From: Candidatus Symbiobacter mobilis CR
GTDB taxonomy: Bacteria > Pseudomonadota > Gammaproteobacteria > Burkholderiales > Burkholderiaceae_C
Direction of reading: 5' to 3'
Assembly (NCBI RefSeq): GCF_000477435.1
Contig: NC_022576.1
Coordinates: forward strand, 1,612,001 to 1,676,000
Length of the DNA: 64,000 nucleotides
Of the stretch, positions 1-64,000 are shown piece by piece (position 1 is the stretch's first letter; every line of letters begins with the position of its first letter). The notes under the pieces are model-generated. The model was given only the letters and a program-made list of their open reading frames with translations. It was not told the DNA's origin and searched no databases. The position numbers and the translations under genes were made by a program.

Positions 1-813
1 GATGGTGTGCAGCGCTGGGGTGAAGGGGATTTGTCGGTGCGCATTGATGAGGAGGGCAAAGACGAGGTGGCTTTTCTGGCTCGTCGCTTCAACCAAGCTG
101 CGCAACGCATCCAGACGCTCATCACCTCGCACGAGGCATTGCTGGCATCCCAAAAATCGCTGCTGGCCAATGCCTCGCATGAGTTGCGCTCCCCCCTGGC
201 GCGTATCCGCATGGGCATGGAGCTGCTCGGGAACGCTATTGCGCCACCACTGCGCAAGGAATTGGAACGCAACGTCGCCGAGCTAGACCAACTCGTCGAA
301 GAAATCCTGCTTGCAAGCCGGCTCGATGCGCACGAAGCCAACCTGGGGACGATGGAATCCGTCGATCTGCTGGGGTTGGCTGCGGAAGAGTGCGCACGGC
401 TCGACATCGACCTCGACATCGACGCACCACAGCCTGCTGCGCCGTGGACGGTGCATGGCGTGAACAAGCTGCTGCGCCGCGCCCTTCGCAATCTGCTGGA
501 AAACGCCCGCCGCCATGGCGCCCACGACGTTCGCGCCCACCTCGGTCAGCAGGGGAATGGGATCGTCCTGCGCGTCTGCGACAGAGGCCCTGGCGTTCCC
601 GAAGGCATGCAAGAGCGCATCTTCGAGCCTTTCTACCGGCTACCCGGCGCTTCCGAACGCGATGGCGGCGTCGGCCTGGGCCTATCACTGGTTCGGTCTA
701 TCGCCACCCGCCACGGCGGGACGGTGCATTGCCACAACCGCGACGGCGGCGGAGCATGCTTTGTGCTGGAACTGCCCCGGGAAGGGAAAGACAACGTGCA
801 GGATGCCAAGTAG
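1..813 (+). CDS. Sensor histidine kinase, C-terminal part (5' end outside window)
   Basis: Cytoplasmic half of a two-component sensor kinase; the reading frame is open at base 1, so the start and the sensor/membrane part lie upstream. The visible 270 residues begin inside a HAMP linker (about residues 5-40), then a HisKA dimerisation helix with the phospho-acceptor box SHELRSPLARIRM (His near residue 60), then a GHKL ATPase domain with N-box RNLLENARRHG (about 163-173), G1 box DRGPG (about 194) and G2 box GVGLGLSLV (about 223). All key kinase residues are present, so it should autophosphorylate. The partner regulator would be expected upstream and is not in the window. It converges with waaF on the other strand, 29 bp away. 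The ligand cannot be inferred. Confidence 0.9.
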   Translation, partial: DGVQRWGEGDLSVRIDEEGKDEVAFLARRFNQAAQRIQTLITSHEALLASQKSLLANASHELRSPLARIRMGMELLGNAIAPPLRKELERNVAELDQLVEEILLASRLDAHEANLGTMESVDLLGLAAEECARLDIDLDIDAPQPAAPWTVHGVNKLLRRALRNLLENARRHGAHDVRAHLGQQGNGIVLRVCDRGPGVPEGMQERIFEPFYRLPGASERDGGVGLGLSLVRSIATRHGGTVHCHNRDGGGACFVLELPREGKDNVQDAK

Positions 814-842
814 CCTGCATGGGGTCGCCCTCCCCTGCTTCT

Positions 843-1916
843 TCACCAGCCATGCCGAGTGGCGTTGAACACAGCCCTTCCCACCACATCCTCTACGGCA
901 CGCAATACCATCGGCACGGATAGCTCGTGCAGGCAACGGGTATGACCATGGGGACAGGCACGGGCAAAGCAGGGAGCGCAGTCGAGCGGGGGAATGCAGT
1001 CGGGGTCTGTCTTGCGCCATAGCACCTGCGCACGCGGGTTGTTCGGCGGCGTATGCAACGGGCTACTGGAGCCGAATACCGCAACCTGGGGGACGGAAAA
1101 CGCCGCAGCGATGTGCATCAGCCCCGAATCGTTGCTCACCACGCAATGCGCAGCAGCGAGGATCGCCATGGCCTCAGTCAACGTAGTCTGACCAGCCAGA
1201 TCGCGCACCCCAGGGGCATGGCTGCACACCGCTTGACATGCCTGCGCATCACGCGCAGCGCCGACCAGCACTACAGGACGATCCAGCCCCCTTGCCAATG
1301 CGGCAAAGTGCCCTACAGGCCAACGCTTGGCCGGGCCGTATTCGGCGCCGGGGGCCAACACGTGGTACCCACCGCGTTCCAGCCCAAAGCGACGCAACAC
1401 GATATCGACCTGCCCAGCTTCCATCGTCAACCGGGGTACATCAAACGCATCCCCTACCGCATCCCCCGCCAGCGCCAGATACCACTGCACCATCGGCATT
1501 CGCTGCAAGCGCGAAGGATTGGGCAGCCGGTGCGTGAGCAACCCATACCGCATTTCTCCCAGATACCCCACCCGTCGTGCGATGCTTGCCAACCAGGGTA
1601 GCAACGCGCTCTTGAAAGAATTGGGACAGACGTAGGCGATGTCAAAACGCCCCCGCCACTGTCTGGCCCATCGGAACCGCTGCACGGGCTGCAACCGACT
1701 GCGTACAAAAGGCAGTTCGAGCACCTCGCAAACCTGGGGCATGGCCCGGTATACGGGCGCAATGGCAGGCAACGCGGCCACCGTCAACCGCTCCCCACGC
1801 AGATGTAGACGCCGCAGCAGCGGCTCGGTCATTACGGCGTCGCCAATCCACTGCGGCGCGATCACCAGGCTGCGCGCCTGGCACGGCGCGACAGCGTCGC
1901 CGTCAGTGCTTGGCAC
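843..1916 (-). CDS. waaF: Lipopolysaccharide heptosyltransferase II (glycosyltransferase family 9)
   Basis: Transfers the second L-glycero-D-manno-heptose onto the LPS inner core at the cytoplasmic face of the inner membrane. The 357-residue protein has the family 9 layout: N-terminal Rossmann half with IAPQWIGDAVM near residue 20, and a C-terminal nucleotide-sugar half with APGAEYGPAKRWP (about 188-200) and the signature VVSNDSGLMHIAAA (about 260) followed by VAVFGSSSP. WaaC is related, but the GPAKRWP form and length fit WaaF. The assigned start is GTG and overlaps the end of the upstream zinc-finger gene by 14 bp on the same strand, implying translational coupling. Its gene end faces the kinase at 1-813. 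Confidence 0.88.
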   Translation of the reverse strand: MPSTDGDAVAPCQARSLVIAPQWIGDAVMTEPLLRRLHLRGERLTVAALPAIAPVYRAMPQVCEVLELPFVRSRLQPVQRFRWARQWRGRFDIAYVCPNSFKSALLPWLASIARRVGYLGEMRYGLLTHRLPNPSRLQRMPMVQWYLALAGDAVGDAFDVPRLTMEAGQVDIVLRRFGLERGGYHVLAPGAEYGPAKRWPVGHFAALARGLDRPVVLVGAARDAQACQAVCSHAPGVRDLAGQTTLTEAMAILAAAHCVVSNDSGLMHIAAAFSVPQVAVFGSSSPLHTPPNNPRAQVLWRKTDPDCIPPLDCAPCFARACPHGHTRCLHELSVPMVLRAVEDVVGRAVFNATRHGW

Positions 1917-2109
1917 TGGAACGCCGGGCAGCCTTCAGCTTGTACACCGTTCCGCAGTACGGACAACGCACCTGCCCCGTACGGGAAACATCGAGCGATA
2001 CCTTGGGATGCCCGCTCCAGAGCCGAAGATCCGCCAACAAATTCGGGCAATGCACATGCCCATTGGGGTCGAGATCCGAGTCCAGCAATTCAAATTTCGC
2101 GTTACTCAT
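1903..2109 (-). CDS. Small CHCC-type zinc-finger protein
   Basis: A 68-residue cytoplasmic protein with the pattern HVHCPN, then HPKVSLDV, then GQVRCPYCGT: one His and three Cys spaced like the zinc-finger CHCC family related to the NDUFS6 subunit. It is a common small gene in betaproteobacteria near LPS or ilvE genes; its molecular role is not established. It starts at ATG 2109 with an AAGGA Shine-Dalgarno 8 nt upstream, which is part of a duplicated 14-bp unit (see 2110-2137). It overlaps waaF by 14 bp and is probably co-transcribed with it. Confidence 0.8.
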   Translation of the reverse strand: MSNAKFELLDSDLDPNGHVHCPNLLADLRLWSGHPKVSLDVSRTGQVRCPYCGTVYKLKAARRSSAKH

Positions 2110-2137
2110 TCACCATTCCTTGCTCACCATTCCTTGC
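2110..2137 (-). repeat. Perfect 14-bp tandem duplication carrying the Shine-Dalgarno of the zinc-finger gene
   Basis: Two identical 14-bp units (2110-2123 and 2124-2137; + strand unit TCACCATTCCTTGC) lie immediately before the ATG at 2109. Read on the minus strand each unit holds AAGGA and an ATG. The distal copy opens a six-codon reading frame (MVSKEW) whose TGA abuts the true ATG. This gives two tandem ribosome-binding sites and a possible leader peptide ending at the start codon. Confidence 0.75.
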
Positions 2138-2244
2138 ACCATACCCTCAGCCCGAAAGACGGAGCATGATGCCATAAGAGCCACATTCAGCATCGCTATT
2201 GCTACTGCCATGCCTCTGACATCGGCACAACGCTTTTTGCTCCC

Positions 2245-2274
2245 GTGGTAGGAGCGACAAAAGTGGGATGGCCG
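2245..2274 (+). repeat. REP-like element, degenerate copy
   Basis: Contains GTAGGAGCGAC, the same core as the palindromic element at 40899-40927, with a degenerate right arm. It sits just beyond the stop codon of the hybrid kinase, an intergenic 3' position typical of REP sequences. The other copies seen are at 40855-40884 (inverted), 40899-40927, 51939-51960 (inverted) and 52680-52707. Confidence 0.45.
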
Positions 2275-2276
2275 CG

Positions 2277-4499
2277 CTACTTGTGCGCACGATCCACGGA
2301 CTGTGCAGCACAGGACGGGGCAGCGCCTGGAACCGTGATCCCTTGCAACACACGCAACGCAGCAGCAAACTCCAGCCGTTGCAGGTGGGCACCGACGCGG
2401 TCGAATACCGGACCAAGCTGGGTCGAGACAAAGTCCGCACGCAAGACAACGATACGTTCGAGCGCATCGAACCGCTGGCTGATGAGCAAAGGCTCCAGCT
2501 CCTCTCGTACCTGCATGAACCGCTCCCAATCGATGGCATTCCCAGCCACATGCTGCGGTGACGCGTCATCCAAGCCCGTAAACCCGGAGTGCCCGCACTT
2601 ATGCCCGGAATGCCCGCACTTATGCGACTGAATGCATCGAGCGAGCTTCTCGCGCAATACGTCCGCCTGCACCGGCTTGGCCAGGAAATCGTTCATGCCC
2701 GCAGCGAAACATCGTTGGCGATCTTCCTCATACGCGCCAGCAGTCAGCGCAATGACGGGCACCGGCCGCACCCCGGCGTTGTGTTCCCACGCACGAATAC
2801 GCTCCGTGGCACCACACCCGTCGAGCACCGGCATTTGCACGTCCATGAGCACCACATCGGGCCGCAAGCCGCGTTCGATGGCCTGCAACGCCTGCACCCC
2901 GTCATGCACCATCGTGAAGTCCAGCCCAAGATGTTCGAGCATGGATTCGATGACCATGCAATTGACAGCGTTGTCTTCCGCCACCAGCACGTGGCCTACC
3001 AAATTGCCCGAAAAAGCCAATGCATCCTCGTCGTCCTCGTCGGCTTCTTCACCGTCGTCTGGCACTAGTACCTCCCCCACATCCATAGCGACAACAAACC
3101 AGAAACGCGAACCTTGTCCGGTAGTACTGTGTACCCCTACCTTGCCCCCCATCAATTCGGCAAGGCGTTTGACGATGGATAGGCCCAGGCCGCTGCCCCC
3201 GTATTTGCGGGTCGTCGTGTTGTCGGCCTGCACGAAAGGCTCGAACAAACGCGCCTGCTGTTCCGGTGTCATGCCAATCCCATCATCCGCCACGGTGAAT
3301 TGCAGCAACGCCTTGCTGCCTTGCCGCTCCAGTTCTGTAGCACTGACGTGGATGGCACCCTGCGTGGTGAACTTGATCGCGTTGGAGATCAGGTTGCTGA
3401 GCATCTGACGCAATCGGGTCACATCAGCCAGATAGTGCTGCCCAACAGGCCCATCCCAATGATGGTCGAGCACAAGTTGCTTGCTGCTGGCTGACTCCGC
3501 GAATAACGCATACACGTCGTGCAGCAACACCTTGGGATCGAATGCGATGCATTCCAAAGTGACTTTGTTGGCCTCGATCTTGGAAATATCGAGGATGTCG
3601 TTGATCAGGCTCAGGAGCATCTGCCCCGATCCCAGGATGACGTGGGCATAGTGCAAGCGCTCTTCTTCGCTCAACCGAGGCTTTTGCAGCAACTGCGCCA
3701 TTCCCAGGATGCCATTCATGGGAGTACGAATTTCGTGCGACATCGTTGCCAGGAAGCAGCCCTTGGCTTGGTTGGCGATATCGGCCTGTTCCTTAGCTCG
3801 GGTTAGCTCGGTAACACGGTCGGCAATGGCCTTGGTCATCGTATTGAATGCCGTACCCAACTGACCCAGGTCATCGGGTCCTTCCGGCAGCCGGGTGGGA
3901 GACAAATCTCCGACAGCAACGGCATGGCTGGCCTGGGTCAACCCGCCAAGCTGGCGCATCAACCACCATACGATCAGCATCAGCATCACAAAAGAAAGCA
4001 GCACCTCCAGCGATGCGATCAGCACGCCTTGCGTAAGCAGGCGTTTGCGTGCGAGCAGCACTTCAGACATATCCAGACCGAAACGCAAGGTTCCCAAATG
4101 CTGCCCATGCACGGCGATGGCACGCTGAACGTGGTAGACGTTTTCGTTATGCAGTTTTTCGATGTCTGCATCCGGCAGCGGCAGCACCTTGCCACGCTCC
4201 CAACCCGAAAGCGCCAGCGTTTCGCCACGCGAATCCAGGAGCGCCAAGTACCGAATCCCCCCCCGGCTCATGCTCTCGTCGAGCACAGACTGGAGAGTGG
4301 CTTGATCCAGTTGCGCCAGCGGCGCCACCAACGCGGCCTGAAGGATCGGGACGAGCTGCTCGACATGCATACGCCCCTGCTCGATCATGTGGTGGCGCAT
4401 CAGCCGCACGCTGTTGTAGACGAGCACAGTCAGCATGACCGTCTCGACAAGCAGCGCAGCCAACAACAATCGGGATCGAACCGAACGCAGGGCAATCAT
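2277..4499 (-). CDS. Hybrid sensor histidine kinase with receiver domain
   Basis: Inner-membrane two-component hybrid kinase, 740 residues. Order: transmembrane helix (about 9-27), periplasmic sensor region (about 30-165), second helix (about 175-195, ending IVWWLMRQL), HAMP, coiled segment, HisKA with [10 protein letters not shown] (His near 255), GHKL ATPase with [16 protein letters not shown] and [10 protein letters not shown], then a receiver domain (about 500-620) with phospho-acceptor in [13 protein letters not shown] linker with two HKCGHSG units follows, then a helical C-terminal segment lacking an Hpt His-Lys-Gly motif. The start [11 protein letters not shown] was chosen over a longer frame because it begins 20 bp after the upstream binding-protein gene and leads straight into the first membrane helix. 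It is probably co-transcribed with that gene, which may supply its periplasmic ligand sensor. Confidence 0.88.
2583..2624 (-). repeat. 21-bp tandem duplication coding for HKCGHSG twice
   Basis: Two 21-bp units (2583-2603 and 2604-2624) differ by one base. On the minus strand they encode the heptad HKCGHSG twice in the linker between the receiver domain and the helical tail of the hybrid kinase. The duplication doubles a cluster of His and Cys residues. Confidence 0.8.
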
Positions 4500-4518
4500 C
4501 GTCGACCCATACCGCTGA

Positions 4519-5361
4519 TCAGCGCAGGGACTGGCGAACTGCGGCGGTGTAGAGGTCCATCGCCTCCAATTCCCCGGAACGCAAAGGGCGATACCCCTCC
4601 AGCTTGTACTTGGCAAAGTAGTCCCGCGCCGCAGGCGTCTGCGCAAAGCCCTCCAAGGCTTGCCTGATCTCTTCTGCCCGCTTTGTATTGCGGTGATTGA
4701 GCATGTAGACCCTTCCCGCCATCGGTTCCCCTACGACGAGGAAACGCAGCCGTGCCTGCATGGCACGGGGAAGGCTCTGGTAATTGGCCATCGACAGAAA
4801 GCCCGCCACAGCCTGGCCTTCCAATACCAGCCGGGCCACACTGTCCGAAGCGCTGATGTAGCGCAGGTCGACGGCGACCTCGTTGACACGCAGCCAATGC
4901 TCCCCCCATAGGGTAACAAGCGACGCGGGGGACAGCCCCAACACAGGTTTGCCGCGCAGATCTGCCACCGCCTTGACAGCATCATCATTGGCAACGACGG
5001 TGACAGCACGGAACTCCGCAGCATAGGTCAACAAGGGGATGTACTGCGCGTCGGTCTGCGCAAGCCGAGCTTGGTGGCCCGTGGTGATGGCAATGTCATA
5101 GTCTTGTTTCAGCATCCGCCGGGCAAATTCGCCGAAATCCGTTGCTGTGACGATTTCCACCGGCTGCCCCAACGCTTGCTCCAGATACTTACGCAAGGGC
5201 TGGTACATCTCCAGAATGGCGCGCGCACTGGAGTGGGGCGCCACCCCAACCCGGAATGGTTGGGGTGGTTGGAATGGCTGGGATGGCTGCGCCAACGCAA
5301 GGGAAGCAGCCCAGAACACACCCAGGCACAGCCACCGCAAGACGGAAACGGAACACTGCAT
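4519..5361 (-). CDS. PhnD/SsuA-type periplasmic substrate-binding protein
   Basis: Exported 280-residue solute-binding protein of the phosphate/phosphonate-binding-like (PhnD) fold. The start at ATG 5361 has GGGAGG 7 nt upstream and opens a signal peptide ([15 protein letters not shown], cleavage after about residue 24). A short proline/glutamine stretch follows, then the mature core beginning [21 protein letters not shown]. Other conserved-type segments are [18 protein letters not shown] and [12 protein letters not shown]. No ABC permease or ATPase gene is nearby. Instead it lies between a chemoreceptor gene (118 bp upstream) and a hybrid kinase gene (20 bp downstream), all on the minus strand, so a sensory role as ligand-presenting partner is more likely than transport. 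The ligand is unknown. Confidence 0.82.
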
Positions 5362-5479
5362 GGCACCCTCCCGTATCTTCCACGCACTACGACGCACCGC
5401 CAACAACCCAGGCTACGTGGGAGCCGCCGACACGATTTTCCGAACGACGATGCCGGTCTAGCCAACAGGTGGCCCGCCC

Positions 5480-7246
5480 TTAGAACGTTTCCCAGTCGGC
5501 ATCGCCAGCGCCAGAAGACTGTGCTGGCGGGTGCGACGCAGGCGCAGCCAGTTTTGCCGGCGCGGCGGCAGCCTTGACTGGCGTAGGCACCGTACGCGGC
5601 TTGGCAGGAGCCCTAGGCTTCGATGCAAGCTTGCCGCCTGTAGGCCTGGGCTGTGTGGAACGAACCGGAGCAGGCGTGATCGTGGCACGCGCAGCGCCTA
5701 GCCGACTGGGAACCTTGAAGACCGCGACGGCCTGGACCATCTCTTGCGCCTGCCCCATCAGGCTGCTGGCAGCAGCGGCCATTTCCTCGACCAACGCGGC
5801 GTTTTGTTGCGTGGCCTGATCCATCTGGGTAACGGCCTCGCCAACCTGGCTGACCCCCTGACTCTGTTCCACGCTGGCAGCGCTGATTTCCCCGACGATA
5901 TCGGTGACGCGCTTGATCGAGCTCACCACCTCCTGCATCGTCGTTCCCGCCTGATCAACCAGCGTGGTGCCCTGTTCAACGCGCTCGACGCTCGCGTTGA
6001 TCAAAGACTTGATCTCCTTGGCAGCCTGCGCGCTGCGCCCGGCCAGCGAGCGCACCTCCGATGCAACGACCGCAAAACCACGCCCCTGTTCACCAGCACG
6101 CGCGGCCTCGACAGCGGCATTGAGCGCGAGGATGTTGGTCTGGAAGGCGATACCGTCGATCACACTGATGATGTCGCTGATCTTGCGCGATGCTTCGTTG
6201 ATCGCACGCATCGTATCGACCACCTGGGCAACGACATCCCCACCCTGCACCGCCACCGTGCTCGCATTCATCGCAAGCTGGTTGGCCTGGCGAGCGTTGT
6301 CCGCGTTGTGCTTGACGGTAGAGCTGAGTTCTTCCATGCTCGCTGCGGTTTGCTCCAGCGCGCTGGCCTGGCTTTCGGTGCGGCCGGACAGATCCTGGTT
6401 GCCCTGGGCGATTTCTGCGCTGGCATTGGCCAAGCTGTCGGAACTTTGGCGCACTTGACCCACCACCTCTGCCAGACTGGTCTGCATCTCGGCGAGTGCC
6501 GCCATCAACACGGTGAATTCGTCATTGCCCGCTACCTCGATATGGGTCGTCAAATCCCCCTGCGCAGTGGCCAAGGTCACGGATACAGCGCGTTGCAGAG
6601 GCTCCGCAATGCTGCGCATCAATACCCATCCAAACCATACTGCGAACAACACCCCGAGAACGATCGACGAGAGCGACAACATGCGCACAGTCGCGAACTG
6701 ATCGTTGGCATCATCGAACTCCTGCCTCGCCTCCCGCTGTTGGAAAGAGATCAGTGCCGAAAGTTCTTCATGCACGGCACGATACAGCGGAATGACTTTT
6801 TCCATCAACAGGGTACGCACTTCGTCGATCTTGTCTTGCCGCAAGGCATCCAATGCGGGCTTCAGCCCCTCCCGCACGTACTGAGTACGTCGCTCCTGGA
6901 AGCTTGAGTTCATGCGTTCTTCTTCGGGTTCCATACTCGAGGCAAGGTATTCAGTGATCAACTTGTCGACCTCTGCAATGCCGGCTTCGACTTGGTCGAT
7001 GCTTTGCTGCTTTTGGGACGGATCAGACGCCATGACCACAGCGCCCAAAACAGTGCGGTTCTGCAAGATCAGGTAATCGACGCGCCCCAGCCGTTCCAAA
7101 TGTCCAAGGGAATCGACATACAGCGTATGGAGTGCATCGGTGCCCTTCCCGATACCTAGTAGCCCAATGCCGCCCACAACGAGCAAAAGTATGGCCATCA
7201 CGCCGATCAGGATGGCGAGCCGGGTCGAAATCTTGAATTGGTTCAT
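5480..7246 (-). CDS. Methyl-accepting chemotaxis protein with CheR/CheB docking tail
   Basis: Inner-membrane chemoreceptor, 588 residues. Start [10 protein letters not shown] at 7246 leads directly into transmembrane helix 1 (about 10-32). The periplasmic region (about 33-190) looks like a four-helix bundle, followed by helix 2 (about 192-212), HAMP, and a long cytoplasmic coiled coil with the conserved hairpin tip [20 protein letters not shown] (about 360-385) that contacts CheW and CheA. After an Ala/Pro/Lys-rich flexible linker the protein ends in DWETF, matching the xWxxF pentapeptide that tethers CheR and CheB in Tar/Tsr-type receptors. cheR, cheD and cheB occur at 46.5-48.9 kb. It is upstream of and co-oriented with a periplasmic binding protein that may present its ligand. 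Confidence 0.93.
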
Positions 7247-7410
7247 GGTATTCCCTGCTTGGAAAGCACTACGACATTTGCTGTGCCCACGATGATACGC
7301 TGTGCGCCTGCGGTAGCCCTTCTGCCATCTGGAAGGGTGATGTACCAAGCCCTGAGGGGCATCCCAGACAGACAGGCGGCCTCGCTAGAATGCGCCGCCT
7401 ACATGGTTCG

Positions 7411-7484
7411 GCGGGTGTAGTTCAATGGCAGAACGGCAGCTTCCCAAGCTTCATACGAGGGTTCGATTCCCTTCACCCGCTCCA
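7411..7484 (+). tRNA. tRNA-Gly (anticodon CCC)
   Basis: Cloverleaf by eye: acceptor arm GCGGGTG (7411-7417) pairs perfectly with CACCCGC (7474-7480), discriminator T, and an encoded CCA at 7482-7484. The anticodon loop TTCCCAA places CCC at positions 34-36, decoding GGG. T-arm GGTTCGATTCC is canonical. The anticodon stem GCAGC/GCTTC has one C-T (C-U) mismatch at the 28-42 pair. Confidence 0.95.
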
Positions 7485-7602
7485 GATCGTTTTCTGCGAT
7501 CTGCCTTCCCCCAGTCCATCGTCCCCGAATGTGGTTGTCCCGTACACGGTCTTCCACATCCGGTTCGCGCACGTGGCCCACGCACTCGGCCCATGCAGCC
7601 GG

Positions 7603-9015
7603 TCAACGCATCCGGTCCAATACAGCGATGCTTTCCACATGCGCCGTGTGTGGAAACATGTTGACTACCCCCGCCTGCTGTAACAAATAGCCTGCCTGGT
7701 GTACCAGGATTCCTGCATCACGCGCCAGGGTTGCAGGGTTGCAGCTCACGTAGACGATTCTGTGCGGGGGGTTCCATGTCTGCGGAGCAGGGTTGTCCCC
7801 CCTGATCAGTTCAGCCAAGGAGCGAACGAGCGCCACGGCGCCCTCTCTGGGCGGGTCGATTAGCCATTTTTCCGCGCAGCCCCATTGCAGTAGTGCCCGC
7901 ACGTCCAGCTCGAAGAGGTTGTGCGCCGCAAAGGTCGTCGGAGCCAGGGGTCGTCCGGTAACTGTGCTTCCACCATGCCGTTCGTAGCCCTGCCGGGCGC
8001 GTTCCACCAAAACCGCATTGCCTTCGACACCGAGCACCCGCGCAGCGCGGGTGGCAATGGGCAGGGTGAAATTGCCCAACCCGCAAAACCAGTCGATGAC
8101 TGTCTCGGTTGCCCCGATCTCCAAGCATCGCACGGCCATCGACACCAGCACCCGGTTGACGAACGGATTAACCTGCGTGAAGTCCGTCGGCAGAAAGGGC
8201 AGTTCCACACCGAATTCCGGCAAGGCGTGGCGCAATGCCTGGGTGTTGGCATCGAGGGGATGCACGGAAGCCGGCCCGCCAGGTTGCAACCACCACCGAA
8301 CCCGGTCATGCTCTTTGGCAAAAGCGCGCAGTGCCTCGGTATCGTGCTCGCTGAGCGGCTGCAGGTGCCGCAACACCAGCGCGATGTGGTCTGCATCGCA
8401 AGCCAGCTCGATTTGCGGACAACGCTCCCGCGCTTCGAGTTGCCCGATCAGGGTGCGTAGTGGCATCAGCAGGCTGCCCACTTCCTGCGGCAAGACCCGG
8501 CATGACTGCATATCCGCCACATAACTACTGTGGCGCTCATGAAAACCCACCAAGACGGTCTGCTTGGCCCGCACGTACCGCACCGAGAGCCGCGCACGAT
8601 ACCGGTACCCCCAACTCGGCCCCTGAATAGGACGCAAGACGACTGCGGGGCGTACCCGCCCCAGGTGCCACAGGCTGTCTTCCAGGGCGCGCTGTTTGAC
8701 AGCGACCTGGGCATCCACATGGCAGTGCTGCATGCTGCAACCCCCACACGCCCCGCGATGCATCCCGTAGTGGGGGCACGCCGGAACCACGCGCCAAGGC
8801 GATTCCTGCTCAATGGCCGTGACGGTGCCCTTTTCCCACTGGTTCTTGCGGCGATGCACCGCAACGCGAACCCGCTCCTGCGGAAGCGCCCCTTCGATGA
8901 ACACCACTTTGCCATCGCTGCGATGCGCAATGCCTTGCGCATCCAAATCCAGCGATTCGACTTGCAGAAGTTCGTCCTCCTGCCGAAGCGCCGGGGCCTC
9001 CACCAAGGCAGCCAA
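7603..9015 (-). CDS. rlmD: 23S rRNA (uracil-1939-C5)-methyltransferase RlmD
   Basis: SAM-dependent RNA methyltransferase that makes m5U1939 in 23S rRNA. The 470-residue protein has an N-terminal TRAM domain ([17 protein letters not shown] to GTVTAI), an iron-sulfur cysteine cluster [18 protein letters not shown], a central domain, then a Rossmann methyltransferase with [14 protein letters not shown], the motif IDPPREGA, and the catalytic-cysteine motif [13 protein letters not shown]. Length and motif set match RlmD/RumA rather than RlmC. The assigned start is a TTG at 9015; a GTG at 9003 is an alternative. It lies 47 bp downstream of nlpD on the same strand, so surE, nlpD and rlmD may form one transcript. 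Confidence 0.92.
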
Positions 9016-9062
9016 GACAGCGAACCCGTGCGGCGTGGAGAGACTCGAGAACCGGCTCCGCC

Positions 9063-9929
9063 TCAGTGACGGGCGGGCAGGAACTTCAGGGGATCGACCG
9101 GCTTGCCATTGCGCCGCAGCTCGAAATGCAGCTTGACCCGGTCGGCATCGCTGTCCCCCATCTCGGCGATCTTTTCCCCTTTGCGCACGACTTGGTCTTC
9201 CTTGACCAGCAAGGTCTTGTTGTGCGCGTAGGCAGTCAGAAAGACGTTGTCATGCTTGAGGATGATGAGGTTCCCGTACCCACGCAGGCCGGAACCCACG
9301 TACACGACCCGACCGTCTGCGGCAGCCAGCACAGGAGCACCCGTTGCACCCTCGATGTCGATACCCTTGTTGCGCACGTCGTCGAACGCTGCCAATACCG
9401 AACCAGTCGCCGGCCACGCCCACGTGATGGGGGCCTGTGCAGGGGCGGCAGATGCAGAAGTGGGGGCAACGGGAGCAGCAGGCGAAGATGCCGACGCTAC
9501 CGCACCAGAAACCGGGCGCACCGGCGGCAAGGGCTGCGATGCAGCCACCCCCGCTGCGGAAGGAAGCACCGGACGCACCTGCGGCGGTGCTCCCACAGGG
9601 GGAGCGATACGCAAGACCTGCCCCACCTCGATCCGATTCGGATTCTGCAACTGGTTCCAGCGGGAAACGTCCTGCACCGTCTGCCCATGCTCCAGGGCAA
9701 TACGCAAGAGCGTGTCCCCGGGCTTGACGGTGTAGTACCCAGGCTTGCCTGCGTTCTCGACCCCTGCCGGGTACCCATTGGGGAGGGAAATGACCGATCC
9801 CGGATTGCCCGCACGGGTGGCCCGTTCCTCCACCGGCGCATGGTTGAGCCGGGTTCCCCCGCACCCCGCCAACAGCAGCACTGCCAGCACACCGACCGCA
9901 GCTTGAACGCTTCGTTCCCTGATTTCCAT
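9063..9929 (-). CDS. nlpD: NlpD-type LysM/LytM lipoprotein (amidase activator)
   Basis: Outer-membrane lipoprotein of 288 residues that in the NlpD family activates the septal amidase AmiC. Start ATG 9929 has GGAGGAG just upstream. The signal peptide ends in lipobox LLAGC (Cys near residue 23). A LysM domain ([18 protein letters not shown] to GQVLRI, about 66-110) binds peptidoglycan, a Pro/Ala-rich linker follows, then a LytM/M23 domain (about 185-285). The metal ligands of active M23 peptidases are missing: the expected His of HxGxD is replaced (NKGIDIEG) and the HxH motif reads KLHFE. This is the degenerate state seen in NlpD and EnvC, so it should be a regulator and not a peptidase. It is located between surE and rlmD. 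Confidence 0.9.
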
Positions 9930-10011
9930 GCTCTCCTCCAAGCGGTCAGGATTGTAGGAGTGCCCTTCCATCCATGTTGGACGCGATGGTGGCAACGGTT
10001 TTTGTCACCGA

Positions 10012-10779
10012 CTACGAGGCCAGCGTACCCGTCCGGGGAACCAGCGCGGCCCAGTCTCCCAGATGGGCATGGTCGGTCAGATCGATTTGGAGGGGGGTGA
10101 TGGACACCTTCCCCTGCGCGATAGCGTGGAAGTCTGTACCGGGTGCATCATCCTTCACCTGCCCTGCCGCACCAATCCAATACATCGTCTGACCATGCGG
10201 GTTGGTCTGGGTAATGACAGACTCTGCCGCATGCCGCCGCCCCAGTCGGCACAACTCGAAGTCTCCAATTTCCTCCAAGGGCCGCCCCGGAATGTTCACA
10301 TTGAGCAGCCACGGCGCACGGCCAATCAAGTCCAGCCGCTGCAACATCGATACCAGCTCGCGCGCCTTGTGCGCCGCAGCATCGATATGCTTCCAATCGT
10401 GTTCGGCCTGAGAAAAAGCAATGGCGGGGGTACCAAACAAATATCCTTCCATCGCAGCGCCGACCGTCCCCGAATAGAGGGTGTCATCCCCCATATTGGG
10501 GCCGTTGTTGATACCGGAAACGACGAGATCCGGGCGATAGTCGAGCAGCCCCGTCAGCGCGATATGCACGCAGTCGGCGGGGGTGCCGTTCACATACCGA
10601 AAACCGTTGGGCGCACGATGGACGTACAAGGGGGTATGCAAGGTCAGCGCGTTGGACTTGGCGCTGTTGTTGTGTTCCGGAGCCAGCACCTCGACATCCG
10701 CCACACCCTGCAAAGCAACATACAAGGCATGAAGCCCCGGTGCCTGGTATCCATCGTCATTGGCAAGAAGAATCTTCAT
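10012..10779 (-). CDS. surE: 5'/3'-nucleotidase SurE
   Basis: Metal-dependent phosphatase acting on nucleoside 5'- and 3'-monophosphates, cytoplasmic. The 255-residue protein starts [15 protein letters not shown] with the NDDG metal-binding motif, and has SAKSNALTL and the family segment [27 protein letters not shown], which contains the remaining metal and phosphate ligands. Length is normal. It lies 82 bp upstream of nlpD on the same strand, the common surE-nlpD arrangement, though pcm and rpoS, often in this cluster, are absent here. Confidence 0.95.
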
Positions 10780-10845
10780 CTCGTCTCCGTATCGATGCTC
10801 AATGGCTTTGCGCCACCCGGTCCTCTATCCACGATCAATGCACGA

Positions 10846-13230
10846 TCAATGTATTTGGAACAGATCAAGGATCTGCTTCTTTTCTTCCTCTGGCGCTGGT
10901 GGGACGATCTGCGCATCGTCGGGCAACGCCCCCTCCACGCCCAGTGTCGTGACCCCCGTGCTGCGGGAGTATTCCTCGTAAAACCACTCCCCGCCGGAAT
11001 ACACGATGCCCTCCGGCGCTTCCATCTCGACCACGGGAACGTTCTGCAGTGCGTGCGCCATGAATTCGATCCACACAGGCAGACTCAATCCCCCACCCGT
11101 TTCCCGGCTACCCAGGTTGCGCGGAGCGTCATACCCAATCCAGGTCACCGCCGTCATCGTGGGGTGGAATCCGGCGAACCAGGCATCCATCGAATCGTTG
11201 GTCGTTCCGGTCTTTCCGTACAAGTCAGGGCGTCGCAACATGGCCTGTGCAGACGCTGCCGTGCCCGAACGGGTCACTTCCTGGAGCAGGGAATTCATCA
11301 CGAAAGCGTTGCGTTCGTCGATGACCCGTGTCGCTTCTCCCAAGGAAACAGGCCCTACCCGAGACAACACCTTGCCCTTGTGGTCGGTCACTGCCCGGAT
11401 GATCCACGGCTGCACCAGATGCCCCCCATTGGCAAATACCGAGTACGCCACCGCCATCTGCATCGGCGTGACCGAACCGGCCCCCAACGCCATCGTGAGA
11501 TAAGGAGGGTGCTTGTCGGCATCAAAACCGAAACGGGTAATCCACTGCTGCGCCTCCTTAGGCCCAACCACTTGCAGTACCCGGATGGACACCATGTTCT
11601 TCGAGCGGGCCAGGGCGCGGCGCAGGGTCATCGGCCCTTCAAATTGGCCATCGTAGTTTTTCGGTTCCCACGGTGCGCTGCCCGTCGTCCCGGCATCGAA
11701 AAACAGTGGGCCATCCTGGATTACCGTCGCAGGAGTGATGCCATGTTCCAAAGCGGCAGAGTAGATGAAAGGCTTGAAACTCGACCCAGGCTGTCTCCAT
11801 GCCTGCGTCACATGGTTGAACTTGCTCTTGGCAAAGTCGAAGCCGCCTACCATGGCCCGCACCTCGCCATCACGCGGGTCCATCGCCACCAAAGCCCCTT
11901 CGACCTCAGGGAGCTGGGTCAATTCCCAATACCCTTTGGCATTGCGCACGATCCGCACGATGGCCCCGCGCCGAATCCGTATGCGATCCGCAGCCCGGGG
12001 ACTTAGCCCAGACCGCACAGGCTTCAGCCCATCCCCGGTAATGTCCAGCAATTCTCCGTTGCGCCGAATCACCTGCACCTTGCGCGGGGTGGCGTCCAGC
12101 ACGACGGCGGAAAGCACTTCATCGTTGTCGGGATATTCCAGCAAGGCATCGTCGATGGTGTCATCGAGAGCCTCTGGATCCTGCGGAAGGTCGACAAACC
12201 CCTCGGGCCCGCGATAGTGCTGGCGCCGCTCGTAGACCATGATGCCCCTGCGCAATGCGCGGTACGCGGCGATTTGGTCGGCAGCATGCAGCGTGGTGAA
12301 GACGTTGAGCCCCCGGGTGTAGGTTTCTTCTCCATAGCGGGCGTACATCAGTTGGCGTACTGTTTCAGCCAGGTATTCGGCGTGCAACTCGGTATGACCT
12401 GTGTGCGTGACGACTTGCAACGGTTCCCGCTTGGCCTCGCTGGCTTCGCTGGGGGTGATGAATCCGTTTTCGAGCATCCGATCCAAGATGTAAAGCTGCC
12501 GGGCACGCGCACGCTTGGGGTTGTGGATCGGGTTGTATGCAGACGGGGCTTTGGGTAGCCCGGCAAGCATCGCGGCCTGCGCCAAAGTGACTTCCCGCAA
12601 GGGCTTGCCAAAGTAGGTTTCCGCCGCAGCCGCAAAACCGTAAGCCCTGTTGCCCAGAAAAATCTGGTTCATGTAAATCTCGAGGATCTGATCCTTGCTC
12701 AGCGAATGCTCCAGCTTGAAGGTCAGCAATACCTCGTAGAGCTTTCGGGTATAGGTTTTTTCGCTGGACAGGTATGCATTGCGGGCAACCTGCATCGTGA
12801 TCGTCGAAGCACCCTGGCTTTTGACCTTCCACAGGTTGGCCAATGCGGCGCGCACCAGCCCCCGGTAATCGACTCCACTATGCGAATAGAAGCGTGCATC
12901 CTCAATCGCCAGCACGGCATCCTTCATCATCTGGGGAATCTCGTGAATGGGAGTCAGGCGTCTGCGCTCCTCGCCAAACTCGCCGATGAGCACACCTTCC
13001 GCAGAAAAAACCCGCAACGGCAGCTTGGGCCGGTAATCCTGCAAATCGGAAATATCCGGCAAGTTCGGGTACGCAGCAGCCATGGCGATCAGCCCCAGCA
13101 GCACTGCGGAGACGATGCCCGCCACTACCAATCCGGACAGGCCAAGCACCATCCGCAACATCCACCGTGTCACCGTTCCCACCACAGTACCCGCTGGGGC
13201 TGGTGAGGGTTCCGGAGTCGTGCGGGCCAT
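10846..13230 (-). CDS. mrcA: Penicillin-binding protein 1A (bifunctional transglycosylase/transpeptidase)
   Basis: Class A PBP that polymerises glycan strands and cross-links peptidoglycan at the inner membrane. The 794-residue protein has a short cytoplasmic N-terminus, one transmembrane helix (about 25-55), a glycosyltransferase 51 domain with EDARFYSHSGVDYRG and GASTITMQVARN, an OB-like insert, and a transpeptidase domain with the catalytic SxxK motif in GSSFKPFIY, SxN in SKNMVS, and the KTGT box in LYGKTGTTNDSMDAWFAG. All active-site residues are present. The C-terminus is short and acidic/proline rich. It is transcribed divergently from pilM, as is common in betaproteobacteria, with a 237-bp shared upstream region. 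Confidence 0.94.
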   Translation of the reverse strand: MARTTPEPSPAPAGTVVGTVTRWMLRMVLGLSGLVVAGIVSAVLLGLIAMAAAYPNLPDISDLQDYRPKLPLRVFSAEGVLIGEFGEERRRLTPIHEIPQMMKDAVLAIEDARFYSHSGVDYRGLVRAALANLWKVKSQGASTITMQVARNAYLSSEKTYTRKLYEVLLTFKLEHSLSKDQILEIYMNQIFLGNRAYGFAAAAETYFGKPLREVTLAQAAMLAGLPKAPSAYNPIHNPKRARARQLYILDRMLENGFITPSEASEAKREPLQVVTHTGHTELHAEYLAETVRQLMYARYGEETYTRGLNVFTTLHAADQIAAYRALRRGIMVYERRQHYRGPEGFVDLPQDPEALDDTIDDALLEYPDNDEVLSAVVLDATPRKVQVIRRNGELLDITGDGLKPVRSGLSPRAADRIRIRRGAIVRIVRNAKGYWELTQLPEVEGALVAMDPRDGEVRAMVGGFDFAKSKFNHVTQAWRQPGSSFKPFIYSAALEHGITPATVIQDGPLFFDAGTTGSAPWEPKNYDGQFEGPMTLRRALARSKNMVSIRVLQVVGPKEAQQWITRFGFDADKHPPYLTMALGAGSVTPMQMAVAYSVFANGGHLVQPWIIRAVTDHKGKVLSRVGPVSLGEATRVIDERNAFVMNSLLQEVTRSGTAASAQAMLRRPDLYGKTGTTNDSMDAWFAGFHPTMTAVTWIGYDAPRNLGSRETGGGLSLPVWIEFMAHALQNVPVVEMEAPEGIVYSGGEWFYEEYSRSTGVTTLGVEGALPDDAQIVPPAPEEEKKQILDLFQIH

Positions 13231-13467
13231 GGATGCGAAAGAGGAAAAAAGAAGGAGAAAAGGGAAGGAAAAAGGCCGTCACTGCCGCTGGCAACGAATC
13301 CAGACAAGCCATAAACCGCCAAAGCATTGTAGGGAGCGGGTTTGGCGGGGAATCCCGGGTTTGGTGACCATACCGGTGCCGATGGCACAATGCTTTCAGG
13401 GTTGTCGGCACGGCAGAGAAGCAAGTTGCCGTGCTGTTAGCGTCGTTGTTTTTCGCTGGGGTGTGTT
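13231..13467. other. Divergent intergenic region between mrcA and pilM
   Basis: 237 bp separating two divergent operons; it should hold promoters for both. I could not assign clear -35/-10 boxes with confidence. No hairpin with a T-tract and no small gene were seen. Purine-rich runs follow the mrcA start (about 13238-13275). Confidence 0.4.
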
Positions 13468-14547
13468 GTGTTTTCTTTGGGGTCACTATTTCGCCGCCAA
13501 GCCCCCCCCATGATGGGACTAGACGTTAGTACGTCCAGCGTCAAGCTCGTGGAACTCAGCCAAAACGGCCTGGGGGAATACGTCTTGCAAAGCTGCGCGA
13601 TGATTCCGCTCGAACGCGGCTGGATCACCGATGGCGCCGTCGAAAAGTTCGAGGAAGTTTCCGAAGCCCTGCGCAAGCTCGTCAAAAAGAGTGGCACCCG
13701 CACTCGCCATGTCGCCATGGCTTTGCCACCATCCGCAGTCATCACCAAAAAGATCGTGTTGCCTGGGGGGCTAACCGATGCCGAGATGGAATTGCAGGTG
13801 CAAAGCGAGGCGAACCAGTACATCCCTTTCCCGCTGGAGGAAGTCAGTCTCGACTTTTGCGTCATTGGCTCCAGCGCATCTGCCACTGGCGATGTCGACG
13901 TGCTCATTGCTGCGTCCCGCCGGGAAAAAGTACAAGATATTCAAGGCTTGGCGGAAGCTGCTGGACTGATCCCCGTCATCGTCGATGTCGAGTCTTATGC
14001 CTCCCGCCTGGCCGCCCGTCGGCTCATCGCCAGAATGCCCAACCAAGGTACGGATCGCATCATTGCCTTGTTCGAGATCGGCGCGATGACGACAAGCATG
14101 CAAGTGCTGCGCAACGAAGAAGTGCTGTACGACCGTGACCAGGCTTTCGGCGGCGCGCAGCTTACCCAGTTGATCGTGCGGCAGTATGGTTTTTCCCCGG
14201 AGGAGGCAGAAACCAAGAAACGCAGCGGCGAATTGCCCGACGACTACAACCTCGTCGTACTCCATCCTTTCGTCGATAGTTTGGTGCAGGAAATCAGCCG
14301 GGCGTTGCAATTCTTTTTCACCAGCACCACGCACAACAAAGTCGATATGGTGCTGTTGGCCGGTGGTTCTGCGGGCATCCAGGGGCTCCCGGCCGCAGTG
14401 GCCAAGCAGACTACCTTCGCATGCGAAGTGGCCAACCCCTTCGATGGGATGGAAATGTCCGGAAGCATCCGGGTCAAAAAAATCGCCCGGGAAGCCCCCT
14501 CGTACCTTACCTGCTGCGGACTAGCCTTGCGGAGATTCCTGCAGTGA
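13468..14547 (+). CDS. pilM: Type IV pilus assembly protein PilM
   Basis: Cytoplasmic actin-like (FtsA/PilM superfamily) protein that nucleates the inner-membrane PilMNO alignment complex and binds the N-terminus of PilN. The 359 residues show the ASKHA fold: phosphate-1 motif MGLDVSTSSVKLVEL, LIALFEIGAMTTSM, and the second phosphate motif VLLAGGSAGIQGL. The start is GTG at 13468. The stop TGA shares bases with the GTG start of pilN (GTGA overlap at 14544-14547), indicating tight translational coupling. It is the first gene of pilMNOPQ. Confidence 0.94.
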   Translation: MFSLGSLFRRQAPPMMGLDVSTSSVKLVELSQNGLGEYVLQSCAMIPLERGWITDGAVEKFEEVSEALRKLVKKSGTRTRHVAMALPPSAVITKKIVLPGGLTDAEMELQVQSEANQYIPFPLEEVSLDFCVIGSSASATGDVDVLIAASRREKVQDIQGLAEAAGLIPVIVDVESYASRLAARRLIARMPNQGTDRIIALFEIGAMTTSMQVLRNEEVLYDRDQAFGGAQLTQLIVRQYGFSPEEAETKKRSGELPDDYNLVVLHPFVDSLVQEISRALQFFFTSTTHNKVDMVLLAGGSAGIQGLPAAVAKQTTFACEVANPFDGMEMSGSIRVKKIAREAPSYLTCCGLALRRFLQ

Positions 14548-15161
14548 TCCTGATCAACCTGCTCCCCCACCGGGAGATCGCCCGCAAAAAACGCCGCGAC
14601 GCTTTCAATGTCGGCCTGGCATCCTCTGCACTGATCGGCGGCATCATCGCTGGCGTGATCTTTCTTTGGTTCCAGGCGCACATTTCCACGCAACAGAGCC
14701 GCAATCGAGTCTTGCAATCGGAAATCGACAAGTTCAACGAACAAATCAAAGACATTGCCGGGCTGGAATCGCAAATCGCCGCTTTGGTGGCACGCCAACA
14801 GGCCGTGGAAGACTTGCAATCCGACCGCAACCTCCCCGTGCATCTGCTCAATGAACTGGTGCGCCTGCTTCCAGAGGGGGTCTATGTGCAGTCTTTGCGA
14901 CAGGAAGCACAGAATGTCCTGCTTCAAGGCGTCGCGCAATCCAATGAGCGTGTATCCGAGTTGCTGCGCAATTTTTCCAACCAGTCCCGCTGGTTTGCCA
15001 AGCCGGATCTCGTCGAGATCATCACCGGCACTGTGGCACTATCTCCACGCGATACGCGCCGTGTAGCCAACTTCAGCATGCGCGTCAAACTCGTTCGTGC
15101 CAGTGAGCAGAATAAAGAAGCGACAGCCCAGGATTCCGCCGCTTCCGCGCCGAAGAAATAG
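14544..15161 (+). CDS. pilN: Type IV pilus assembly protein PilN
   Basis: Inner-membrane bitopic protein of the pilus alignment complex. The 205 residues begin with the cytoplasmic peptide ILINLLPHREIARKKRR, the conserved INLLPWR-type PilM-binding motif, then a transmembrane helix (about 24-44), a coiled coil (QSRNRVLQSEIDKFNEQIKD), and a ferredoxin-like periplasmic domain (LPEGVYVQSLRQE onward). The GTG start at 14544 was chosen because it overlaps the pilM stop and gives the PilM-binding motif at the very N-terminus; longer frames lie inside pilM. Confidence 0.92.
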   Translation: MILINLLPHREIARKKRRDAFNVGLASSALIGGIIAGVIFLWFQAHISTQQSRNRVLQSEIDKFNEQIKDIAGLESQIAALVARQQAVEDLQSDRNLPVHLLNELVRLLPEGVYVQSLRQEAQNVLLQGVAQSNERVSELLRNFSNQSRWFAKPDLVEIITGTVALSPRDTRRVANFSMRVKLVRASEQNKEATAQDSAASAPKK

Positions 15162-15275
15162 CAGAAATAGCTTGTCGTTGGCCCAGCGTCGCAGCGTTGC
15201 CCTCCATAGTTGCCCTTCGTTTTTTCCCCACCCCGCTTTCTCACCCCGGTATTCCCGTTTTCAGGAGCACACCAC

Positions 15276-15932
15276 GTGGCGGTTCACGTCGATTTCCAGG
15301 AGTTGCAAAACATCGTCCTGGCCCAGTTCCGCAACCTCGATAGCCGGGACCCTGCGAGCTGGCCGATCTTGCCGCGATTCAGCCTGTTCCTCGCAGTCTT
15401 GGTGGGGTGCGTGGTGGTGTTGTGGTTCGTCTGGCTCCAGGGGGTGGAACAGGAACTCACCACCGCCCAGGCTCAGGAAGAAACACTACGCAAAGATTAC
15501 GTCGATAAATTGGCCCAGGCTACCAACCTCGACGCCCTGCGCAAACAACGTGAGCAGGTGGAACAGTACGTGACCCAACTCGAAAAGCAACTGCCCAGCA
15601 AGGCAGAAATGGATGCCTTGCTCTCGGACATTAACCAGGCCGGGATCGGGCGCAGCCTCCAATTCGAGCTGTTCCGGCCCGGTCAGGTCGTGGTGCGCGA
15701 CTACTACGCGGAATTGCCCATCTCTCTGCGTGTCTCCGGCAAGTACCATGACATGGGCGCCTTCGCAGCGGATATCGCCAATCTTTCGCGTATCGTCACC
15801 CTCAACAACATCGGCATTCTCCCCACCAAGGACAGCACGTTGATCATGGACGCCGTTGCCAAAACATTCCGCTACCTCGACGCCGACGAGCTTGCAGCCC
15901 AAAGCTCCGACCCCAAAAACAAGAAAAAGTGA
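15276..15932 (+). CDS. pilO: Type IV pilus assembly protein PilO
   Basis: Partner of PilN in the inner-membrane complex, 218 residues. Short cytoplasmic segment (VAVHVDFQELQNIVLAQFRN), transmembrane helix (about 36-57), coiled coil rich in Glu/Lys/Gln (TTAQAQEETLRKDYVDKL to TQLEKQLPSKAEM), then a ferredoxin-like domain with FRPGQVVVRDYYAELPI and the family segment VSGKYHDMGAFAADIANLSRIV. The GTG start at 15276 was preferred because AGGAG lies 8 nt upstream; an in-frame ATG at 15210 would add 22 non-conserved residues. A 114-bp gap separates it from pilN, unlike the overlapping pilM/pilN junction. Confidence 0.9.
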   Translation: MAVHVDFQELQNIVLAQFRNLDSRDPASWPILPRFSLFLAVLVGCVVVLWFVWLQGVEQELTTAQAQEETLRKDYVDKLAQATNLDALRKQREQVEQYVTQLEKQLPSKAEMDALLSDINQAGIGRSLQFELFRPGQVVVRDYYAELPISLRVSGKYHDMGAFAADIANLSRIVTLNNIGILPTKDSTLIMDAVAKTFRYLDADELAAQSSDPKNKKK

Positions 15933-15943
15933 CGAGGGTGACG

Positions 15944-16507
15944 ATGTCGATACGGTTTTTCTTCCTGCTCCTCACGCTCGCCGCTACCCTCCTGCTGGCT
16001 GCATGTGGTGCATCGTCTGAAGAAGAGCTACAGCAATGGATGACCGAGCAACGCACCCAGGCGCACCCCAAGGTCAAACCGATTGCGGAGCCCAAGCAGT
16101 TCAAGCCAGAAACGTACACCATGCTCGGCCAAGTGGAGCCTTTCAGCAACCAGAAATTGACGCAAGCCCTCAAAAAGGAATCCACGCTGGCTGCGTCGAA
16201 CGGCGCGCTCGTCGCCCCGGAACTCACCCGCCGCAAAGAACCGTTGGAAGAGTACCCTCTGGACTCCATGACGATGGTCGGCACCATGGTGCAGGAGGCT
16301 CGCCCCGTTGCCCTCGTCCTTGTTAACAACCTGCTCTATCAGGTTCGCGTGGGTGACCACCTTGGGCAAAACTACGGACGGGTCATGGACATCGATGAAA
16401 CCCAGATCACCCTGCGAGAGGTCGTCCAGGATTCCGCCGGAGAGTGGGTAGAACGCCTCGCGCATCTGCAATTGCAGGAGAAGGGCCAAAATGAAAAACC
16501 GCGCTGA
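15944..16507 (+). CDS. pilP: Pilus assembly lipoprotein PilP
   Basis: Periplasm-facing lipoprotein linking the PilMNO platform to the PilQ secretin. The 187 residues start with a signal peptide ending in lipobox LLLAAC (Cys near residue 21), a disordered linker, and a C-terminal beta-domain with LDSMTMVGTMVQEARPVALV and VRVGDHLGQNYGRVMDID, typical of PilP. Start ATG 15944 has GAGG 8 nt upstream; GTG codons at 15929 and 15938 are alternatives overlapping or abutting the pilO stop. The gene end overlaps pilQ by 17 bp. Confidence 0.92.
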   Translation: MSIRFFFLLLTLAATLLLAACGASSEEELQQWMTEQRTQAHPKVKPIAEPKQFKPETYTMLGQVEPFSNQKLTQALKKESTLAASNGALVAPELTRRKEPLEEYPLDSMTMVGTMVQEARPVALVLVNNLLYQVRVGDHLGQNYGRVMDIDETQITLREVVQDSAGEWVERLAHLQLQEKGQNEKPR

Positions 16508-18722
16508 ATACCCCCTGCTTGTCTACTGGCGCAGACGCACCATGCTTGAACCACTCCGAGTGCTGAGAGCAGCCATCGTGCTGCTCACTTTTTCCAATAC
16601 GGTGGTCTGCGTTCCTGCGCAAGATGCCGGTACCGTCGCCACCGTGGTGGCGCCATCGCAATCGGTCTCCATAGAAGCCGTCTCGGGTTCCGTGCAAGGC
16701 GGAAAGGAAATGGCCAAGATCGACCTCAGCGCCCCGCTAGGCGCCATGCCTACTGGTTTCGCGATTCAGTCTCCCGCACGGATTGCCCTCGATTTCCCCA
16801 ACGTGGTCAGCGCCATTGGGCGCTCCAGCATCGAGATCAACCAAGGCAATTTGCGCTCGGCCAGCGTCGTGCAGGTCGGCGATCGCACCCGGGTTGTTCT
16901 CAACCTCAAGCAAGCCACCCCGTACCAAACCCAGTGGCAGGGCAAATCATTGCTCGTGCTGCTGGAGCCTATTGCCCCCCCGGCTCAGTTCGCCCCAGGT
17001 TCTTCGATGATGTTCGCCGAAGACCTCAACCGCGATACCCAGCCTTTGCGTGACATCGACTTCCGCCGTGGGGAAGACGGCTCTGGCCGCATCATCGTGA
17101 CGCTGCCCAACAACCAAGTCGGCGTCGATATCCGCCAACAAGGGCAGGCACTCATCGTCGAATTCCTCAAGACAACGCTGCCGCAAGGGTTGCGTAGGCG
17201 GCTCGACGTGGCCGACTTCGCCACCCCGGTGCGCACCGTCACCAGTTCCGAAGCAGGCGACCGCGTTCGCCTGACCATCGAGCCGCACGGACTCTGGGCA
17301 CACAGCGCGTACCAAACGGACGACCAGTTCGTCATCGAAATCAAAACCGTGAAGGTGGATCCCGCCAAGCTGACTCCCGGTGTCGGCTACAACGGCCAAA
17401 AGCTGTCGCTGAACTTCCAGAACATCGAGATTCGCGCCTTGCTGCAAGTCATCGCGGACTTCACCAACTTCAATGTCGTCACCTCGGATTCCGTCGGAGG
17501 CTCCGTGACCTTGCGGCTGCAAGATGTGCCCTGGGATCAAGCGCTCGACATCATCCTCCAGTCCAAAGGGCTGGGGATGCGCAAGACCGGCAACGTGCTC
17601 TGGATTGCGCCCAAAGACGAAATCAATGCCAAGGAAAAGCTCGACCTCGAATCCGCCGCAGTCGTGCAAAACCTGGAGCCCTTGCGAACCCAGTCCTTTC
17701 AGCTCAACTACACCAAGGCCGAAGACATCGCTTCCAAACTCACTGGCACGAGCACCAGCAGCGGTGGCGGTAGCGGAACCAACGCCCCCAACTCCCGGCT
17801 GTTGAGCACCCGTGGCAGCGTCATCGCCGAGGCCCGCACCAACCAACTGTTCGTGACGGACATCCCGTCCAAGCTCGAACAGGTGCAACAACTCGTCACC
17901 AAGCTGGATATCCCGGTACGCCAGGTGCTCATCGAAGCCCGCATCGTCGAGGCCTCGGACACCTTCGGCAAATCGCTGGGCGTCAAACTGGGGGGATCGG
18001 ATTTGCGTGCGCAGCAAGGGGGTTCTCCTGGCTATGCCCTCAGCAGCACCAACAGCATCGCCATGGGAACAAACTATGGCAACGTCGTTGCCACGACAGG
18101 CGCGGGTGGGGTGGTAGACACCAGCGCCGCCTTCGTCAATCTCCCTGCTATCGGTCAAGGCGGCTACAACCCGGCCAGCTTCGCACTGTCGATCTTCAGC
18201 GCAACGGCCAACCGCTTCCTCAACCTCGAACTCTCCGCGCTCGAAGCAGACGGCAAAGGCAAGGTCGTTTCCAGCCCGCGCGTGGTCACCGCAGACCAAA
18301 TCAAGGCTCTGATCGAACAGGGAACGGAACTACCGTACCAAGTGGCCTCTGCCAGCGGGGCAACGTCGATTGCCTTCCGCAAGGCCAATCTCAAGCTCGA
18401 AGTCACCCCGCAAATCACCCCCGAAGGCAACATCATCCTGAGTCTCGATGTCAACAAGGACACCGTCGGCCAAGCTACCGCCGCAGGGTTTGCCATCAAT
18501 ACCAAACACATCCAGACCCAGGTGCTCGTCGAAAACGGGGGCACGGTTGTGATTGGCGGCATCTTCGAGATGACCGAAAGCGACAGCGAAACCAAAGTGC
18601 CCGTTCTGGGCGATATCCCCGCCTTCGGTAACCTGTTCAAGGCACGTTCCAAAATCGCTAACAAGCAGGAAATGCTCGTTTTCATCACGCCCAAGGTCAT
18701 TGCAGACCGGGCATCGCACTAA
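16491..18722 (+). CDS. pilQ: Type IV pilus secretin PilQ
   Basis: Outer-membrane multimeric channel for the pilus fibre, 743 residues. Order: signal peptide, two AMIN peptidoglycan-binding domains (IDLSAPLGAMPTGFAIQ region and the REGD-containing region near 190-290), secretin/TonB short N-terminal domain (LSLNFQNIEIRALLQVIADF, about 305-375), secretin N1 domain with a Ser/Gly-rich insert (STSSGGGSGTN), and the secretin core with VRQVLIEARIVEA, SPRVVTADQ and the C-terminal VPVLGDIPAFGNLFK and KQEMLVFITPKVI. Start ATG 16491 has GGAGAAGGG upstream and overlaps pilP. Normally aroK follows directly; here a 16-kb gene intervenes. Confidence 0.95.
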   Translation: MKNRAEYPLLVYWRRRTMLEPLRVLRAAIVLLTFSNTVVCVPAQDAGTVATVVAPSQSVSIEAVSGSVQGGKEMAKIDLSAPLGAMPTGFAIQSPARIALDFPNVVSAIGRSSIEINQGNLRSASVVQVGDRTRVVLNLKQATPYQTQWQGKSLLVLLEPIAPPAQFAPGSSMMFAEDLNRDTQPLRDIDFRRGEDGSGRIIVTLPNNQVGVDIRQQGQALIVEFLKTTLPQGLRRRLDVADFATPVRTVTSSEAGDRVRLTIEPHGLWAHSAYQTDDQFVIEIKTVKVDPAKLTPGVGYNGQKLSLNFQNIEIRALLQVIADFTNFNVVTSDSVGGSVTLRLQDVPWDQALDIILQSKGLGMRKTGNVLWIAPKDEINAKEKLDLESAAVVQNLEPLRTQSFQLNYTKAEDIASKLTGTSTSSGGGSGTNAPNSRLLSTRGSVIAEARTNQLFVTDIPSKLEQVQQLVTKLDIPVRQVLIEARIVEASDTFGKSLGVKLGGSDLRAQQGGSPGYALSSTNSIAMGTNYGNVVATTGAGGVVDTSAAFVNLPAIGQGGYNPASFALSIFSATANRFLNLELSALEADGKGKVVSSPRVVTADQIKALIEQGTELPYQVASASGATSIAFRKANLKLEVTPQITPEGNIILSLDVNKDTVGQATAAGFAINTKHIQTQVLVENGGTVVIGGIFEMTESDSETKVPVLGDIPAFGNLFKARSKIANKQEMLVFITPKVIADRASH

Positions 18723-18979
18723 GCTGCATTGCACCGCGCCAATCCACATGGGCTGTCATGCAATGCGCCCAAGTTGCCGTGTAGCAGCCTCCGTAGCCTC
18801 GTTGTAGCTTGCTTGTGGCCTCCTTCCCGCTGTATTCGTCGCTGCATTCCCTCTATTTTTTCGCCGCTTTCTCGTCGCTTTCTCGCTTTTTCCTGCCCTG
18901 GTAGCCATGGCCATAATTCGCGGCCTTGTTTGCCACTAGTCGGCATTCCTATATCGCCCCCACCGAACTGAGGTTCCCC

Positions 18980-21900
18980 ATGCGCCCATCCGTCACGCTC
19001 GCGGCTTGGATCCTGACTCTTTTGCTATCTGCCTGCGGGGGTGGAGGGGGAGGAGGCGGTGGCACTCCGCTAACCACGGTCGATACCACTGCCTCCGGTG
19101 GCGGCACGGCTACCACCGTCGCGACGACGACCACGACGACGGTGCCGAAGCCGGAGGCGATGTTCACCGATGCGCCCAGTACGCTGACGCTGGAGTTAGA
19201 AGAAGCGCCCTGCTACACCATCCGGGGTGGCGTTCCCCCATACACCGCGCAATCCGACAACTCCAAGCTGCTGGCCGCGACGAAGCCCGCACCTTCGACA
19301 CGCGCGGGTGCCATGGAAGGCGACTACGAGTTTTGCATCGCCCCCAAAGCGGTCGGTACTGCATCGATCGTCATCAAAGATGCCGTAGGCGTTAGCAGTT
19401 CGGTCATCGTCACGATCCCCGACTCGGACGTTCTGTTCACCGATCTGGGCACTGCGCTCAATCTGGCCGTCGGCACCACCAATTTCGCTACGGTGTATGG
19501 GGGCACCACCTTCGATCTGGACCCCAATATTCCGTACCGCGTCAACAACAGCAACCCCAGCGTCGTCCGCACTGAGATCCAAGGCAACCGACTGGTCGTA
19601 CAGGCATTGGCTGCCGGTACCGCCACGATTGCCATCAGTGACGCCGAAGGCAAGCTGACCACCATTGCCGTCACGGCACTGCCCCCCACGGAGCTGTACA
19701 CCGATGCCCCCAGTACCGTCACCCTCGCTGCAGGCACGTCGGCCATATATCAGGTTTTTGGCGGTTCCCAGACTGGGCAACCCAATCCCCTTCCCTACCA
19801 AGTCGTCAACAGCAAACCCGCCGTGGCGATAGGGCACGTCGAGGATGGCATCCTGACCATCGAGGCCAAGGAATACGGTGAGGCAACCATCCTGATTCGT
19901 GACCCGGTGGATTCCACCCGCAGCAAAAAAATCATCGTCTCGGTGCCAGCATCGGGCGTGCTGTATTCGACTGCCCCAGCCAATCTGGAGCTTGCCCGGG
20001 AAGCCTTCGGCGAATTCCTGCTCTTCGGTGGCACTGCACCGTACAAGGTCGCCCTCAACAACAAACCCCTGGTCGCCAGCGCCAGCATCGACGGCAAAAA
20101 CCTGACGATCACTGGCAAACAGCCTGGAACTACGACGCTCGTCGTGCAAGACAACCTGGGCGCCAAGCTGACGATCACCGTTACCGTGACGGCACCGCAG
20201 ACGATCGCGCTATTCACGACTGCACCAGATTCCCTGACCATGCCCCAAGCAGTCGATGCCACGCAGACTTTCGCCATCCTTGGCGGAACACCCGACTACA
20301 CCGTCACCAGTAGCAACCCTGACGTGGTTGCTGTGGATTCCCCCGCATCTGGCGAAAACAGCTACACCCTCCGCACCAAAGGCCAGGGTGCGGCGACGAT
20401 CGTCATCCGCGATGCCGAAGGCGTCACCATCCAGATCGTCGCCACGGTGCCCTTGCGCGCCCTGTTTGCCGACGCCCCGGACAACCTCGTTCTCAGCGCT
20501 ACGGAACCGGCCAATACCTACATCGTCACCCTTTCCGGAGGCGCTCTAGGCTATTCAGCCCAATCCGCGCAGCCTGCGGTTGCATCCGTGGCGTTGATCG
20601 ACGGAACGACGAACCAGTTCCGCATCACTGGCCACACCCCCGGAACGACCTCCATCCTGTTCAAAGACACAGCCAATGCCTCGATAGTCATTGCCGTGAC
20701 TGTCCCCACCCCCGCCGCGCTCTTCACCACTGCGGGAACTGCCATGCAAATCCTGCATGGAACGACCGTCTTTCATACGGTGCATGGCGGCACCAAGCCG
20801 TATTCCGTCGGCAGCAGCGGGGAAATCATTGATGCAGAGTACGACACAGTCAATGAACGGCTCGTCATCAAGGCCCTATCGCCTGGGCGCGAAGTCCTCG
20901 CAATCAGTGATGCCGTGGGCCATGTCATCACTGTCGACATCACCGTCCAATCCGGTCTCTATACCGATGCGCCGACAAGTTTTGCCCTTGCCACGGGCGC
21001 CGGAAACGAATACACCATTTACAACGGCGTACCCCGCGACACTGCGGACCCCGATGATCCGAAATACTTTGTCAACAGCACGCATCCCAACGTCGCCAGC
21101 GCCACCGTCAAAGGCTCCACGCTGTACATAGCCGGGGTTGCCGAAGGGAGCGCGACGATCGTCGTCAGCGATAAAGCCGGCGCGACGATCTCCATCACCG
21201 TCACCGTTACCCCTCTGGGCGCGCTTACCAGCACCGCGCCAGCCACCCTCTCGCTGCCCGCTGGAACCGGCAATCTGTACACCGTTTCCGGCGGGAAAGG
21301 CCCCTACGAGCCATCCAGCGCTAATCCCTTGCTCGTCACCGCCAGCATGGAAGGTTCGGTGCTCCGTATCGATGCTCTTCCCGGAACCCTTGGTGGATCG
21401 AGCAACGTCCTGGTCAAAGATGCCAATGGAACGACCTTAACGATTGCCGTCACGGTCACGACGGTTCCGCTGATGACGACGGCGCCTGCGCGGCTGGCCA
21501 TCGCTGCGGATACCGAACCCAAAGTCTTCGCGATTCTGGGCGGAACGGGCAAATACTCGGTCGTCAACACCCATCCGGCTATCGCCTCCGCCGAGATCGA
21601 CGAAGAAAAATCCCTCCTTGCCATCAAGGGGTCGATGCCGGGAACGGGGTCGATCCTGCTCAGTGACTCCGGCGGCGCAACGGTGACGATCGAAGTCGTC
21701 GTCAACGCCCCAGGCCCGCTGTACCTCAGCGCCCCCAGTTGCGTCAATACCGGTGGCGGAAGCGGCGCGCCAGTCTGTGGCAGCACGGTGTACATCGCTC
21801 CCGGCGATTCCGATGTCTTCGACATCATCGGCGGCATCCCGCCCTACGTCGCCAACAGCAGCAACAAAGCCATTGGAATCGGAACCATCAAAGACGGCAA

Positions 21901-24900
21901 CCGCCTGCACGTCGAAGCCTCTGCATCGGCCACCCCCGCCGCCACCGCGCAAATTTCCGTGACCGACGCAGCCGGGTCGCAAATCAACCTCACGCTTGTC
22001 GCGCACATCCCGCCGCTTTCCACTACGGCGCCGACTAGCACGACCGTGGCCATCGGCGGCACCCCGGTGGAATTCCAGCTCACCGGCGGTGTCGCTTCCT
22101 CTTCCTATATCGTGGCAAGCAGCGACCCCACCGTCGTCAAAGTCGAACTCGACCCAGACAACGGCAATGTCTATACCCTCACCGGTCTGAAGCCAGGTTC
22201 CGCAGTCATCACGCTGCGTGATGCGGCTGGCACGGCCCTCTCTGTCGCAGTGACCGTTCCCGCTGTGGATGCGCTCTTCACCAACGCGCCATCAAGCATC
22301 GTGCTGGCTGCAGGGTCGCCACCCTACCGAGCCAACGTCTACGGCGGAATGCGCTTTGGCGGCGAAGCTCCGTATATCGCCGGAAGCAGCAACCCCGCAG
22401 TCGCGACCGCGACGGTCGATGAGGAAGGCACCCTGCTGCTGCAAGCGCATTCCGCAGGAACAGCACAGATTGCGATCAACGACGCGAAGGGGGCGGTCGT
22501 TTTCGTCTACGTCACCGTTCCCGATCCAGCCACGCTGTACACCGATGCCCCTGCCAATCTGACGCTCGCCGCAAACACCGAAAACCAGTTCACCATCTTT
22601 GGCGGAACGCCGATTGATGGGCCACAGCAGTACCAAGTCAACAACAGCGATGACAGCATTGCCACGGTGTCGATTGCCGGTTCGTCGATCACCATCGCGG
22701 GCTTGGCTGCCGGTTCCACGCAGGTCACCATCAGTGATGCGAAAGGCAAAACCTTGACCTTGGCTGTCACCGTTCCCGCTGCAAGCGCTTTGACAACCAC
22801 CGCTCCCGCCAACCTGACGCTGACTGCCGGAACGGGCAATTCCTATGTCGTATCTGGTGGTGTCGCGCCCTATATGCCTCCTATCAGCGCGAACAAGGAC
22901 CTCGTCACTGCGTCGATCGACAACGACAACAAGGTGCTGCGCATTGATGCCGTTGCCGGAACCCTTGGCGGTACAAGCAACGTCATCGTTCGCGATAGCA
23001 AAGGCGCATCGTTGACGATTGCGGTCAGCGTTCCGACAGTGCCTCTCTTTACCACGGCACCGTCCACGCTCAACCTGCCTAGGTCTGCGGAATCTCTACC
23101 TTACGCCATCTATGGTGGAACGCCTGAATACACGGTGACAACATCGCATCCCGGTGTCGTCCAGGTCGAACGGGATAGCACGACTTCGTTCACGCTGACT
23201 CCCAAATCGGGCGGTACGGCCTCCGTTGAAATCAAAGATGCCAAAGGCCAGACGGTCACCATCTCGGTCACAGTCGCATCGACCGCGCTCTTCACGGACG
23301 CGCCTGCGAACATTTCTTTGGCTGCCGGCACCGACTACCGCGTTGCTGTTTCCGGCGGTATCGGCCCCTACACCGCGTTGAGCAGCTCACCCAATATCGC
23401 CACCACATCCACTGTCGGCCCGGATGGCGCCTTCACGATTTCCGCAGTCGCCACGGCCACATCGGCGGTATCGATCAAGGTGCAAGACTCCACCGGCACA
23501 GCCATCACCCTTTCCGTCACGGTCTTTGCGCCGACGGCAGTCTTCACCGACACCCCATCGACGATCACCCTCGCGCAAGGCGCAACGCATTTTTCCCATA
23601 TTTTTGGCGGGACAGGTCCCTATACCGTCAACAACAGCAACCCGGCTGTGGTCACCACTCCCGTTGGCGCGCTGGCTGCTGACGTTTCCAGCTTCTCCAT
23701 CGCAGCCCGGTCGGCAGGTACTGCCACCATCGCCATTGCTGATGCACAAGGCAGCGTCACCACCATCACCGTGACTGTCCCCGCAGCCGGTGTCGTCTTC
23801 ACGGATGCCCCGACGGGCCTAACGCTCGCTACCGATACCGCCAGCCCGTCGTACAGCATCGGCGGTGGGGAACCGCTGGCGAATGGCAACTACCGTATCA
23901 CGAGCAGCAGCCCTTCTGTGGCTGTTCCTTCGGTGGCGGAAGGCAAGGCCTTCTCGATCATCGGCATGGGTAGCGGTTCGGCCAACATCATCATCACCGA
24001 CGCCCAGGGGAAATCGGCAACCATCGCCGTCACGGTCGTCCCACCCGGAACGCTGATGACCTCTGCGCCCGGAATCCTGACGCTGAACGCTGGTTCCGGC
24101 AACACCTATGTCATTTCCGGCGGGGTCAAGCCCTATACCGTAACCAGCGCCAAACCCGCACTGGTCACTGCCACCCTCAGCGGTGACGATCGCTCGTTCC
24201 TGGAGATCGATGCCCTGCCCGGCACGGCAGGCGGCCAAAGCAATGTCATCGTTCGCGATGCCCAAGGCGCTTCGGTGACGATCTCCGTCACCGTTCCCAC
24301 GCTCGATCTCTTCACTACCGCCCCGTCTACGTTGAACCTGCCCAAGGCGGGTACTGCAACCTTCGCCATCCTCGGCGGGTCTCCGGCATACACCGTCACC
24401 AGCTCTGATACGGCTGTCGTCACCGTTACCCAGCCCACCGCTGATTCGTACATGCTCACTGCCAAGTCCGGCGGTACCGCAACCATCCAGATCAAGGATT
24501 CCAAAGGCGCTACCGTCTCGGTTTCCGTCACCGTCGCTTCCACTGCACTCTTCGTCGATGCTCCGCCCAATGTCGTCGTCGCCATCGGTGCTGACTACGA
24601 TGTCACTGTCTCCGGCGGCGTTGGCCCCTACACCGCGCTGAGCAGCGATCCCGCCATCGCAACAGCTTCCACAGTCGGCAACGATGGCGTATTCACCGTC
24701 CATGGCATCGCTGCAGGTTCCGCAGCCGTCACCGTCAAGGACGCTGCGGGTACCACTTTCACCCTCTCCCTCACTGTCCCCGCTCCGGCTGCTCTGTTTA
24801 GTACTGCGCCCGCAACCCTGCAAATCCTTCACGGTGCTACCAACACCTACAAGGTCTTTGGCGGTACCAAGCCTTATGTCGTTAACAGCAACGGTGTCAT

Positions 24901-27900
24901 CGCAGAAGCCACCATCGCCGCTGACGACACCCTCACCATCACAGGCAAGGTGCCCGGGCACACAACCATCGCCATCAGCGATGCCAAGGGCGCTGTGATC
25001 TCCATCGACGTCACCGTCAACCAAGGCATGTACTCCGATGCCCCGGCATCCCTCACCCTCGCCAGCGGTACCGGAAACACCTACACCGTCTTCGGTGGCA
25101 CCCAGTTCCCCGGCGCCGATAAGTACTCCGTCAACGTCGGTGATACCCGCGTCGTCACCGCCACCATCTCCGGCGCCGATCTCGCCATCACCGGTGTCTC
25201 GGTAGGTACCACCAATGTCCTCGTTCGCGATGCTTCCGGTACCACCGTCACCATCGCCGTCACTGTCACCGCTCCCGGCGCATTGCTCACCACCGCGCCC
25301 ACCGACCTCAGCCTCTCCGCTGGTACCGGCAACACCTACGTCATCTCCGGCGGCGTCGGCCCCTACACCGCGACCAGCGCCAACACCAGCCTCGTCACCG
25401 CTTCCACCAGCGGCGCCAACGGTGCGTTCCTCCGCATCGATGCCCTCGCAGGCACCACAGGCGGACAAAGCAATGTCATCGTTCGCGATGCACAAGGCAA
25501 TTCCGTCACCATCTCCGTCACCGTGCCTACCCTGGCACTCTTCACCACCGCTCCTGCCTCAGTCAATCTGTCCAAGGCAGCCACCGCGACCTTCGCGATC
25601 CTCGGCGGGTCTCCCAACTACACCGTCACCAGTTCTGACGATTCCGTCCTTGTCGCCACCCAGCCCGATGCGGATTCGTTCCTGTTGACCGCCAAATCCG
25701 GTGGTACCGCTACTGTCCAAATCAAGGATTCCAAGGGCGCTACCGTCACTGTTGCAGTCACCGTCGCAGCCACCACGCTCTTCGTCGACGCTCCAGCCAA
25801 CATCATCGTCGCCGATGGCACCGATTACGACGTCACCATCTCCGGCGGCGTGGGCCCCTACACCGCCCTCAGCAGCACTCCTGCTGTCGCCACTGCCTCC
25901 GCTGTCGGCAATGACGGGGGCTTCACCATCTCGGGCGTCGATCCAGGCGTCACGGCCATCACCGTCAAGGACGCTACCGGCGCAACCCTCACCCTCTCCG
26001 TCACCGTTCCCGCTCCCGCAACGCTCTTTACCGACACACCCTCCGCGCTCACCCTCTCCATCGGAACCAGCCACTTCACCCGCGTCTTCGGCGGTACCGG
26101 CCCCTACTCCGTCAACAACAGCAATCCCGCTGTCGTCACCACCGCTACCGGCTCCCTCGGCGCTGGCGTCTCCGCGTTCACCATCTCCGCCAAGTCCGCT
26201 GGCTCCGCCACCGTCGCCATCGCTGACTCTCTGGGCAATACCCTCACCATCGCCGTCACCGTGCCCACCGCCGCGACTGTCTTCACCGACGGGCCTGCAA
26301 GCATCGCACTCGCTGCGGGTACTTCCAGCTCCGTCTTCACCGTCGGCGGCGGCGAACCCTTCGCGGGCGGCAATTACCACTTCTCCAGCTCCAACCCCGC
26401 CGTTGCCACTCCCTCGGTCACCGAAGGCAAGTCCTTCACCATTGATGCGCTCGCCAGCGGGACGGCCAATATCGTCGCCATCGACTCGAAGGGTGCCAGC
26501 ACAATCATCCCGGTCACCGTCGCTGCACCCAGTGCCTTGTTCACCACCGCCCCTGCGACCCTCACCCTCACGATGGGCACTTCCAGTCCGACCTATTCCA
26601 TTTCCGGGGGCGTGCCTTTCTCTACTGATGGGAGTTACTCCATCGTCAGTGATATCCCTGACCTCGCTCGTGCCATAGCGACTACGACCACAGTGGGGGG
26701 CATCACTTCAACATCCTTTGTTATCGAGGCTCTGCCCAACACCAACGGTGGATTTACCTATATCACCATCCGGGACTCCCAAGGCAACCAACGAACCGTC
26801 TACGTCACGGTGCCCGCTCCCGATCCGCTCTTTACGACTGCCCCGGACGTGCTGAACCTGCCCAAGGCAGGCACGGCGACCTTCGCGATCCTCGGTGGGT
26901 CTCCCGGCTATACCGTCACCAGTTCCAATACGGCTGTCATCGCCGTCACCCAACCTGACGCAAGCTCATACACCTTGACTGCCAAGTCCGGTGGTTATGC
27001 AGCTATTCAGATCAAAGATTCTCGAGGCGTGATGGTCATCATCTCCGTCAATGTCGCTTCCACTACGCTCTTTTTCGATGCCCCGCCCAATGTCATCCTC
27101 GCTGCCAACAGCGATTACCCGGTCACCATCTCCGGCGGCGTAGGTCCCTACACCGCAACCAGCGGCGATCCTTCCGTCGCCACCGCATCCGCCGTCGGCA
27201 ACGATGGTGTCTTCACGATCCATGGTGTCGCTGCAGGAACTGCAGCGATGGCCATCAAGGATGCTACAGGCACTTCCATCGTCCTTTCTGTCACCGTCCC
27301 CGCCCCAACCACCCTCTTTACCACCGCAGGTACTGCCATGCAACTCCTGCATGGAACGACCGCTTTCCACACGATCCATGGCGGTACCGAGCCCTACACC
27401 GTCCACAGCAGCGGGGAAATCATCCAAGCCGACTATGACCCCATTACCCGCCAACTCGCTATCAGAGCAGTATCGGAAGGACATGAGATCATGGCCATCA
27501 GCGATGCCGTCGGCAAAGTCGTCACCATCGACATCACCGTCCAATCCGGTATGTATACCGATGCTCCTGCCAGCTTCTCTCTTGCCATGGGTGCTGGGAA
27601 CGAGTACACCATCTATGGCGGCGTCCCCCATAGCACCACCGGCCCCAACGAACCCAAGTACAACGTCAACAATACCGACCCGAATGTCGTCAACGCCACC
27701 ATCCGTGGTTCCACCCTGTCGATCGGCGGTCTATCCCAAGGAACTGCCACGCTCGTGGTCAGTGATACCGCTGGTGCCACGATCGCCGTCACCGTCACCG
27801 TCGTCGCTCCAAGCGCACTGCTGACCACCGCACCCTCTAATCTCACACTATCGGCTGGATCAGGCAACACCTACGTCATCTCCGGCGGCGTAGGCCCCTA

Positions 27901-30900
27901 CACCGCGACCAGCGCCAATACCGGCCTCGTCACCGCTTCCACCAGCGGAACGAACGGCTCGCTGCTGCGCATTGATGCCGTAGCAGGCACCACCGGCGGA
28001 CAAAGCAATGTCATCGTTCGCGACAACCAAGGCGCTTCGGTCACTATCTCCGTCACCGTTCCCACTATTGATCTCTTCACCACTGCGCCAGCAACGCTTG
28101 ATCTCCCCCGGTTTGGATCGGGCATTTATGCCATCGTCGGCGGGTCTCCCATCTATACCGTCACCAGCGCCAACGAGGCGATCGTCGAAGTCACCCGACC
28201 TGACGCACAGTCCTTTACGTTGACAGCCAAGTCCGGCGGTACGACCACCGTCCAGATCAAGGATTCCCAAGGCAAGACAGTAAGCATCTCCGTCACCGTT
28301 GCAGCCACCGCACTCTTTGTCGATGCTCCGACCAACATCATCGTTGGCGTGGGCGCCGACTACCCAGTCACCATCTCTGGCGGCGTAGGCCCGTATACCG
28401 CGCTGGGTAGCGATGCAACCGTTGCCACCACGACGGCAGTCGATGCCAATGGTCTGTTCACGATCCATGGTGTCGGAGCCGGTACCGCCGCGATCACGGT
28501 CAAAGACGCCACGAGCGCGACCCTGACAGTCTCCGTCACGGTTCCCGCTCCGACGGCGTTGTACTCCGACGCGCCAGCTACGCTCCAGATCCTCCAGGGC
28601 GCGACGAACTACTACACAATTTATGGCGGAACCAAACCCTACACCGTCAATGGCAACAGCGTCGTCGCCAAGGCCACGCTGATCGATGACACCTTGAGCC
28701 TGTCGGGCCTGGTTCCCGGCCACCAAACCGTTGCGATCAGCGATGCCAAAGGCGCAGTCATCACGATTGATGTGACCGTCAACCAAGGCATGTACACCGA
28801 TGCCCCGGCCAACCTCAGCTTGGCTAGCGGAACCGGCAACACCTTCGCGGTCTTTGGTGGCATTCCGCTGTCCGGCGCGAACAAATACACCGTCAATGTT
28901 GGCGATACCCGCATTGCCACGGCCTTCGTAACCGGAACCACGTTGGCTGTCACAGGCGTTGCCCCAGGTTCCACCACCGTGGTGCTGAGCGACTCTGTAG
29001 GCGCAACGGTTGCGGTCAACGTCACGATCACCGCGCCCGGCGCGCTGTCCTCGACCGCGCCCAGCTCGCTGACCTTAACCACGGGTACCGGCAACAACTA
29101 CGTCGTATCTGGTGGCGTTGCGCCGTACACCGTCACCAGCGCCAACGAAGCCCTGGTCGAAGCCACCGTTGCAGGCGCAGTGCTCCGCATCGATGCCGTT
29201 GCGGGAACGGCTGGCGGGGTCAGCAACGTCATCGTCCGTGACAACCAAGGTGCAACCTACACCATCGCCGTGACTGCGCAACCCGCCACATTGATGACGA
29301 CTGCTCCGTCACCGCTGGCCATCGCTGCGGGGGTGGGCGCACGCACCTTTGCCGTGTTCGGCGGTACGGGCGACTACACGGTCGAAAGTACCTACCCGGA
29401 TATCGTCTCGGCTACCCTGGCTGGCGATGTGTTGGAGATCACGGGTTCCATCCCCGGTACTGGGGCAGTCCTCGTTCGCGATTCGTCCGGTGCCATCGTC
29501 CAGATCGACGTGGTCGTCAATGCCCAAGGGCCGTTGTACCTTAGCGCACCAGGATGTACGAACGAGGGGGGTGGAGGCTCCGCCCCGGTCTGCGGCAGCA
29601 CCATCTCGGTGGCACCAGGCGATTCCAACACGTTCAACATCATCGGAGGCATTCCACCCTACGTGGCAAACAGCAGCGACCTGCGTATCGGGTATGGGAC
29701 CATCGTCAACGGCAACCAATTGGAAGTCACAGGGCTGGTGACAGACATCCTGCCCCCCACTGTGCAAATTTCGGTCACCGACGCGGCTGGGAGGCAGATC
29801 AACCTGACCCTCAACGTACAGGCCAGCCTGCTTGCAACCACAGCTCCATCCAACCTGACCCTTGCCGCAACGGGCGCGGCGGCTACGGGCAGTTATGTGG
29901 TGTCCGGGGGAGTTGGCCCGTACTCCATCTTGAGCTCGGATACTTCCGTGGCCACCGTCTCGATGCCCAACCCGGCGAACGGTGCCTTCACCGTCACCGG
30001 CAAGGCAATGGGAACGACGACCCTGACTTTGCGCGATGCGACGAATGCGACGATCACAATCGGCGTAACAGTCCCTGCGCCGCAAACGCTGTTTGCCGAT
30101 ACGCCCTCCTCCCTGGTGCTCGCAGCAGACAAAACGCACACCGTGCGGATGCAAGGCGGCATTCCCTTTGCGTCGGGCAGTCCCTATAGCGTGGGAACGA
30201 GCAACCCCGCAGTCGCCACGGCGGCGGTCGATGCCCAAGGCGTGGTGACGATCACCGCCAAATCGGCAGGGACGGCGCTGATTGCCATTAGCGACTCGCA
30301 GGCTAGCACCGTCACGATCACCGTGACCGTTCCCGCGCCGGATGCGCTCTATACCGATGCGCCGGCAAGCCTGTCCCTTGCGCAGGGAACGGCGAACACG
30401 TTCACGATCTTCGGTGGCGTACCGTATGAGACAGATCCGAACTACACCGCGAACGTCAGCCACGAATCAATCGTCGCCGCAACGATTGCAGGGTCGTCGT
30501 TGACCCTTGATGCCCTATCCGCAGGCAATGCCAGCGTCGTGTTGAGCGATTCCCAAGGGAACCGGATCACCTTGAACGTCACCGTTTCCGACTCCGCTGC
30601 CTTGGGTACCACTGCGCCCAACAACATCGTCTTGACGATGGGCGAATCCGACAGCTACAGCGTGTTTGGCGGCACTGCGCCCTACACAGCGGAAAGCGGC
30701 CAACCCTCGCTGGTCTCGGCAACGATGGGCGGAGGCGATGGAAAACGCCTCGACCTTGCTGCGGCGACCGGAACGAATGGCGGTACCGCGAACGTGATCG
30801 TGACTGACGCGAAGGGCGCGCAGCTTGCGCTCGCAGTCACGGTACCGGCTCCGACCGCGTTGTTCACGACTGCGCCCAACACCGTGACCATGCCTAGCGC

Positions 30901-33900
30901 CGGAGGTACCCGCAGCTTCTCGATCCATGGCGGGAAAGCAGGCTACACCGTTACCAGCAGTGATACCGGAGTGGTCAGCGTGACGCTGGCAGGTTCCGAC
31001 TACACCCTCACCAGCGTGGCGGGTGGTACTGCGACGATCACCATCAAAGACAGCCAAGGCGCCACCGTCAGCCTGACGGCAACGGTGCCCTCCGGCCCGG
31101 CACTCTTTACCGACGCCCCGGCCAACATCACCCTGGGCACGGCATCCCCCGCCTACACGGTGACGATTTCCGGCGGCACTGCTCCCTACGCGGCACAAAG
31201 CAGTGACCCTGCCGTCGTGACGGCCACCACCCCAGCGGCCAACGGTAAGTTCGACCTCACGGCCATCGGCGCAGGCACTGCCGCCGTGTACGTGACCGAC
31301 AGCCTCGGCGCGACCATCGTCCTGTCCGTGACCGTTCCGGCGCCGACTGCCCTCTTCAGCACTGCGCCGACGACCATGGAAATCCTGCACGGAACGACGA
31401 ACTTTTACAAGGTCTACGGTGGCACGGCACCCTACGTCGTCAACACGAGCGGCTTTGTCGCCAAGGCCGTGCTTGATCCGGTCACGCACGAACTGGCAAT
31501 CACCGGGGTGGTTACCGGGCATGAAACCATCGCAGTCAGTGATGCCAACGGTGCCGTCATCACGATTGACGCCACCGTGAACCAGGGGATGTACACCGAC
31601 GCGCCGACTGACTTGACATTGGCCAGCGGAACGGGGGTTTCCTTCACCATCTTTGGCGGTACGCCTTTCGTCGATCCGAACGACCCCAACAATCGCTACT
31701 ACGAGATCGAAAGCACCCGTGACGGCGTGGTCACCGCGACGATCACCCAATCCGTGCTCGACATTGCTGGCGTTGCCCCCGGGAACACCCAGCTCATCGT
31801 TCGCGACGCAGCAGGGGTGACCATCACGCTGTCCGCGACGGTCGTTGCTCCGGGGTCGCTACTCTCCACTGCGCCTTCCGACCTCACGCTCGTTGCCGGG
31901 AAGTCGGAAGACTACACGGTGTACGGAGGAACGGCTCCATACCACGCTGAAAGCTCACAGCCGAGCCTGGTGACTGCTGGCATCAATGGATCGACGCTGA
32001 CCATTGCCGCAGCAACGGGTTCGACCGGCGGGACGACACAAGTCCTGCTGACCGACAGTGTTGGCACGCAACGCACGATCACGGTCACGATCACCACGCC
32101 GCCTGCCCTGTTCACAACCGCGCCTTCCTCGCTGGCCATCGCTTCTGGCGGCGCTGCCAGAACGTTCGCGGTGTTGGGCGGGACAGCGCCGTACTCCGTG
32201 GTCAACACGCACCCGGCGATTGCGCAGGGTGTGATCGCCGCCAACACGGGCACCCTGGACATCACCGGCGTCAGCCAAGGAACGGCGCAATTGCTGATCA
32301 GCGATAGCCAAGGCGCGACAGTGACGGTATCCGTCACCGTTACCGCACCCGGCCCGCTGTTCACCAGCGCACCCTTGGACGTGACGCTCGCGACCGGGAT
32401 GTTCGGCAGCTATTCGATCCACGGCGGTACACCAACCTACGTCGTCAGCAGCAGCGATAGCGCTGTGGCAACGGCGGAACTCGTGAACCTGACCTCGGTC
32501 AAGATCACTGCCGTGGCATCGGGAACAGCCACCGTGACGGTGACCGACTTGGCTGGGACAGTGGTATCCATCGACGTGACCGTTCCATCGCCCGGTACGC
32601 TGTACACCACTGCACCCAGTACGCTGTACATCTCTCGCACATCCAGCCCATTCACCTACGCCATCTCCGGCGGATATGCACCCTACTCGGCAACAAGTAG
32701 CGAGCCTGGAATCGTCAGTGCAGCAGTGCAAGGATCGATGCTGAGCATCAGCGCAGTGTCATCGACCGTGCCAGCAGGCGTGGTGGACGTGGTGCTGCGT
32801 GACGCGCAAGGCCAAACCGTGACGATCACCGTCCACGTCGGCACATCGACCATGCTCTACACGACCGCGCCGATCGTTGCCTGCCCATCCAATACCCAAG
32901 GGGCCGCTACGTGCGTGATCACCGCGCCGAATTCGACGTACACGTACCTCGTCCACGGCGGATCGCCCTTTGAAGGCCAGTTGGCTTCCTACGCAGCGAC
33001 GAGCAGCAACGAATCCATCGTCACAGGCAGTTTTGCCGGGCCGGTGCTCACCATCGTCACGGGCGCCAATAGCGGGTTCGGAACGATCCAGGTGACCGAT
33101 GCGATGGGAACCAAGATCGACATTCCCGTGTGGGTAGGGACGGGTAACAGCGGGGGTACTGCGGTGTCTTCGTACCCCGTTCTATCCGCGAAGTTGCAAA
33201 CGCTTGCCGGAGCAGACACCAGCGCCATCGATGCGACCAACTACACCCTGCTCAAAGTCACGTTGAAAGATCCGTTCAGCGTCGGCATCGCCAACCAGGT
33301 CGTCAACGCCACGGGCGATACGAGCCAAGTCAGCTTCCCAGACGGCAGCGCAGCCCTGACCGACGCCACCGGCGTGGCCACGCTCAAAGTTGCACGGGCC
33401 AACCTGCTGGCGACGGGGGCTGGCGCGCTGACCGTCAACTACAACTACCAGCCCGGGATGATTACCCAATACAGCGACTCTTCCGCGCCACCCGCCACGG
33501 GCAGCCAACTATCAACCTATGTGGGCTACCAGGTCACGACTGCGAATATCACGCTCGAAGACCTGACCGTTGGTGATACCGATGACAACCCCGAAATCCT
33601 GCCAGCCTATGGAACGAGCCAGGTTACGGTGTCAGTCAATATCAATGGTGCGCCTGCGACATCGACCCCTGTATCGGTGAACTTCAGCGCCTCGTGCGGG
33701 CAGATCAGTCCTGCCACAGCGACGACCGACAACACCGGCAAAGTGCTCGTCACCTACTCAGCAACCGATCCTGCAGGCACTTCGCCCAGTACCCTGGGTT
33801 GCAGCGGCAAAACGGCACAAATCACCGCCAGCACCAGCGGCGCCGCTGCGGTCAGCAAGAATATTGCGATCCAAAGTGCCCCCGCAACGAGCATTGGCTT

Positions 33901-35215
33901 CATTAGCGCGGAGCCAACGCGAATCTATCTGGCCAATGCTTGCGGTACGAACGCCGCATGCAAAACATCGTCGGTATTGACCTATCGCTTGGTCAACCAG
34001 TCCGGCGAAGGGATTGCAGGGCAACAAGTTGTTCTGTCGCTCAAATCGCTTAGCCCCGGCTTGCCGAAGGCTACCTTCGATACCAGTGGCAGCACGGCCA
34101 ACGTTACCCTGACGACGAATGCCGACGGTTACGTCACCCAGCCCGTCTATTCCGGTTCGGTTCCAACCAATGTGATCGTCAACGCTGCGCTGGCAAGCAA
34201 TCTGGGCATCCAAACCGATTCGTCGGTATTGACCATTGCGTCGGGCAGGCCAGCGCAAGTGCGGATGAGCATCGCAGCCAAAGAGTGGGCTATTGAAGGG
34301 TTCAATGTCGATGGAACGACGACGACAGTGACCGTCAGCCTGGCTGACCGCCAAGGCAACCCCGTACCGGATGGAACGGTCGTCAACTTCGTGACCGAAG
34401 GCGGCGTGATGATCCCGGCCACCTGCACCACAGGGACGACACCAGGGGATTCGCAGTGTTCGGTGACCATCCGGTCACAAGCGCCGAGGCCAGTTCCACT
34501 AGGCTCCATCCCCCCCCCACACACCGTTGAAAGCTTTGATCCCGGTACCCTTGCACCCCAAACGGGTCGGGTCACGATCCTGGCTTATGTGGCTGGCGAA
34601 GAAGACTTTACCGACACGAATGGCAACAACGTCTATGACTACGACTGTGTTAACAATGTTAAAGAATCTTTCACAGACTTGGGTATTGCTTTCCGGGACG
34701 ATCAGCTACCCAGTACTGTATTAACTCGCAGTGGCTACAGCGATGGAGAATTCACCGTGCCACGGAATGCGGAAGCCGGCGTGTGTGGTGTGTCTGGTAC
34801 CACCCCCACCCCCACTGCTGGCGACGGCGTATGGGGTGCTGCGGATATCCGCGCCCAAATCCCCATCGTCTTTGCCACCAGTGGAGCAAATATCGGGGAT
34901 CTGGATCGGAATGGAGACGGTATCGTGGAATCACCCTATGTACAAACCACCAGCAGCCTAAGCTTCTGGGTCTATGACGGCAACGGCAACAGCATGCCCA
35001 CCGGAACGACTGTTACTGTTGAAGCAGCCGACAACACGCCACTCAACAACATGACGTGCGCAATGGCTAGTGGCGCCAATGTCGTCGTGCCCAATACCCT
35101 GGATCCCATGCACATCGGCTCTAGTTACTCCAATTGCGCAGTGGGTGATCTGATCTTCGTCACCGTCACGAGTCCCTTGGGTATGGCCACTTCCACCACA
35201 TTCCCAATCCACTGA
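18980..35215 (+). CDS. Giant Ig-like repeat lipoprotein, putative surface adhesin or stalk (5411 residues)
   Basis: No named orthologue recognised. Start ATG 18980 has GAGG 8 nt upstream and opens a lipoprotein signal ending LLLSACG. The Cys is followed by nine glycines and a Thr-rich linker; position +2 is Gly, not Asp, which by the Lol rule predicts outer-membrane sorting. Residues about 60-4730 are about 55 tandem domains of 78-99 residues built on x-L-[FY]-T-x-A-P at the start, GGxxPY in the middle and GTATIxIxDxxGxxxTIxVTV at the end. This resembles the Big_2 Ig-like fold (inference). Residues about 4731-5411 hold about five Big_1/invasin-like domains plus two calcium-loop-like stretches, DTNGNNVYD (near 5212) and DLDRNGDGIVE (near 5307). 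There is no beta-barrel, LPXTG or RTX tail, so anchoring appears to be by the N-terminal lipid. It lies between pilQ and aroK and ends at a strong terminator. An adhesin or long surface fibre is inferred, not shown. Confidence 0.85.
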   Translation: MRPSVTLAAWILTLLLSACGGGGGGGGGTPLTTVDTTASGGGTATTVATTTTTTVPKPEAMFTDAPSTLTLELEEAPCYTIRGGVPPYTAQSDNSKLLAATKPAPSTRAGAMEGDYEFCIAPKAVGTASIVIKDAVGVSSSVIVTIPDSDVLFTDLGTALNLAVGTTNFATVYGGTTFDLDPNIPYRVNNSNPSVVRTEIQGNRLVVQALAAGTATIAISDAEGKLTTIAVTALPPTELYTDAPSTVTLAAGTSAIYQVFGGSQTGQPNPLPYQVVNSKPAVAIGHVEDGILTIEAKEYGEATILIRDPVDSTRSKKIIVSVPASGVLYSTAPANLELAREAFGEFLLFGGTAPYKVALNNKPLVASASIDGKNLTITGKQPGTTTLVVQDNLGAKLTITVTVTAPQTIALFTTAPDSLTMPQAVDATQTFAILGGTPDYTVTSSNPDVVAVDSPASGENSYTLRTKGQGAATIVIRDAEGVTIQIVATVPLRALFADAPDNLVLSATEPANTYIVTLSGGALGYSAQSAQPAVASVALIDGTTNQFRITGHTPGTTSILFKDTANASIVIAVTVPTPAALFTTAGTAMQILHGTTVFHTVHGGTKPYSVGSSGEIIDAEYDTVNERLVIKALSPGREVLAISDAVGHVITVDITVQSGLYTDAPTSFALATGAGNEYTIYNGVPRDTADPDDPKYFVNSTHPNVASATVKGSTLYIAGVAEGSATIVVSDKAGATISITVTVTPLGALTSTAPATLSLPAGTGNLYTVSGGKGPYEPSSANPLLVTASMEGSVLRIDALPGTLGGSSNVLVKDANGTTLTIAVTVTTVPLMTTAPARLAIAADTEPKVFAILGGTGKYSVVNTHPAIASAEIDEEKSLLAIKGSMPGTGSILLSDSGGATVTIEVVVNAPGPLYLSAPSCVNTGGGSGAPVCGSTVYIAPGDSDVFDIIGGIPPYVANSSNKAIGIGTIKDGNRLHVEASASATPAATAQISVTDAAGSQINLTLVAHIPPLSTTAPTSTTVAIGGTPVEFQLTGGVASSSYIVASSDPTVVKVELDPDNGNVYTLTGLKPGSAVITLRDAAGTALSVAVTVPAVDALFTNAPSSIVLAAGSPPYRANVYGGMRFGGEAPYIAGSSNPAVATATVDEEGTLLLQAHSAGTAQIAINDAKGAVVFVYVTVPDPATLYTDAPANLTLAANTENQFTIFGGTPIDGPQQYQVNNSDDSIATVSIAGSSITIAGLAAGSTQVTISDAKGKTLTLAVTVPAASALTTTAPANLTLTAGTGNSYVVSGGVAPYMPPISANKDLVTASIDNDNKVLRIDAVAGTLGGTSNVIVRDSKGASLTIAVSVPTVPLFTTAPSTLNLPRSAESLPYAIYGGTPEYTVTTSHPGVVQVERDSTTSFTLTPKSGGTASVEIKDAKGQTVTISVTVASTALFTDAPANISLAAGTDYRVAVSGGIGPYTALSSSPNIATTSTVGPDGAFTISAVATATSAVSIKVQDSTGTAITLSVTVFAPTAVFTDTPSTITLAQGATHFSHIFGGTGPYTVNNSNPAVVTTPVGALAADVSSFSIAARSAGTATIAIADAQGSVTTITVTVPAAGVVFTDAPTGLTLATDTASPSYSIGGGEPLANGNYRITSSSPSVAVPSVAEGKAFSIIGMGSGSANIIITDAQGKSATIAVTVVPPGTLMTSAPGILTLNAGSGNTYVISGGVKPYTVTSAKPALVTATLSGDDRSFLEIDALPGTAGGQSNVIVRDAQGASVTISVTVPTLDLFTTAPSTLNLPKAGTATFAILGGSPAYTVTSSDTAVVTVTQPTADSYMLTAKSGGTATIQIKDSKGATVSVSVTVASTALFVDAPPNVVVAIGADYDVTVSGGVGPYTALSSDPAIATASTVGNDGVFTVHGIAAGSAAVTVKDAAGTTFTLSLTVPAPAALFSTAPATLQILHGATNTYKVFGGTKPYVVNSNGVIAEATIAADDTLTITGKVPGHTTIAISDAKGAVISIDVTVNQGMYSDAPASLTLASGTGNTYTVFGGTQFPGADKYSVNVGDTRVVTATISGADLAITGVSVGTTNVLVRDASGTTVTIAVTVTAPGALLTTAPTDLSLSAGTGNTYVISGGVGPYTATSANTSLVTASTSGANGAFLRIDALAGTTGGQSNVIVRDAQGNSVTISVTVPTLALFTTAPASVNLSKAATATFAILGGSPNYTVTSSDDSVLVATQPDADSFLLTAKSGGTATVQIKDSKGATVTVAVTVAATTLFVDAPANIIVADGTDYDVTISGGVGPYTALSSTPAVATASAVGNDGGFTISGVDPGVTAITVKDATGATLTLSVTVPAPATLFTDTPSALTLSIGTSHFTRVFGGTGPYSVNNSNPAVVTTATGSLGAGVSAFTISAKSAGSATVAIADSLGNTLTIAVTVPTAATVFTDGPASIALAAGTSSSVFTVGGGEPFAGGNYHFSSSNPAVATPSVTEGKSFTIDALASGTANIVAIDSKGASTIIPVTVAAPSALFTTAPATLTLTMGTSSPTYSISGGVPFSTDGSYSIVSDIPDLARAIATTTTVGGITSTSFVIEALPNTNGGFTYITIRDSQGNQRTVYVTVPAPDPLFTTAPDVLNLPKAGTATFAILGGSPGYTVTSSNTAVIAVTQPDASSYTLTAKSGGYAAIQIKDSRGVMVIISVNVASTTLFFDAPPNVILAANSDYPVTISGGVGPYTATSGDPSVATASAVGNDGVFTIHGVAAGTAAMAIKDATGTSIVLSVTVPAPTTLFTTAGTAMQLLHGTTAFHTIHGGTEPYTVHSSGEIIQADYDPITRQLAIRAVSEGHEIMAISDAVGKVVTIDITVQSGMYTDAPASFSLAMGAGNEYTIYGGVPHSTTGPNEPKYNVNNTDPNVVNATIRGSTLSIGGLSQGTATLVVSDTAGATIAVTVTVVAPSALLTTAPSNLTLSAGSGNTYVISGGVGPYTATSANTGLVTASTSGTNGSLLRIDAVAGTTGGQSNVIVRDNQGASVTISVTVPTIDLFTTAPATLDLPRFGSGIYAIVGGSPIYTVTSANEAIVEVTRPDAQSFTLTAKSGGTTTVQIKDSQGKTVSISVTVAATALFVDAPTNIIVGVGADYPVTISGGVGPYTALGSDATVATTTAVDANGLFTIHGVGAGTAAITVKDATSATLTVSVTVPAPTALYSDAPATLQILQGATNYYTIYGGTKPYTVNGNSVVAKATLIDDTLSLSGLVPGHQTVAISDAKGAVITIDVTVNQGMYTDAPANLSLASGTGNTFAVFGGIPLSGANKYTVNVGDTRIATAFVTGTTLAVTGVAPGSTTVVLSDSVGATVAVNVTITAPGALSSTAPSSLTLTTGTGNNYVVSGGVAPYTVTSANEALVEATVAGAVLRIDAVAGTAGGVSNVIVRDNQGATYTIAVTAQPATLMTTAPSPLAIAAGVGARTFAVFGGTGDYTVESTYPDIVSATLAGDVLEITGSIPGTGAVLVRDSSGAIVQIDVVVNAQGPLYLSAPGCTNEGGGGSAPVCGSTISVAPGDSNTFNIIGGIPPYVANSSDLRIGYGTIVNGNQLEVTGLVTDILPPTVQISVTDAAGRQINLTLNVQASLLATTAPSNLTLAATGAAATGSYVVSGGVGPYSILSSDTSVATVSMPNPANGAFTVTGKAMGTTTLTLRDATNATITIGVTVPAPQTLFADTPSSLVLAADKTHTVRMQGGIPFASGSPYSVGTSNPAVATAAVDAQGVVTITAKSAGTALIAISDSQASTVTITVTVPAPDALYTDAPASLSLAQGTANTFTIFGGVPYETDPNYTANVSHESIVAATIAGSSLTLDALSAGNASVVLSDSQGNRITLNVTVSDSAALGTTAPNNIVLTMGESDSYSVFGGTAPYTAESGQPSLVSATMGGGDGKRLDLAAATGTNGGTANVIVTDAKGAQLALAVTVPAPTALFTTAPNTVTMPSAGGTRSFSIHGGKAGYTVTSSDTGVVSVTLAGSDYTLTSVAGGTATITIKDSQGATVSLTATVPSGPALFTDAPANITLGTASPAYTVTISGGTAPYAAQSSDPAVVTATTPAANGKFDLTAIGAGTAAVYVTDSLGATIVLSVTVPAPTALFSTAPTTMEILHGTTNFYKVYGGTAPYVVNTSGFVAKAVLDPVTHELAITGVVTGHETIAVSDANGAVITIDATVNQGMYTDAPTDLTLASGTGVSFTIFGGTPFVDPNDPNNRYYEIESTRDGVVTATITQSVLDIAGVAPGNTQLIVRDAAGVTITLSATVVAPGSLLSTAPSDLTLVAGKSEDYTVYGGTAPYHAESSQPSLVTAGINGSTLTIAAATGSTGGTTQVLLTDSVGTQRTITVTITTPPALFTTAPSSLAIASGGAARTFAVLGGTAPYSVVNTHPAIAQGVIAANTGTLDITGVSQGTAQLLISDSQGATVTVSVTVTAPGPLFTSAPLDVTLATGMFGSYSIHGGTPTYVVSSSDSAVATAELVNLTSVKITAVASGTATVTVTDLAGTVVSIDVTVPSPGTLYTTAPSTLYISRTSSPFTYAISGGYAPYSATSSEPGIVSAAVQGSMLSISAVSSTVPAGVVDVVLRDAQGQTVTITVHVGTSTMLYTTAPIVACPSNTQGAATCVITAPNSTYTYLVHGGSPFEGQLASYAATSSNESIVTGSFAGPVLTIVTGANSGFGTIQVTDAMGTKIDIPVWVGTGNSGGTAVSSYPVLSAKLQTLAGADTSAIDATNYTLLKVTLKDPFSVGIANQVVNATGDTSQVSFPDGSAALTDATGVATLKVARANLLATGAGALTVNYNYQPGMITQYSDSSAPPATGSQLSTYVGYQVTTANITLEDLTVGDTDDNPEILPAYGTSQVTVSVNINGAPATSTPVSVNFSASCGQISPATATTDNTGKVLVTYSATDPAGTSPSTLGCSGKTAQITASTSGAAAVSKNIAIQSAPATSIGFISAEPTRIYLANACGTNAACKTSSVLTYRLVNQSGEGIAGQQVVLSLKSLSPGLPKATFDTSGSTANVTLTTNADGYVTQPVYSGSVPTNVIVNAALASNLGIQTDSSVLTIASGRPAQVRMSIAAKEWAIEGFNVDGTTTTVTVSLADRQGNPVPDGTVVNFVTEGGVMIPATCTTGTTPGDSQCSVTIRSQAPRPVPLGSIPPPHTVESFDPGTLAPQTGRVTILAYVAGEEDFTDTNGNNVYDYDCVNNVKESFTDLGIAFRDDQLPSTVLTRSGYSDGEFTVPRNAEAGVCGVSGTTPTPTAGDGVWGAADIRAQIPIVFATSGANIGDLDRNGDGIVESPYVQTTSSLSFWVYDGNGNSMPTGTTVTVEAADNTPLNNMTCAMASGANVVVPNTLDPMHIGSSYSNCAVGDLIFVTVTSPLGMATSTTFPIH
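21470..23043 (+). repeat. Six-domain variant block (FGHIDE), copy 1
   Basis: Six Ig-like domains instead of five. The second domain (PLYLSAPSC start, then APVCGSTVYIAPGDS) carries two Cys residues, which are otherwise almost absent from the array, so a local disulfide is possible. The same domain order recurs at 29288-30856. Confidence 0.75.
29288..30856 (+). repeat. Six-domain variant block (FGHIDE), copy 2
   Basis: Second copy of the six-domain block. The Cys-bearing domain reads PLYLSAPGC, then APVCGSTISVAPGDS. Length is 1569 bp against 1574 bp for copy 1, about 7.8 kb away. Both copies directly follow an ABCDE block and are followed by an A domain. Confidence 0.75.
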
Positions 35216-35241
35216 GCACCCGCTACGATCCCCTCTCTCCT

Positions 35242-35284
35242 CCGCCACAGCGTAGCCTGTCTAGGCGCACCGTGGCGGTTTTTT
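35242..35284 (+). terminator. Rho-independent terminator after the giant gene
   Basis: Perfect 7-bp arms CCGCCAC (35242-35248) and GTGGCGG (35272-35278), with a 23-nt loop that can itself partly pair (GCC/GGC), followed directly by six T. It begins 27 bp after the giant gene stop and separates that gene from the pilin-like gene and aroK. Confidence 0.9.
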
Positions 35285-35306
35285 CCTTACGTTTTCTGGA
35301 GCAACG

Positions 35307-35807
35307 ATGAAAAGTTGGTGGACTGGCCCGCGTGCATGGGCCTTGGGCGCTGCGTCGGTCTTGGTGGTAGCGTTGTTGGTGACGGTGTTCTTGCTGCGCC
35401 CTGCGTACCAGGATCAGCAGTCGCAGTCGTTATTGGCCGATGTATTTCCTTCGGTCGCTGCCTGCCGTGCGGACGTGGCGCGCGTCGTGCAGACGACGAC
35501 GGCCCCGGTGCTCTCGCCTTCGCTGTTCAGTTGCGACGGGGGCATCTCGACGGGGGTGCGCATCTCCAAGCACCTCAAATCGATCGCGGTCAACCAGGCA
35601 GGCGTCATCACCGTGACCCTGCACCACCGCACCCTACCGGAACTGTCTCCCACGACGAACACGCTCACCGTCGTTCCGCTCACCGCCAAAGGTCACCCCT
35701 TGCAGCCTGGCGATGTGCGCCAAAAAATTGCAAGCTGGCGCTGCGGCAGCCGTGCAGACGGCACGACGATCCCTGCCAAACTGCTCCCCGCCGACTGCAA
35801 AGGGTAG
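35307..35807 (+). CDS. Pilin-like protein lacking a prepilin leader
   Basis: 166 residues, start ATG with GGAG 7 nt upstream. The C-terminal two-thirds match type IVa pilins in pattern: PAYQDQ after the hydrophobic helix, SPSLFSCDG, SKHLKSIAVNQAGVITVTL, LTVVPL, then WRCGSRADGTTIPAKLLPADCKG with the two Cys of the pilin D-region. The N-terminus is not pilin: residues 1-31 (MKSWWTGPRAWALGAASVLV then a hydrophobic run) lack the Gly/Phe cleavage site and Glu5 of GFTLIE. It therefore should not be cut by PilD and would be a bitopic membrane protein with a periplasmic pilin head. It lies between the giant repeat gene and aroK, downstream of pilMNOPQ. A minor pilin-like or accessory role is inferred. 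Confidence 0.75.
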   Translation: MKSWWTGPRAWALGAASVLVVALLVTVFLLRPAYQDQQSQSLLADVFPSVAACRADVARVVQTTTAPVLSPSLFSCDGGISTGVRISKHLKSIAVNQAGVITVTLHHRTLPELSPTTNTLTVVPLTAKGHPLQPGDVRQKIASWRCGSRADGTTIPAKLLPADCKG

Positions 35808-35826
35808 ACACCAGCCCAGTCGCGCA

Positions 35827-36426
35827 ATGATTGCGCTGATCGGCCTGCCGGGTTCCGGCAAAACGACGGTAGGCCGCCAACTGGCCCGGCGGCTGCAAGT
35901 CCCTTTTCTCGACCTTGATCACGCAATCGAACGAGAGCTGGGGTGTTCGATTCGACTGTGCTTCGAACAACAAGGCGAAGAGTACTTTCGGAACATCGAA
36001 AGCGCCGTGCTCGCACAACGCACGCAGCAATTCGACGGCGTGCTATCGACAGGCGGAGGCGCGGTGCTACGCGAATGCAACCGCCGCCTGCTGCGCGAAC
36101 GCGCCTGCGTGGTCTACCTGCACGCCACGGCGGAAGAACTGCACCGGCGGCTACGCCACGACAAAAACCGCCCGCTACTCCAGGTAGAGGACATGCAAAG
36201 CCGCCTGCACGAGCTGCACGACCAACGCCACCCCCTGTACCGGGAAACTGCACATCTCATGGTCGAAACCGGGCACCCTCCGCTAGGGCGTATCGTCGAC
36301 AAAATCCTGACACGATGCGGCCCGATCCTTCCCGGCGACACCATGCACGCAATGCACGATGACCACAGCGCCCACAACGACTGCGGGCCCTCGAAGGCCC
36401 GCAATGATGGAATAGCCATGGAATAG
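35827..36426 (+). CDS. aroK: Shikimate kinase
   Basis: Phosphorylates shikimate at the 3-hydroxyl with ATP in the chorismate pathway, cytoplasmic. Start ATG 35827, 17 bp after the pilin-like gene. P-loop GLPGSGKTT (about 6-14), Asp pair in FLDLDHAIE, the shikimate-binding STGGGAVLR, and the LID segment RRLRHDKNRPLL are all present. The kinase core ends near residue 170; a polar His/Asp-rich tail of about 28 residues follows and is encoded across a perfect hairpin (36382-36403). In related genomes aroK normally follows pilQ and precedes aroB; here the giant gene precedes it and no aroB follows. Confidence 0.9.
   Translation: MIALIGLPGSGKTTVGRQLARRLQVPFLDLDHAIERELGCSIRLCFEQQGEEYFRNIESAVLAQRTQQFDGVLSTGGGAVLRECNRRLLRERACVVYLHATAEELHRRLRHDKNRPLLQVEDMQSRLHELHDQRHPLYRETAHLMVETGHPPLGRIVDKILTRCGPILPGDTMHAMHDDHSAHNDCGPSKARNDGIAME
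36382..36403 (+). repeat. Perfect 8-bp inverted repeat inside the aroK 3' end
   Basis: Arms TGCGGGCC (36382-36389) and GGCCCGCA (36396-36403) with loop CTCGAA. It ends 23 bp before the aroK stop and has no T-tract, so it is not a standard terminator. It may be an mRNA-stabilising or REP-type palindrome that has become part of the coding frame. Confidence 0.65.
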
Positions 36427-36461
36427 ACAAACGATTCCAGAGGCCATCTGAATGGTGGGAA

Positions 36462-36537
36462 TGGTGGGTGATGACGGTCTCGAACCGCCGACCTACGCCT
36501 TGTAAGGGCGCCGCTCTACCAACTGAGCTAATCACCC
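36462..36537 (-). tRNA. tRNA-Val (anticodon TAC)
   Basis: Minus-strand cloverleaf: acceptor GGGTGAT pairs with ATCACCC, D-arm AGCTCAGTTGGTAGAGC, anticodon loop CTTACAA giving TAC, T-arm GGTTCGAGACC, discriminator A and an encoded CCA (36462-36464 on the + strand). All stems pair. It converges with aroK. Confidence 0.95.
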
Positions 36538-36555
36538 CGGAGTGCAGTACTCCGG
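36537..36555 (-). other. Perfect hairpin at the 5' boundary of tRNA-Val
   Basis: Arms CCGGAGT (36537-36543) and ACTCCGG (36549-36555) with a 5-nt loop, touching the first base of the tRNA. There is no T-tract. It could mark the end of the upstream HU transcript or act as a processing site. Confidence 0.5.
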
Positions 36556-36680
36556 CGGACCATCCTCTATAGCACTGTCCGTAGCACTGCCCAGTTCCCA
36601 GCGATAGCCTGGAACCGGAACATCGCCAGCCAAAGCCAGCACCGAGAATGGATCACGAGGAGTGGATCACGAAGCGCGAA

Positions 36681-36959
36681 TTACGAATTGAGCGCGTCGC
36701 GCAACGTTTTGCCTGGGCGGAATTTGGGGATCACTGCCGCAGGAATCTTGATCGTGTCGCCGGTACGCGGATTCCGCCCCGTACGGGCAGCGCGCTTGCC
36801 GGTGGCAAAGGTACCAAACCCGACAAGCGCCACGGAATCCCCTTTTTGCATACTGGACGTGACCGCGTCGATCATGGCATCGAGCACACGGGACGCTACG
36901 ACCTGACTAACCTCGGCACGACCAGCAACGTATTTGAGCAATTCAGACTTGTTCACCAT
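36681..36959 (-). CDS. HU family DNA-binding protein
   Basis: Nucleoid-associated histone-like protein, 92 residues, the usual HU length. MVNKSELLKYVAGRAEVSQ starts the helical dimerisation part. The conserved core VALVGFGTFATGKRAARTGRNP leads into the DNA-binding arm with RNPRTGDTIKIPA, and the protein ends VIPKFRPGKTLRDAL. The start at 36959 was chosen over a longer frame because it matches the family N-terminus. It is a single gene, 144 bp upstream of tRNA-Val on the same strand. HU and IHF are related; the lack of IHF-specific features favours HU. Confidence 0.93.
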   Translation of the reverse strand: MVNKSELLKYVAGRAEVSQVVASRVLDAMIDAVTSSMQKGDSVALVGFGTFATGKRAARTGRNPRTGDTIKIPAAVIPKFRPGKTLRDALNS

Positions 36960-37115
36960 CCACCCCTCAAAAGGTTCATCAACAAAAAAAACCGTACCGA
37001 CTCCACAACCCCGTCCAAGGCACCGGGAAACCACCCCGCATCGCCACGACACAAGCCAAAGATTCTAGACGGAATGCCCCACGAAGCCGGACTCACGTGC
37101 CCAGAACCCTTGTAT

Positions 37116-37691
37116 TCACGCCGTTGTATGCACTTTGGAACGAATCACCGGCAGTGCCTTGCGCAAGTAATACACCATCGACCATACAGTGAGCACCGCA
37201 GCGACCCACAACAACACGGTACCCCACAGGCGCGTAGGGAGCACCCCCAGCAATGTTCCGTCATACAACAAAAAGGGAATGGCCACCATTTGTGCAATCG
37301 TCTTGAATTTGCCAACCCGGTGTACTGCAACGCTCGATGCCGCGCCGATCTGCGCCATCCACTCCCGCAACGCGGAAATGGCAATCTCCCGGCCAATGAT
37401 GATCAACCCCACGAAGACATCCGCCCTGCCCAGATGTACCAAGACTAGAACGCAGGCACACACCAGAATCTTGTCCGCCACCGGATCGAGAAAGGCCCCG
37501 AAGGCAGAGACTTGGTTGAGCTTGCGCGCCAAATAACCATCGAGCCAATCCGTCGCGGCAAATACGACGAACAAGACCGTGGCTACCAGGTTGCCCGTGG
37601 TAGGGGCAATAGGCAAATAGAACACCCCCACGATCCAAGGAATCGCAACGATGCGCGTCCAGGTCATCAGGGTCGGAACCGTCCAAAACAT
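37116..37691 (-). CDS. pgsA: CDP-diacylglycerol--glycerol-3-phosphate 3-phosphatidyltransferase
   Basis: Inner-membrane enzyme making phosphatidylglycerol phosphate, the committed step to acidic phospholipids. The 191-residue polytopic protein has the CDP-alcohol phosphotransferase signature DGYLARKLNQVSAFGAFLDP and then VADK, with the DGxxAR-x8-GxxxDxxxD spacing intact. The start MFWTVPTLMTWTRI at 37691 gives the usual family N-terminus and lies 28 bp after the uvrC stop on the same strand, the conserved uvrC-pgsA order. Confidence 0.93.
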   Translation of the reverse strand: MFWTVPTLMTWTRIVAIPWIVGVFYLPIAPTTGNLVATVLFVVFAATDWLDGYLARKLNQVSAFGAFLDPVADKILVCACVLVLVHLGRADVFVGLIIIGREIAISALREWMAQIGAASSVAVHRVGKFKTIAQMVAIPFLLYDGTLLGVLPTRLWGTVLLWVAAVLTVWSMVYYLRKALPVIRSKVHTTA

Positions 37692-37719
37692 CCAGGAATT
37701 GTGGCACGCGCCCCACGCC

Positions 37720-39684
37720 TCAATGCAAAGCACGATAGATCGTCTGCGCCAATTCGGTAGAAATGCCTTCCACCGTGGCCAGGTCTTCGACCGTCGCCGC
37801 CGCCACAGCACGCACCCCACCGAATCGCTGCAACAACCGGGCGCGCCGCTTAGGCCCGACGCCGGGAATGCTTTGCAATTGCCCCCCATCGACCCGCGCC
37901 CGGGCACGGGCGTTGCGCATCCCGGTAATGGCAAAGCGGTGCGCCTCGTCGCGAATCTGCGCCAGCAGCATCAGCGCTGCGGAATCCTTGCCCAAATAGA
38001 CCTTTTCCCGGCCATCGGCAAACACCAATTCCTCCAGCCCGACCTTGCGCCCTTCGCCTTTTTCGATACCGACCAGCACCGACACATCCAGCCCCAATTC
38101 GGCAAAGACTTCTCGGGCTGCGGATACTTGCCCCACCCCGCCATCGACTAGCACCACATCGGGCAACCGGGAGGCCGTGGGGTTTTCCCCCTCCGCCAGG
38201 GCTTGCGCCACCTTGGCGTAGCGCCGCCGTAACACCTGGCGCATCGCCGCGTAGTCATCCCCACGCTGGATGCCTTCGATGCGAAAGCGGCGGTACGCGC
38301 TGCGCTGCATCGCATGGTTCGCGAACACCACGCAAGAAGCCTGCGTGGCCTCCCCTGCAGAATGCGAGATGTCGAAGCATTCGATACGCAGCGCATCGGG
38401 TTCCTCGGTCGTCAACCCCAAAGCCTGCGCCAACGCCATGGTGCGCGCGCGCTGCGAGCCTTCCTCGCTCAACAACCGCGCCAACTGCAATCCAGCATTG
38501 GTTTGCGCCATCTCCAGCCATACACGCCGACGCTCACGCGGCTGATGAACCAGGTGTGGCCGCACCCCTGTGCGCTCGTACAACGCATCGAGCAGCGTCT
38601 CATCGACAAGAGCGCCGACAACCAGCGTCGAAGGCATCGGCACGTCCAGGTAATGCTGTGTCAAAAACGCTTGCAGTACCTTGGATTCGATCGAAAACGG
38701 CACAGCATGGGGTGCTTGTGCAGCGGGATCTTCCGCATCCCGGTCTTCCGACAACCCCGCTTCGATCTCGACCCCATCAAGGACATGCGCAGGAAAGTAC
38801 GCCCGATCCCCCAAATGCCGTCCCCCGCGCACCATCGCGAGGTTGACGCAGGCATGACCCCCCTGCACCGCCACAGCCAGGATGTCCACATCCCGATCCG
38901 GCACGTTGTCCACAACCTGCTGCTGCAACACGCCCGACAACGCCCCCATCTGGTTGCGCAAGACGGCTGCCTGCTCGAATTCAAGCTGCATGGCGTGGGC
39001 CACCATCCGCGCTTCGATGTCTGTCAGCACGGATTGCGCATCCCCTCCGAGAAAACGCCGTGCGCTGTCCAAATCCCGTGCGTAGGCTTCCTCGCTGATA
39101 TGCCCAACGCATGGGCCCGAACAACGTTTGATCTGGTACAGCAGGCAGGGCCGGGAACGATGTTGGAACACGGCATCCTCGCAAGTCCGTAGCCGGAAGA
39201 CTTTTTGCATCAGCATGATCGCTTCCCGCACGGATGCAGCGTTGGGGTACGGGCCGTAGTACTCGTTGCGCTTGTCGACCGCGCCCCGGTAGTACGACAC
39301 ACGCGGGAAGGCTTCCCGGCTGGATCGGCCGGTTCCCCCAGCGGTTCCGATGCGGACGTAGGGATAGCTTTTGTCGTCCCGGAACAAAATGTTGTAGCGG
39401 GGCTGTAGCGTTTTGATGAGCGTGTTTTCGAGAAGCAGGGCCTCGGCCTCGGAGCGCACTACGGTCGTCTCGATCCGGGCAATCTTGCTGACCATGTGGC
39501 CGATGCGCGTGCCTTCATGGTTGCGTTGAAAGTAGCTCGATACCCGGCGCTTAAGGTGTATGGCCTTGCCTACGTACAACACCTCGCCGTGTTCATCGAC
39601 ATAGCGGTACACCCCAGGCAAGGCGGGCAAACTCGCGACGGCATGCAACAAAGCCCGTTGCCGCGTTTCGGCATCCGTGGGCAT
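37720..39684 (-). CDS. uvrC: Excinuclease ABC subunit C
   Basis: Nuclease of nucleotide excision repair that makes both incisions around a lesion marked by UvrAB. The 654 residues contain an N-terminal GIY-YIG endonuclease domain ([18 protein letters not shown], about 22-39), a UVR helical hairpin ([19 protein letters not shown], about 215-235), the RNase H-like second nuclease domain ([14 protein letters not shown]), and a C-terminal tandem helix-hairpin-helix ([29 protein letters not shown]). The start MPTDAETRQ at 39684 was chosen over a frame running 126 codons further that lacks homology. It is divergent from earP. Confidence 0.95.
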
Positions 39685-39730
39685 AGCGCCGTCTAAGACA
39701 CTGTCAGCGCCATTCGAAGGAGGGACATCC

Positions 39731-40813
39731 GTGCAATCCATGGGGAAGGTAAGGCAACGATGGGACGTGTTCTGCCAAGTCATCGACAACTGGGGCGATA
39801 TCGGGGTGTCTTGGCGGCTGGCCACGCACCTGGCGCAACGCGGCCAGCGCGTCCGGCTGTGGATCGACGAACCGGAAGCGCTGGCGTGGATGGCGCCCCA
39901 AGGCCCCGATGGAGTGGAAGTACGCCGATGGACGACACCGATAGACATGACCGACCTCACGCCCGGCGACGTGCTCGTCGAAGCTTTCGGCTGCGAGATT
40001 CCCGAAGAATTTATCACCGAATACGTGCGGCACTTGGGCGCAAGCCCGGCACGCTGGTTCAACCTGGAATACCTCAGCGCGCAGAACTATGCTGCACGCT
40101 GCCATGGCCTGCCTTCCCCCGTCTCGGTCGGCGCGGGCAAAGGCTTGGTCAAGCGGTTCTGCTACCCCGGCTTCACTGCGCAAACGGGCGGCTTGTTGCA
40201 TGAGGACGATCTGTTGCCCAAGCTGGAACGCTTCGACCGCGCTGCATGGTTCGACCAACAAGGCATCGCATGGCACCCTTCCCAGACCGTGTGGTCGCTG
40301 TTCTGCTATGCCACAGCGCCGGTGCGGAGCTGGCTCGATGCCCTGTCCCAGAGCGGACAACGCACTCTGGTGCTTGTCACGGACGGGATTGCGGCGCGGC
40401 TGGTGCGCGAAGCACTGGCACACGGCCATGGCGCGAGCGATTCGCTCCACGTGTACTACCTACAGCGACTCTCCCAACAAGAATTCGACCACCTGCTATG
40501 GTCGTCGGATGGGAACGTCGTTCGCGGGGAAGATTCGCTGGTGCGCGCCATCTGGGCAGGAAAACCCATGCTGTGGCAGGCGTACCCGCAGGAAGACGGC
40601 GCGCACCACGCCAAATTGCACGCCGTACTGGATGCAATCGGCGCGCCGCCCTTGATGCGCGCAGTACATGCGTGGTGGAATGGATCGACCCCTGCACTAC
40701 CCGGCATCGCCTGGAACGACTGGCCTGCCTGGCTCCCAACGATGCGGCGTGCGCGTTCGACCCTGCTGGCGCTGGACGACCTGACGGACACGCTGCTGCG
40801 TTGGGCCGCATAG
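39731..40813 (+). CDS. earP: Protein-arginine rhamnosyltransferase EarP (EF-P modification)
   Basis: Transfers rhamnose from dTDP-L-rhamnose to a conserved arginine of elongation factor P, which allows EF-P to relieve polyproline stalling. The 360-residue protein has the GT-B EarP pattern: [15 protein letters not shown] near the N-terminus with the two Asp residues important in the family, FNLEYLSAQ, and [19 protein letters not shown] with the conserved Glu. The start is GTG 39731, with AGGAGG 8 nt upstream; the next ATG (39740) is too far from the ribosome-binding site. Its substrate gene efp lies 222 bp downstream, and rfbD-rfbA at 44.6-46.4 kb supply two steps of donor synthesis. Confidence 0.93.
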
Positions 40814-40854
40814 AGCCTGTTTCGGGAGGCTACTGCACTACTGCACAAGCCGTC

Positions 40855-40927
40855 ATCGCTTCCGTCGCTCCCGTCCCAACACAACGCTTCCATTCCCGTT
40901 GTAGGAGCGACGGAAGTCGCGATACAA
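40855..40927. repeat. Inverted pair of REP-like elements (REPIN-like) between earP and efp
   Basis: The right element (40899-40927) is an imperfect palindrome: TTGTA and TACAA outer arms, GCGAC and GTCGC inner arms, and a GGAA loop. The left element (40855-40884) is the reverse complement of a related sequence (on the minus strand GGAGCGACGGAAG). Two inverted copies about 15 bp apart resemble a REP doublet. It lies within the earP-efp gap and could form a stable mRNA hairpin. Confidence 0.6.
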
Positions 40928-41035
40928 AGTCCCCATCCATACCCAGCGCAAACCATGGGATCGCGACAGTAAAATTTTGGGTTCCCTTCAAAAAACAGGA
41001 TATTGGGCATCCGCTCCTCCCTCCCCCGCATCACC

Positions 41036-41590
41036 ATGAAAACAGCACAAGAAATCCGTGCCGGCAACGTCATCATGCACGGCAAAGACCCGATGGTCGT
41101 CCTCAAGACCGAATACAGCCGTGGCGGACGCAACTCTGCCACCGTGAGGATGAAACTCAAGAGTCTCATTGCCAACTTCAACACCGAAGTGGTATTCAAG
41201 GCCGACGACAAACTCGAACAGGTCATCCTCGAAAAGAAGGAATGCACGTATTCGTACTTTGCCGACCCGATGTACGTATGCATGGATGCCGAGTACAACC
41301 AATACGAAGTCGAAGCGGAGAACATGGGCGACTCCCTCCACTATCTGGAGGATGGGATGGCCGTGGAAGTCGTGTTCTACGACGGCAAGGCCATCTCCGT
41401 CGAACTGCCGACCTCTGTCGTGCGGGAAGTCACTTGGACTGAACCAGCCGTCAAAGGCGATACCTCCGGCAAGGTGCTCAAACCCGCCAAGATTGCTACG
41501 GGGTTCGAGGTACCCGTTCCCATCTTCGTCGCCCAAGGGGACAAGATCGAAATCGATACACGCACAGGCGAATACCGCAGGCGCGTCTGA
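41036..41590 (+). CDS. efp: Elongation factor P with arginine at the modified position
   Basis: Translation factor that binds between the P and E sites and promotes peptide-bond formation at consecutive prolines. The 184-residue protein starts [19 protein letters not shown] and has three beta-barrel domains with the signature [17 protein letters not shown] and the C-terminal [15 protein letters not shown]. The tip loop reads YSRGGRN; counting from the start Met, the second Arg is residue 32, the EarP-type rhamnosylation site, where other lineages carry Lys. This agrees with earP immediately upstream. It is followed by a strong terminator. Confidence 0.96.
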
Positions 41591-41593
41591 TCG

Positions 41594-41640
41594 CAAAAAA
41601 ACCGTCCTGACCGATACCGGCCAGGACGGTTTTGTTCTTT
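41594..41640. terminator. Bidirectional rho-independent terminator between efp and a convergent lipoprotein gene
   Basis: Stem arms ACCGTCCTG (41601-41609) and CAGGACGGT (41622-41630), flanked by an A-tract on the left and TTTTGTTCTTT on the right, so it can work on both strands. It sits 4 bp after the efp stop and faces the end of the small lipoprotein gene. Confidence 0.9.
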
Positions 41641-41710
41641 ACCGCCAGCGCAGAATACAGTGTGCTGATGACGGCACGGCCGTCACCGCAACAGTATGCT
41701 TTAGTACGCT

Positions 41711-41965
41711 TTAGTGCGCCTGGGAAGCAGCAGCATCCACAGGAGCAGCTTCCGAAGTAGCGGCTTCGGGCGCAGCAGCGGAGGCGTCCGCACTAGCAGG
41801 CGAAGCTGCTTCGGAAGCAGGCTCGGTAACCGGCGCGGGCTCAGGAGCAGGGGCCGGAGCAGGCGTCACGACAGGCTCAGGAGCAGGCGGGGCGACTTCT
41901 TCCTGATTGCCACAAGCGGCGAGCGCAGCGGCAAGAACAGACGCAAGGAGGATGGATTTTTTCAT
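41711..41965 (-). CDS. Small alanine/proline-rich lipoprotein
   Basis: 84 residues, function unknown. MKKSILLASVLAAALAACG is a lipoprotein signal with lipobox LAAC; the mature part (GNQEEVAPPAPEPVVTPAPA onward) is low-complexity Ala, Pro, Glu and Ser with no fold signature. The start at 41965 was chosen because it gives the signal peptide; the longer frame does not. The Shine-Dalgarno is weak. It is convergent with efp and shares its terminator. Similar short lipoproteins are frequent in Burkholderiales; a structural or cell-envelope role is only a guess. Confidence 0.7.
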   Translation of the reverse strand: MKKSILLASVLAAALAACGNQEEVAPPAPEPVVTPAPAPAPEPAPVTEPASEAASPASADASAAAPEAATSEAAPVDAAASQAH

Positions 41966-42249
41966 GGACGGTACCCAAAAATAAGGAAATGATGGACTTC
42001 TGATTGTGCAGCCACAGTGCAGACGGACTTTCGAGCAACACGGTGTTCCACCCGGCAAAATCCCACTGAGGTTTTCAATGAAGTCCCACTGAAACTTGCC
42101 GGAATTCGACCGTATTGCACCGTTCGACCTTGCAAAATTATAGGTTCGACGGCTTGTTTTCACCCGTCATACACTGTTTGATTGCCCTCGTACCAGGCGC
42201 ACTGGTACCGATTTACAACGCTCGCCAACGGTAGCCCGAAGACGTTTCC

Positions 42250-42765
42250 ATGACTATGCAGATCCATCCCCCTTGTGTTGCCGCGCTGCGCTGGACATTG
42301 ACCGACACGACCGGTGACGTACTCGACGTACTGGACACTCCGATCGAATTTTTCATCGGCGGCACCGACCTGCTCGACGCCATTGAGGCCGCACTGCGCG
42401 GGCACTGCGCAGGCAGTACCCTGCATCTGCATCTCGAACCCGAGGATGCATTTGGCGACTACGAGGCACAACGTGTCCACATCGCACCCCGGTCACTATT
42501 TCCGGCTGTGCTGGACGAGGGAATGATGTTCGATGCCACCGCACTGCCCCCGGCTTGCAAAGCAAAACTGCCTGACGACCAAGCCGATCTGGTGTACACA
42601 GTCACAGAGCTGTACCCGGAACACATCGTGCTCGACGGTAACCATCCCCTTGCCGGGATGGCACTGCGCTTGCAACTGCATGTAAGCAGTGTGCGGGATG
42701 CCGAGGCCGCAGAACTGGAGCGGAGGTCTACTGGAGTCGGCGGTTTTTTTCGTATCGGATCGTGA
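42250..42765 (+). CDS. FKBP-type peptidyl-prolyl cis-trans isomerase (SlyD/FkpB-like)
   Basis: Folding catalyst of the FKBP family with the IF-domain insertion, 171 residues. Visible pattern: FFIGGTDLLDAIEAALRG, then LEPEDAFGDYEAQ, then the insert with LFPAVLDEGMMFD and TVTELYPEHIVLDGNHPLAG, which is the SlyD/FkpB signature (HPLAGMALRLQLHVSSV). No His-rich metal-binding SlyD tail is present, so FkpB/SlpA or a short SlyD is more likely. It has no signal peptide and is cytoplasmic. It is convergent with homospermidine synthase, with a 27-bp gap. Confidence 0.88.
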   Translation: MTMQIHPPCVAALRWTLTDTTGDVLDVLDTPIEFFIGGTDLLDAIEAALRGHCAGSTLHLHLEPEDAFGDYEAQRVHIAPRSLFPAVLDEGMMFDATALPPACKAKLPDDQADLVYTVTELYPEHIVLDGNHPLAGMALRLQLHVSSVRDAEAAELERRSTGVGGFFRIGS

Positions 42766-42792
42766 CGCTGTGATCCCAGGGATTCTTGGGGA

Positions 42793-44220
42793 TCAACGCA
42801 CGAGAAAGTTCGTGAACTGCCAAGGGTCGGCAGCGTCAATCTCTTCCGCAAACAATTTGCTGCGACCCTGCAGCGGTGTCCAGTGCCCATGCGCACCAAC
42901 GAGCTTGCCGAGGTATGGCCTGGCAAATTGGAGGACGAAATGGTGATCGATCTCCTCCGGTTCCACAATGCCTGCCTGGGGGTGCGCCATCGCCCACAAG
43001 ATGGCCGCGACAAAAGGCGCATTGACTTGCAGCGTAGTCGCATTGTTGAAGGGACACAAGGTGCGTGCAGTATGCACGTCCAATTGCGAGCCATACCAGT
43101 ACGCCCCCGTTTTCGGCCCCATCAAGAGCACACCCAGCTCGTCCATTCCCCCTACAAGCTCGTCGCGCAGCACCCTGCACGTTGATTGAGGACGCCCTTC
43201 CCGCGCAGCAAACTCCAGTAACGATAGCACCGCCTGATCACACGGGTGGTAGGCGTAGTAGCAGGTAGGACGGTAGATAACGTCTGCCCCCTCGCGAACA
43301 GTCAGGTAGTCCGCAATCGACAGGGACTCCCCATGCGAAATCAGCCACCCGTGAAACGCCCCGTGATGCGGAACCCATGAGCGCACCCGCGTGGACAGGC
43401 CAGGCCTGTCCAAATAGATGCCTGCCTTACACCCAAAGTCGTGTTCCCGCCCATCGGGAGGAAGACACTTTTCATGCGTTCCCCAACCCAGTTCGGCAGG
43501 CTGGATCGCTTCTTCGTAAAAACCCGGGCATGACCATGTATTGACGAATTCATCCGGCAATTTGGCGCGACCACTCACTTGCCCGTCGCGCTCTGCCACC
43601 TGGATGGCCCGGATACCCAACCGCATCGCCAACTGCGCCCAGTCTTCCCGGCGCATCGACGCAAGCACATCGATCCCTGCTTCCGCAGCGAGTTGGGACA
43701 GTGCCTCTTTGACAAAATGCGAGACCAGACCCGGGTTGGCCCCATGCATCAACATGGCTGTAGGGCCAGATGGGAACTGCGACCGCAATGCCAGCGCCTG
43801 CTCCCGGTATGCATAGTTGGATCGCAAAGCAGGCGTTACCGCAGCATCCATGTGTTCGCCCGCCCAAGGCTCCACGCACGCGTCGATGTACAACACCCCG
43901 GCCTGCTGACACCAAGCAACCAGCTCGACGCTAGAGATGTTCAGCGAGGCATTGACCAAAAAGTCCCCTGGGCGCAAGCGTTGCGCCAGTACCTCCCGGT
44001 AACAATCCCGATCAAGCCGCACGACTTCCAACGCCACCCCAAATTGGCGGGCTACGTCTTTCCCATCCTCATCCGCGCTCAAAATAGCAACACGATCAGT
44101 AGGAATGGCCAAGTGCCGCAGCAACAGCGGCAGCGCGCCTTGCCCTACGGCGCCGAATCCCACGAACAAGATGTGATGGGGAAATTCCACCGCCCGGGAC
44201 GCAACCTCTTTCAGTGGCAT
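42793..44220 (-). CDS. Homospermidine synthase
   Basis: NAD-dependent enzyme making sym-homospermidine from putrescine (or from spermidine plus putrescine); EC 2.5.1.44, saccharopine-dehydrogenase-like fold. The 475-residue protein has the dinucleotide-binding start ILFVGFGAVGQGALPLL, the conserved ANPGLVSHFVKEAL, GWGTHEKCLPPD, HGESLSIADYLTVREG and CDQAVLSLLEF segments of bacterial homospermidine synthases, and family length. The start MPLKEV at 44220 has GGAG about 9 nt upstream; two upstream in-frame ATGs (44262, 44310) lack a good site. The gene is solitary, without other polyamine genes in the window. Confidence 0.9.
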   Translation of the reverse strand: MPLKEVASRAVEFPHHILFVGFGAVGQGALPLLLRHLAIPTDRVAILSADEDGKDVARQFGVALEVVRLDRDCYREVLAQRLRPGDFLVNASLNISSVELVAWCQQAGVLYIDACVEPWAGEHMDAAVTPALRSNYAYREQALALRSQFPSGPTAMLMHGANPGLVSHFVKEALSQLAAEAGIDVLASMRREDWAQLAMRLGIRAIQVAERDGQVSGRAKLPDEFVNTWSCPGFYEEAIQPAELGWGTHEKCLPPDGREHDFGCKAGIYLDRPGLSTRVRSWVPHHGAFHGWLISHGESLSIADYLTVREGADVIYRPTCYYAYHPCDQAVLSLLEFAAREGRPQSTCRVLRDELVGGMDELGVLLMGPKTGAYWYGSQLDVHTARTLCPFNNATTLQVNAPFVAAILWAMAHPQAGIVEPEEIDHHFVLQFARPYLGKLVGAHGHWTPLQGRSKLFAEEIDAADPWQFTNFLVR

Positions 44221-44556
44221 GGGGATGTCTCCGTAATACCGGTTCGTTTCCTGGACTGCCATGGCCGTGCGGGAAACAACGACGAAAACTTCACATTTTA
44301 GCCACCCCATCCCATTATTGACGTAACCCCATGATTTCCATAAGCCTTAAACCCCCTGGTCTGCACTGTTCTGTCAGAAAACTCCAGCCATAAGGTACAT
44401 TGGCACACCCTGAATGGGGTTGCGGAACTGGTTGCGCCAATCGCTGCCGTGGCATGATGCGTCCCCTCGCAAGCAACTATCCAGAACCGGCCTACAGGCC
44501 GGTGGCACGGCTTACCACCCTGCATGGCGGGATTTCCCATTGGTGTTCGGTTTTCG
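44221..44556. other. Divergent intergenic region with an 18-bp palindrome
   Basis: 336 bp between divergent homospermidine synthase and rfbD genes. I see no gene. It holds a perfect palindrome, arms ACCGGCCT (44486-44493) and AGGCCGGT (44496-44503) with a 2-nt centre, 54 bp before the rfbD ATG. This could be an operator or an RNA hairpin in the rfbD leader. Promoter boxes are not clear; a TTGACG at about 44319 is a weak -35 candidate. Confidence 0.5.
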
Positions 44557-45480
44557 ATGAAGCTTCTCCTACTCGGTAAAGATGGACAGGTTGGCTGGGA
44601 ATTGCAGCGCAGTCTGGCTCCTCTAGGAATACTCACCGCAGTCGGCCGTCACAGCACGGATCCCTGGGGCAACTTCGATGACATGGTCCGCATCCAGCAA
44701 GGCATCGAAACGCTTCGTCCCGATGTCATCGTCAATGCCGCTGCATACACTGCCGTCGATAAAGCAGAGCAGGAAAGCGACTATGCATTTCGATGCAACG
44801 CTCTCGTCCCGGAAGCGCTGGCGCGTGCGGCACATTCCGTGGGTGCCTGGTTCGTGCATTACAGCTCGGACTACGTATACCCCGGCACTGGAAATACTCC
44901 CTGGATCGAAGACGACGAGCCTTCTCCCGCCAACGAATACGGCCGTGGCAAGTGCAGCGGAGATCGCCTGGTAGCGGCCGTATGTCCCCGGCACCTCATC
45001 TTGCGCACAAGTTGGGTGTATGCAGCCCGGGGCCACAATTTCCTGCGCACCATGCTGCGCCTGTTCCGGGAGAGGCACCGCGTGGAAGTGGTCCATGACC
45101 AGTTTGGTGCCCCCACCGGCGCGGAATTGCTGGCTGACATCACTGCCTGCATGATTCGCCAAGTGCGCAGCATAGGAATGGCTGCCGATGCCCTGGCGGG
45201 TATCTACCACGTTGTTCCCAGCGGAGAAACCACTTGGTATGACTACGCACTACACATCTTGCAGCGCCTGCATGCCGACAAGCTTTCCATCTCCACTACG
45301 GAACTCGTCCCCGTCCCCAGCAGCGCATTCCCCACTGCTGCATACCGACCGAGAAATTCGCGCCTGAACACCCGCAAAGTGCAGGATCGATTTGGACTGC
45401 ACCTTCCCCCCTGGCAGGCGGGGGTCGACAGGGTGCTCGATGAAGTGCTCCCGCAGGTTGCTGCCACCCTGCGCCCCTGA
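44557..45480 (+). CDS. rfbD: dTDP-4-dehydrorhamnose reductase
   Basis: Last step of dTDP-L-rhamnose synthesis: NAD(P)H reduction of dTDP-4-keto-rhamnose. The 307-residue SDR-family protein starts [20 protein letters not shown] with the dinucleotide-binding GxxGQVG, has [13 protein letters not shown], a Ser in [10 protein letters not shown], the catalytic YGRGK (Tyr/Lys), [14 protein letters not shown] and [12 protein letters not shown]. The start ATG 44557 matches the family N-terminus. It is followed after 13 bp by rfbA. rfbB and rfbC, normally in the same operon, are not in the window. Confidence 0.94.
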
Positions 45481-45493
45481 CCACGCAAGAACG

Positions 45494-46369
45494 ATGGCAC
45501 TGTCCCGCAAAGGCATCCTCTTGGCCGGTGGATCCGGTACCCGTCTGTACCCAGTCACCCAGGCCATTTCCAAACAACTCCTTCCGGTGTACGACAAGCC
45601 GATGGTGTACTACCCATTGAGTACGCTGATGCTTGCCGGGATCCGCGAAGTACTGATCATCTCCACCCCCGAAGACACCCCCCGCTTTGCACAACTGCTG
45701 GGGGATGGCAGCGCCTGGGGCATGGACATCCGCTACGCAGTGCAGCCTTCGCCGGACGGCCTGGCGCAAGCCTTCCTCATAGGGCGCGACTTCGTCGATG
45801 GGCATCCCAGCGCGCTCGTCCTCGGCGACAACATCTTCCACGGGCACGACCTCAGCACGCTGCTTACCCATGCCAATGCCTGCACGACGGGGGCTACCGT
45901 GTTTGCCTACCATGTGCATGATCCCGAGCGGTACGGCGTCGTCGCCTTCGACCCTTCCGGGCGTGCAGTCAGCATCGAGGAAAAGCCCGCGCACCCCCAA
46001 AGCCATTTCGCGGTGACAGGGCTGTACTTCTACGACGAGCAGGTGTGCGACATCGCTGGGGAGATTCGCCCTTCCGCACGGGGAGAATTGGAAATCACCG
46101 ACGTCAACCGCCGCTACCTCGTAGCAAACCAATTGCATGTCGAAGTGATGGGCCGAGGCTATGCGTGGCTCGACACCGGTACCCACGACAGCCTGCTGGA
46201 AGCATCGAGCTTCATCGCCACCCTACAGAATCGGCAAGGGTTGCAGGTGGCATGCCCGGAGGAAATCTCCTTCCGCCAAGGGTGGATCGACGCGCAGCAA
46301 ATTCAGCAGCTTGCGCAACCCCTGGCCAAAAACGCCTACGGTCGATACCTGCTGGAGCTACTCGACTGA
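45494..46369 (+). CDS. rfbA: Glucose-1-phosphate thymidylyltransferase
   Basis: First step of dTDP-rhamnose synthesis: dTTP plus glucose-1-phosphate to dTDP-glucose. The 291 residues contain the nucleotidyltransferase start [60 protein letters not shown] and [15 protein letters not shown]. All catalytic elements are present and length is typical. It is co-transcribed with rfbD. The product supplies LPS or other rhamnose pathways and, in this organism, EarP. Confidence 0.95.
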
Positions 46370-46549
46370 CTGGCGTGGAACCTCATCAAATTCGCTGCTT
46401 TGGCCGCTTCTACAATGGATTGGTTCCCTGGGCGAGCGGAACCGTACAGCACTGGGCTTCGCGCTGTGCCTGCCTGCTTGGGTATGTTGTCTCCCTTCCT
46501 CCCCTCCTTCCCTCTGCGTTCTGGCGCGGCTGATTTGTAAATTTGCGCA

Positions 46550-47368
46550 GTGTCTTCCTCCGACTTCAGTGATCGCGATTTCCAGCGAATTAGCCAGATC
46601 ATGTACGAAGCCGCTGGGCTGTCGTTCAATGAATCCAAAAAATCGCTGATCCATTCCCGCCTGTCGCAGCGCATCCAGCGCTTGGGGTTGTCCGGGTTCA
46701 GTGCGTACATCGACTTGCTCGAAGACGAATCCAACGCTGCCGAGTTCCAGATGGCCGTCGATCTGCTGACGACCAACGAAACCTATTTCTTCCGCGAGCC
46801 CAAGCACTTCGAGCTGCTCGAACAGGAACTGGCCACACGCAAATCGACGTTGCCCATCGCCATCTGGAGCGCGGCTTCTTCCTTTGGCGATGAGGCATAC
46901 AGCGTGGCCATGCTGCTCTCGGACATGCAGACGCAAGGACGTATCGGCCCGGACTGGTCGATCTTGGCTACAGACATCAGCCACCGCGTTCTACTCAGCG
47001 CCAAAGAGGCCATCTACCCCGTCGACCGTCTGCGTGCGGTATCTCCAGATCGGTTGCGCAGGTATTGCCTGCGTGGAGAAAACGAAGCCGAGGGCCAGGT
47101 GCTGCTGCGCGACAACATTCGCGAGCGCGTTCGTTTCGGTCGGCTCAATCTGTGCCAGCCTTTCGAGGGACTGGGCCCTTTCGACATCGTCTTTTTGCGC
47201 AACGTGCTCATTTACTTCGACTTGCCCACCAAGGTTGCCGTCGTTGATCGGGTGCTGTCCATGCTTCGTCCCGGTGGGCTGTTTTTTCTGGGCACTGCAG
47301 AAGGACGGGTACCGTGCCAAACTCCCCTGCAGGTGCTCCAACCTGGCGCCTTTCGCAAGGTAGGTTGA
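46550..47368 (+). CDS. cheR: Chemotaxis protein methyltransferase CheR
   Basis: SAM-dependent methyltransferase that methylates glutamates of chemoreceptors during adaptation. The 272 residues have the N-terminal helical domain (FSDRDFQRISQIMYEAAGLSF), the TTNETYFFREPKHFELL segment, and the methyltransferase domain with IWSAASSFGDEAYSVAM (the usual C-S-T-G-E version is altered to S-A-A-S-S), ATDIS, and FDIVFLRNVLIYFD. The start is GTG at 46550 with no strong Shine-Dalgarno. It is the first of cheR-cheD-cheB; cheA and cheW are not in the window. The receptor tail DWETF at 5.5 kb fits its docking domain. Confidence 0.93.
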   Translation: MSSSDFSDRDFQRISQIMYEAAGLSFNESKKSLIHSRLSQRIQRLGLSGFSAYIDLLEDESNAAEFQMAVDLLTTNETYFFREPKHFELLEQELATRKSTLPIAIWSAASSFGDEAYSVAMLLSDMQTQGRIGPDWSILATDISHRVLLSAKEAIYPVDRLRAVSPDRLRRYCLRGENEAEGQVLLRDNIRERVRFGRLNLCQPFEGLGPFDIVFLRNVLIYFDLPTKVAVVDRVLSMLRPGGLFFLGTAEGRVPCQTPLQVLQPGAFRKVG

Positions 47369-47406
47369 GGTCTTCGGGCCATCGCTTCGTACCCACACGC
47401 TGCACC

Positions 47407-47865
47407 ATGGCTCTCTACGAACTGCTTCCCGGCGATGTCACCTTGGGCAGAGCTGGCGACCAACTCAAAACCTTGCTGGGGTCTTGCGTCAGCGTGATCC
47501 TCACAGATCGGCCGCGCACTATCGGGGTGATGAGCCACATCGTTCACGTTGGACATCCCAACGCAGCCAACCACCACAACACTGCCTACGGTTCGGTGGC
47601 CATGGCTGAGATGGTGCGCCTGCTCTACAGCGTGGGGTTTACGCCTCGAAGCTGCGAGGCCTACGTCTTCGGGGGCGGCAACATGTTCCCCAAGCTGTTC
47701 AGTCACCACCACGTCGGCTCCAACAACGTGGACTGGGTGCTGGGTTATCTCGAACACCACAAGATTCCCGTGCTCCAGCACGATCTCGGGGGCCATGGAT
47801 ACCGCAAATTGCTGTGGACGGTAGGCCCCTCCGAGCCCATCGTCGAAACCGTCCTATCGGACTGA
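47407..47865 (+). CDS. cheD: Chemoreceptor glutamine deamidase CheD
   Basis: Deamidates specific glutamines on chemoreceptors, making methylatable glutamates. The 152-residue protein shows the CheD catalytic motif TLLGSCVSVIL (Cys nucleophile), GVMSHIVHVG with the catalytic His, and YVFGGGNMF. The C-terminal region HDLGGHGYRKLLW is family-like. The start ATG 47407 is 38 bp after the cheR stop. It lies between cheR and cheB and forms an adaptation operon with them. Confidence 0.93.
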   Translation: MALYELLPGDVTLGRAGDQLKTLLGSCVSVILTDRPRTIGVMSHIVHVGHPNAANHHNTAYGSVAMAEMVRLLYSVGFTPRSCEAYVFGGGNMFPKLFSHHHVGSNNVDWVLGYLEHHKIPVLQHDLGGHGYRKLLWTVGPSEPIVETVLSD

Positions 47866-47875
47866 AGGAAAGAAA

Positions 47876-48949
47876 ATGCCCATCAAAGTATTCGTGGTTG
47901 ACGATTCCGCCGTAGTGCGGCAGGCCATGTCCCACATGCTGGCCAATCACCCGGAGGTCGAGCTTGTCGGCAGCGCCCCGAACCCTTTGTTGGCCATGGA
48001 TGCCATCCGCAAGAACCCTCCCGACGTGCTGCTGCTCGATATCGAAATGCCCGGCATGGATGGGCTGACATTCCTGCGGCAAATCATGGCGGGAACCCCC
48101 ATTCCGACGGTGATTTGTTCGACGCTCTCCACCGAAGGCAGCAAGGTGGCTCTCGATGCCTTGAGCGCAGGTGCTGTGGCGGTACTGGCCAAGCCCAAGC
48201 TAGGGCTGCGCCAACACCTCGACGAATCCCGCCACGAGATGATCCAAACGCTCAAAACCGCCGCACGCTCGCGGCCACGGCCCAAGATGGCGCCAGCCGG
48301 CGTGGTGTCGCGGGCTGCCTTTGCGGCCCCTGCACCGACTGCCATAGGCGTGCATGCCTTCGCCGTCAACAAGCCTGTCGTCATCGGCAGTTCCACGGGG
48401 GGCACGCAAGCGTTGGAATTGGTGCTGACCAGCCTGCCCTCGGACGCTCCCGGCATCGCCATCACCCAGCACATGCCCGAAAAGTTCACGGCTATGTATG
48501 CCCAGCGTCTGGATGGCATTTGTGCGATGAATATCCGGGAAGCCAAGGATGGTGACCGGCTTGAACGCGGGGTGGCGCTCATCGCACCTGGGGGATGGCA
48601 TATGCAGCTACAAAAAACCCACGGCCAGTATTACGTCAAGGTCGTCGACGGCCCACCCGTCAACCGGCACAAGCCCTCCGTCGATGTGCTCTTTCGCTCG
48701 GCCGCCGAATGTGCGGGTCGCGATGCGCTAGGCATCATCATGACCGGCATGGGGGACGATGGCGCCCGTGGCATGAAAGTCATGCACGACACCGGGGCCC
48801 GCACGATTGCGCAGAACGAGGAAACCTGCGTCGTCTTTGGTATGCCCAAGGAGGCGATCAAGCTCCAGGCCGTCGACGACATCCTGCCCCTGGAAAGCAT
48901 GGCCCGCGCAATCCTGCAGTTCGATTCGCGTGCCGATGCTCGCGCCTGA
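47876..48949 (+). CDS. cheB: Chemotaxis response regulator protein-glutamate methylesterase CheB
   Basis: Removes methyl groups from chemoreceptors when phosphorylated by CheA. 357 residues: receiver domain (1-120) with VFVVDDSAVVR and phospho-acceptor in LLLDIEMPGMDG, a linker, and a C-terminal methylesterase with the catalytic triad Ser in VIGSSTGGTQAL, His in AITQHMPEKFT and Asp in IIMTGMGDDGARG. Start ATG 47876 has AAGGA 7 nt upstream, 10 bp after cheD. All active residues are intact. Confidence 0.96.
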   Translation: MPIKVFVVDDSAVVRQAMSHMLANHPEVELVGSAPNPLLAMDAIRKNPPDVLLLDIEMPGMDGLTFLRQIMAGTPIPTVICSTLSTEGSKVALDALSAGAVAVLAKPKLGLRQHLDESRHEMIQTLKTAARSRPRPKMAPAGVVSRAAFAAPAPTAIGVHAFAVNKPVVIGSSTGGTQALELVLTSLPSDAPGIAITQHMPEKFTAMYAQRLDGICAMNIREAKDGDRLERGVALIAPGGWHMQLQKTHGQYYVKVVDGPPVNRHKPSVDVLFRSAAECAGRDALGIIMTGMGDDGARGMKVMHDTGARTIAQNEETCVVFGMPKEAIKLQAVDDILPLESMARAILQFDSRADARA

Positions 48950-49032
48950 CTCCCGGCAAGCTCGCACAGCGCAGTCGGCCACCACGTTCCGCGCCCCGTT
49001 CTTCCGCTTCCCCCAGCGCTGAGGTTCCCATC

Positions 49033-50391
49033 GTGGTTGGGCCTGCGTCTTCCTTCAACCCCCTTGTTTGGACCCCAGCGCAGCGCTGCCTGGCCGCGAC
49101 GTCGATCAACGTAGCGTTTGCCGTTCTCTACCTGGCGGTATATGCCTACGTACTGTGGTTTCCCGAGGCCAACCCGGAAGTCCATCCAGACTTTCTGCCG
49201 ACTGCGATAGCTACCGTCTTGTCCACCGGACTGATCATGGCTGCGTTGATGGGCATCGGCTACCGGCTGCGCTACCGCACCGAGCGCATCCCCTGGCTCC
49301 AGTGGCCGACAGTGCTGCTCTGCACCTGGGTGGTCGTGTTTTCGACGTACTTCTATGGGTTTTTCACGCATCTGTACGCCGGGGTAGCGCTCGTCGGCGC
49401 TTGGATGGTCGGGTTGACCCTGTTCACCCACCGAGAAATGATGGTCAATCTGGCGCTCAGCACCCTGGGAACCACCGCCTGCATCGCCTTCGCACACCTG
49501 GGGTGGATTCCTTACGCGCCCTTCTTCCGCACCACGGCATCAAGCATCGGCCAAACCAACCCCGGGTTGTTCCAGCCGATGAACGGCGTCACGATGCTGC
49601 TCTTCGTTTCGGTACTGGGTTTCACCTACTTCATCATCACGAGGTGGAAGCAGCGGGAAAGCGATCTCATCGAGATGGGGGATCGCCTGGCGCAAGCCAA
49701 CGAGCTTGTCAGCCGTTTCGTCGCCGTACAGCTCTCCGACCAGATCCGTTCCGGGAACCATGAGGTATTGACCCGCCACGAGCGCCGCAAGCTAACGCTG
49801 TTTTTCTCCGACATCGAGAAGTTCTCGGAGACGGCGGATGCCATCGAACCCGAAGACCTTTCCCGGCTGCTCAACGACTATCTGACCGAGATGACCCGCA
49901 TCGCACACCGCTTCGGTGCCACGATCGACAAATTCGTTGGCGACGCGATCATGATCTTTTTTGGCGCCCCGGATGCGACGGATGACCGGGATCATGCGCT
50001 ACGCGCCGTGCGCATGGCGATCGAGATGCAGCGCTCCATGCATACCTTGCGCCAAAAGTGGGCAGCCCTCGGCATCGCACGCACCTTTCACATCCGCATC
50101 GGCATCAACACCGGCTTGACCAGCGTTGGCGCCTTCGGTTCCCCGCAACGTCTGGAATACACCGCCATTGGGCGCCACGTCAACCTCGCAGCCCGTATTC
50201 AGGCGCACTGTCTGCCGGACAAGGTACTCATCAGCCAAGCAACCTGGGCGCTGGTACACCACGACATCGACTGCATGCTCCTCGACGAACGGCAGTTCCG
50301 GGGGCATCGGGATCCTGTCCGCGTCTACGAAGTGCTGTTCTCGTATGACGACAAGGAATCCCCAGCACCTGCCACACCACACTGTGGATAA
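49033..50391 (+). CDS. Membrane class III adenylate/guanylate cyclase
   Basis: Integral-membrane nucleotide cyclase, 452 residues. Six hydrophobic helices (about 20-42, 55-77, 88-108, 109-125, 131-150, 175-195) form an N-terminal MASE-like sensor. A short coiled linker (RESDLIEMGDRLAQANELV) leads to a CHD cyclase domain: metal-binding Asp in FFSDIEKFSE and in IDKFVGDAIM, and the transition-state Asn/Arg in VNLAARIQ. Lys in DKFVGDA points to ATP over GTP. The start GTG 49033 follows a GAGG site; an open frame reaches back into cheB, but that part is out-of-frame cheB sequence. It is 83 bp after cheB, and a large terminator follows. The product is probably cAMP. Confidence 0.87.
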   Translation: MVGPASSFNPLVWTPAQRCLAATSINVAFAVLYLAVYAYVLWFPEANPEVHPDFLPTAIATVLSTGLIMAALMGIGYRLRYRTERIPWLQWPTVLLCTWVVVFSTYFYGFFTHLYAGVALVGAWMVGLTLFTHREMMVNLALSTLGTTACIAFAHLGWIPYAPFFRTTASSIGQTNPGLFQPMNGVTMLLFVSVLGFTYFIITRWKQRESDLIEMGDRLAQANELVSRFVAVQLSDQIRSGNHEVLTRHERRKLTLFFSDIEKFSETADAIEPEDLSRLLNDYLTEMTRIAHRFGATIDKFVGDAIMIFFGAPDATDDRDHALRAVRMAIEMQRSMHTLRQKWAALGIARTFHIRIGINTGLTSVGAFGSPQRLEYTAIGRHVNLAARIQAHCLPDKVLISQATWALVHHDIDCMLLDERQFRGHRDPVRVYEVLFSYDDKESPAPATPHCG

Positions 50392-50509
50392 CTTTGTGGA
50401 GAACATGCAGAAATCCTTGTCGTGGCGTGCGCCATGGCCCTATGCTCCTTTTGCACAAGGTTCTGGCACAGCAACAGGATTTGTTTATTTATCAACATAT
50501 TATGCAGAT

Positions 50510-50557
50510 AATCTGAAAGCGATTTCCGAGATATCGCTTCCGTCAGATTGATTTTTT
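50510..50557 (+). terminator. Two-tier hairpin terminator between the cyclase gene and xseA
   Basis: Outer arms AATCTGA (50510-50516) and TCAGATT (50543-50549), inner arms AGCGAT (50518-50523) and ATCGCT (50533-50538), followed by GATTTTTTA. It lies in an AT-rich gap and ends about 15 bp before the xseA start. Confidence 0.75.
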
Positions 50558-50572
50558 ATCCCCAACGCGATT

Positions 50573-51928
50573 GTGGACAATCTTCCAGCCTGGGCCGAGG
50601 CCATCGGCCCCGCAGGCCCACTGTGGTCCGTAGGAGGACTGTGTCGAGCCGTCGCCGACGCCTTGCAAACACGCTTCAACCCGGTGCGCGTGCGCGGCGA
50701 ACTCGGCGGGTTTTCTCGCGCGCCCAGCGGCCATTGCTACTTTGCCCTGAAGGATGCGAGTGGGCAGTTGCGCTGCGCAATGTTCCGGCGCTCTGCCTCC
50801 GAACTGGGCTTTGCCCCCCGCGACGGAGACGTGGTCGAAGTCGATGGCCGACTGAGCGTATATGAACCACGGGGCGACCTGCAACTCGTCGTCGACCGCA
50901 TGGTGCGCTGCGGGGCGGGTTCGTTATTCGAGGAATTTTTGCGACGCAAAGCCGCTCTCGATGCGGAAGGACTCTTCGACCCCGCCCGCAAACGCCCCGT
51001 GCCACGGCAGCCGCGCTGCATCGGCGTCGTAACCTCCCTGGCCGCCGCAGCGTTGCGCGATGTAGCCACCACCCTGCATCGCCGTGCGCCGCATATCCCC
51101 GTGGTGCTCGCACCGGCTTTGGTGCAAGGCGCGGGTGCCCCGGCGGAGCTATGCGCCGCCCTGCAAGCGCTGTATGCATGGGGGGCAACGCCACCCCGGC
51201 CTGGCGCGGCAGGGGAAGATTCGATCCCTGGCGCCAGCTCCTTCGCCATCCCTGTCGAAGTCATCCTGCTGGTACGCGGTGGGGGTTCGATCGAAGACCT
51301 ATGGGCCTTCAACGACGAAGCCCTGGCCCGCACCATCGCAGCCAGCCCTGTGCCTGTGGTGTCCGGGGTCGGGCATGAAACGGACTTCACGATCGCTGAC
51401 TTCGTAGCAGATGCCCGCGCAGCCACACCGACTGCGGCAGCAGAACTTGCCGCCAGCGAACACAGCGCCGAACACGACATCCTGAACCGGCTCTCCCTCC
51501 GGCTTGCCACTGCCATGCAGCGCCGCTTCGAACGCCATGCGCAGCGCCTCGACGCGCTGGTACATGCGTTGCGCAGCCCGGCGCAACGGTGCGAGATCGA
51601 GCGCTTGCGGCTCGCCACACGCGCCCAGGCTCTGCGCGTCGGCGTCGCACACGCCCTGCATTCCCATGGCAACCGCCTCGAACGCAAGGCAGACCAGCTT
51701 GCCATGGCATCGCGGCTTGCCCAAGGCGCACACCGGCAACGGCTGGAACACGCTGCATTGCGGCTCGATCTCCTGGCGCCGCAACACGTCCTGGAGCGCG
51801 GCTACGCATGGCTTGGCGACGCGCAGGGAACGCCCATCACGCGCTGCGCGCAAACCCACCCCGGCCAACGTCTGACCGCCACCTTGTGCGACGGGACTGT
51901 GCCGATTGCTGTGCTGGCTGGGCCGTAG
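50573..51928 (+). CDS. xseA: Exodeoxyribonuclease VII large subunit
   Basis: Catalytic subunit of the single-strand exonuclease that acts with XseB. 451 residues: N-terminal OB-fold (VRVRGELGGFSRAPSGHCYFALKDA, RDGDVVEVDGRLSVYEPRGDLQLVV), central nuclease domain with IGVVTSLAAAALRDV, LLVRGGGSIEDLWAFNDE and VVSGVGHETDFTIADFVAD, and a long basic coiled-coil C-terminus. The start is GTG 50573. The OB-fold segment FALKDASGQLRCAMFR is typical. xseB is not adjacent; sodB follows on the same strand. Confidence 0.95.
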   Translation: MDNLPAWAEAIGPAGPLWSVGGLCRAVADALQTRFNPVRVRGELGGFSRAPSGHCYFALKDASGQLRCAMFRRSASELGFAPRDGDVVEVDGRLSVYEPRGDLQLVVDRMVRCGAGSLFEEFLRRKAALDAEGLFDPARKRPVPRQPRCIGVVTSLAAAALRDVATTLHRRAPHIPVVLAPALVQGAGAPAELCAALQALYAWGATPPRPGAAGEDSIPGASSFAIPVEVILLVRGGGSIEDLWAFNDEALARTIAASPVPVVSGVGHETDFTIADFVADARAATPTAAAELAASEHSAEHDILNRLSLRLATAMQRRFERHAQRLDALVHALRSPAQRCEIERLRLATRAQALRVGVAHALHSHGNRLERKADQLAMASRLAQGAHRQRLEHAALRLDLLAPQHVLERGYAWLGDAQGTPITRCAQTHPGQRLTATLCDGTVPIAVLAGP

Positions 51929-51938
51929 GGAAACCACT

Positions 51939-51960
51939 GCAACTTCCATCGCTCCTACAA
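51939..51960 (-). repeat. REP-like element, inverted copy between xseA and sodB
   Basis: Reverse complement begins TTGTAGGAGCGATGGAAG, matching the left half of the palindrome at 40899-40927. A second TTGTAGGA on the minus strand occurs about 45 bp further right (near 51997-52004). Confidence 0.5.
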
Positions 51961-52038
51961 AACGGAAGGCACGTTGGTGGCTGTGGAACCACCCATTCCT
52001 ACAATGTTTTTTCCCTTACTCTCTCCCGGAGGAACCTC

Positions 52039-52632
52039 ATGGAACATGTCCTGCCCGCACTCCCTTTCGCCCTGGACGCACTGGCACCCCACTACTCGCG
52101 GGAGGCGCTGGAATTTCACCATGGCAAGCACCACCAGGCCTACGTCAACAACCTCAACCAGCTCCAGCGCGGTACCGAATTCGAGACCATGGATCTCGAA
52201 TCGATCATCCGCAAAGCCTCGGGCGGCGTTTACAACAACGCTGCGCAGACTTGGAACCACAGCTTCTTCTGGCAATGCATGCGCCCCGGCGGCGGTGGGG
52301 AACCTTCCGGCGCAGTGGCGCAAGCGTTGCAAGCGCAATGGGGGTCCTATGGCGCGTTTCGGGAAGCCTTCGTCAAAAGCGCCGTCGGCAACTTCGGTTC
52401 GGGCTGGACGTGGCTGGTCAAAAAGCCAGACGGTTTGCTGACCATCGTCAATATGGGGCCTGCCGGCACGCCACTGACGACGGACGATGCCCCCCTGCTC
52501 ACGGTCGACGTCTGGGAACACGCCTACTACATCGACTACCGCAATCTGCGCCAGAAATTCGTCGAGACCTTCCTCGACCACTTGGTGCATTGGGATTTCG
52601 TACTGGACAACTTGCAACGGCCCGTTGCATAA
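52039..52632 (+). CDS. sodB: Superoxide dismutase (Fe)
   Basis: Dismutates superoxide to peroxide and oxygen in the cytoplasm. 197 residues; start ATG 52039 with GGAGG 6 nt upstream. Metal ligands are His27 (FHHGKHH), His74 (TWNHSFFW), Asp157 and His161 (DVWEHAYY). Gln70 in NNAAQTWNH is the iron-type outer-sphere residue (Mn enzymes use a Gln from another position), so Fe is favoured. Full length. Confidence 0.96.
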   Translation: MEHVLPALPFALDALAPHYSREALEFHHGKHHQAYVNNLNQLQRGTEFETMDLESIIRKASGGVYNNAAQTWNHSFFWQCMRPGGGGEPSGAVAQALQAQWGSYGAFREAFVKSAVGNFGSGWTWLVKKPDGLLTIVNMGPAGTPLTTDDAPLLTVDVWEHAYYIDYRNLRQKFVETFLDHLVHWDFVLDNLQRPVA

Positions 52633-52679
52633 ACCCGGATCGTTCCTATCCCTTCCACAGCGCGGCGTATTTCTGCACG

Positions 52680-52707
52680 TTGTAGGAACGGCGAAAGTTG
52701 CAATACA
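52680..52707 (+). repeat. REP-like element upstream of the porin gene
   Basis: TTGTAGGAACGGCGAAAG followed by TTGCAATACA is a diverged copy of the element at 40899-40927, keeping the TTGTA start and the ATACA end. It lies in the 277-bp gap between sodB and the porin. Confidence 0.5.
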
Positions 52708-52909
52708 GCGCTTGTTGTCCTACCACGACAAAATATGTATCGCCTTTCACCCATTCGTCATTCCTACTTTGGCTGCTCTGTTCCAATACGCCCGCCGCCC
52801 GGCCTGGGCTGCCGGATTCCCTTGAGGTTCCTTCTCAAGATTCTTACGCAGTCTCTTTCGTATTACCGCCCCCAGTAGGGCACTTCTTGCAACCTGGAGA
52901 ACCCTGGAA

Positions 52910-53977
52910 ATGAAATCTACCCTCGTAGCCCTGGCCGCCCTGGCCGCTTCCGGCGCCGTTCTGGCGGAGTCTTCCGTCACCCTTTACGGGATCGTCGATA
53001 CCTATCTCGCGAGCGAGAAAGTCGAAACACGCAACGCCAATAGAGTCACGTCAGTGACCAACACCAAGCTGAACAGCGGCGGCGTCAATACCTCGCGCTG
53101 GGGCCTCAAGGGTGTGGAAGACTTGGGTGATGGGATGAAAGCGCTATTCGACCTACAACAAGGTTATGACCTCGACACTGGCGCTGCCAAGGATGCCAAG
53201 GATGCCTTTCAACGCCAAGCGTGGGTCGGCGCCTCTTGCGGTTTTGGAACGATCCGCCTGGGCTACACCACCACCCCCTTCGACGATGTGAGCGGGTTGC
53301 AAAACGCCATGTTCGACGCGGTGTTCTCGCCCCAGCAAAAAATCTTCCGCAGCACGAAGTACAAGGCACGGCCCGATAACACGATCTTCTACCAGTCCCC
53401 CACGCTGGGCGGATTCAGCGGCGCATACAGCTACAGCCTGCATGAAGACACGAATGCGGCTAACAAGGGCATGCGTGTCACCGGCCTGAATCTGACCTAT
53501 AGCGACGGCCCCATCAGCATCGCTTTTGCCGCGCAGAATGAGAGAGAGCAAGGTAAAGCTGATTCGGCCTCCTTTATGCGCCTGGGCGGTGCGTACAACT
53601 TCGGGTTTTTGACTGCCAAGGCTACCTACGGCCGCCTGAACGATGCGCAATGGGATAGCGCCGCCAAAGCAGTGAAGGCTGCACTCGGCAACGAAACGAC
53701 CGAATGGCAAATCGGCGTCGATGTTCCGGTCTCTGCTGCACTGGTCGTTTCCGCCAGCTATGCCAAGTCCGACGAAAACACCCTGATCCGCAACGGGCAA
53801 TACGTCGCGGGTGGCAACAACTCATCGGGGCGTACCGGCTATGGTTTGGGTGCCAAGTACACGCTATCCAAGCGCACCTTCCTCTACGGTGGGCTGGAAT
53901 CGCACACGGACGAAGTACTTGGACAGCTCGACGTGACAGACACCACGCTCGCAGCCGGTATGCAACACCGCTTCTGA
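52910..53977 (+). CDS. General porin (Gram-negative Omp32-like)
   Basis: Trimeric outer-membrane diffusion channel, 355 residues. The signal peptide MKSTLVALAALAASGAVLA is cleaved before ESSVTLYGIVD, the standard start of betaproteobacterial porins. Further signatures are SRWGLKGVEDLGDGMKALF, QRQAWVGASCGFGTIRLGY and the C-terminal strand TTLAAGMQHRF ending in Phe for BAM recognition. GASCGFG contains an unusual Cys where Leu or Gly is common. It is monocistronic: 277 bp upstream region with a REP-like element, and a terminator at 54046-54081. Confidence 0.94.
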   Translation: MKSTLVALAALAASGAVLAESSVTLYGIVDTYLASEKVETRNANRVTSVTNTKLNSGGVNTSRWGLKGVEDLGDGMKALFDLQQGYDLDTGAAKDAKDAFQRQAWVGASCGFGTIRLGYTTTPFDDVSGLQNAMFDAVFSPQQKIFRSTKYKARPDNTIFYQSPTLGGFSGAYSYSLHEDTNAANKGMRVTGLNLTYSDGPISIAFAAQNEREQGKADSASFMRLGGAYNFGFLTAKATYGRLNDAQWDSAAKAVKAALGNETTEWQIGVDVPVSAALVVSASYAKSDENTLIRNGQYVAGGNNSSGRTGYGLGAKYTLSKRTFLYGGLESHTDEVLGQLDVTDTTLAAGMQHRF

Positions 53978-54045
53978 TCGCGGGTTCTCCTTGCCATTCG
54001 GGCCTAGCGCCCACGCAAAGCCAGCCATCCAGCGGCTTGCAGACT

Positions 54046-54081
54046 ACCCCGTACGGTTCGCCCTGCGGGGTTTTTTGTTTT
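54046..54081 (+). terminator. Rho-independent terminator after the porin gene
   Basis: Arms ACCCCG (54046-54051) and CGGGGT (54066-54071), 14-nt loop, then a run of T (TTTTT-G-TTTT). It lies 69 bp after the porin stop and upstream of the ahcY leader. Confidence 0.85.
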
Positions 54082-54100
54082 CCGATAATGCGCAATCCCC

Positions 54101-54128
54101 GGGCCTGATGCCCAGTTTTTGTTTTTTT
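54101..54128 (+). promoter_or_regulatory. Small hairpin plus T-rich tract in the ahcY leader (possible attenuator)
   Basis: GGGC (54101-54104), loop CTGAT, GCCC (54110-54113), followed by AG and a T-rich run of 13 bases interrupted by one G, then the GGAG ribosome site of ahcY. The T-run ends about 14 bp before the ATG. It has the look of a weak intrinsic terminator placed directly before the gene. No SAH-riboswitch consensus was recognised in the 165-bp leader. Confidence 0.4.
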
Positions 54129-54142
54129 CCGTGGAGTCTCCC

Positions 54143-55585
54143 ATGCCCGTGCAAACCGACCCGAACGCCCCTTATGTCGTCGCCAACCTTGATCTGGCCG
54201 ACTGGGGCCGCAGAGAAATCCTGATCGCGCAGACGGAAATGCCCGGGCTGATGGCGATTCGCGATGAATTTGCCCCCTCCCGCCCGCTGTCTGGCGCACG
54301 AATCGCCGGATCGTTGCACATGACGATCCAAACCGCCGTGCTGATCGAAACCCTGCAAGCGCTGGGCGCGCAGGTCCGCTGGGCGTCGTGCAACATCTTT
54401 TCGACGCAGGATCACGCCGCAGCGGCGCTGGCCGTGCAGGGAACGCATGTCTTTGCGTACAAGGGCGAAACCCTGCAAGACTATTGGGACTACACCCACC
54501 GCATCTTTGCGTTCGGCGAACCTGGTTCGGATACCGAAGGCCCGAACATGATCCTCGACGACGGGGGGGACGCGACGCTACTCATCCACCTGGGCTGCCG
54601 CGCCGAGCAAGACTCCAGCGTGCTCGACCACCCCCACAGCGAAGAAGAAACCTGCCTCTACGCCGCGATTCGCGCAACGCTGGCCAAAGACCCCACCTGG
54701 TACAGCCGCCGCCAACGCCAACTGATTGGCGTGACCGAAGAAACGACCACGGGGGTGCATCGCCTGCAGGAAATGTCCGCCCGTGGCGAGCTGGCCTTCC
54801 GGGCGATCAACGTCAACGATTCGGTCACCAAAAGCAAGTTCGACAACCTCTACGGCTGCCGCGAGTCGCTCGTCGATGCCATCAAGCGAGCCACCGATGT
54901 CATGATTGCCGGCAAGGTGGCCTGCGTGGCGGGCTATGGCGACGTGGGCAAAGGCTCTGCGCAGGCGCTGCGTGCGTTGAGCGCGCAGGTGTGGGTGACG
55001 GAAATCGACCCCATCAACGCACTACAGGCCGCGATGGAAGGCTACAAGGTGGTGACGATGGAATACGCCGCACCGCGCTGTGACATCTTCGTCACCTGCA
55101 CCGGCAACAAGAACGTCATCACCTACGAACACATGGACGCGATGAAAGACCAGGCGATCGTCTGCAATATCGGCCACTTCGACCACGAAATCGACGTGGC
55201 TTCGCTGTCGCAATGCGAATGGGAAGAGATCAAACCCCAGGTCGACCACGTCATCTTCCCTGCACGTGCTGGCAAACCTTCCAAGCGGATCATCCTGCTG
55301 GCCAAAGGCAGGCTGGTCAACCTCGGTTGTGGAACGGGGCACCCCAGCTTCGTGATGAGTTCGAGCTTCGTCAACCAGACCCTTGCGCAAATCGAGCTTT
55401 TCACCCGTTCCCAGCATTACGAAGCCGGCAAGGTGTACGTGCTCCCCAAGCTCCTCGACGAAAAAGTCGCCCGTCTGCACCTGCAAAAAGTCGGCGTGCA
55501 GCTTACGCGGCTGACGGACGAACAAGCTGCCTACATCGGCGTCTCCAAGGACGGGCCGTACAAGGCCACCCACTACCGGTACTGA
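54143..55585 (+). CDS. ahcY: Adenosylhomocysteinase
   Basis: Hydrolyses S-adenosylhomocysteine to adenosine and homocysteine, clearing the inhibitor left by methyltransferases. 480 residues, the length of the bacterial form with the internal insertion. Start ATG 54143 with GGAG 9 nt upstream. Visible: [49 protein letters not shown], the NAD-binding [35 protein letters not shown], and the C-terminal KATHYRY with the conserved Lys-Tyr. It leads the ahcY-tlyA-metF run. Confidence 0.97.
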
Positions 55586-55643
55586 TCCCGGTCGGCGCAA
55601 CACGGCGCTGTGGCATTGCTTGGGCTGTGATTGCGACGTTCCG

Positions 55644-56417
55644 GTGCGTCTCGACCAACTCCTGGTACGGCGTGGCCTTGCGCCGACCCGAGCCCAAGCG
55701 CAGCGGCTGATCGCCGCCGGGGTACGCTGGTCCTGCGGGGGCGATTGGCGCATCTGCCATAGCAATGCGCAGAACGTCCCCGACGACGCATTGATCGAGC
55801 TTCCTCCTTCCGCCGTGCTTCGCTATGTCTCCCGCGCTGGCGACAAATTGGCCGCAGCGCTGGAACGCGGTGGCATTGATGTGGCGGGGAAAGACTGCCT
55901 CGACGTAGGGCAGTCCACCGGCGGCTTTACCGACTGCCTGCTCCAGCATGGCGCTGCCCGCGTGGTGGGTGTCGATGTCGGGTATGGCCAATTGCACGAA
56001 CGCCTGCGGGCTGATCCCCGGGTGCTATGCATTGAGCGCACCAATGCCCGCTCATTGCGTGCGATGGACATCAAGACCGCGTGCGGTGCGCGGGACTTTC
56101 CCACGGCGTTCGACCGCATCGTCATCGACGTATCGTTCGTCTCCCAAACGCTGGTATTGCCTGCCCTGACGCCCTTGCTTCGCCCCGATGCCGTTTTGGT
56201 GTCGCTGGCCAAGCCGCAGTTCGAGCTGCAACCGGCGCAAATCGCCAAGGGCGGTATCGTCAAAGACCCCGCGCTGTTTGCCGTCGTCGAAGAACGCCTG
56301 CGCACCTGTTGCGCCGATCTGGGCCTGCGCGTCATCGATTGGTTTGCGTCCCCTTTGTTGGGCGGAGACGGCAACCAGGAATTCCTTTTCATCGCCACCC
56401 CCAGGAGCCTTGTATGA
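55644..56417 (+). CDS. tlyA: TlyA family RNA (2'-O) methyltransferase
   Basis: S4-domain plus FtsJ-like methyltransferase; TlyA enzymes 2'-O-methylate cytidines in 16S and/or 23S rRNA. 257 residues: S4 domain VRLDQLLVRRGLAPTRAQAQ, linker YVSRAGDKLAAAL, SAM motif LDVGQSTGGFTDCLLQHGA (normally DVGASTGG), then DRIVIDVSFVSQTLVLP and LAKPQFELQP. The GTG start 55644 gives the normal S4 N-terminus; a TTG at 55620 is possible. Neither has a clear Shine-Dalgarno. The stop overlaps the metF start (ATGA), so the two are coupled. Confidence 0.88.
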   Translation: MRLDQLLVRRGLAPTRAQAQRLIAAGVRWSCGGDWRICHSNAQNVPDDALIELPPSAVLRYVSRAGDKLAAALERGGIDVAGKDCLDVGQSTGGFTDCLLQHGAARVVGVDVGYGQLHERLRADPRVLCIERTNARSLRAMDIKTACGARDFPTAFDRIVIDVSFVSQTLVLPALTPLLRPDAVLVSLAKPQFELQPAQIAKGGIVKDPALFAVVEERLRTCCADLGLRVIDWFASPLLGGDGNQEFLFIATPRSLV

Positions 56418-57274
56418 CCTCTGCGACCGTCGCACTCAGCGTGGAATTCTTCCCCCCCAAAACGCCCGACGGCGCGGACAAACTCCGCACCGTCCGCCAA
56501 CAGCTCTATGCGATGCAGCCGGAGTACTGCTCGGTCACTTTTGGCGCAGGCGGTTCCACGCAGGAAGGCACCTTCGCCACCGTCGGCGCAATCCTTTCCG
56601 AAGGGGTATCCGCCGCTTCGCACCTGTCGTGCATCGGCGCAACGCGAGAACGGGTACGCGCCCAACTCGAATCGCTGCAAGCACTGGGCGTGCGGCGCAT
56701 CGTCGCGCTGCGCGGCGACCTGCCCAGCGGCTACGGCATCGGCAGCGAATTCGCGTATGCCAGCGACCTCGTCGCATTCATCCGCGAACAAACGCAAGAA
56801 CACTTTTTTCTCGACGTTGCCGCGTACCCCGAAATGCATCCCCAGGCCCGATCCCCGGAAGCCGACATCCAGGCTTTCGTGACCAAGGTACGTGCCGGCG
56901 CCAACGCAGCGATCACCCAGTATTTCTACAACCCGGATGCCTACGCCCGCTTTGTCGACGACGTGCGTGCAAAGGGGGTGGACATCCCCATCGTCCCTGG
57001 AATCATGCCGATCGTCAGCTCATCGCAGCTCCTGCGGTTCAGTGACGCCTGCGGCGCGGAAATCCCCCGCTGGATCCGATCCCGATTGCAGTCGTATGGC
57101 GACGACCTGGACTCCATCCGCGCCTTCGGCCTCGACGTGGTGACGGGGCTATGCGAACGGCTGCTCGTGCTCGGCGCGCCAGGGCTGCATTTCTACACGA
57201 TGAACCAAAGCGAGACCACGCTGGACATTTGCCGCAGGCTTGGGGTGCTATCGACCAAGAACCTACTTCAGTAG
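56414..57274 (+). CDS. metF: Methylenetetrahydrofolate reductase
   Basis: FAD enzyme reducing 5,10-methylene-THF to 5-methyl-THF, the methyl donor for methionine synthase. 286 residues, TIM-barrel: VEFFPPKTPDGADKL with the catalytic Glu, SVTFGAGGSTQ, LRGDLPSG, AAYPEMHPQA, ITQYFYNPDAYARFVDD and PGIMPIVSS. Start ATG 56414 with AGGAG 6 nt upstream, overlapping the tlyA stop. With ahcY it belongs to the activated methyl cycle. Confidence 0.96.
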   Translation: MTSATVALSVEFFPPKTPDGADKLRTVRQQLYAMQPEYCSVTFGAGGSTQEGTFATVGAILSEGVSAASHLSCIGATRERVRAQLESLQALGVRRIVALRGDLPSGYGIGSEFAYASDLVAFIREQTQEHFFLDVAAYPEMHPQARSPEADIQAFVTKVRAGANAAITQYFYNPDAYARFVDDVRAKGVDIPIVPGIMPIVSSSQLLRFSDACGAEIPRWIRSRLQSYGDDLDSIRAFGLDVVTGLCERLLVLGAPGLHFYTMNQSETTLDICRRLGVLSTKNLLQ

Positions 57275-57407
57275 GCAGACGAGCCGAAGCAGTGTGCGTG
57301 GCGCCGGAGCGCCGGAACCGGAATGACCTTGCAGTACATGAGGATTCCGTGTACCGCCGCCGCGTGCAATCCGATGGTGCAGCCCTTACTGGAATAGGCT
57401 CTTAGCA

Positions 57408-58838
57408 ATGACGGAAACCGAACTTCTGCAAGTTCTGGCGCGCGGCGAAGACAGCCAGCATCAGTTCAAACGCGACTTCACCAATGCCGATGCACTGGCG
57501 GCAGAGCTGGCTGCATTGGCCAATAGCCGTGGAGGCTGGCTCTTTGTTGGCATCCGTGATGCCGGACATGCAACAGGGTTGGCGCAGGCGGACATCCAGC
57601 GACTCAACCAATTGCTATCCAATGCTGCCAGCCAACATGTCAAGCCGCCAATCAGTCCAACCAGTCAGAACATCCAGACCGACAACGGCTTGGTCATGGT
57701 GGTGGATGTGCCCGAAGGGCTGAACAAGCCCTATATGGACTTGCAAGGACGCGTGTGGGTCAAAAATGGTGCCGACAAACGACACGTTACCGCCCGTGAA
57801 GAGTTGCAGCGCATGTTTCAGCAATCCGGCCTGCTGCATGCCGACCAGGTGCCGGTACCCAACGCGATAGCCAGCGACATTGACGAGCGCGCCTTTGCCA
57901 GGTACTTTGAGCGACGCTATGGCCAAAGCGTCGAACAGGCCGGACTGCCTGTTACCCAACTCATGGAAAACATTGATCTGGCGCAGCAAGGGCATCCCAA
58001 CCTGGCTGGTTTGCTGTTGTTCGGCAAACACCCGCAGCGCCGCCTGCATGTGTGTTTCATTGCCGCTGCGTGCTTTCCCGGCACCCAGCTTTCCGACAGC
58101 CGCTACCTCGACAGCGAAAACATCGAAGGCCCGCTGGAAGAGCAGTACCAACGTGGTTTGGCCTTCATCAAGCGCAACCTACATCACGTTCAGGGAAACC
58201 AGAGCGTTAACAGCCTGGGTTTGCTGGAAGTGCCAGAAGAGGCATTTGTCGAACTGCTGGTCAACGCGCTGGTACACCGTGATTTCTTCATCAGTGCCAC
58301 CGTTCGCCTGTTTGTGTTCGCCGACCGGGTGGAAATTATTAGCCCCGGCCATCTGCCCGACAGCCTGATGCCCGAACAAATTCGCGCGGGCGTTTCCAAC
58401 CGCCGCAACAAGGTGCTGGCTGAGCATGCCGCCCACATCTTGCCCTACCGAGGTCTGGGCACCGGCATCCCCCGTGCGTTGGGCGCGTGGCCAAAGATCG
58501 ATCTGATCGACGAGCGCGAGGCCAATCAATTTCGTGCGGTGGTCTGGCGACCTGTGGCCGGGCAAGTGACCGGGCAAGTAACCGGGCAAGTAACCGGGCA
58601 AGTAACCGGGCAAATCTTGCGCCTGCTATCGGTGATGGACGGCGAACACAGCCGTACCGACTTGCAAAGCCTGCTGCACCTCAAACACCGGGACAGCTTT
58701 ATGCATGCCTACCTGCAACCGGCGATCCAAGCGGGTTTCATTGAGATGACCATTCCTGACAGGCCACAAAGTAGCAAGCAGCGGTACCGGTTGACTGAGC
58801 AAGGAAAGGTTGTGCTGGACGAACAAAAGAACAGGTAG
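57408..58838 (+). CDS. AlbA_2 (Schlafen-type) and GHKL ATPase domain protein 1
   Basis: 476 residues. N-terminal AlbA_2 domain (about 1-120: EDSQHQFKRDF, ALANSRGGWLFVGIRD), then a GHKL-like ATPase region with N-box FVELLVNALVHRDF and FADRVEIISPGHLP, RNKVLAEHAAHILPYRGLGTG (about 280-355). A linker of GQVT units (see 58558-58613) leads to a C-terminal winged-helix-like tail with SSKQRYRLTEQGK. This layout is common in putative transcriptional regulators annotated as ATP-binding proteins and often found in defence or accessory islands. It is paralogous in layout to the gene at 59737-61545, with near-identical C-terminal ends. Function not established. Confidence 0.82.
   Translation: MTETELLQVLARGEDSQHQFKRDFTNADALAAELAALANSRGGWLFVGIRDAGHATGLAQADIQRLNQLLSNAASQHVKPPISPTSQNIQTDNGLVMVVDVPEGLNKPYMDLQGRVWVKNGADKRHVTAREELQRMFQQSGLLHADQVPVPNAIASDIDERAFARYFERRYGQSVEQAGLPVTQLMENIDLAQQGHPNLAGLLLFGKHPQRRLHVCFIAAACFPGTQLSDSRYLDSENIEGPLEEQYQRGLAFIKRNLHHVQGNQSVNSLGLLEVPEEAFVELLVNALVHRDFFISATVRLFVFADRVEIISPGHLPDSLMPEQIRAGVSNRRNKVLAEHAAHILPYRGLGTGIPRALGAWPKIDLIDEREANQFRAVVWRPVAGQVTGQVTGQVTGQVTGQILRLLSVMDGEHSRTDLQSLLHLKHRDSFMHAYLQPAIQAGFIEMTIPDRPQSSKQRYRLTEQGKVVLDEQKNR
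58558..58613 (+). repeat. 12-bp in-frame tandem repeat (GQVT linker)
   Basis: Four full units (starts 58558, 58570, 58582, 58594; unit CCGGGCAAGTAA, the first with one change) and a partial fifth. Read in frame they give GQVTGQVTGQVTGQVTGQ. Copy changes would lengthen or shorten the linker by four residues without a frameshift. Confidence 0.9.
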
Positions 58839-58914
58839 CCAAAGCCATGAACGAGCATTGCAAGGGCAAGGATGCCACCAAGCTGCGCTTCGTGATCGAA
58901 TAAAGGAGATCATT

Positions 58915-59043
58915 GTGTTGCTCAAGTCATTACAATTGACGAATTTCCTGAGCTTTGGCGAATCCACGCAGCCATTGGAATTTCGCTCACTCAATGTCGT
59001 CATCGGCCCAAATGGATCAGGCAAATCCAATCTGATAGCCGGA
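58915..59043 (+). pseudogene. 5' fragment of an AAA/OLD-like ATPase gene
   Basis: AAGGAG precedes a GTG/TTG start, and the frame reads LLKSLQLTNFLSFGESTQPL then LNVVIGPNGSGKSNLI, the N-terminus and Walker A of a RecF/OLD-type ATPase. Similarity stops at about 59040, right after the Walker A helix, and the frame then runs into unrelated sequence. The rest of the ATPase (ABC signature, Walker B) is missing from the window. This is a truncated remnant, probably from a deletion. Confidence 0.7.
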
Positions 59044-59071
59044 CATTCCTGTCACCGCGCTGTGCTGGGGC

Positions 59072-59536
59072 ATGTCCGTAGCGACATACCCGTTCTTTGG
59101 CAAGGTGGCCGAGCTAGTGGGTCGCCTTACCGCCATCCAGGGCGACTGCGCGTCCGCCGAAGTGCATCGGCGCATGAGCGAAACCTACGGGGAACGCGAA
59201 GGCACCCGACGCACAACCAACATGGTCATCCAAAGCCTGGCGAGCTGGGGCATCGTAGAGCGGGTGGCAAAAGGCAAGCGGATCATCCGGCTTGCGCCAA
59301 CAGGAATCGACAACGACGAACTCACGGCGTGGCTGATCGAGGCGGCTGTGCGCTACGTCGGCAAGCCCGTTTCGATACCCAGCCTGCAATCGCTGCCAGT
59401 GCTGTTCCCGTTCACCCTGACGCGACATCTGGCCTATGTGGTGTCAAACAGTGCGAACCTGAGCCTTCGGTCGGAAGGGCCGAGCAACCAGTTCGTCGCT
59501 TTGCGCTCCACCCTTGCAAGAGCATCGACGAAGTGA
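59072..59536 (+). CDS. Unrecognised 154-residue protein, possible winged-helix
   Basis: Family not recognised with confidence. MSVATYPFFGKVAELVGRLT is followed by AEVHRRMSETYGEREGTRRT and IQSLASWGIVERVAKGKRII, a helix-turn-helix-and-wing-like layout with basic residues, then a C-terminal part with VLFPFTLTRHLAYVVSNS. Overall charge is basic. It starts about 30 bp after the break of the ATPase fragment and could itself be part of a rearranged locus. No clear Shine-Dalgarno. It lies between two AlbA_2 proteins. Confidence 0.5.
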   Translation: MSVATYPFFGKVAELVGRLTAIQGDCASAEVHRRMSETYGEREGTRRTTNMVIQSLASWGIVERVAKGKRIIRLAPTGIDNDELTAWLIEAAVRYVGKPVSIPSLQSLPVLFPFTLTRHLAYVVSNSANLSLRSEGPSNQFVALRSTLARASTK

Positions 59537-59736
59537 TCTCCGCACTTGCACGACAGGGTCTGGCACGTGGCTCGTGCGGTGCAAGGTCAGATCGCAACGG
59601 CATACCGTTGTTGCCAAGCCGTAGGCCGGATATCCCAGTGACGCTGGGACTCGTGCATCCACTGCGCGACGAGCAGATCGGCCGTTGCTGAGCCACTGTC
59701 CGGAAAAACGAGACCGCCGCAGACGAGATTGGAAGC

Positions 59737-61545
59737 ATGAATCAGAACGAATTGCTGACACGATTGCATGGCATCGAATGGAACGACTTTGAATGCAAAC
59801 GCGCTCAGCGAGGCGTGCCAGATGATGCCTACAAAACAGTATCCGCCTTTGCCAACACAGCAGGCGGTTGGTTGGTGTTCGGTGTCAGTGAGGCGAACGG
59901 TCAGTTGGTGGTGACGGGCGTCGAGGAGCCTGACAAAGTCCAGAATGATTTCTTGGCAGTGCTGCGTGGTGGGCAGAAGCTCAACCGGAAGATTTCGGTG
60001 GAACCCCATCGCTTGGAGATCGACGGCAAGTATGTGTTTGCGTTCCACGTGCCTGAGTCGCCCCGCGCAGAGAAGCCGGTCTACCTGAAGGGCGACCCGC
60101 GTCAGAGCTACCTTCGACGTGGTGCGTGCGACGAGCAATGCACGCAAAGTGAGTTGGAGCGCTTTCTGCGCGACGCTGCGCAGGACCGGTACGACGGCAC
60201 GGTGTTGTCGGAGCTTTCTGTGGAATCTTGCTTCGACATGGACACGGTCCACTGGTATCAGACGCAGTTTGCACGGCGAAACCCCGAGCATGTCGAAATC
60301 ACTGACCCGATTGCCTTTTTGCTGAACTGGAATTTCGTGGTCGAGCAAGGTGGCAAGCTGCATCCGACCCGCGCTGGCGTGTTGCTGTTTGGCACGGGCC
60401 GCTATGTGCGCCAGATTCTGCCCAGGCCGGTGCTGGACTACCAGCGCATCGACACTGCTTTGGACCAGTGGTCTACCGAACAGCGCTGGCACGACCGCTA
60501 CGTGTTTGAGGAGAACATCTTCCAGACTTGGCAGGGCTTGGTGGCACGCTACATGCGCATCGCTGAGCACCCGTTCTCGATCGACCCGGCCACTCTGCGC
60601 CGCAACGATGATCCGCCCGACTATGTGGCCTTTCGCGAAGCAGCCATCAACCTGCTGATCCACCAAGATTACGGCGACCATGGTCGAAAGGCTTCCATCA
60701 AGCTCTTTACCGACCGCACAGTGTTCTGGAACCCCGGCGATGCCTTTGCCACAGAGGCTGAGTTGCTGGACCCCACCGAAAAAGAAGTGCGCAACCCAGC
60801 CATCGTGAAGGCGTTTCGCCGCATTGGCCTATCGGACCAAGCGGGTACCGGTATTCGTGCCATCTTCCGCAACTGGCACGAGCTGGGGCGCACGCCTCCG
60901 CAGTTGAAGAACGACAAGGCTCGCAAGGAGTTTGCACTGGCGCTGATCAACAAGCCGTTGGTCACCGATACCATGCTCCGCTTCCACCCAACCTTGGGAA
61001 CCAACTTGACGCCCGAACAGGCCGATGTGCTGGCCTTGGCACTGTCACTGCCGGAGGGCGAGCACCTGACCCTCACGGCGATCCGCAGCCTCGGCATCAG
61101 CACCACGCAGCAAGCCCAGGCAGTGGCGGACCAACTGGTTCGGCAGCGGTTGATCGATCAGCTCGGCAATACGCGGTTTCAGGTGCGCGAAGCAGTGCGG
61201 GAGCAGTTTGCACAGGTGCTTATTGCCCGACCAGCAGACCTAGTGGGAACCAAATCGGGACCAAGTAGGAGCGAAGCTACCGGGGAAGTCACCCCCGAAG
61301 TCACCCCCGAAGTCACCCCCGAAGTGCGGCGGATGCTCTCCATCATCACCAGCGAGATGAGCCGTGGCGAGATCATGAAAAAACTGGGCCTCAAAGATGA
61401 AAAACACTTTCGCACCCACTACCAGCAATGCGGTATCACTTCAGGTGTGATCGAAATGACGCAGCCCGACAAGCCACGGTCGAGCAAACAGCGCTATCGG
61501 CTGACCCAACAGGGCAAGGCCTTGCGAGACGAAAGCGGGCAATGA
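59737..61545 (+). CDS. AlbA_2 (Schlafen-type) and GHKL ATPase domain protein 2
   Basis: 602 residues. AlbA_2 domain (about 1-130: WNDFECKRAQRG, SAFANTAGGWLVFGVSE, YLRRGACDEQCT), GHKL-like ATPase region with FREAAINLLIHQDYGDHG, VFWNPGD, IVKAFRRIGLSDQAGTGIRAI (about 285-390), a helical insert, then a linker with TPEV units (61285-61326) and a tail with SSKQRYRLTQQGKALRDE. Domain order matches gene 57408-58838, and the tails share PDKPRSSKQRYRLTQQGK-type sequence. Probably a DNA- or RNA-linked regulator; many relatives are in accessory islands. Function not established. Confidence 0.82.
   Translation: MNQNELLTRLHGIEWNDFECKRAQRGVPDDAYKTVSAFANTAGGWLVFGVSEANGQLVVTGVEEPDKVQNDFLAVLRGGQKLNRKISVEPHRLEIDGKYVFAFHVPESPRAEKPVYLKGDPRQSYLRRGACDEQCTQSELERFLRDAAQDRYDGTVLSELSVESCFDMDTVHWYQTQFARRNPEHVEITDPIAFLLNWNFVVEQGGKLHPTRAGVLLFGTGRYVRQILPRPVLDYQRIDTALDQWSTEQRWHDRYVFEENIFQTWQGLVARYMRIAEHPFSIDPATLRRNDDPPDYVAFREAAINLLIHQDYGDHGRKASIKLFTDRTVFWNPGDAFATEAELLDPTEKEVRNPAIVKAFRRIGLSDQAGTGIRAIFRNWHELGRTPPQLKNDKARKEFALALINKPLVTDTMLRFHPTLGTNLTPEQADVLALALSLPEGEHLTLTAIRSLGISTTQQAQAVADQLVRQRLIDQLGNTRFQVREAVREQFAQVLIARPADLVGTKSGPSRSEATGEVTPEVTPEVTPEVRRMLSIITSEMSRGEIMKKLGLKDEKHFRTHYQQCGITSGVIEMTQPDKPRSSKQRYRLTQQGKALRDESGQ
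61285..61326 (+). repeat. 12-bp in-frame tandem repeat (TPEV linker)
   Basis: Three full units GAAGTCACCCCC (61285, 61297, 61309) and a partial fourth, coding EVTPEVTPEVTPEV. Same unit length and same position, just before the C-terminal winged-helix-like tail, as the GQVT repeat of the paralogue, but a different sequence. Just upstream (61265-61280) is GTAGGAGCGAAGCTAC, which resembles the core of the intergenic REP-like element. Confidence 0.9.
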
Positions 61546-61641
61546 TCCTGCCAATGCGACGCATCGAATGCCGGTTGGAACCATGCACAAACCAGCGCAT
61601 CGTATTGCCCCTTTGAATTCAACATCGCACCCTCCCCTGGC

Positions 61642-64000
61642 TCACCCCGCCTGGCCACGGCTCCGAACGAATTCCTCAAATTCCCCCAGCGGAACGGGGC
61701 GGCTGAGTAGGTAGCCCTGGTACATGTGGCAGCCAGAGTGCGAGAGGGTGTCGAGTTGCGCCTGGGTTTCCACCCCTTCGGCGATGACCCCCAGCCCCAG
61801 GCTTTGCGCCAGCGCGACGATCGTTCGCGCAATCGCTGCGTCGTTGGGGTCGATGAGCAGATCACGGACGAAGGACTGGTCGATCTTGAGCTGGTCGAGC
61901 GGCAAGCGTTTGAGGTACGACAGCGAGGAATACCCCGTGCCGAAGTCGTCCAGCGAAAAGCCAATGCCGTGCCCTTTGAGCTGGTACATCTTCTGGACGA
62001 TCTCTTCGACCTTATCGACGAACAGCGACTCGGTCAACTCGATCTTGATCCGCTGCGGGTTGGCTGCGTGGCTGCGCAACGCACCCAGCACCCGATCGAC
62101 GAAATCGTTCTGCTGAAACTGCAATGCGCTCACATTGACGGCTACCGTCAAGTCGGCAAACAAAGGGTCGTCGCCCCACGCCGCCAGTTGGGCGCAGACA
62201 GTCTCCAGCACCCATTGCCCCAGGGGAAGAATCAGGCCGGTTTCCTCGGCAAGGGGAATGAATGATGCGGGAGATACCCATCCCCGCTGTGGATGAAGCC
62301 AGCGCAGCAGCACTTCCGCGCCCAGCACCGTGCCATCGTCGCAGGCCTGCGCCTGGTAATAAAGCTGAAACTTGCAAGACTCCAGCGCCTCGCGCAAATC
62401 CTTTTCCAGCGCCACCCGCACGTGGATGGCCCGCTCCATGCTCGGGTCGAAGAACCGCAAGCCATTGCGCCCCTCTTCCTTGGAGCGGTACATGGCCAAC
62501 TCGGCCTGTTTCATCCTTTCCTCGCTCGATACGGATTCGCCACCGAGCAAAGTCACCCCCACGCTGGCCGTGTTGTGGTGTACGGCCCCGTCCATTTCGT
62601 AGGGTGCGTCGAGCGCAGCCAGCATCTTGCGCGCCGTGGATTCCGTCGCGCTGGCGGCATCGACCATCTTGCGATGCCGCCCAGCCAGAACGACGACAAA
62701 TTCGTCCCCCCCCACGCGGGCCACGGTATCCCCTTCGCCCACGTACGATGCCAATCGAATGGCAGCCTGTTTGAGCAGCGCATCCCCGCGCTCGTGCCCC
62801 AGGGTGTCGTTGAGCGTCTTGAAATTGTCGAGGTCGATGACGAGCAGCGCCCCCCACGTTCCGTCGCGCAGGCAGGAGGACATCGTCTGCCGCAACCTGT
62901 CGGCAAGCAGGGTGCGATTGGGCAGGCCGGTGAGCTGGTCATAAAAAGCCAGTTCCTTGATCTTGGCTTCGGCCATTTTGTGCGCGGTGATGTCGTAGTG
63001 CGCGCCGATGTAGTGCGTGACCTGCCCGTCTTCTCCGCGCACGGCCGAAATGGCGAGCCATTTGGGGTACAGCTCCCCATTCTTTCGGCGGCCCCACAGT
63101 TCCCCCTGCCAGCTCCCCGTCTCCTCGATCGTGGCCCACATCTCCCGGTAGAACTCCGGCCCCTGCCGACCAGACTTGAGCAAACTCGGGTTGCGGCCCA
63201 TGACCTCGTCCGCAGCAAACCCCGTGATGCGCGTGAACGCTTGGTTGACGCGCAGAATGCGGCACAGCCTATCGGTCACGACCAGCGCTTCTTGCGATTC
63301 GAAAGCCACTGCGGCGATGCGCAATTGCTCCTGGGCGGATTTGCGTTCGGATTGGTCACGCAACGAACACACGAAAAACCATCCTTGCGGCGTTTCCACG
63401 CGGCTGATGCGGATTTCGACGATGCATTCGCTGCCATCGCGCCGCAAAGCATTCACATCGACGCCATGCCCCATCCGCAACGAAAGCCGGGAATCCGAAA
63501 AAGCGTCCTTGCGCGTCGCATGCATCGCGCGAAAACGCTGCGGGATCAAGATATCAATCGGTTGCCCTACCAGTTCACTGCCCCGATACCCCAACACGGA
63601 TTCGACCTGTTTGTTGGTCATCGTGATGATGTCGCGGGTATCGACGACGAGCAGGGCATCCGGGCTGGCATCGAAGATGGCATGTTGCAAGGCCTCGCTG
63701 GCCTGCAAGAATTCCTGCTGGCGTTGGGCCAGCGCATCCGCCTTCCGTTGCCGACGCTGGTACATCCCCAAGCCCGCGCCGCAGATGAATACCAGCACGG
63801 CAAAGATGCCCGCCTGCACCCGGGTGGAGTCTTTCCAGGGAGCGAATACTGCGTCCGTATCGCGCGAGACAGTGATGACGAGCGATTTGTCCATGCGCAA
63901 ATCCACAGGGTGGATCGTGCGCAATGCAATCATCCTTTTTTCGCCGGTGACCAGGGCAACCCCCGTGAAGACGCTCATCGGCTGGCCTGTACGCATGTGC
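61642..64000 (-). CDS. PAS-GGDEF-EAL cyclic-di-GMP protein (5' end outside window)
   Basis: Membrane-anchored bifunctional-type c-di-GMP enzyme; the N-terminus is cut by the window edge, with 784 residues visible from a possible internal Met at 63996. Order: end of a periplasmic sensor, transmembrane helix (IFAVLVFICGAGLGMY), PAS 1 (about 100-225), PAS 2 with PAC (about 230-345), GGDEF domain (DQLTGLPNRTLLADRL, intact ARVGGDEFVVVL), and EAL domain. In the EAL domain the signature reads AEVLLRW, keeping the catalytic Glu, and DDFGTGYSSLSYLKRLPLD, KIDQSFVRD and IAEGVETQ are intact. Both activities are possible by motif. It is convergent with the AlbA_2 gene. Confidence 0.92.
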   Translation of the reverse strand, partial: HMRTGQPMSVFTGVALVTGEKRMIALRTIHPVDLRMDKSLVITVSRDTDAVFAPWKDSTRVQAGIFAVLVFICGAGLGMYQRRQRKADALAQRQQEFLQASEALQHAIFDASPDALLVVDTRDIITMTNKQVESVLGYRGSELVGQPIDILIPQRFRAMHATRKDAFSDSRLSLRMGHGVDVNALRRDGSECIVEIRISRVETPQGWFFVCSLRDQSERKSAQEQLRIAAVAFESQEALVVTDRLCRILRVNQAFTRITGFAADEVMGRNPSLLKSGRQGPEFYREMWATIEETGSWQGELWGRRKNGELYPKWLAISAVRGEDGQVTHYIGAHYDITAHKMAEAKIKELAFYDQLTGLPNRTLLADRLRQTMSSCLRDGTWGALLVIDLDNFKTLNDTLGHERGDALLKQAAIRLASYVGEGDTVARVGGDEFVVVLAGRHRKMVDAASATESTARKMLAALDAPYEMDGAVHHNTASVGVTLLGGESVSSEERMKQAELAMYRSKEEGRNGLRFFDPSMERAIHVRVALEKDLREALESCKFQLYYQAQACDDGTVLGAEVLLRWLHPQRGWVSPASFIPLAEETGLILPLGQWVLETVCAQLAAWGDDPLFADLTVAVNVSALQFQQNDFVDRVLGALRSHAANPQRIKIELTESLFVDKVEEIVQKMYQLKGHGIGFSLDDFGTGYSSLSYLKRLPLDQLKIDQSFVRDLLIDPNDAAIARTIVALAQSLGLGVIAEGVETQAQLDTLSHSGCHMYQGYLLSRPVPLGEFEEFVRSRGQAG

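Follow-up and report, generated by a model that had tools for sequence, protein, structure and literature searches.

The window analysed here is a stretch of 64,000 nucleotides from Candidatus Symbiobacter mobilis CR (contig NC_022576.1, positions 1,612,001 to 1,676,000), and the features described below lie on its + strand. A single uninterrupted open reading frame runs from position 18980 (ATG) to 35215 and encodes a protein of 5411 aa; internal stops are absent. Genes for type IVa pilus assembly were found directly upstream (pilM, pilN, pilO, pilP and pilQ, 13468..18722), as indicated by the Pfam families PilM_2, PilN, PilO, PilP and Secretin/AMIN. The giant gene is followed by a gene for a 166-aa Pilin-domain protein with a hydrophobic N-terminus (35307..35807) and by aroK (35824..36426; Pfam SKI, start codon chosen by eye), which encodes shikimate kinase. 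Thus pilQ and aroK bound a slot that the giant gene occupies, with aroK at the far edge. PF00114 has three matches in the genome, of which the 166-aa protein is one (31.3 bits against a cut-off of 22); a prepilin motif was not visible in it by eye. The GC content of the giant gene is 0.614 versus 0.605 for the window, and its third-position GC is 0.717 versus 0.750 for pilQ. Protein and family searches revealed no second copy in the 2.99-Mb genome, and promoter and terminator scans at both edges of the gene gave no matches.

The encoded protein starts with a signal peptide and the lipobox LLLSAC (18980..19036), in which Cys19 is the lipid-anchor residue. Nine glycines follow directly and open a Gly-rich, then Thr/Ser-rich linker (19037..19159), in agreement with the lipoprotein signal claimed in the original prediction. 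The mature protein has 5393 aa, a mass of 535 kDa and a pI of 4.4. Besides the anchor, cysteines occur in the stalk (8, with 2 in each of four domains) and in the head (10). An N-terminal beta-barrel was not seen, since the array already starts at residue 61 after a 42-residue stretch beginning at the Cys, and barrel families were absent among the Pfam matches of the protein. It had been claimed that the protein has no barrel and no wall-sorting tail; it does, however, end in a module, a conserved head of about 690 aa.

The stalk comprises 55 Ig-like domains spanning residues 61–4719. This number was obtained by a hand count from a repeated start motif, again with a repeat HMM built from those same hand-counted domains, and as 55 matches of a 14-domain profile made from the window, so that the earlier estimate of about 55 stands. 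Domains 1–4 (19160..20209) have no close copy in the window, as judged from the sequence and a domain tree. The remaining array was divided on the basis of pairwise identities and the tree. Block 1 (domains 5–9, 20210..21469) has the order A-B-C-D-E, block 2 (domains 10–15, 21470..23044) the order F-G-H-I-D-E and block 3 (domains 16–20, 23045..24307) the order A-B-I-J-E. Block 4 (domains 21–25, 24308..25537), which was also modelled with AlphaFold2, is again A-B-C-D-E, and block 5 (domains 26–30, 25538..26827) is A-B-I-J-E′, domain 30 being aberrant. Both block 6 (domains 31–35, 26828..28072), a mosaic of blocks 4 and 1, and block 7 (domains 36–40, 28073..29290) read A-B-C-D-E. Then F-G-H-I-D-E recurs in block 8 (domains 41–46, 29291..30859) and A-B-C-D-E in block 9 (domains 47–51, 30860..32107). 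The C-terminal end of the array (domains 52–55, 32108..33136) reads F-x-y-z; none of x, y and z is closely copied elsewhere in the window, their best identities being 0.46, 0.49 and 0.34, respectively. The seven five-domain blocks span 1218–1290 bp each; the predicted A-B-C-D-E order every 1.2–1.3 kb, with A-B-I-J-E and F-G-H-I-D-E as variants, was therefore recovered.

A structure prediction of one five-domain block had been proposed as a check of the domain call. The AlphaFold2 model of block 4 (mean pLDDT 90.1, pTM 0.42, 7 sequences) is all beta except for one short helix. Since pTM is low in this model and in that of the head, the arrangement of the domains is not fixed by them. The block model and the Pfam Big_1 match in the head support beta-sandwich-type domains, and the stalk domains are predicted to be Ig-like on the basis of AlphaFold2 and profiles. 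In the Pfam scan of the stalk, PF13629 and other families were listed and Big_2 was absent up to E 1. PF13629 is the N-terminal domain family of Tad-type secretins; the giant protein contains no secretin domain, the match being restricted to the N-terminal-type domain, and kinship with secretins was therefore rejected in favour of a common Ig-like domain. No NCBIfam family was found for the first 1776 residues. A profile search of the block against the PDB gave six matches, among them intimin (weak, E 4e-4), an Ig-like domain protein (E 1.5e-3) and a phage tail protein (E 0.081). The MS2 coat protein appeared three times (best E 1.5e-4), which was taken as chance.

The mean identity over all pairs of the 55 domains is 0.347. 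It is 0.332 at lag 1 but rises to 0.424 at lag 5, 0.415 at lag 10, 0.402 at lag 15, 0.423 at lag 26 and 0.430 at lag 31. Among 20,000 random domain orders, none attained the observed identity at lags 5, 10, 26 and 31, and one did at lag 15. At lag 1, 728 of the 20,000 orders were as low as observed; neighbours are no more alike than by chance, and none of the 55 domains finds its best match there. The domain tree, whose bootstrap had not converged, covers 135 domains of 8 proteins over 83 columns; 137 domains had been cut, two short end pieces (from L129 and L052) being excluded. Subtypes A, B, C, F, G and J each fall on one side of a starred branch, and D is supported at 98/62. Weaker as single subtypes are H (domains 12 and 43, 67/49) and I (82/67), and E requires two changes, with domain 30 apart from the other E domains. 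Most of the subtypes originally assigned were thus recovered. Lag identities and the tree agree with one another in supporting what had been predicted, namely divergent neighbours, similar domains one block away and growth by duplication of multi-domain blocks.

Exchange between non-adjacent blocks had also been suggested, because blocks 1 and 6 seemed to share one C/D subtype and blocks 4, 7 and 9 another. The identities bear this out: C and D are 0.71 and 0.64 identical between blocks 1 and 6, and among blocks 4, 7 and 9 the values are 0.58–0.72 for C and 0.41–0.61 for D. In 40-column windows, block 6 compared with block 4 shows 61–87% identity in A and B, 36–62% in C and D and 77–93% in E. 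Compared with block 1, it shows 41–68% in A, 29–53% in B, 56–81% in C and D and 54–62% in E. Block 6 consequently resembles block 4 in A, B and E, but block 1 in C and D. The tree is concordant, grouping C7 with C33 (100/100), A31 with A21 and A26 (96/82) and E20 with E25 and E35 (100/93). At the sequence level, the mosaic windows and the tree together support non-adjacent exchange. In block averages, from which the E of block 5 was excluded, the blocks at the array ends are least similar to the rest (0.471 and 0.493), and the five others lie between 0.556 and 0.630. This pattern, with the middle blocks most alike, is the one expected under unequal exchange. Exact DNA repeats of at least 30 bp are absent from the array, which suggests that the exchange is old and was not caught in action. 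For 21 domain pairs, chosen by hand among close same-subtype pairs, the median pN/pS was 0.36 and dS was 0.50–2.21, pointing to an old amplification whose copies are constrained.

The head (33137..35215, stop codon included) is a Big_1-like module of about 690 aa with 10 Cys, delimited from Pfam, sequence and model. Big_1 was detected by Pfam in the 703-aa C-terminal piece (44.6 bits vs. a cut-off of 34.9); in a longer piece of 1072 aa it scored just 22.6 bits, under the cut-off. The AlphaFold2 model of the head (mean pLDDT 84.5, pTM 0.57, 67 sequences) is nearly all-beta. A single weak match, to intimin (E 0.042), was obtained against the PDB, and no NCBIfam family was found for the head. With the last 703 residues as a query, at least 502 proteins were matched at E ≤ 0.001 (among 8000 scored). 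The 120 relatives listed have lengths of 508–1192 aa. The window's head is 58–59% identical to those of P0012 and P0013, and it matches the head profile A1 with E 1.4e-281 (the window being part of the profile).

Related arrays were found in other genomes of the genus. The stalk-domain profile gave at least one match in 29 of 89 genomes, the window's included, with per-genome counts of 55 (window), 30, 19, 18, 16, 16, 15, 12, 11, 8 and fewer, which are often divided between contigs and between more than one gene. The arrays of G251, G252, G253, G001 and the source of P0002 run into contig ends. A large relative, P0002 (3159 aa, without a signal at the start), has 30 domains with many subtypes common to the window, and its identity is 0.52 at lag 5 vs. 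0.37 at lag 1. In the tree, domains 1, 2 and 4 cluster with the corresponding first domains of L129 (taken as the same contig as G251:C291) and L122, and domain 3 has no resolved partner. Starting with the fifth domain, the order is A-B-C-D-E-F-G-H-I-J-E-A in both L129 and G253 and A-B-C-D-E-F in L122. G012 and P0013 carry short arrays with the order 1-C-D-E-F, and the short array of L188 contains C-D-E-F. Some of the subtype letters of relatives that lie beyond the tree are best matches only. The subtypes common to these genomes therefore predate the split of the lineages.

The A and B domains of window blocks 3–7 form clades of their own (99/92 and 100/91), and those of P0002 blocks 12–26 form separate ones (100/91 and 100/92), which indicates that block amplification occurred independently at least twice. 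The array ends are conserved, and it was the middle blocks that were amplified separately in at least two lineages. This behaviour is not general. In G022, G023, G008, L134, P0030, P0046 and P0063, the best identity to the window's domains is 0.33–0.49, so subtypes A–J are not common to every array. In L109, L241 and L244–L249, the identity at lag 1 is 0.43–0.66, neighbours being at least as alike as domains five apart, so block growth is not the rule. Among 5.8 billion proteins, at least 10 giants were counted among the matches listed (1003 scored), including the window's own. Of the others listed, P0002 is a close relative, and the remaining eight are distant repeat proteins, including two labelled Bacteroidetes/Flavobacteriales in the sources.

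The proteins of the slot carry at least three kinds of head. Type I was found in the window, P0012, P0013, P0028 and L134; type II in P0002, G012, G022, G023, G018, L123 and L175; and type III in G010, G015, R. ferrireducens L118, L120 and Rubrivivax L194. Similarity between types II and III is about 30%, and the window head resembles type II only weakly (G018, 28%, E 5e-10; L175, 27%, E 5e-4). Heads I and II are both preceded by the same stalk subtypes. The F domains of both kinds form one clade (99/93), with x and y less firm (87/75 and 93/81). The last domain z clusters with the last domain of P0013, which has head I (100/97), and the last domain of P0002 clusters with that of G012, which has head II (100/99). 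Since the last domain follows the head kind while F is common to both, the simplest reading of these sequences would be an exchange of heads with the junction just before the last domain.

The slot was surveyed on contigs carrying both pilQ and aroK, those lacking one or the other gene being excluded. A lipoprotein of the CGGG type occupies the slot in 17 of 21 such genomes of the genus, and in the other 4 it is empty, with pilQ-aroK gaps of 39–67 bp. In G050, pilQ is present and aroK was unmatched within the 11.7 kb examined. Three extra contigs of the genus had been chosen for their Ig domains: the slot is filled in G240 and G259 and empty in G035, where an Ig lipoprotein lies just after aroK instead. 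In other families, all 12 genomes with both genes have an empty slot (gap of 76–326 bp, no ORF of at least 100 aa). Of 80 named pilQ loci, 69 reach aroK, 20 being filled and 49 empty (18–108 bp); many of the empty ones are Variovorax. The many pilQ-bearing relatives that lack the gene imply that it is not needed for pilus assembly. The 166-aa pilin-domain protein has relatives encoded past aroK in G012 and G007, and immediately following the head in G252.

The head profile A1 matched in 37 of 150 genomes of the bacterial family, the window's own included. Apart from the window, 37 places of the head family were examined: 29 have the pilQ-X-aroK arrangement, 2 are MSHA-type, 1 is Tad-adjacent, 1 is near a Secretin gene and 4 are without a pilus gene. 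The pilQ-aroK slot is therefore the commonest place of this head family in the bacterial family, although the adjacency is largely one inherited arrangement and the 29 of 37 do not represent 29 independent events. At L204, the surrounding cluster comprises Secretin, TPR, MshEN/T2SSE, T2SSF and N_methyl genes; L206 has the same gene order (pilin by Pfam, ATPase by tblastn). L223 adjoins Tad, TadE and TadD genes, L233 has a Secretin gene 3–4 kb away, and L208, L215, L231 and L232 have no pilus gene nearby. Within the genus, five loci are without pilQ and aroK. Tad genes immediately adjoin three of them (L081, L083 and L084), L075 neighbours a TPR gene at a contig start, and L078 adjoins none of these. 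Several head relatives away from pilQ thus lie again in pilus clusters, the number of independent events being few.

We suggest that the giant gene encodes an outer-membrane, probably surface-exposed stalk-and-head lipoprotein working with pili, the stalk of which was lengthened by unequal exchange of multi-domain blocks; on balance we consider this reading somewhat more likely than not. The lipid anchor and the glycine-rich tether would hold the protein at the outer membrane, and a stalk with a variable number of Ig-like domains would carry the Big_1-type head, of which several kinds exist, away from the cell. Most likely, the protein would serve as a surface tether or adhesin at or near pili, with the distance of the head set by stalk length. 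Most likely, five- and six-domain blocks exchanged unequally, so that the stalk grew, and the copies then diverged under purifying selection. The modules, the slot, the common subtype order, the amplified middle with its conserved ends, the non-adjacent exchange and the head switch are read from the sequences themselves; the outer-membrane and surface location, the extension of the stalk and the role with pili are inferred. Ig-like domains usually measure 3.5–4 nm each, and 55 of them in extended form would reach about 200 nm, far exceeding the periplasm.

This length speaks against an alternative in which the lipoprotein stays in the periplasm as a scaffold or alignment factor of the pilus machine (around the PilQ secretin and peptidoglycan), with the stalk lying along the envelope and its length nearly neutral. 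Such a role would fit the position beside pilQ, the relatives in Tad and MSHA-type clusters and the match of the repeats to PF13629. Non-anchor cysteines are even in number in every module having any, which fits an oxidising compartment, be it the periplasm or the outside. In addition, a search for canonical Slam (PF04575) found nothing up to E 1 in the window's genome. Among 100 genomes of the order, the same search matched in 26; just 3 of the 100 belong to the window's family, none of these 3 with a match. However, a scaffold could evidently do without the stalk, Ig-less members being common, head kinds differ at the same locus, and the gene is missing from many relatives that have pilQ. 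We regard the periplasmic role as unlikely. A surface adhesin without a mechanistic tie to pili, for which the pilQ-aroK gap is just a tolerated insertion site, would explain the many empty slots, the 4 of 37 loci without a pilus gene nearby and the Ig lipoprotein of G035 past aroK. It accounts poorly for the several copies away from pilQ that adjoin Tad and MSHA-type genes, and for the pilin-domain gene present at the locus in the window as well as in G252, G007 and G012; we judge it unlikely, about as probable as the periplasmic role.

Repeats often cause misassembly, and the array is unusually long, so we also considered that the gene might be an artefact of assembly or annotation, or a pseudogene in decay. 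The open frame of 5411 aa lies on a single 2.99-Mb contig, the lack of exact repeats of at least 30 bp makes a repeat-collapse error unlikely, and a relative of 3159 aa with 30 domains, many of the same subtypes, exists elsewhere. The artefact was rejected on these grounds, and the median pN/pS in the 21 chosen pairs speaks against a pseudogene; we hold this explanation to be very improbable. The outer-membrane stalk-and-head lipoprotein remains the preferred reading.

Several known proteins resemble parts of this one. LigA, LigB and LigC of Leptospira are described (PMC7821625) as surface-exposed lipoproteins in which Ig-like domains stand in rows; LigB has 12 of them and a 772-aa C-terminal extension. 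According to this review, the Lig domains are related but are not repeats. The likeness to Lig lies in the lipoprotein signal and the tandem Ig-like domains, the fold here being predicted from AlphaFold2 and profiles. The number of domains differs (55 vs. 12 or so), and Lig has Big_2, for which no match was obtained here. To our knowledge, no link to a pilus locus exists for Lig proteins. The Lig precedent indicates that lipid-anchored Ig rows can reach a bacterial surface. Consequently, the original view of the protein as unusual for a Gram-negative bacterium applies to its size and block order but not to the lipid-held Ig rows as such. According to PMC5466336, Salmonella SiiE is secreted by a type I system and comprises 53 BIg domains with a mass of 595 kDa. 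It is likewise a giant Ig-like protein, comparable with the 55 domains and 535 kDa of the mature protein here, but the latter has an N-terminal lipoprotein signal, whereas type I substrates of this kind lack an N-terminal Sec-type signal, and its gene has pil genes and aroK as neighbours. Invasin and intimin share the Big_1-type domain found in the head, and intimin gave weak PDB profile matches to head and block; in place of their N-terminal beta-barrel, a lipid-anchor signal is present here. In the A-band of titin, domains at the same position of the super-repeat are more alike, most clearly in mid-array, and recursive super-repeat duplication is described (PMC10665226). Super-repeat growth with the middle most alike is common to both, titin being a eukaryotic muscle protein. 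Common descent with Lig, SiiE or titin is not claimed.

The nearest counterparts are the CGGG lipoproteins in the pilQ slot of Burkholderiales, which have the same anchor, slot and head family. Among the 120 head relatives listed (P0011–P0130, some incomplete), they have 0–6 Ig domains compared with 55 here; 8 were counted in G012 and 9 in L134. In the sources, they are named 'hypothetical protein' or 'beta strand repeat-containing protein', in listings that give no function. No description of this family was found in the literature covered, which was thin for subscription journals and preprints.

The array is a clear bacterial case of higher-order domain repeats within one coding gene. Owing to the natural intermediates (0, 3–9, at least 10, at least 18, at least 30 and 55 domains), the steps of block amplification and homogenisation are traceable. 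The locus also points to a lipoprotein family that recurs next to the genes of three kinds of pili, and it makes one ask by which route a 535-kDa lipoprotein would get to the surface without Slam. A broader reading, which we put forward tentatively and with more doubt than confidence, is that pilus-linked stalk-and-head lipoproteins change in stalk length via higher-order block amplification and swap heads just before the last domain, with turnover of head and length driven by the surfaces, cells or phages recognised, the phages being those approaching through pili. If true, the family would be a bacterial counterpart of the titin super-repeats.

Between the giant Ig-array lipoprotein gene and aroK lies a gene (35307–35807) whose 166-aa product contains a Pfam Pilin domain. 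The N-terminus of this protein is hydrophobic, but no prepilin motif was visible there by eye. Among the loci compared, it has relatives (48–56%) only in the genomes G252, G007 and G012, at the same locus.

The pilQ–aroK interval, filled by the giant gene in the window, has other arrangements in relatives. At locus L245 (G035:C56), pilQ and aroK are neighbours with a gap of ~60 bp; an Ig lipoprotein of 8 domains is encoded directly past aroK instead of between the two genes. At L189 (RXJQ01000002.1), one such interval holds two CGGGGG lipoproteins in succession (579 and 710 aa). Relatives of the Big_1-type head at L081, L083, L084 and L223 have a CGGGG-type lipobox; Tad pilus genes directly adjoin them.

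In the stalk, the G-subtype domains 11 (21719–22015) and 42 (29534–29830), each second in an F-G-H-I-D-E block, carry near their start a small insertion flanked by two Cys. The 3159-aa, 30-domain relative P0002 likewise shows a two-Cys-bounded insertion of the G subtype.

Identity between neighbouring domains in other Ig-array lipoproteins of the genus was 0.66 at L109 (G001), 0.48 at L241 (G252:C592) and 0.53 at L248 (G015:C252). Since neighbouring domains are alike, their sequences suggest that these arrays grew by single-domain duplication, in contrast to the duplication of five- or six-domain blocks in the window's giant gene.
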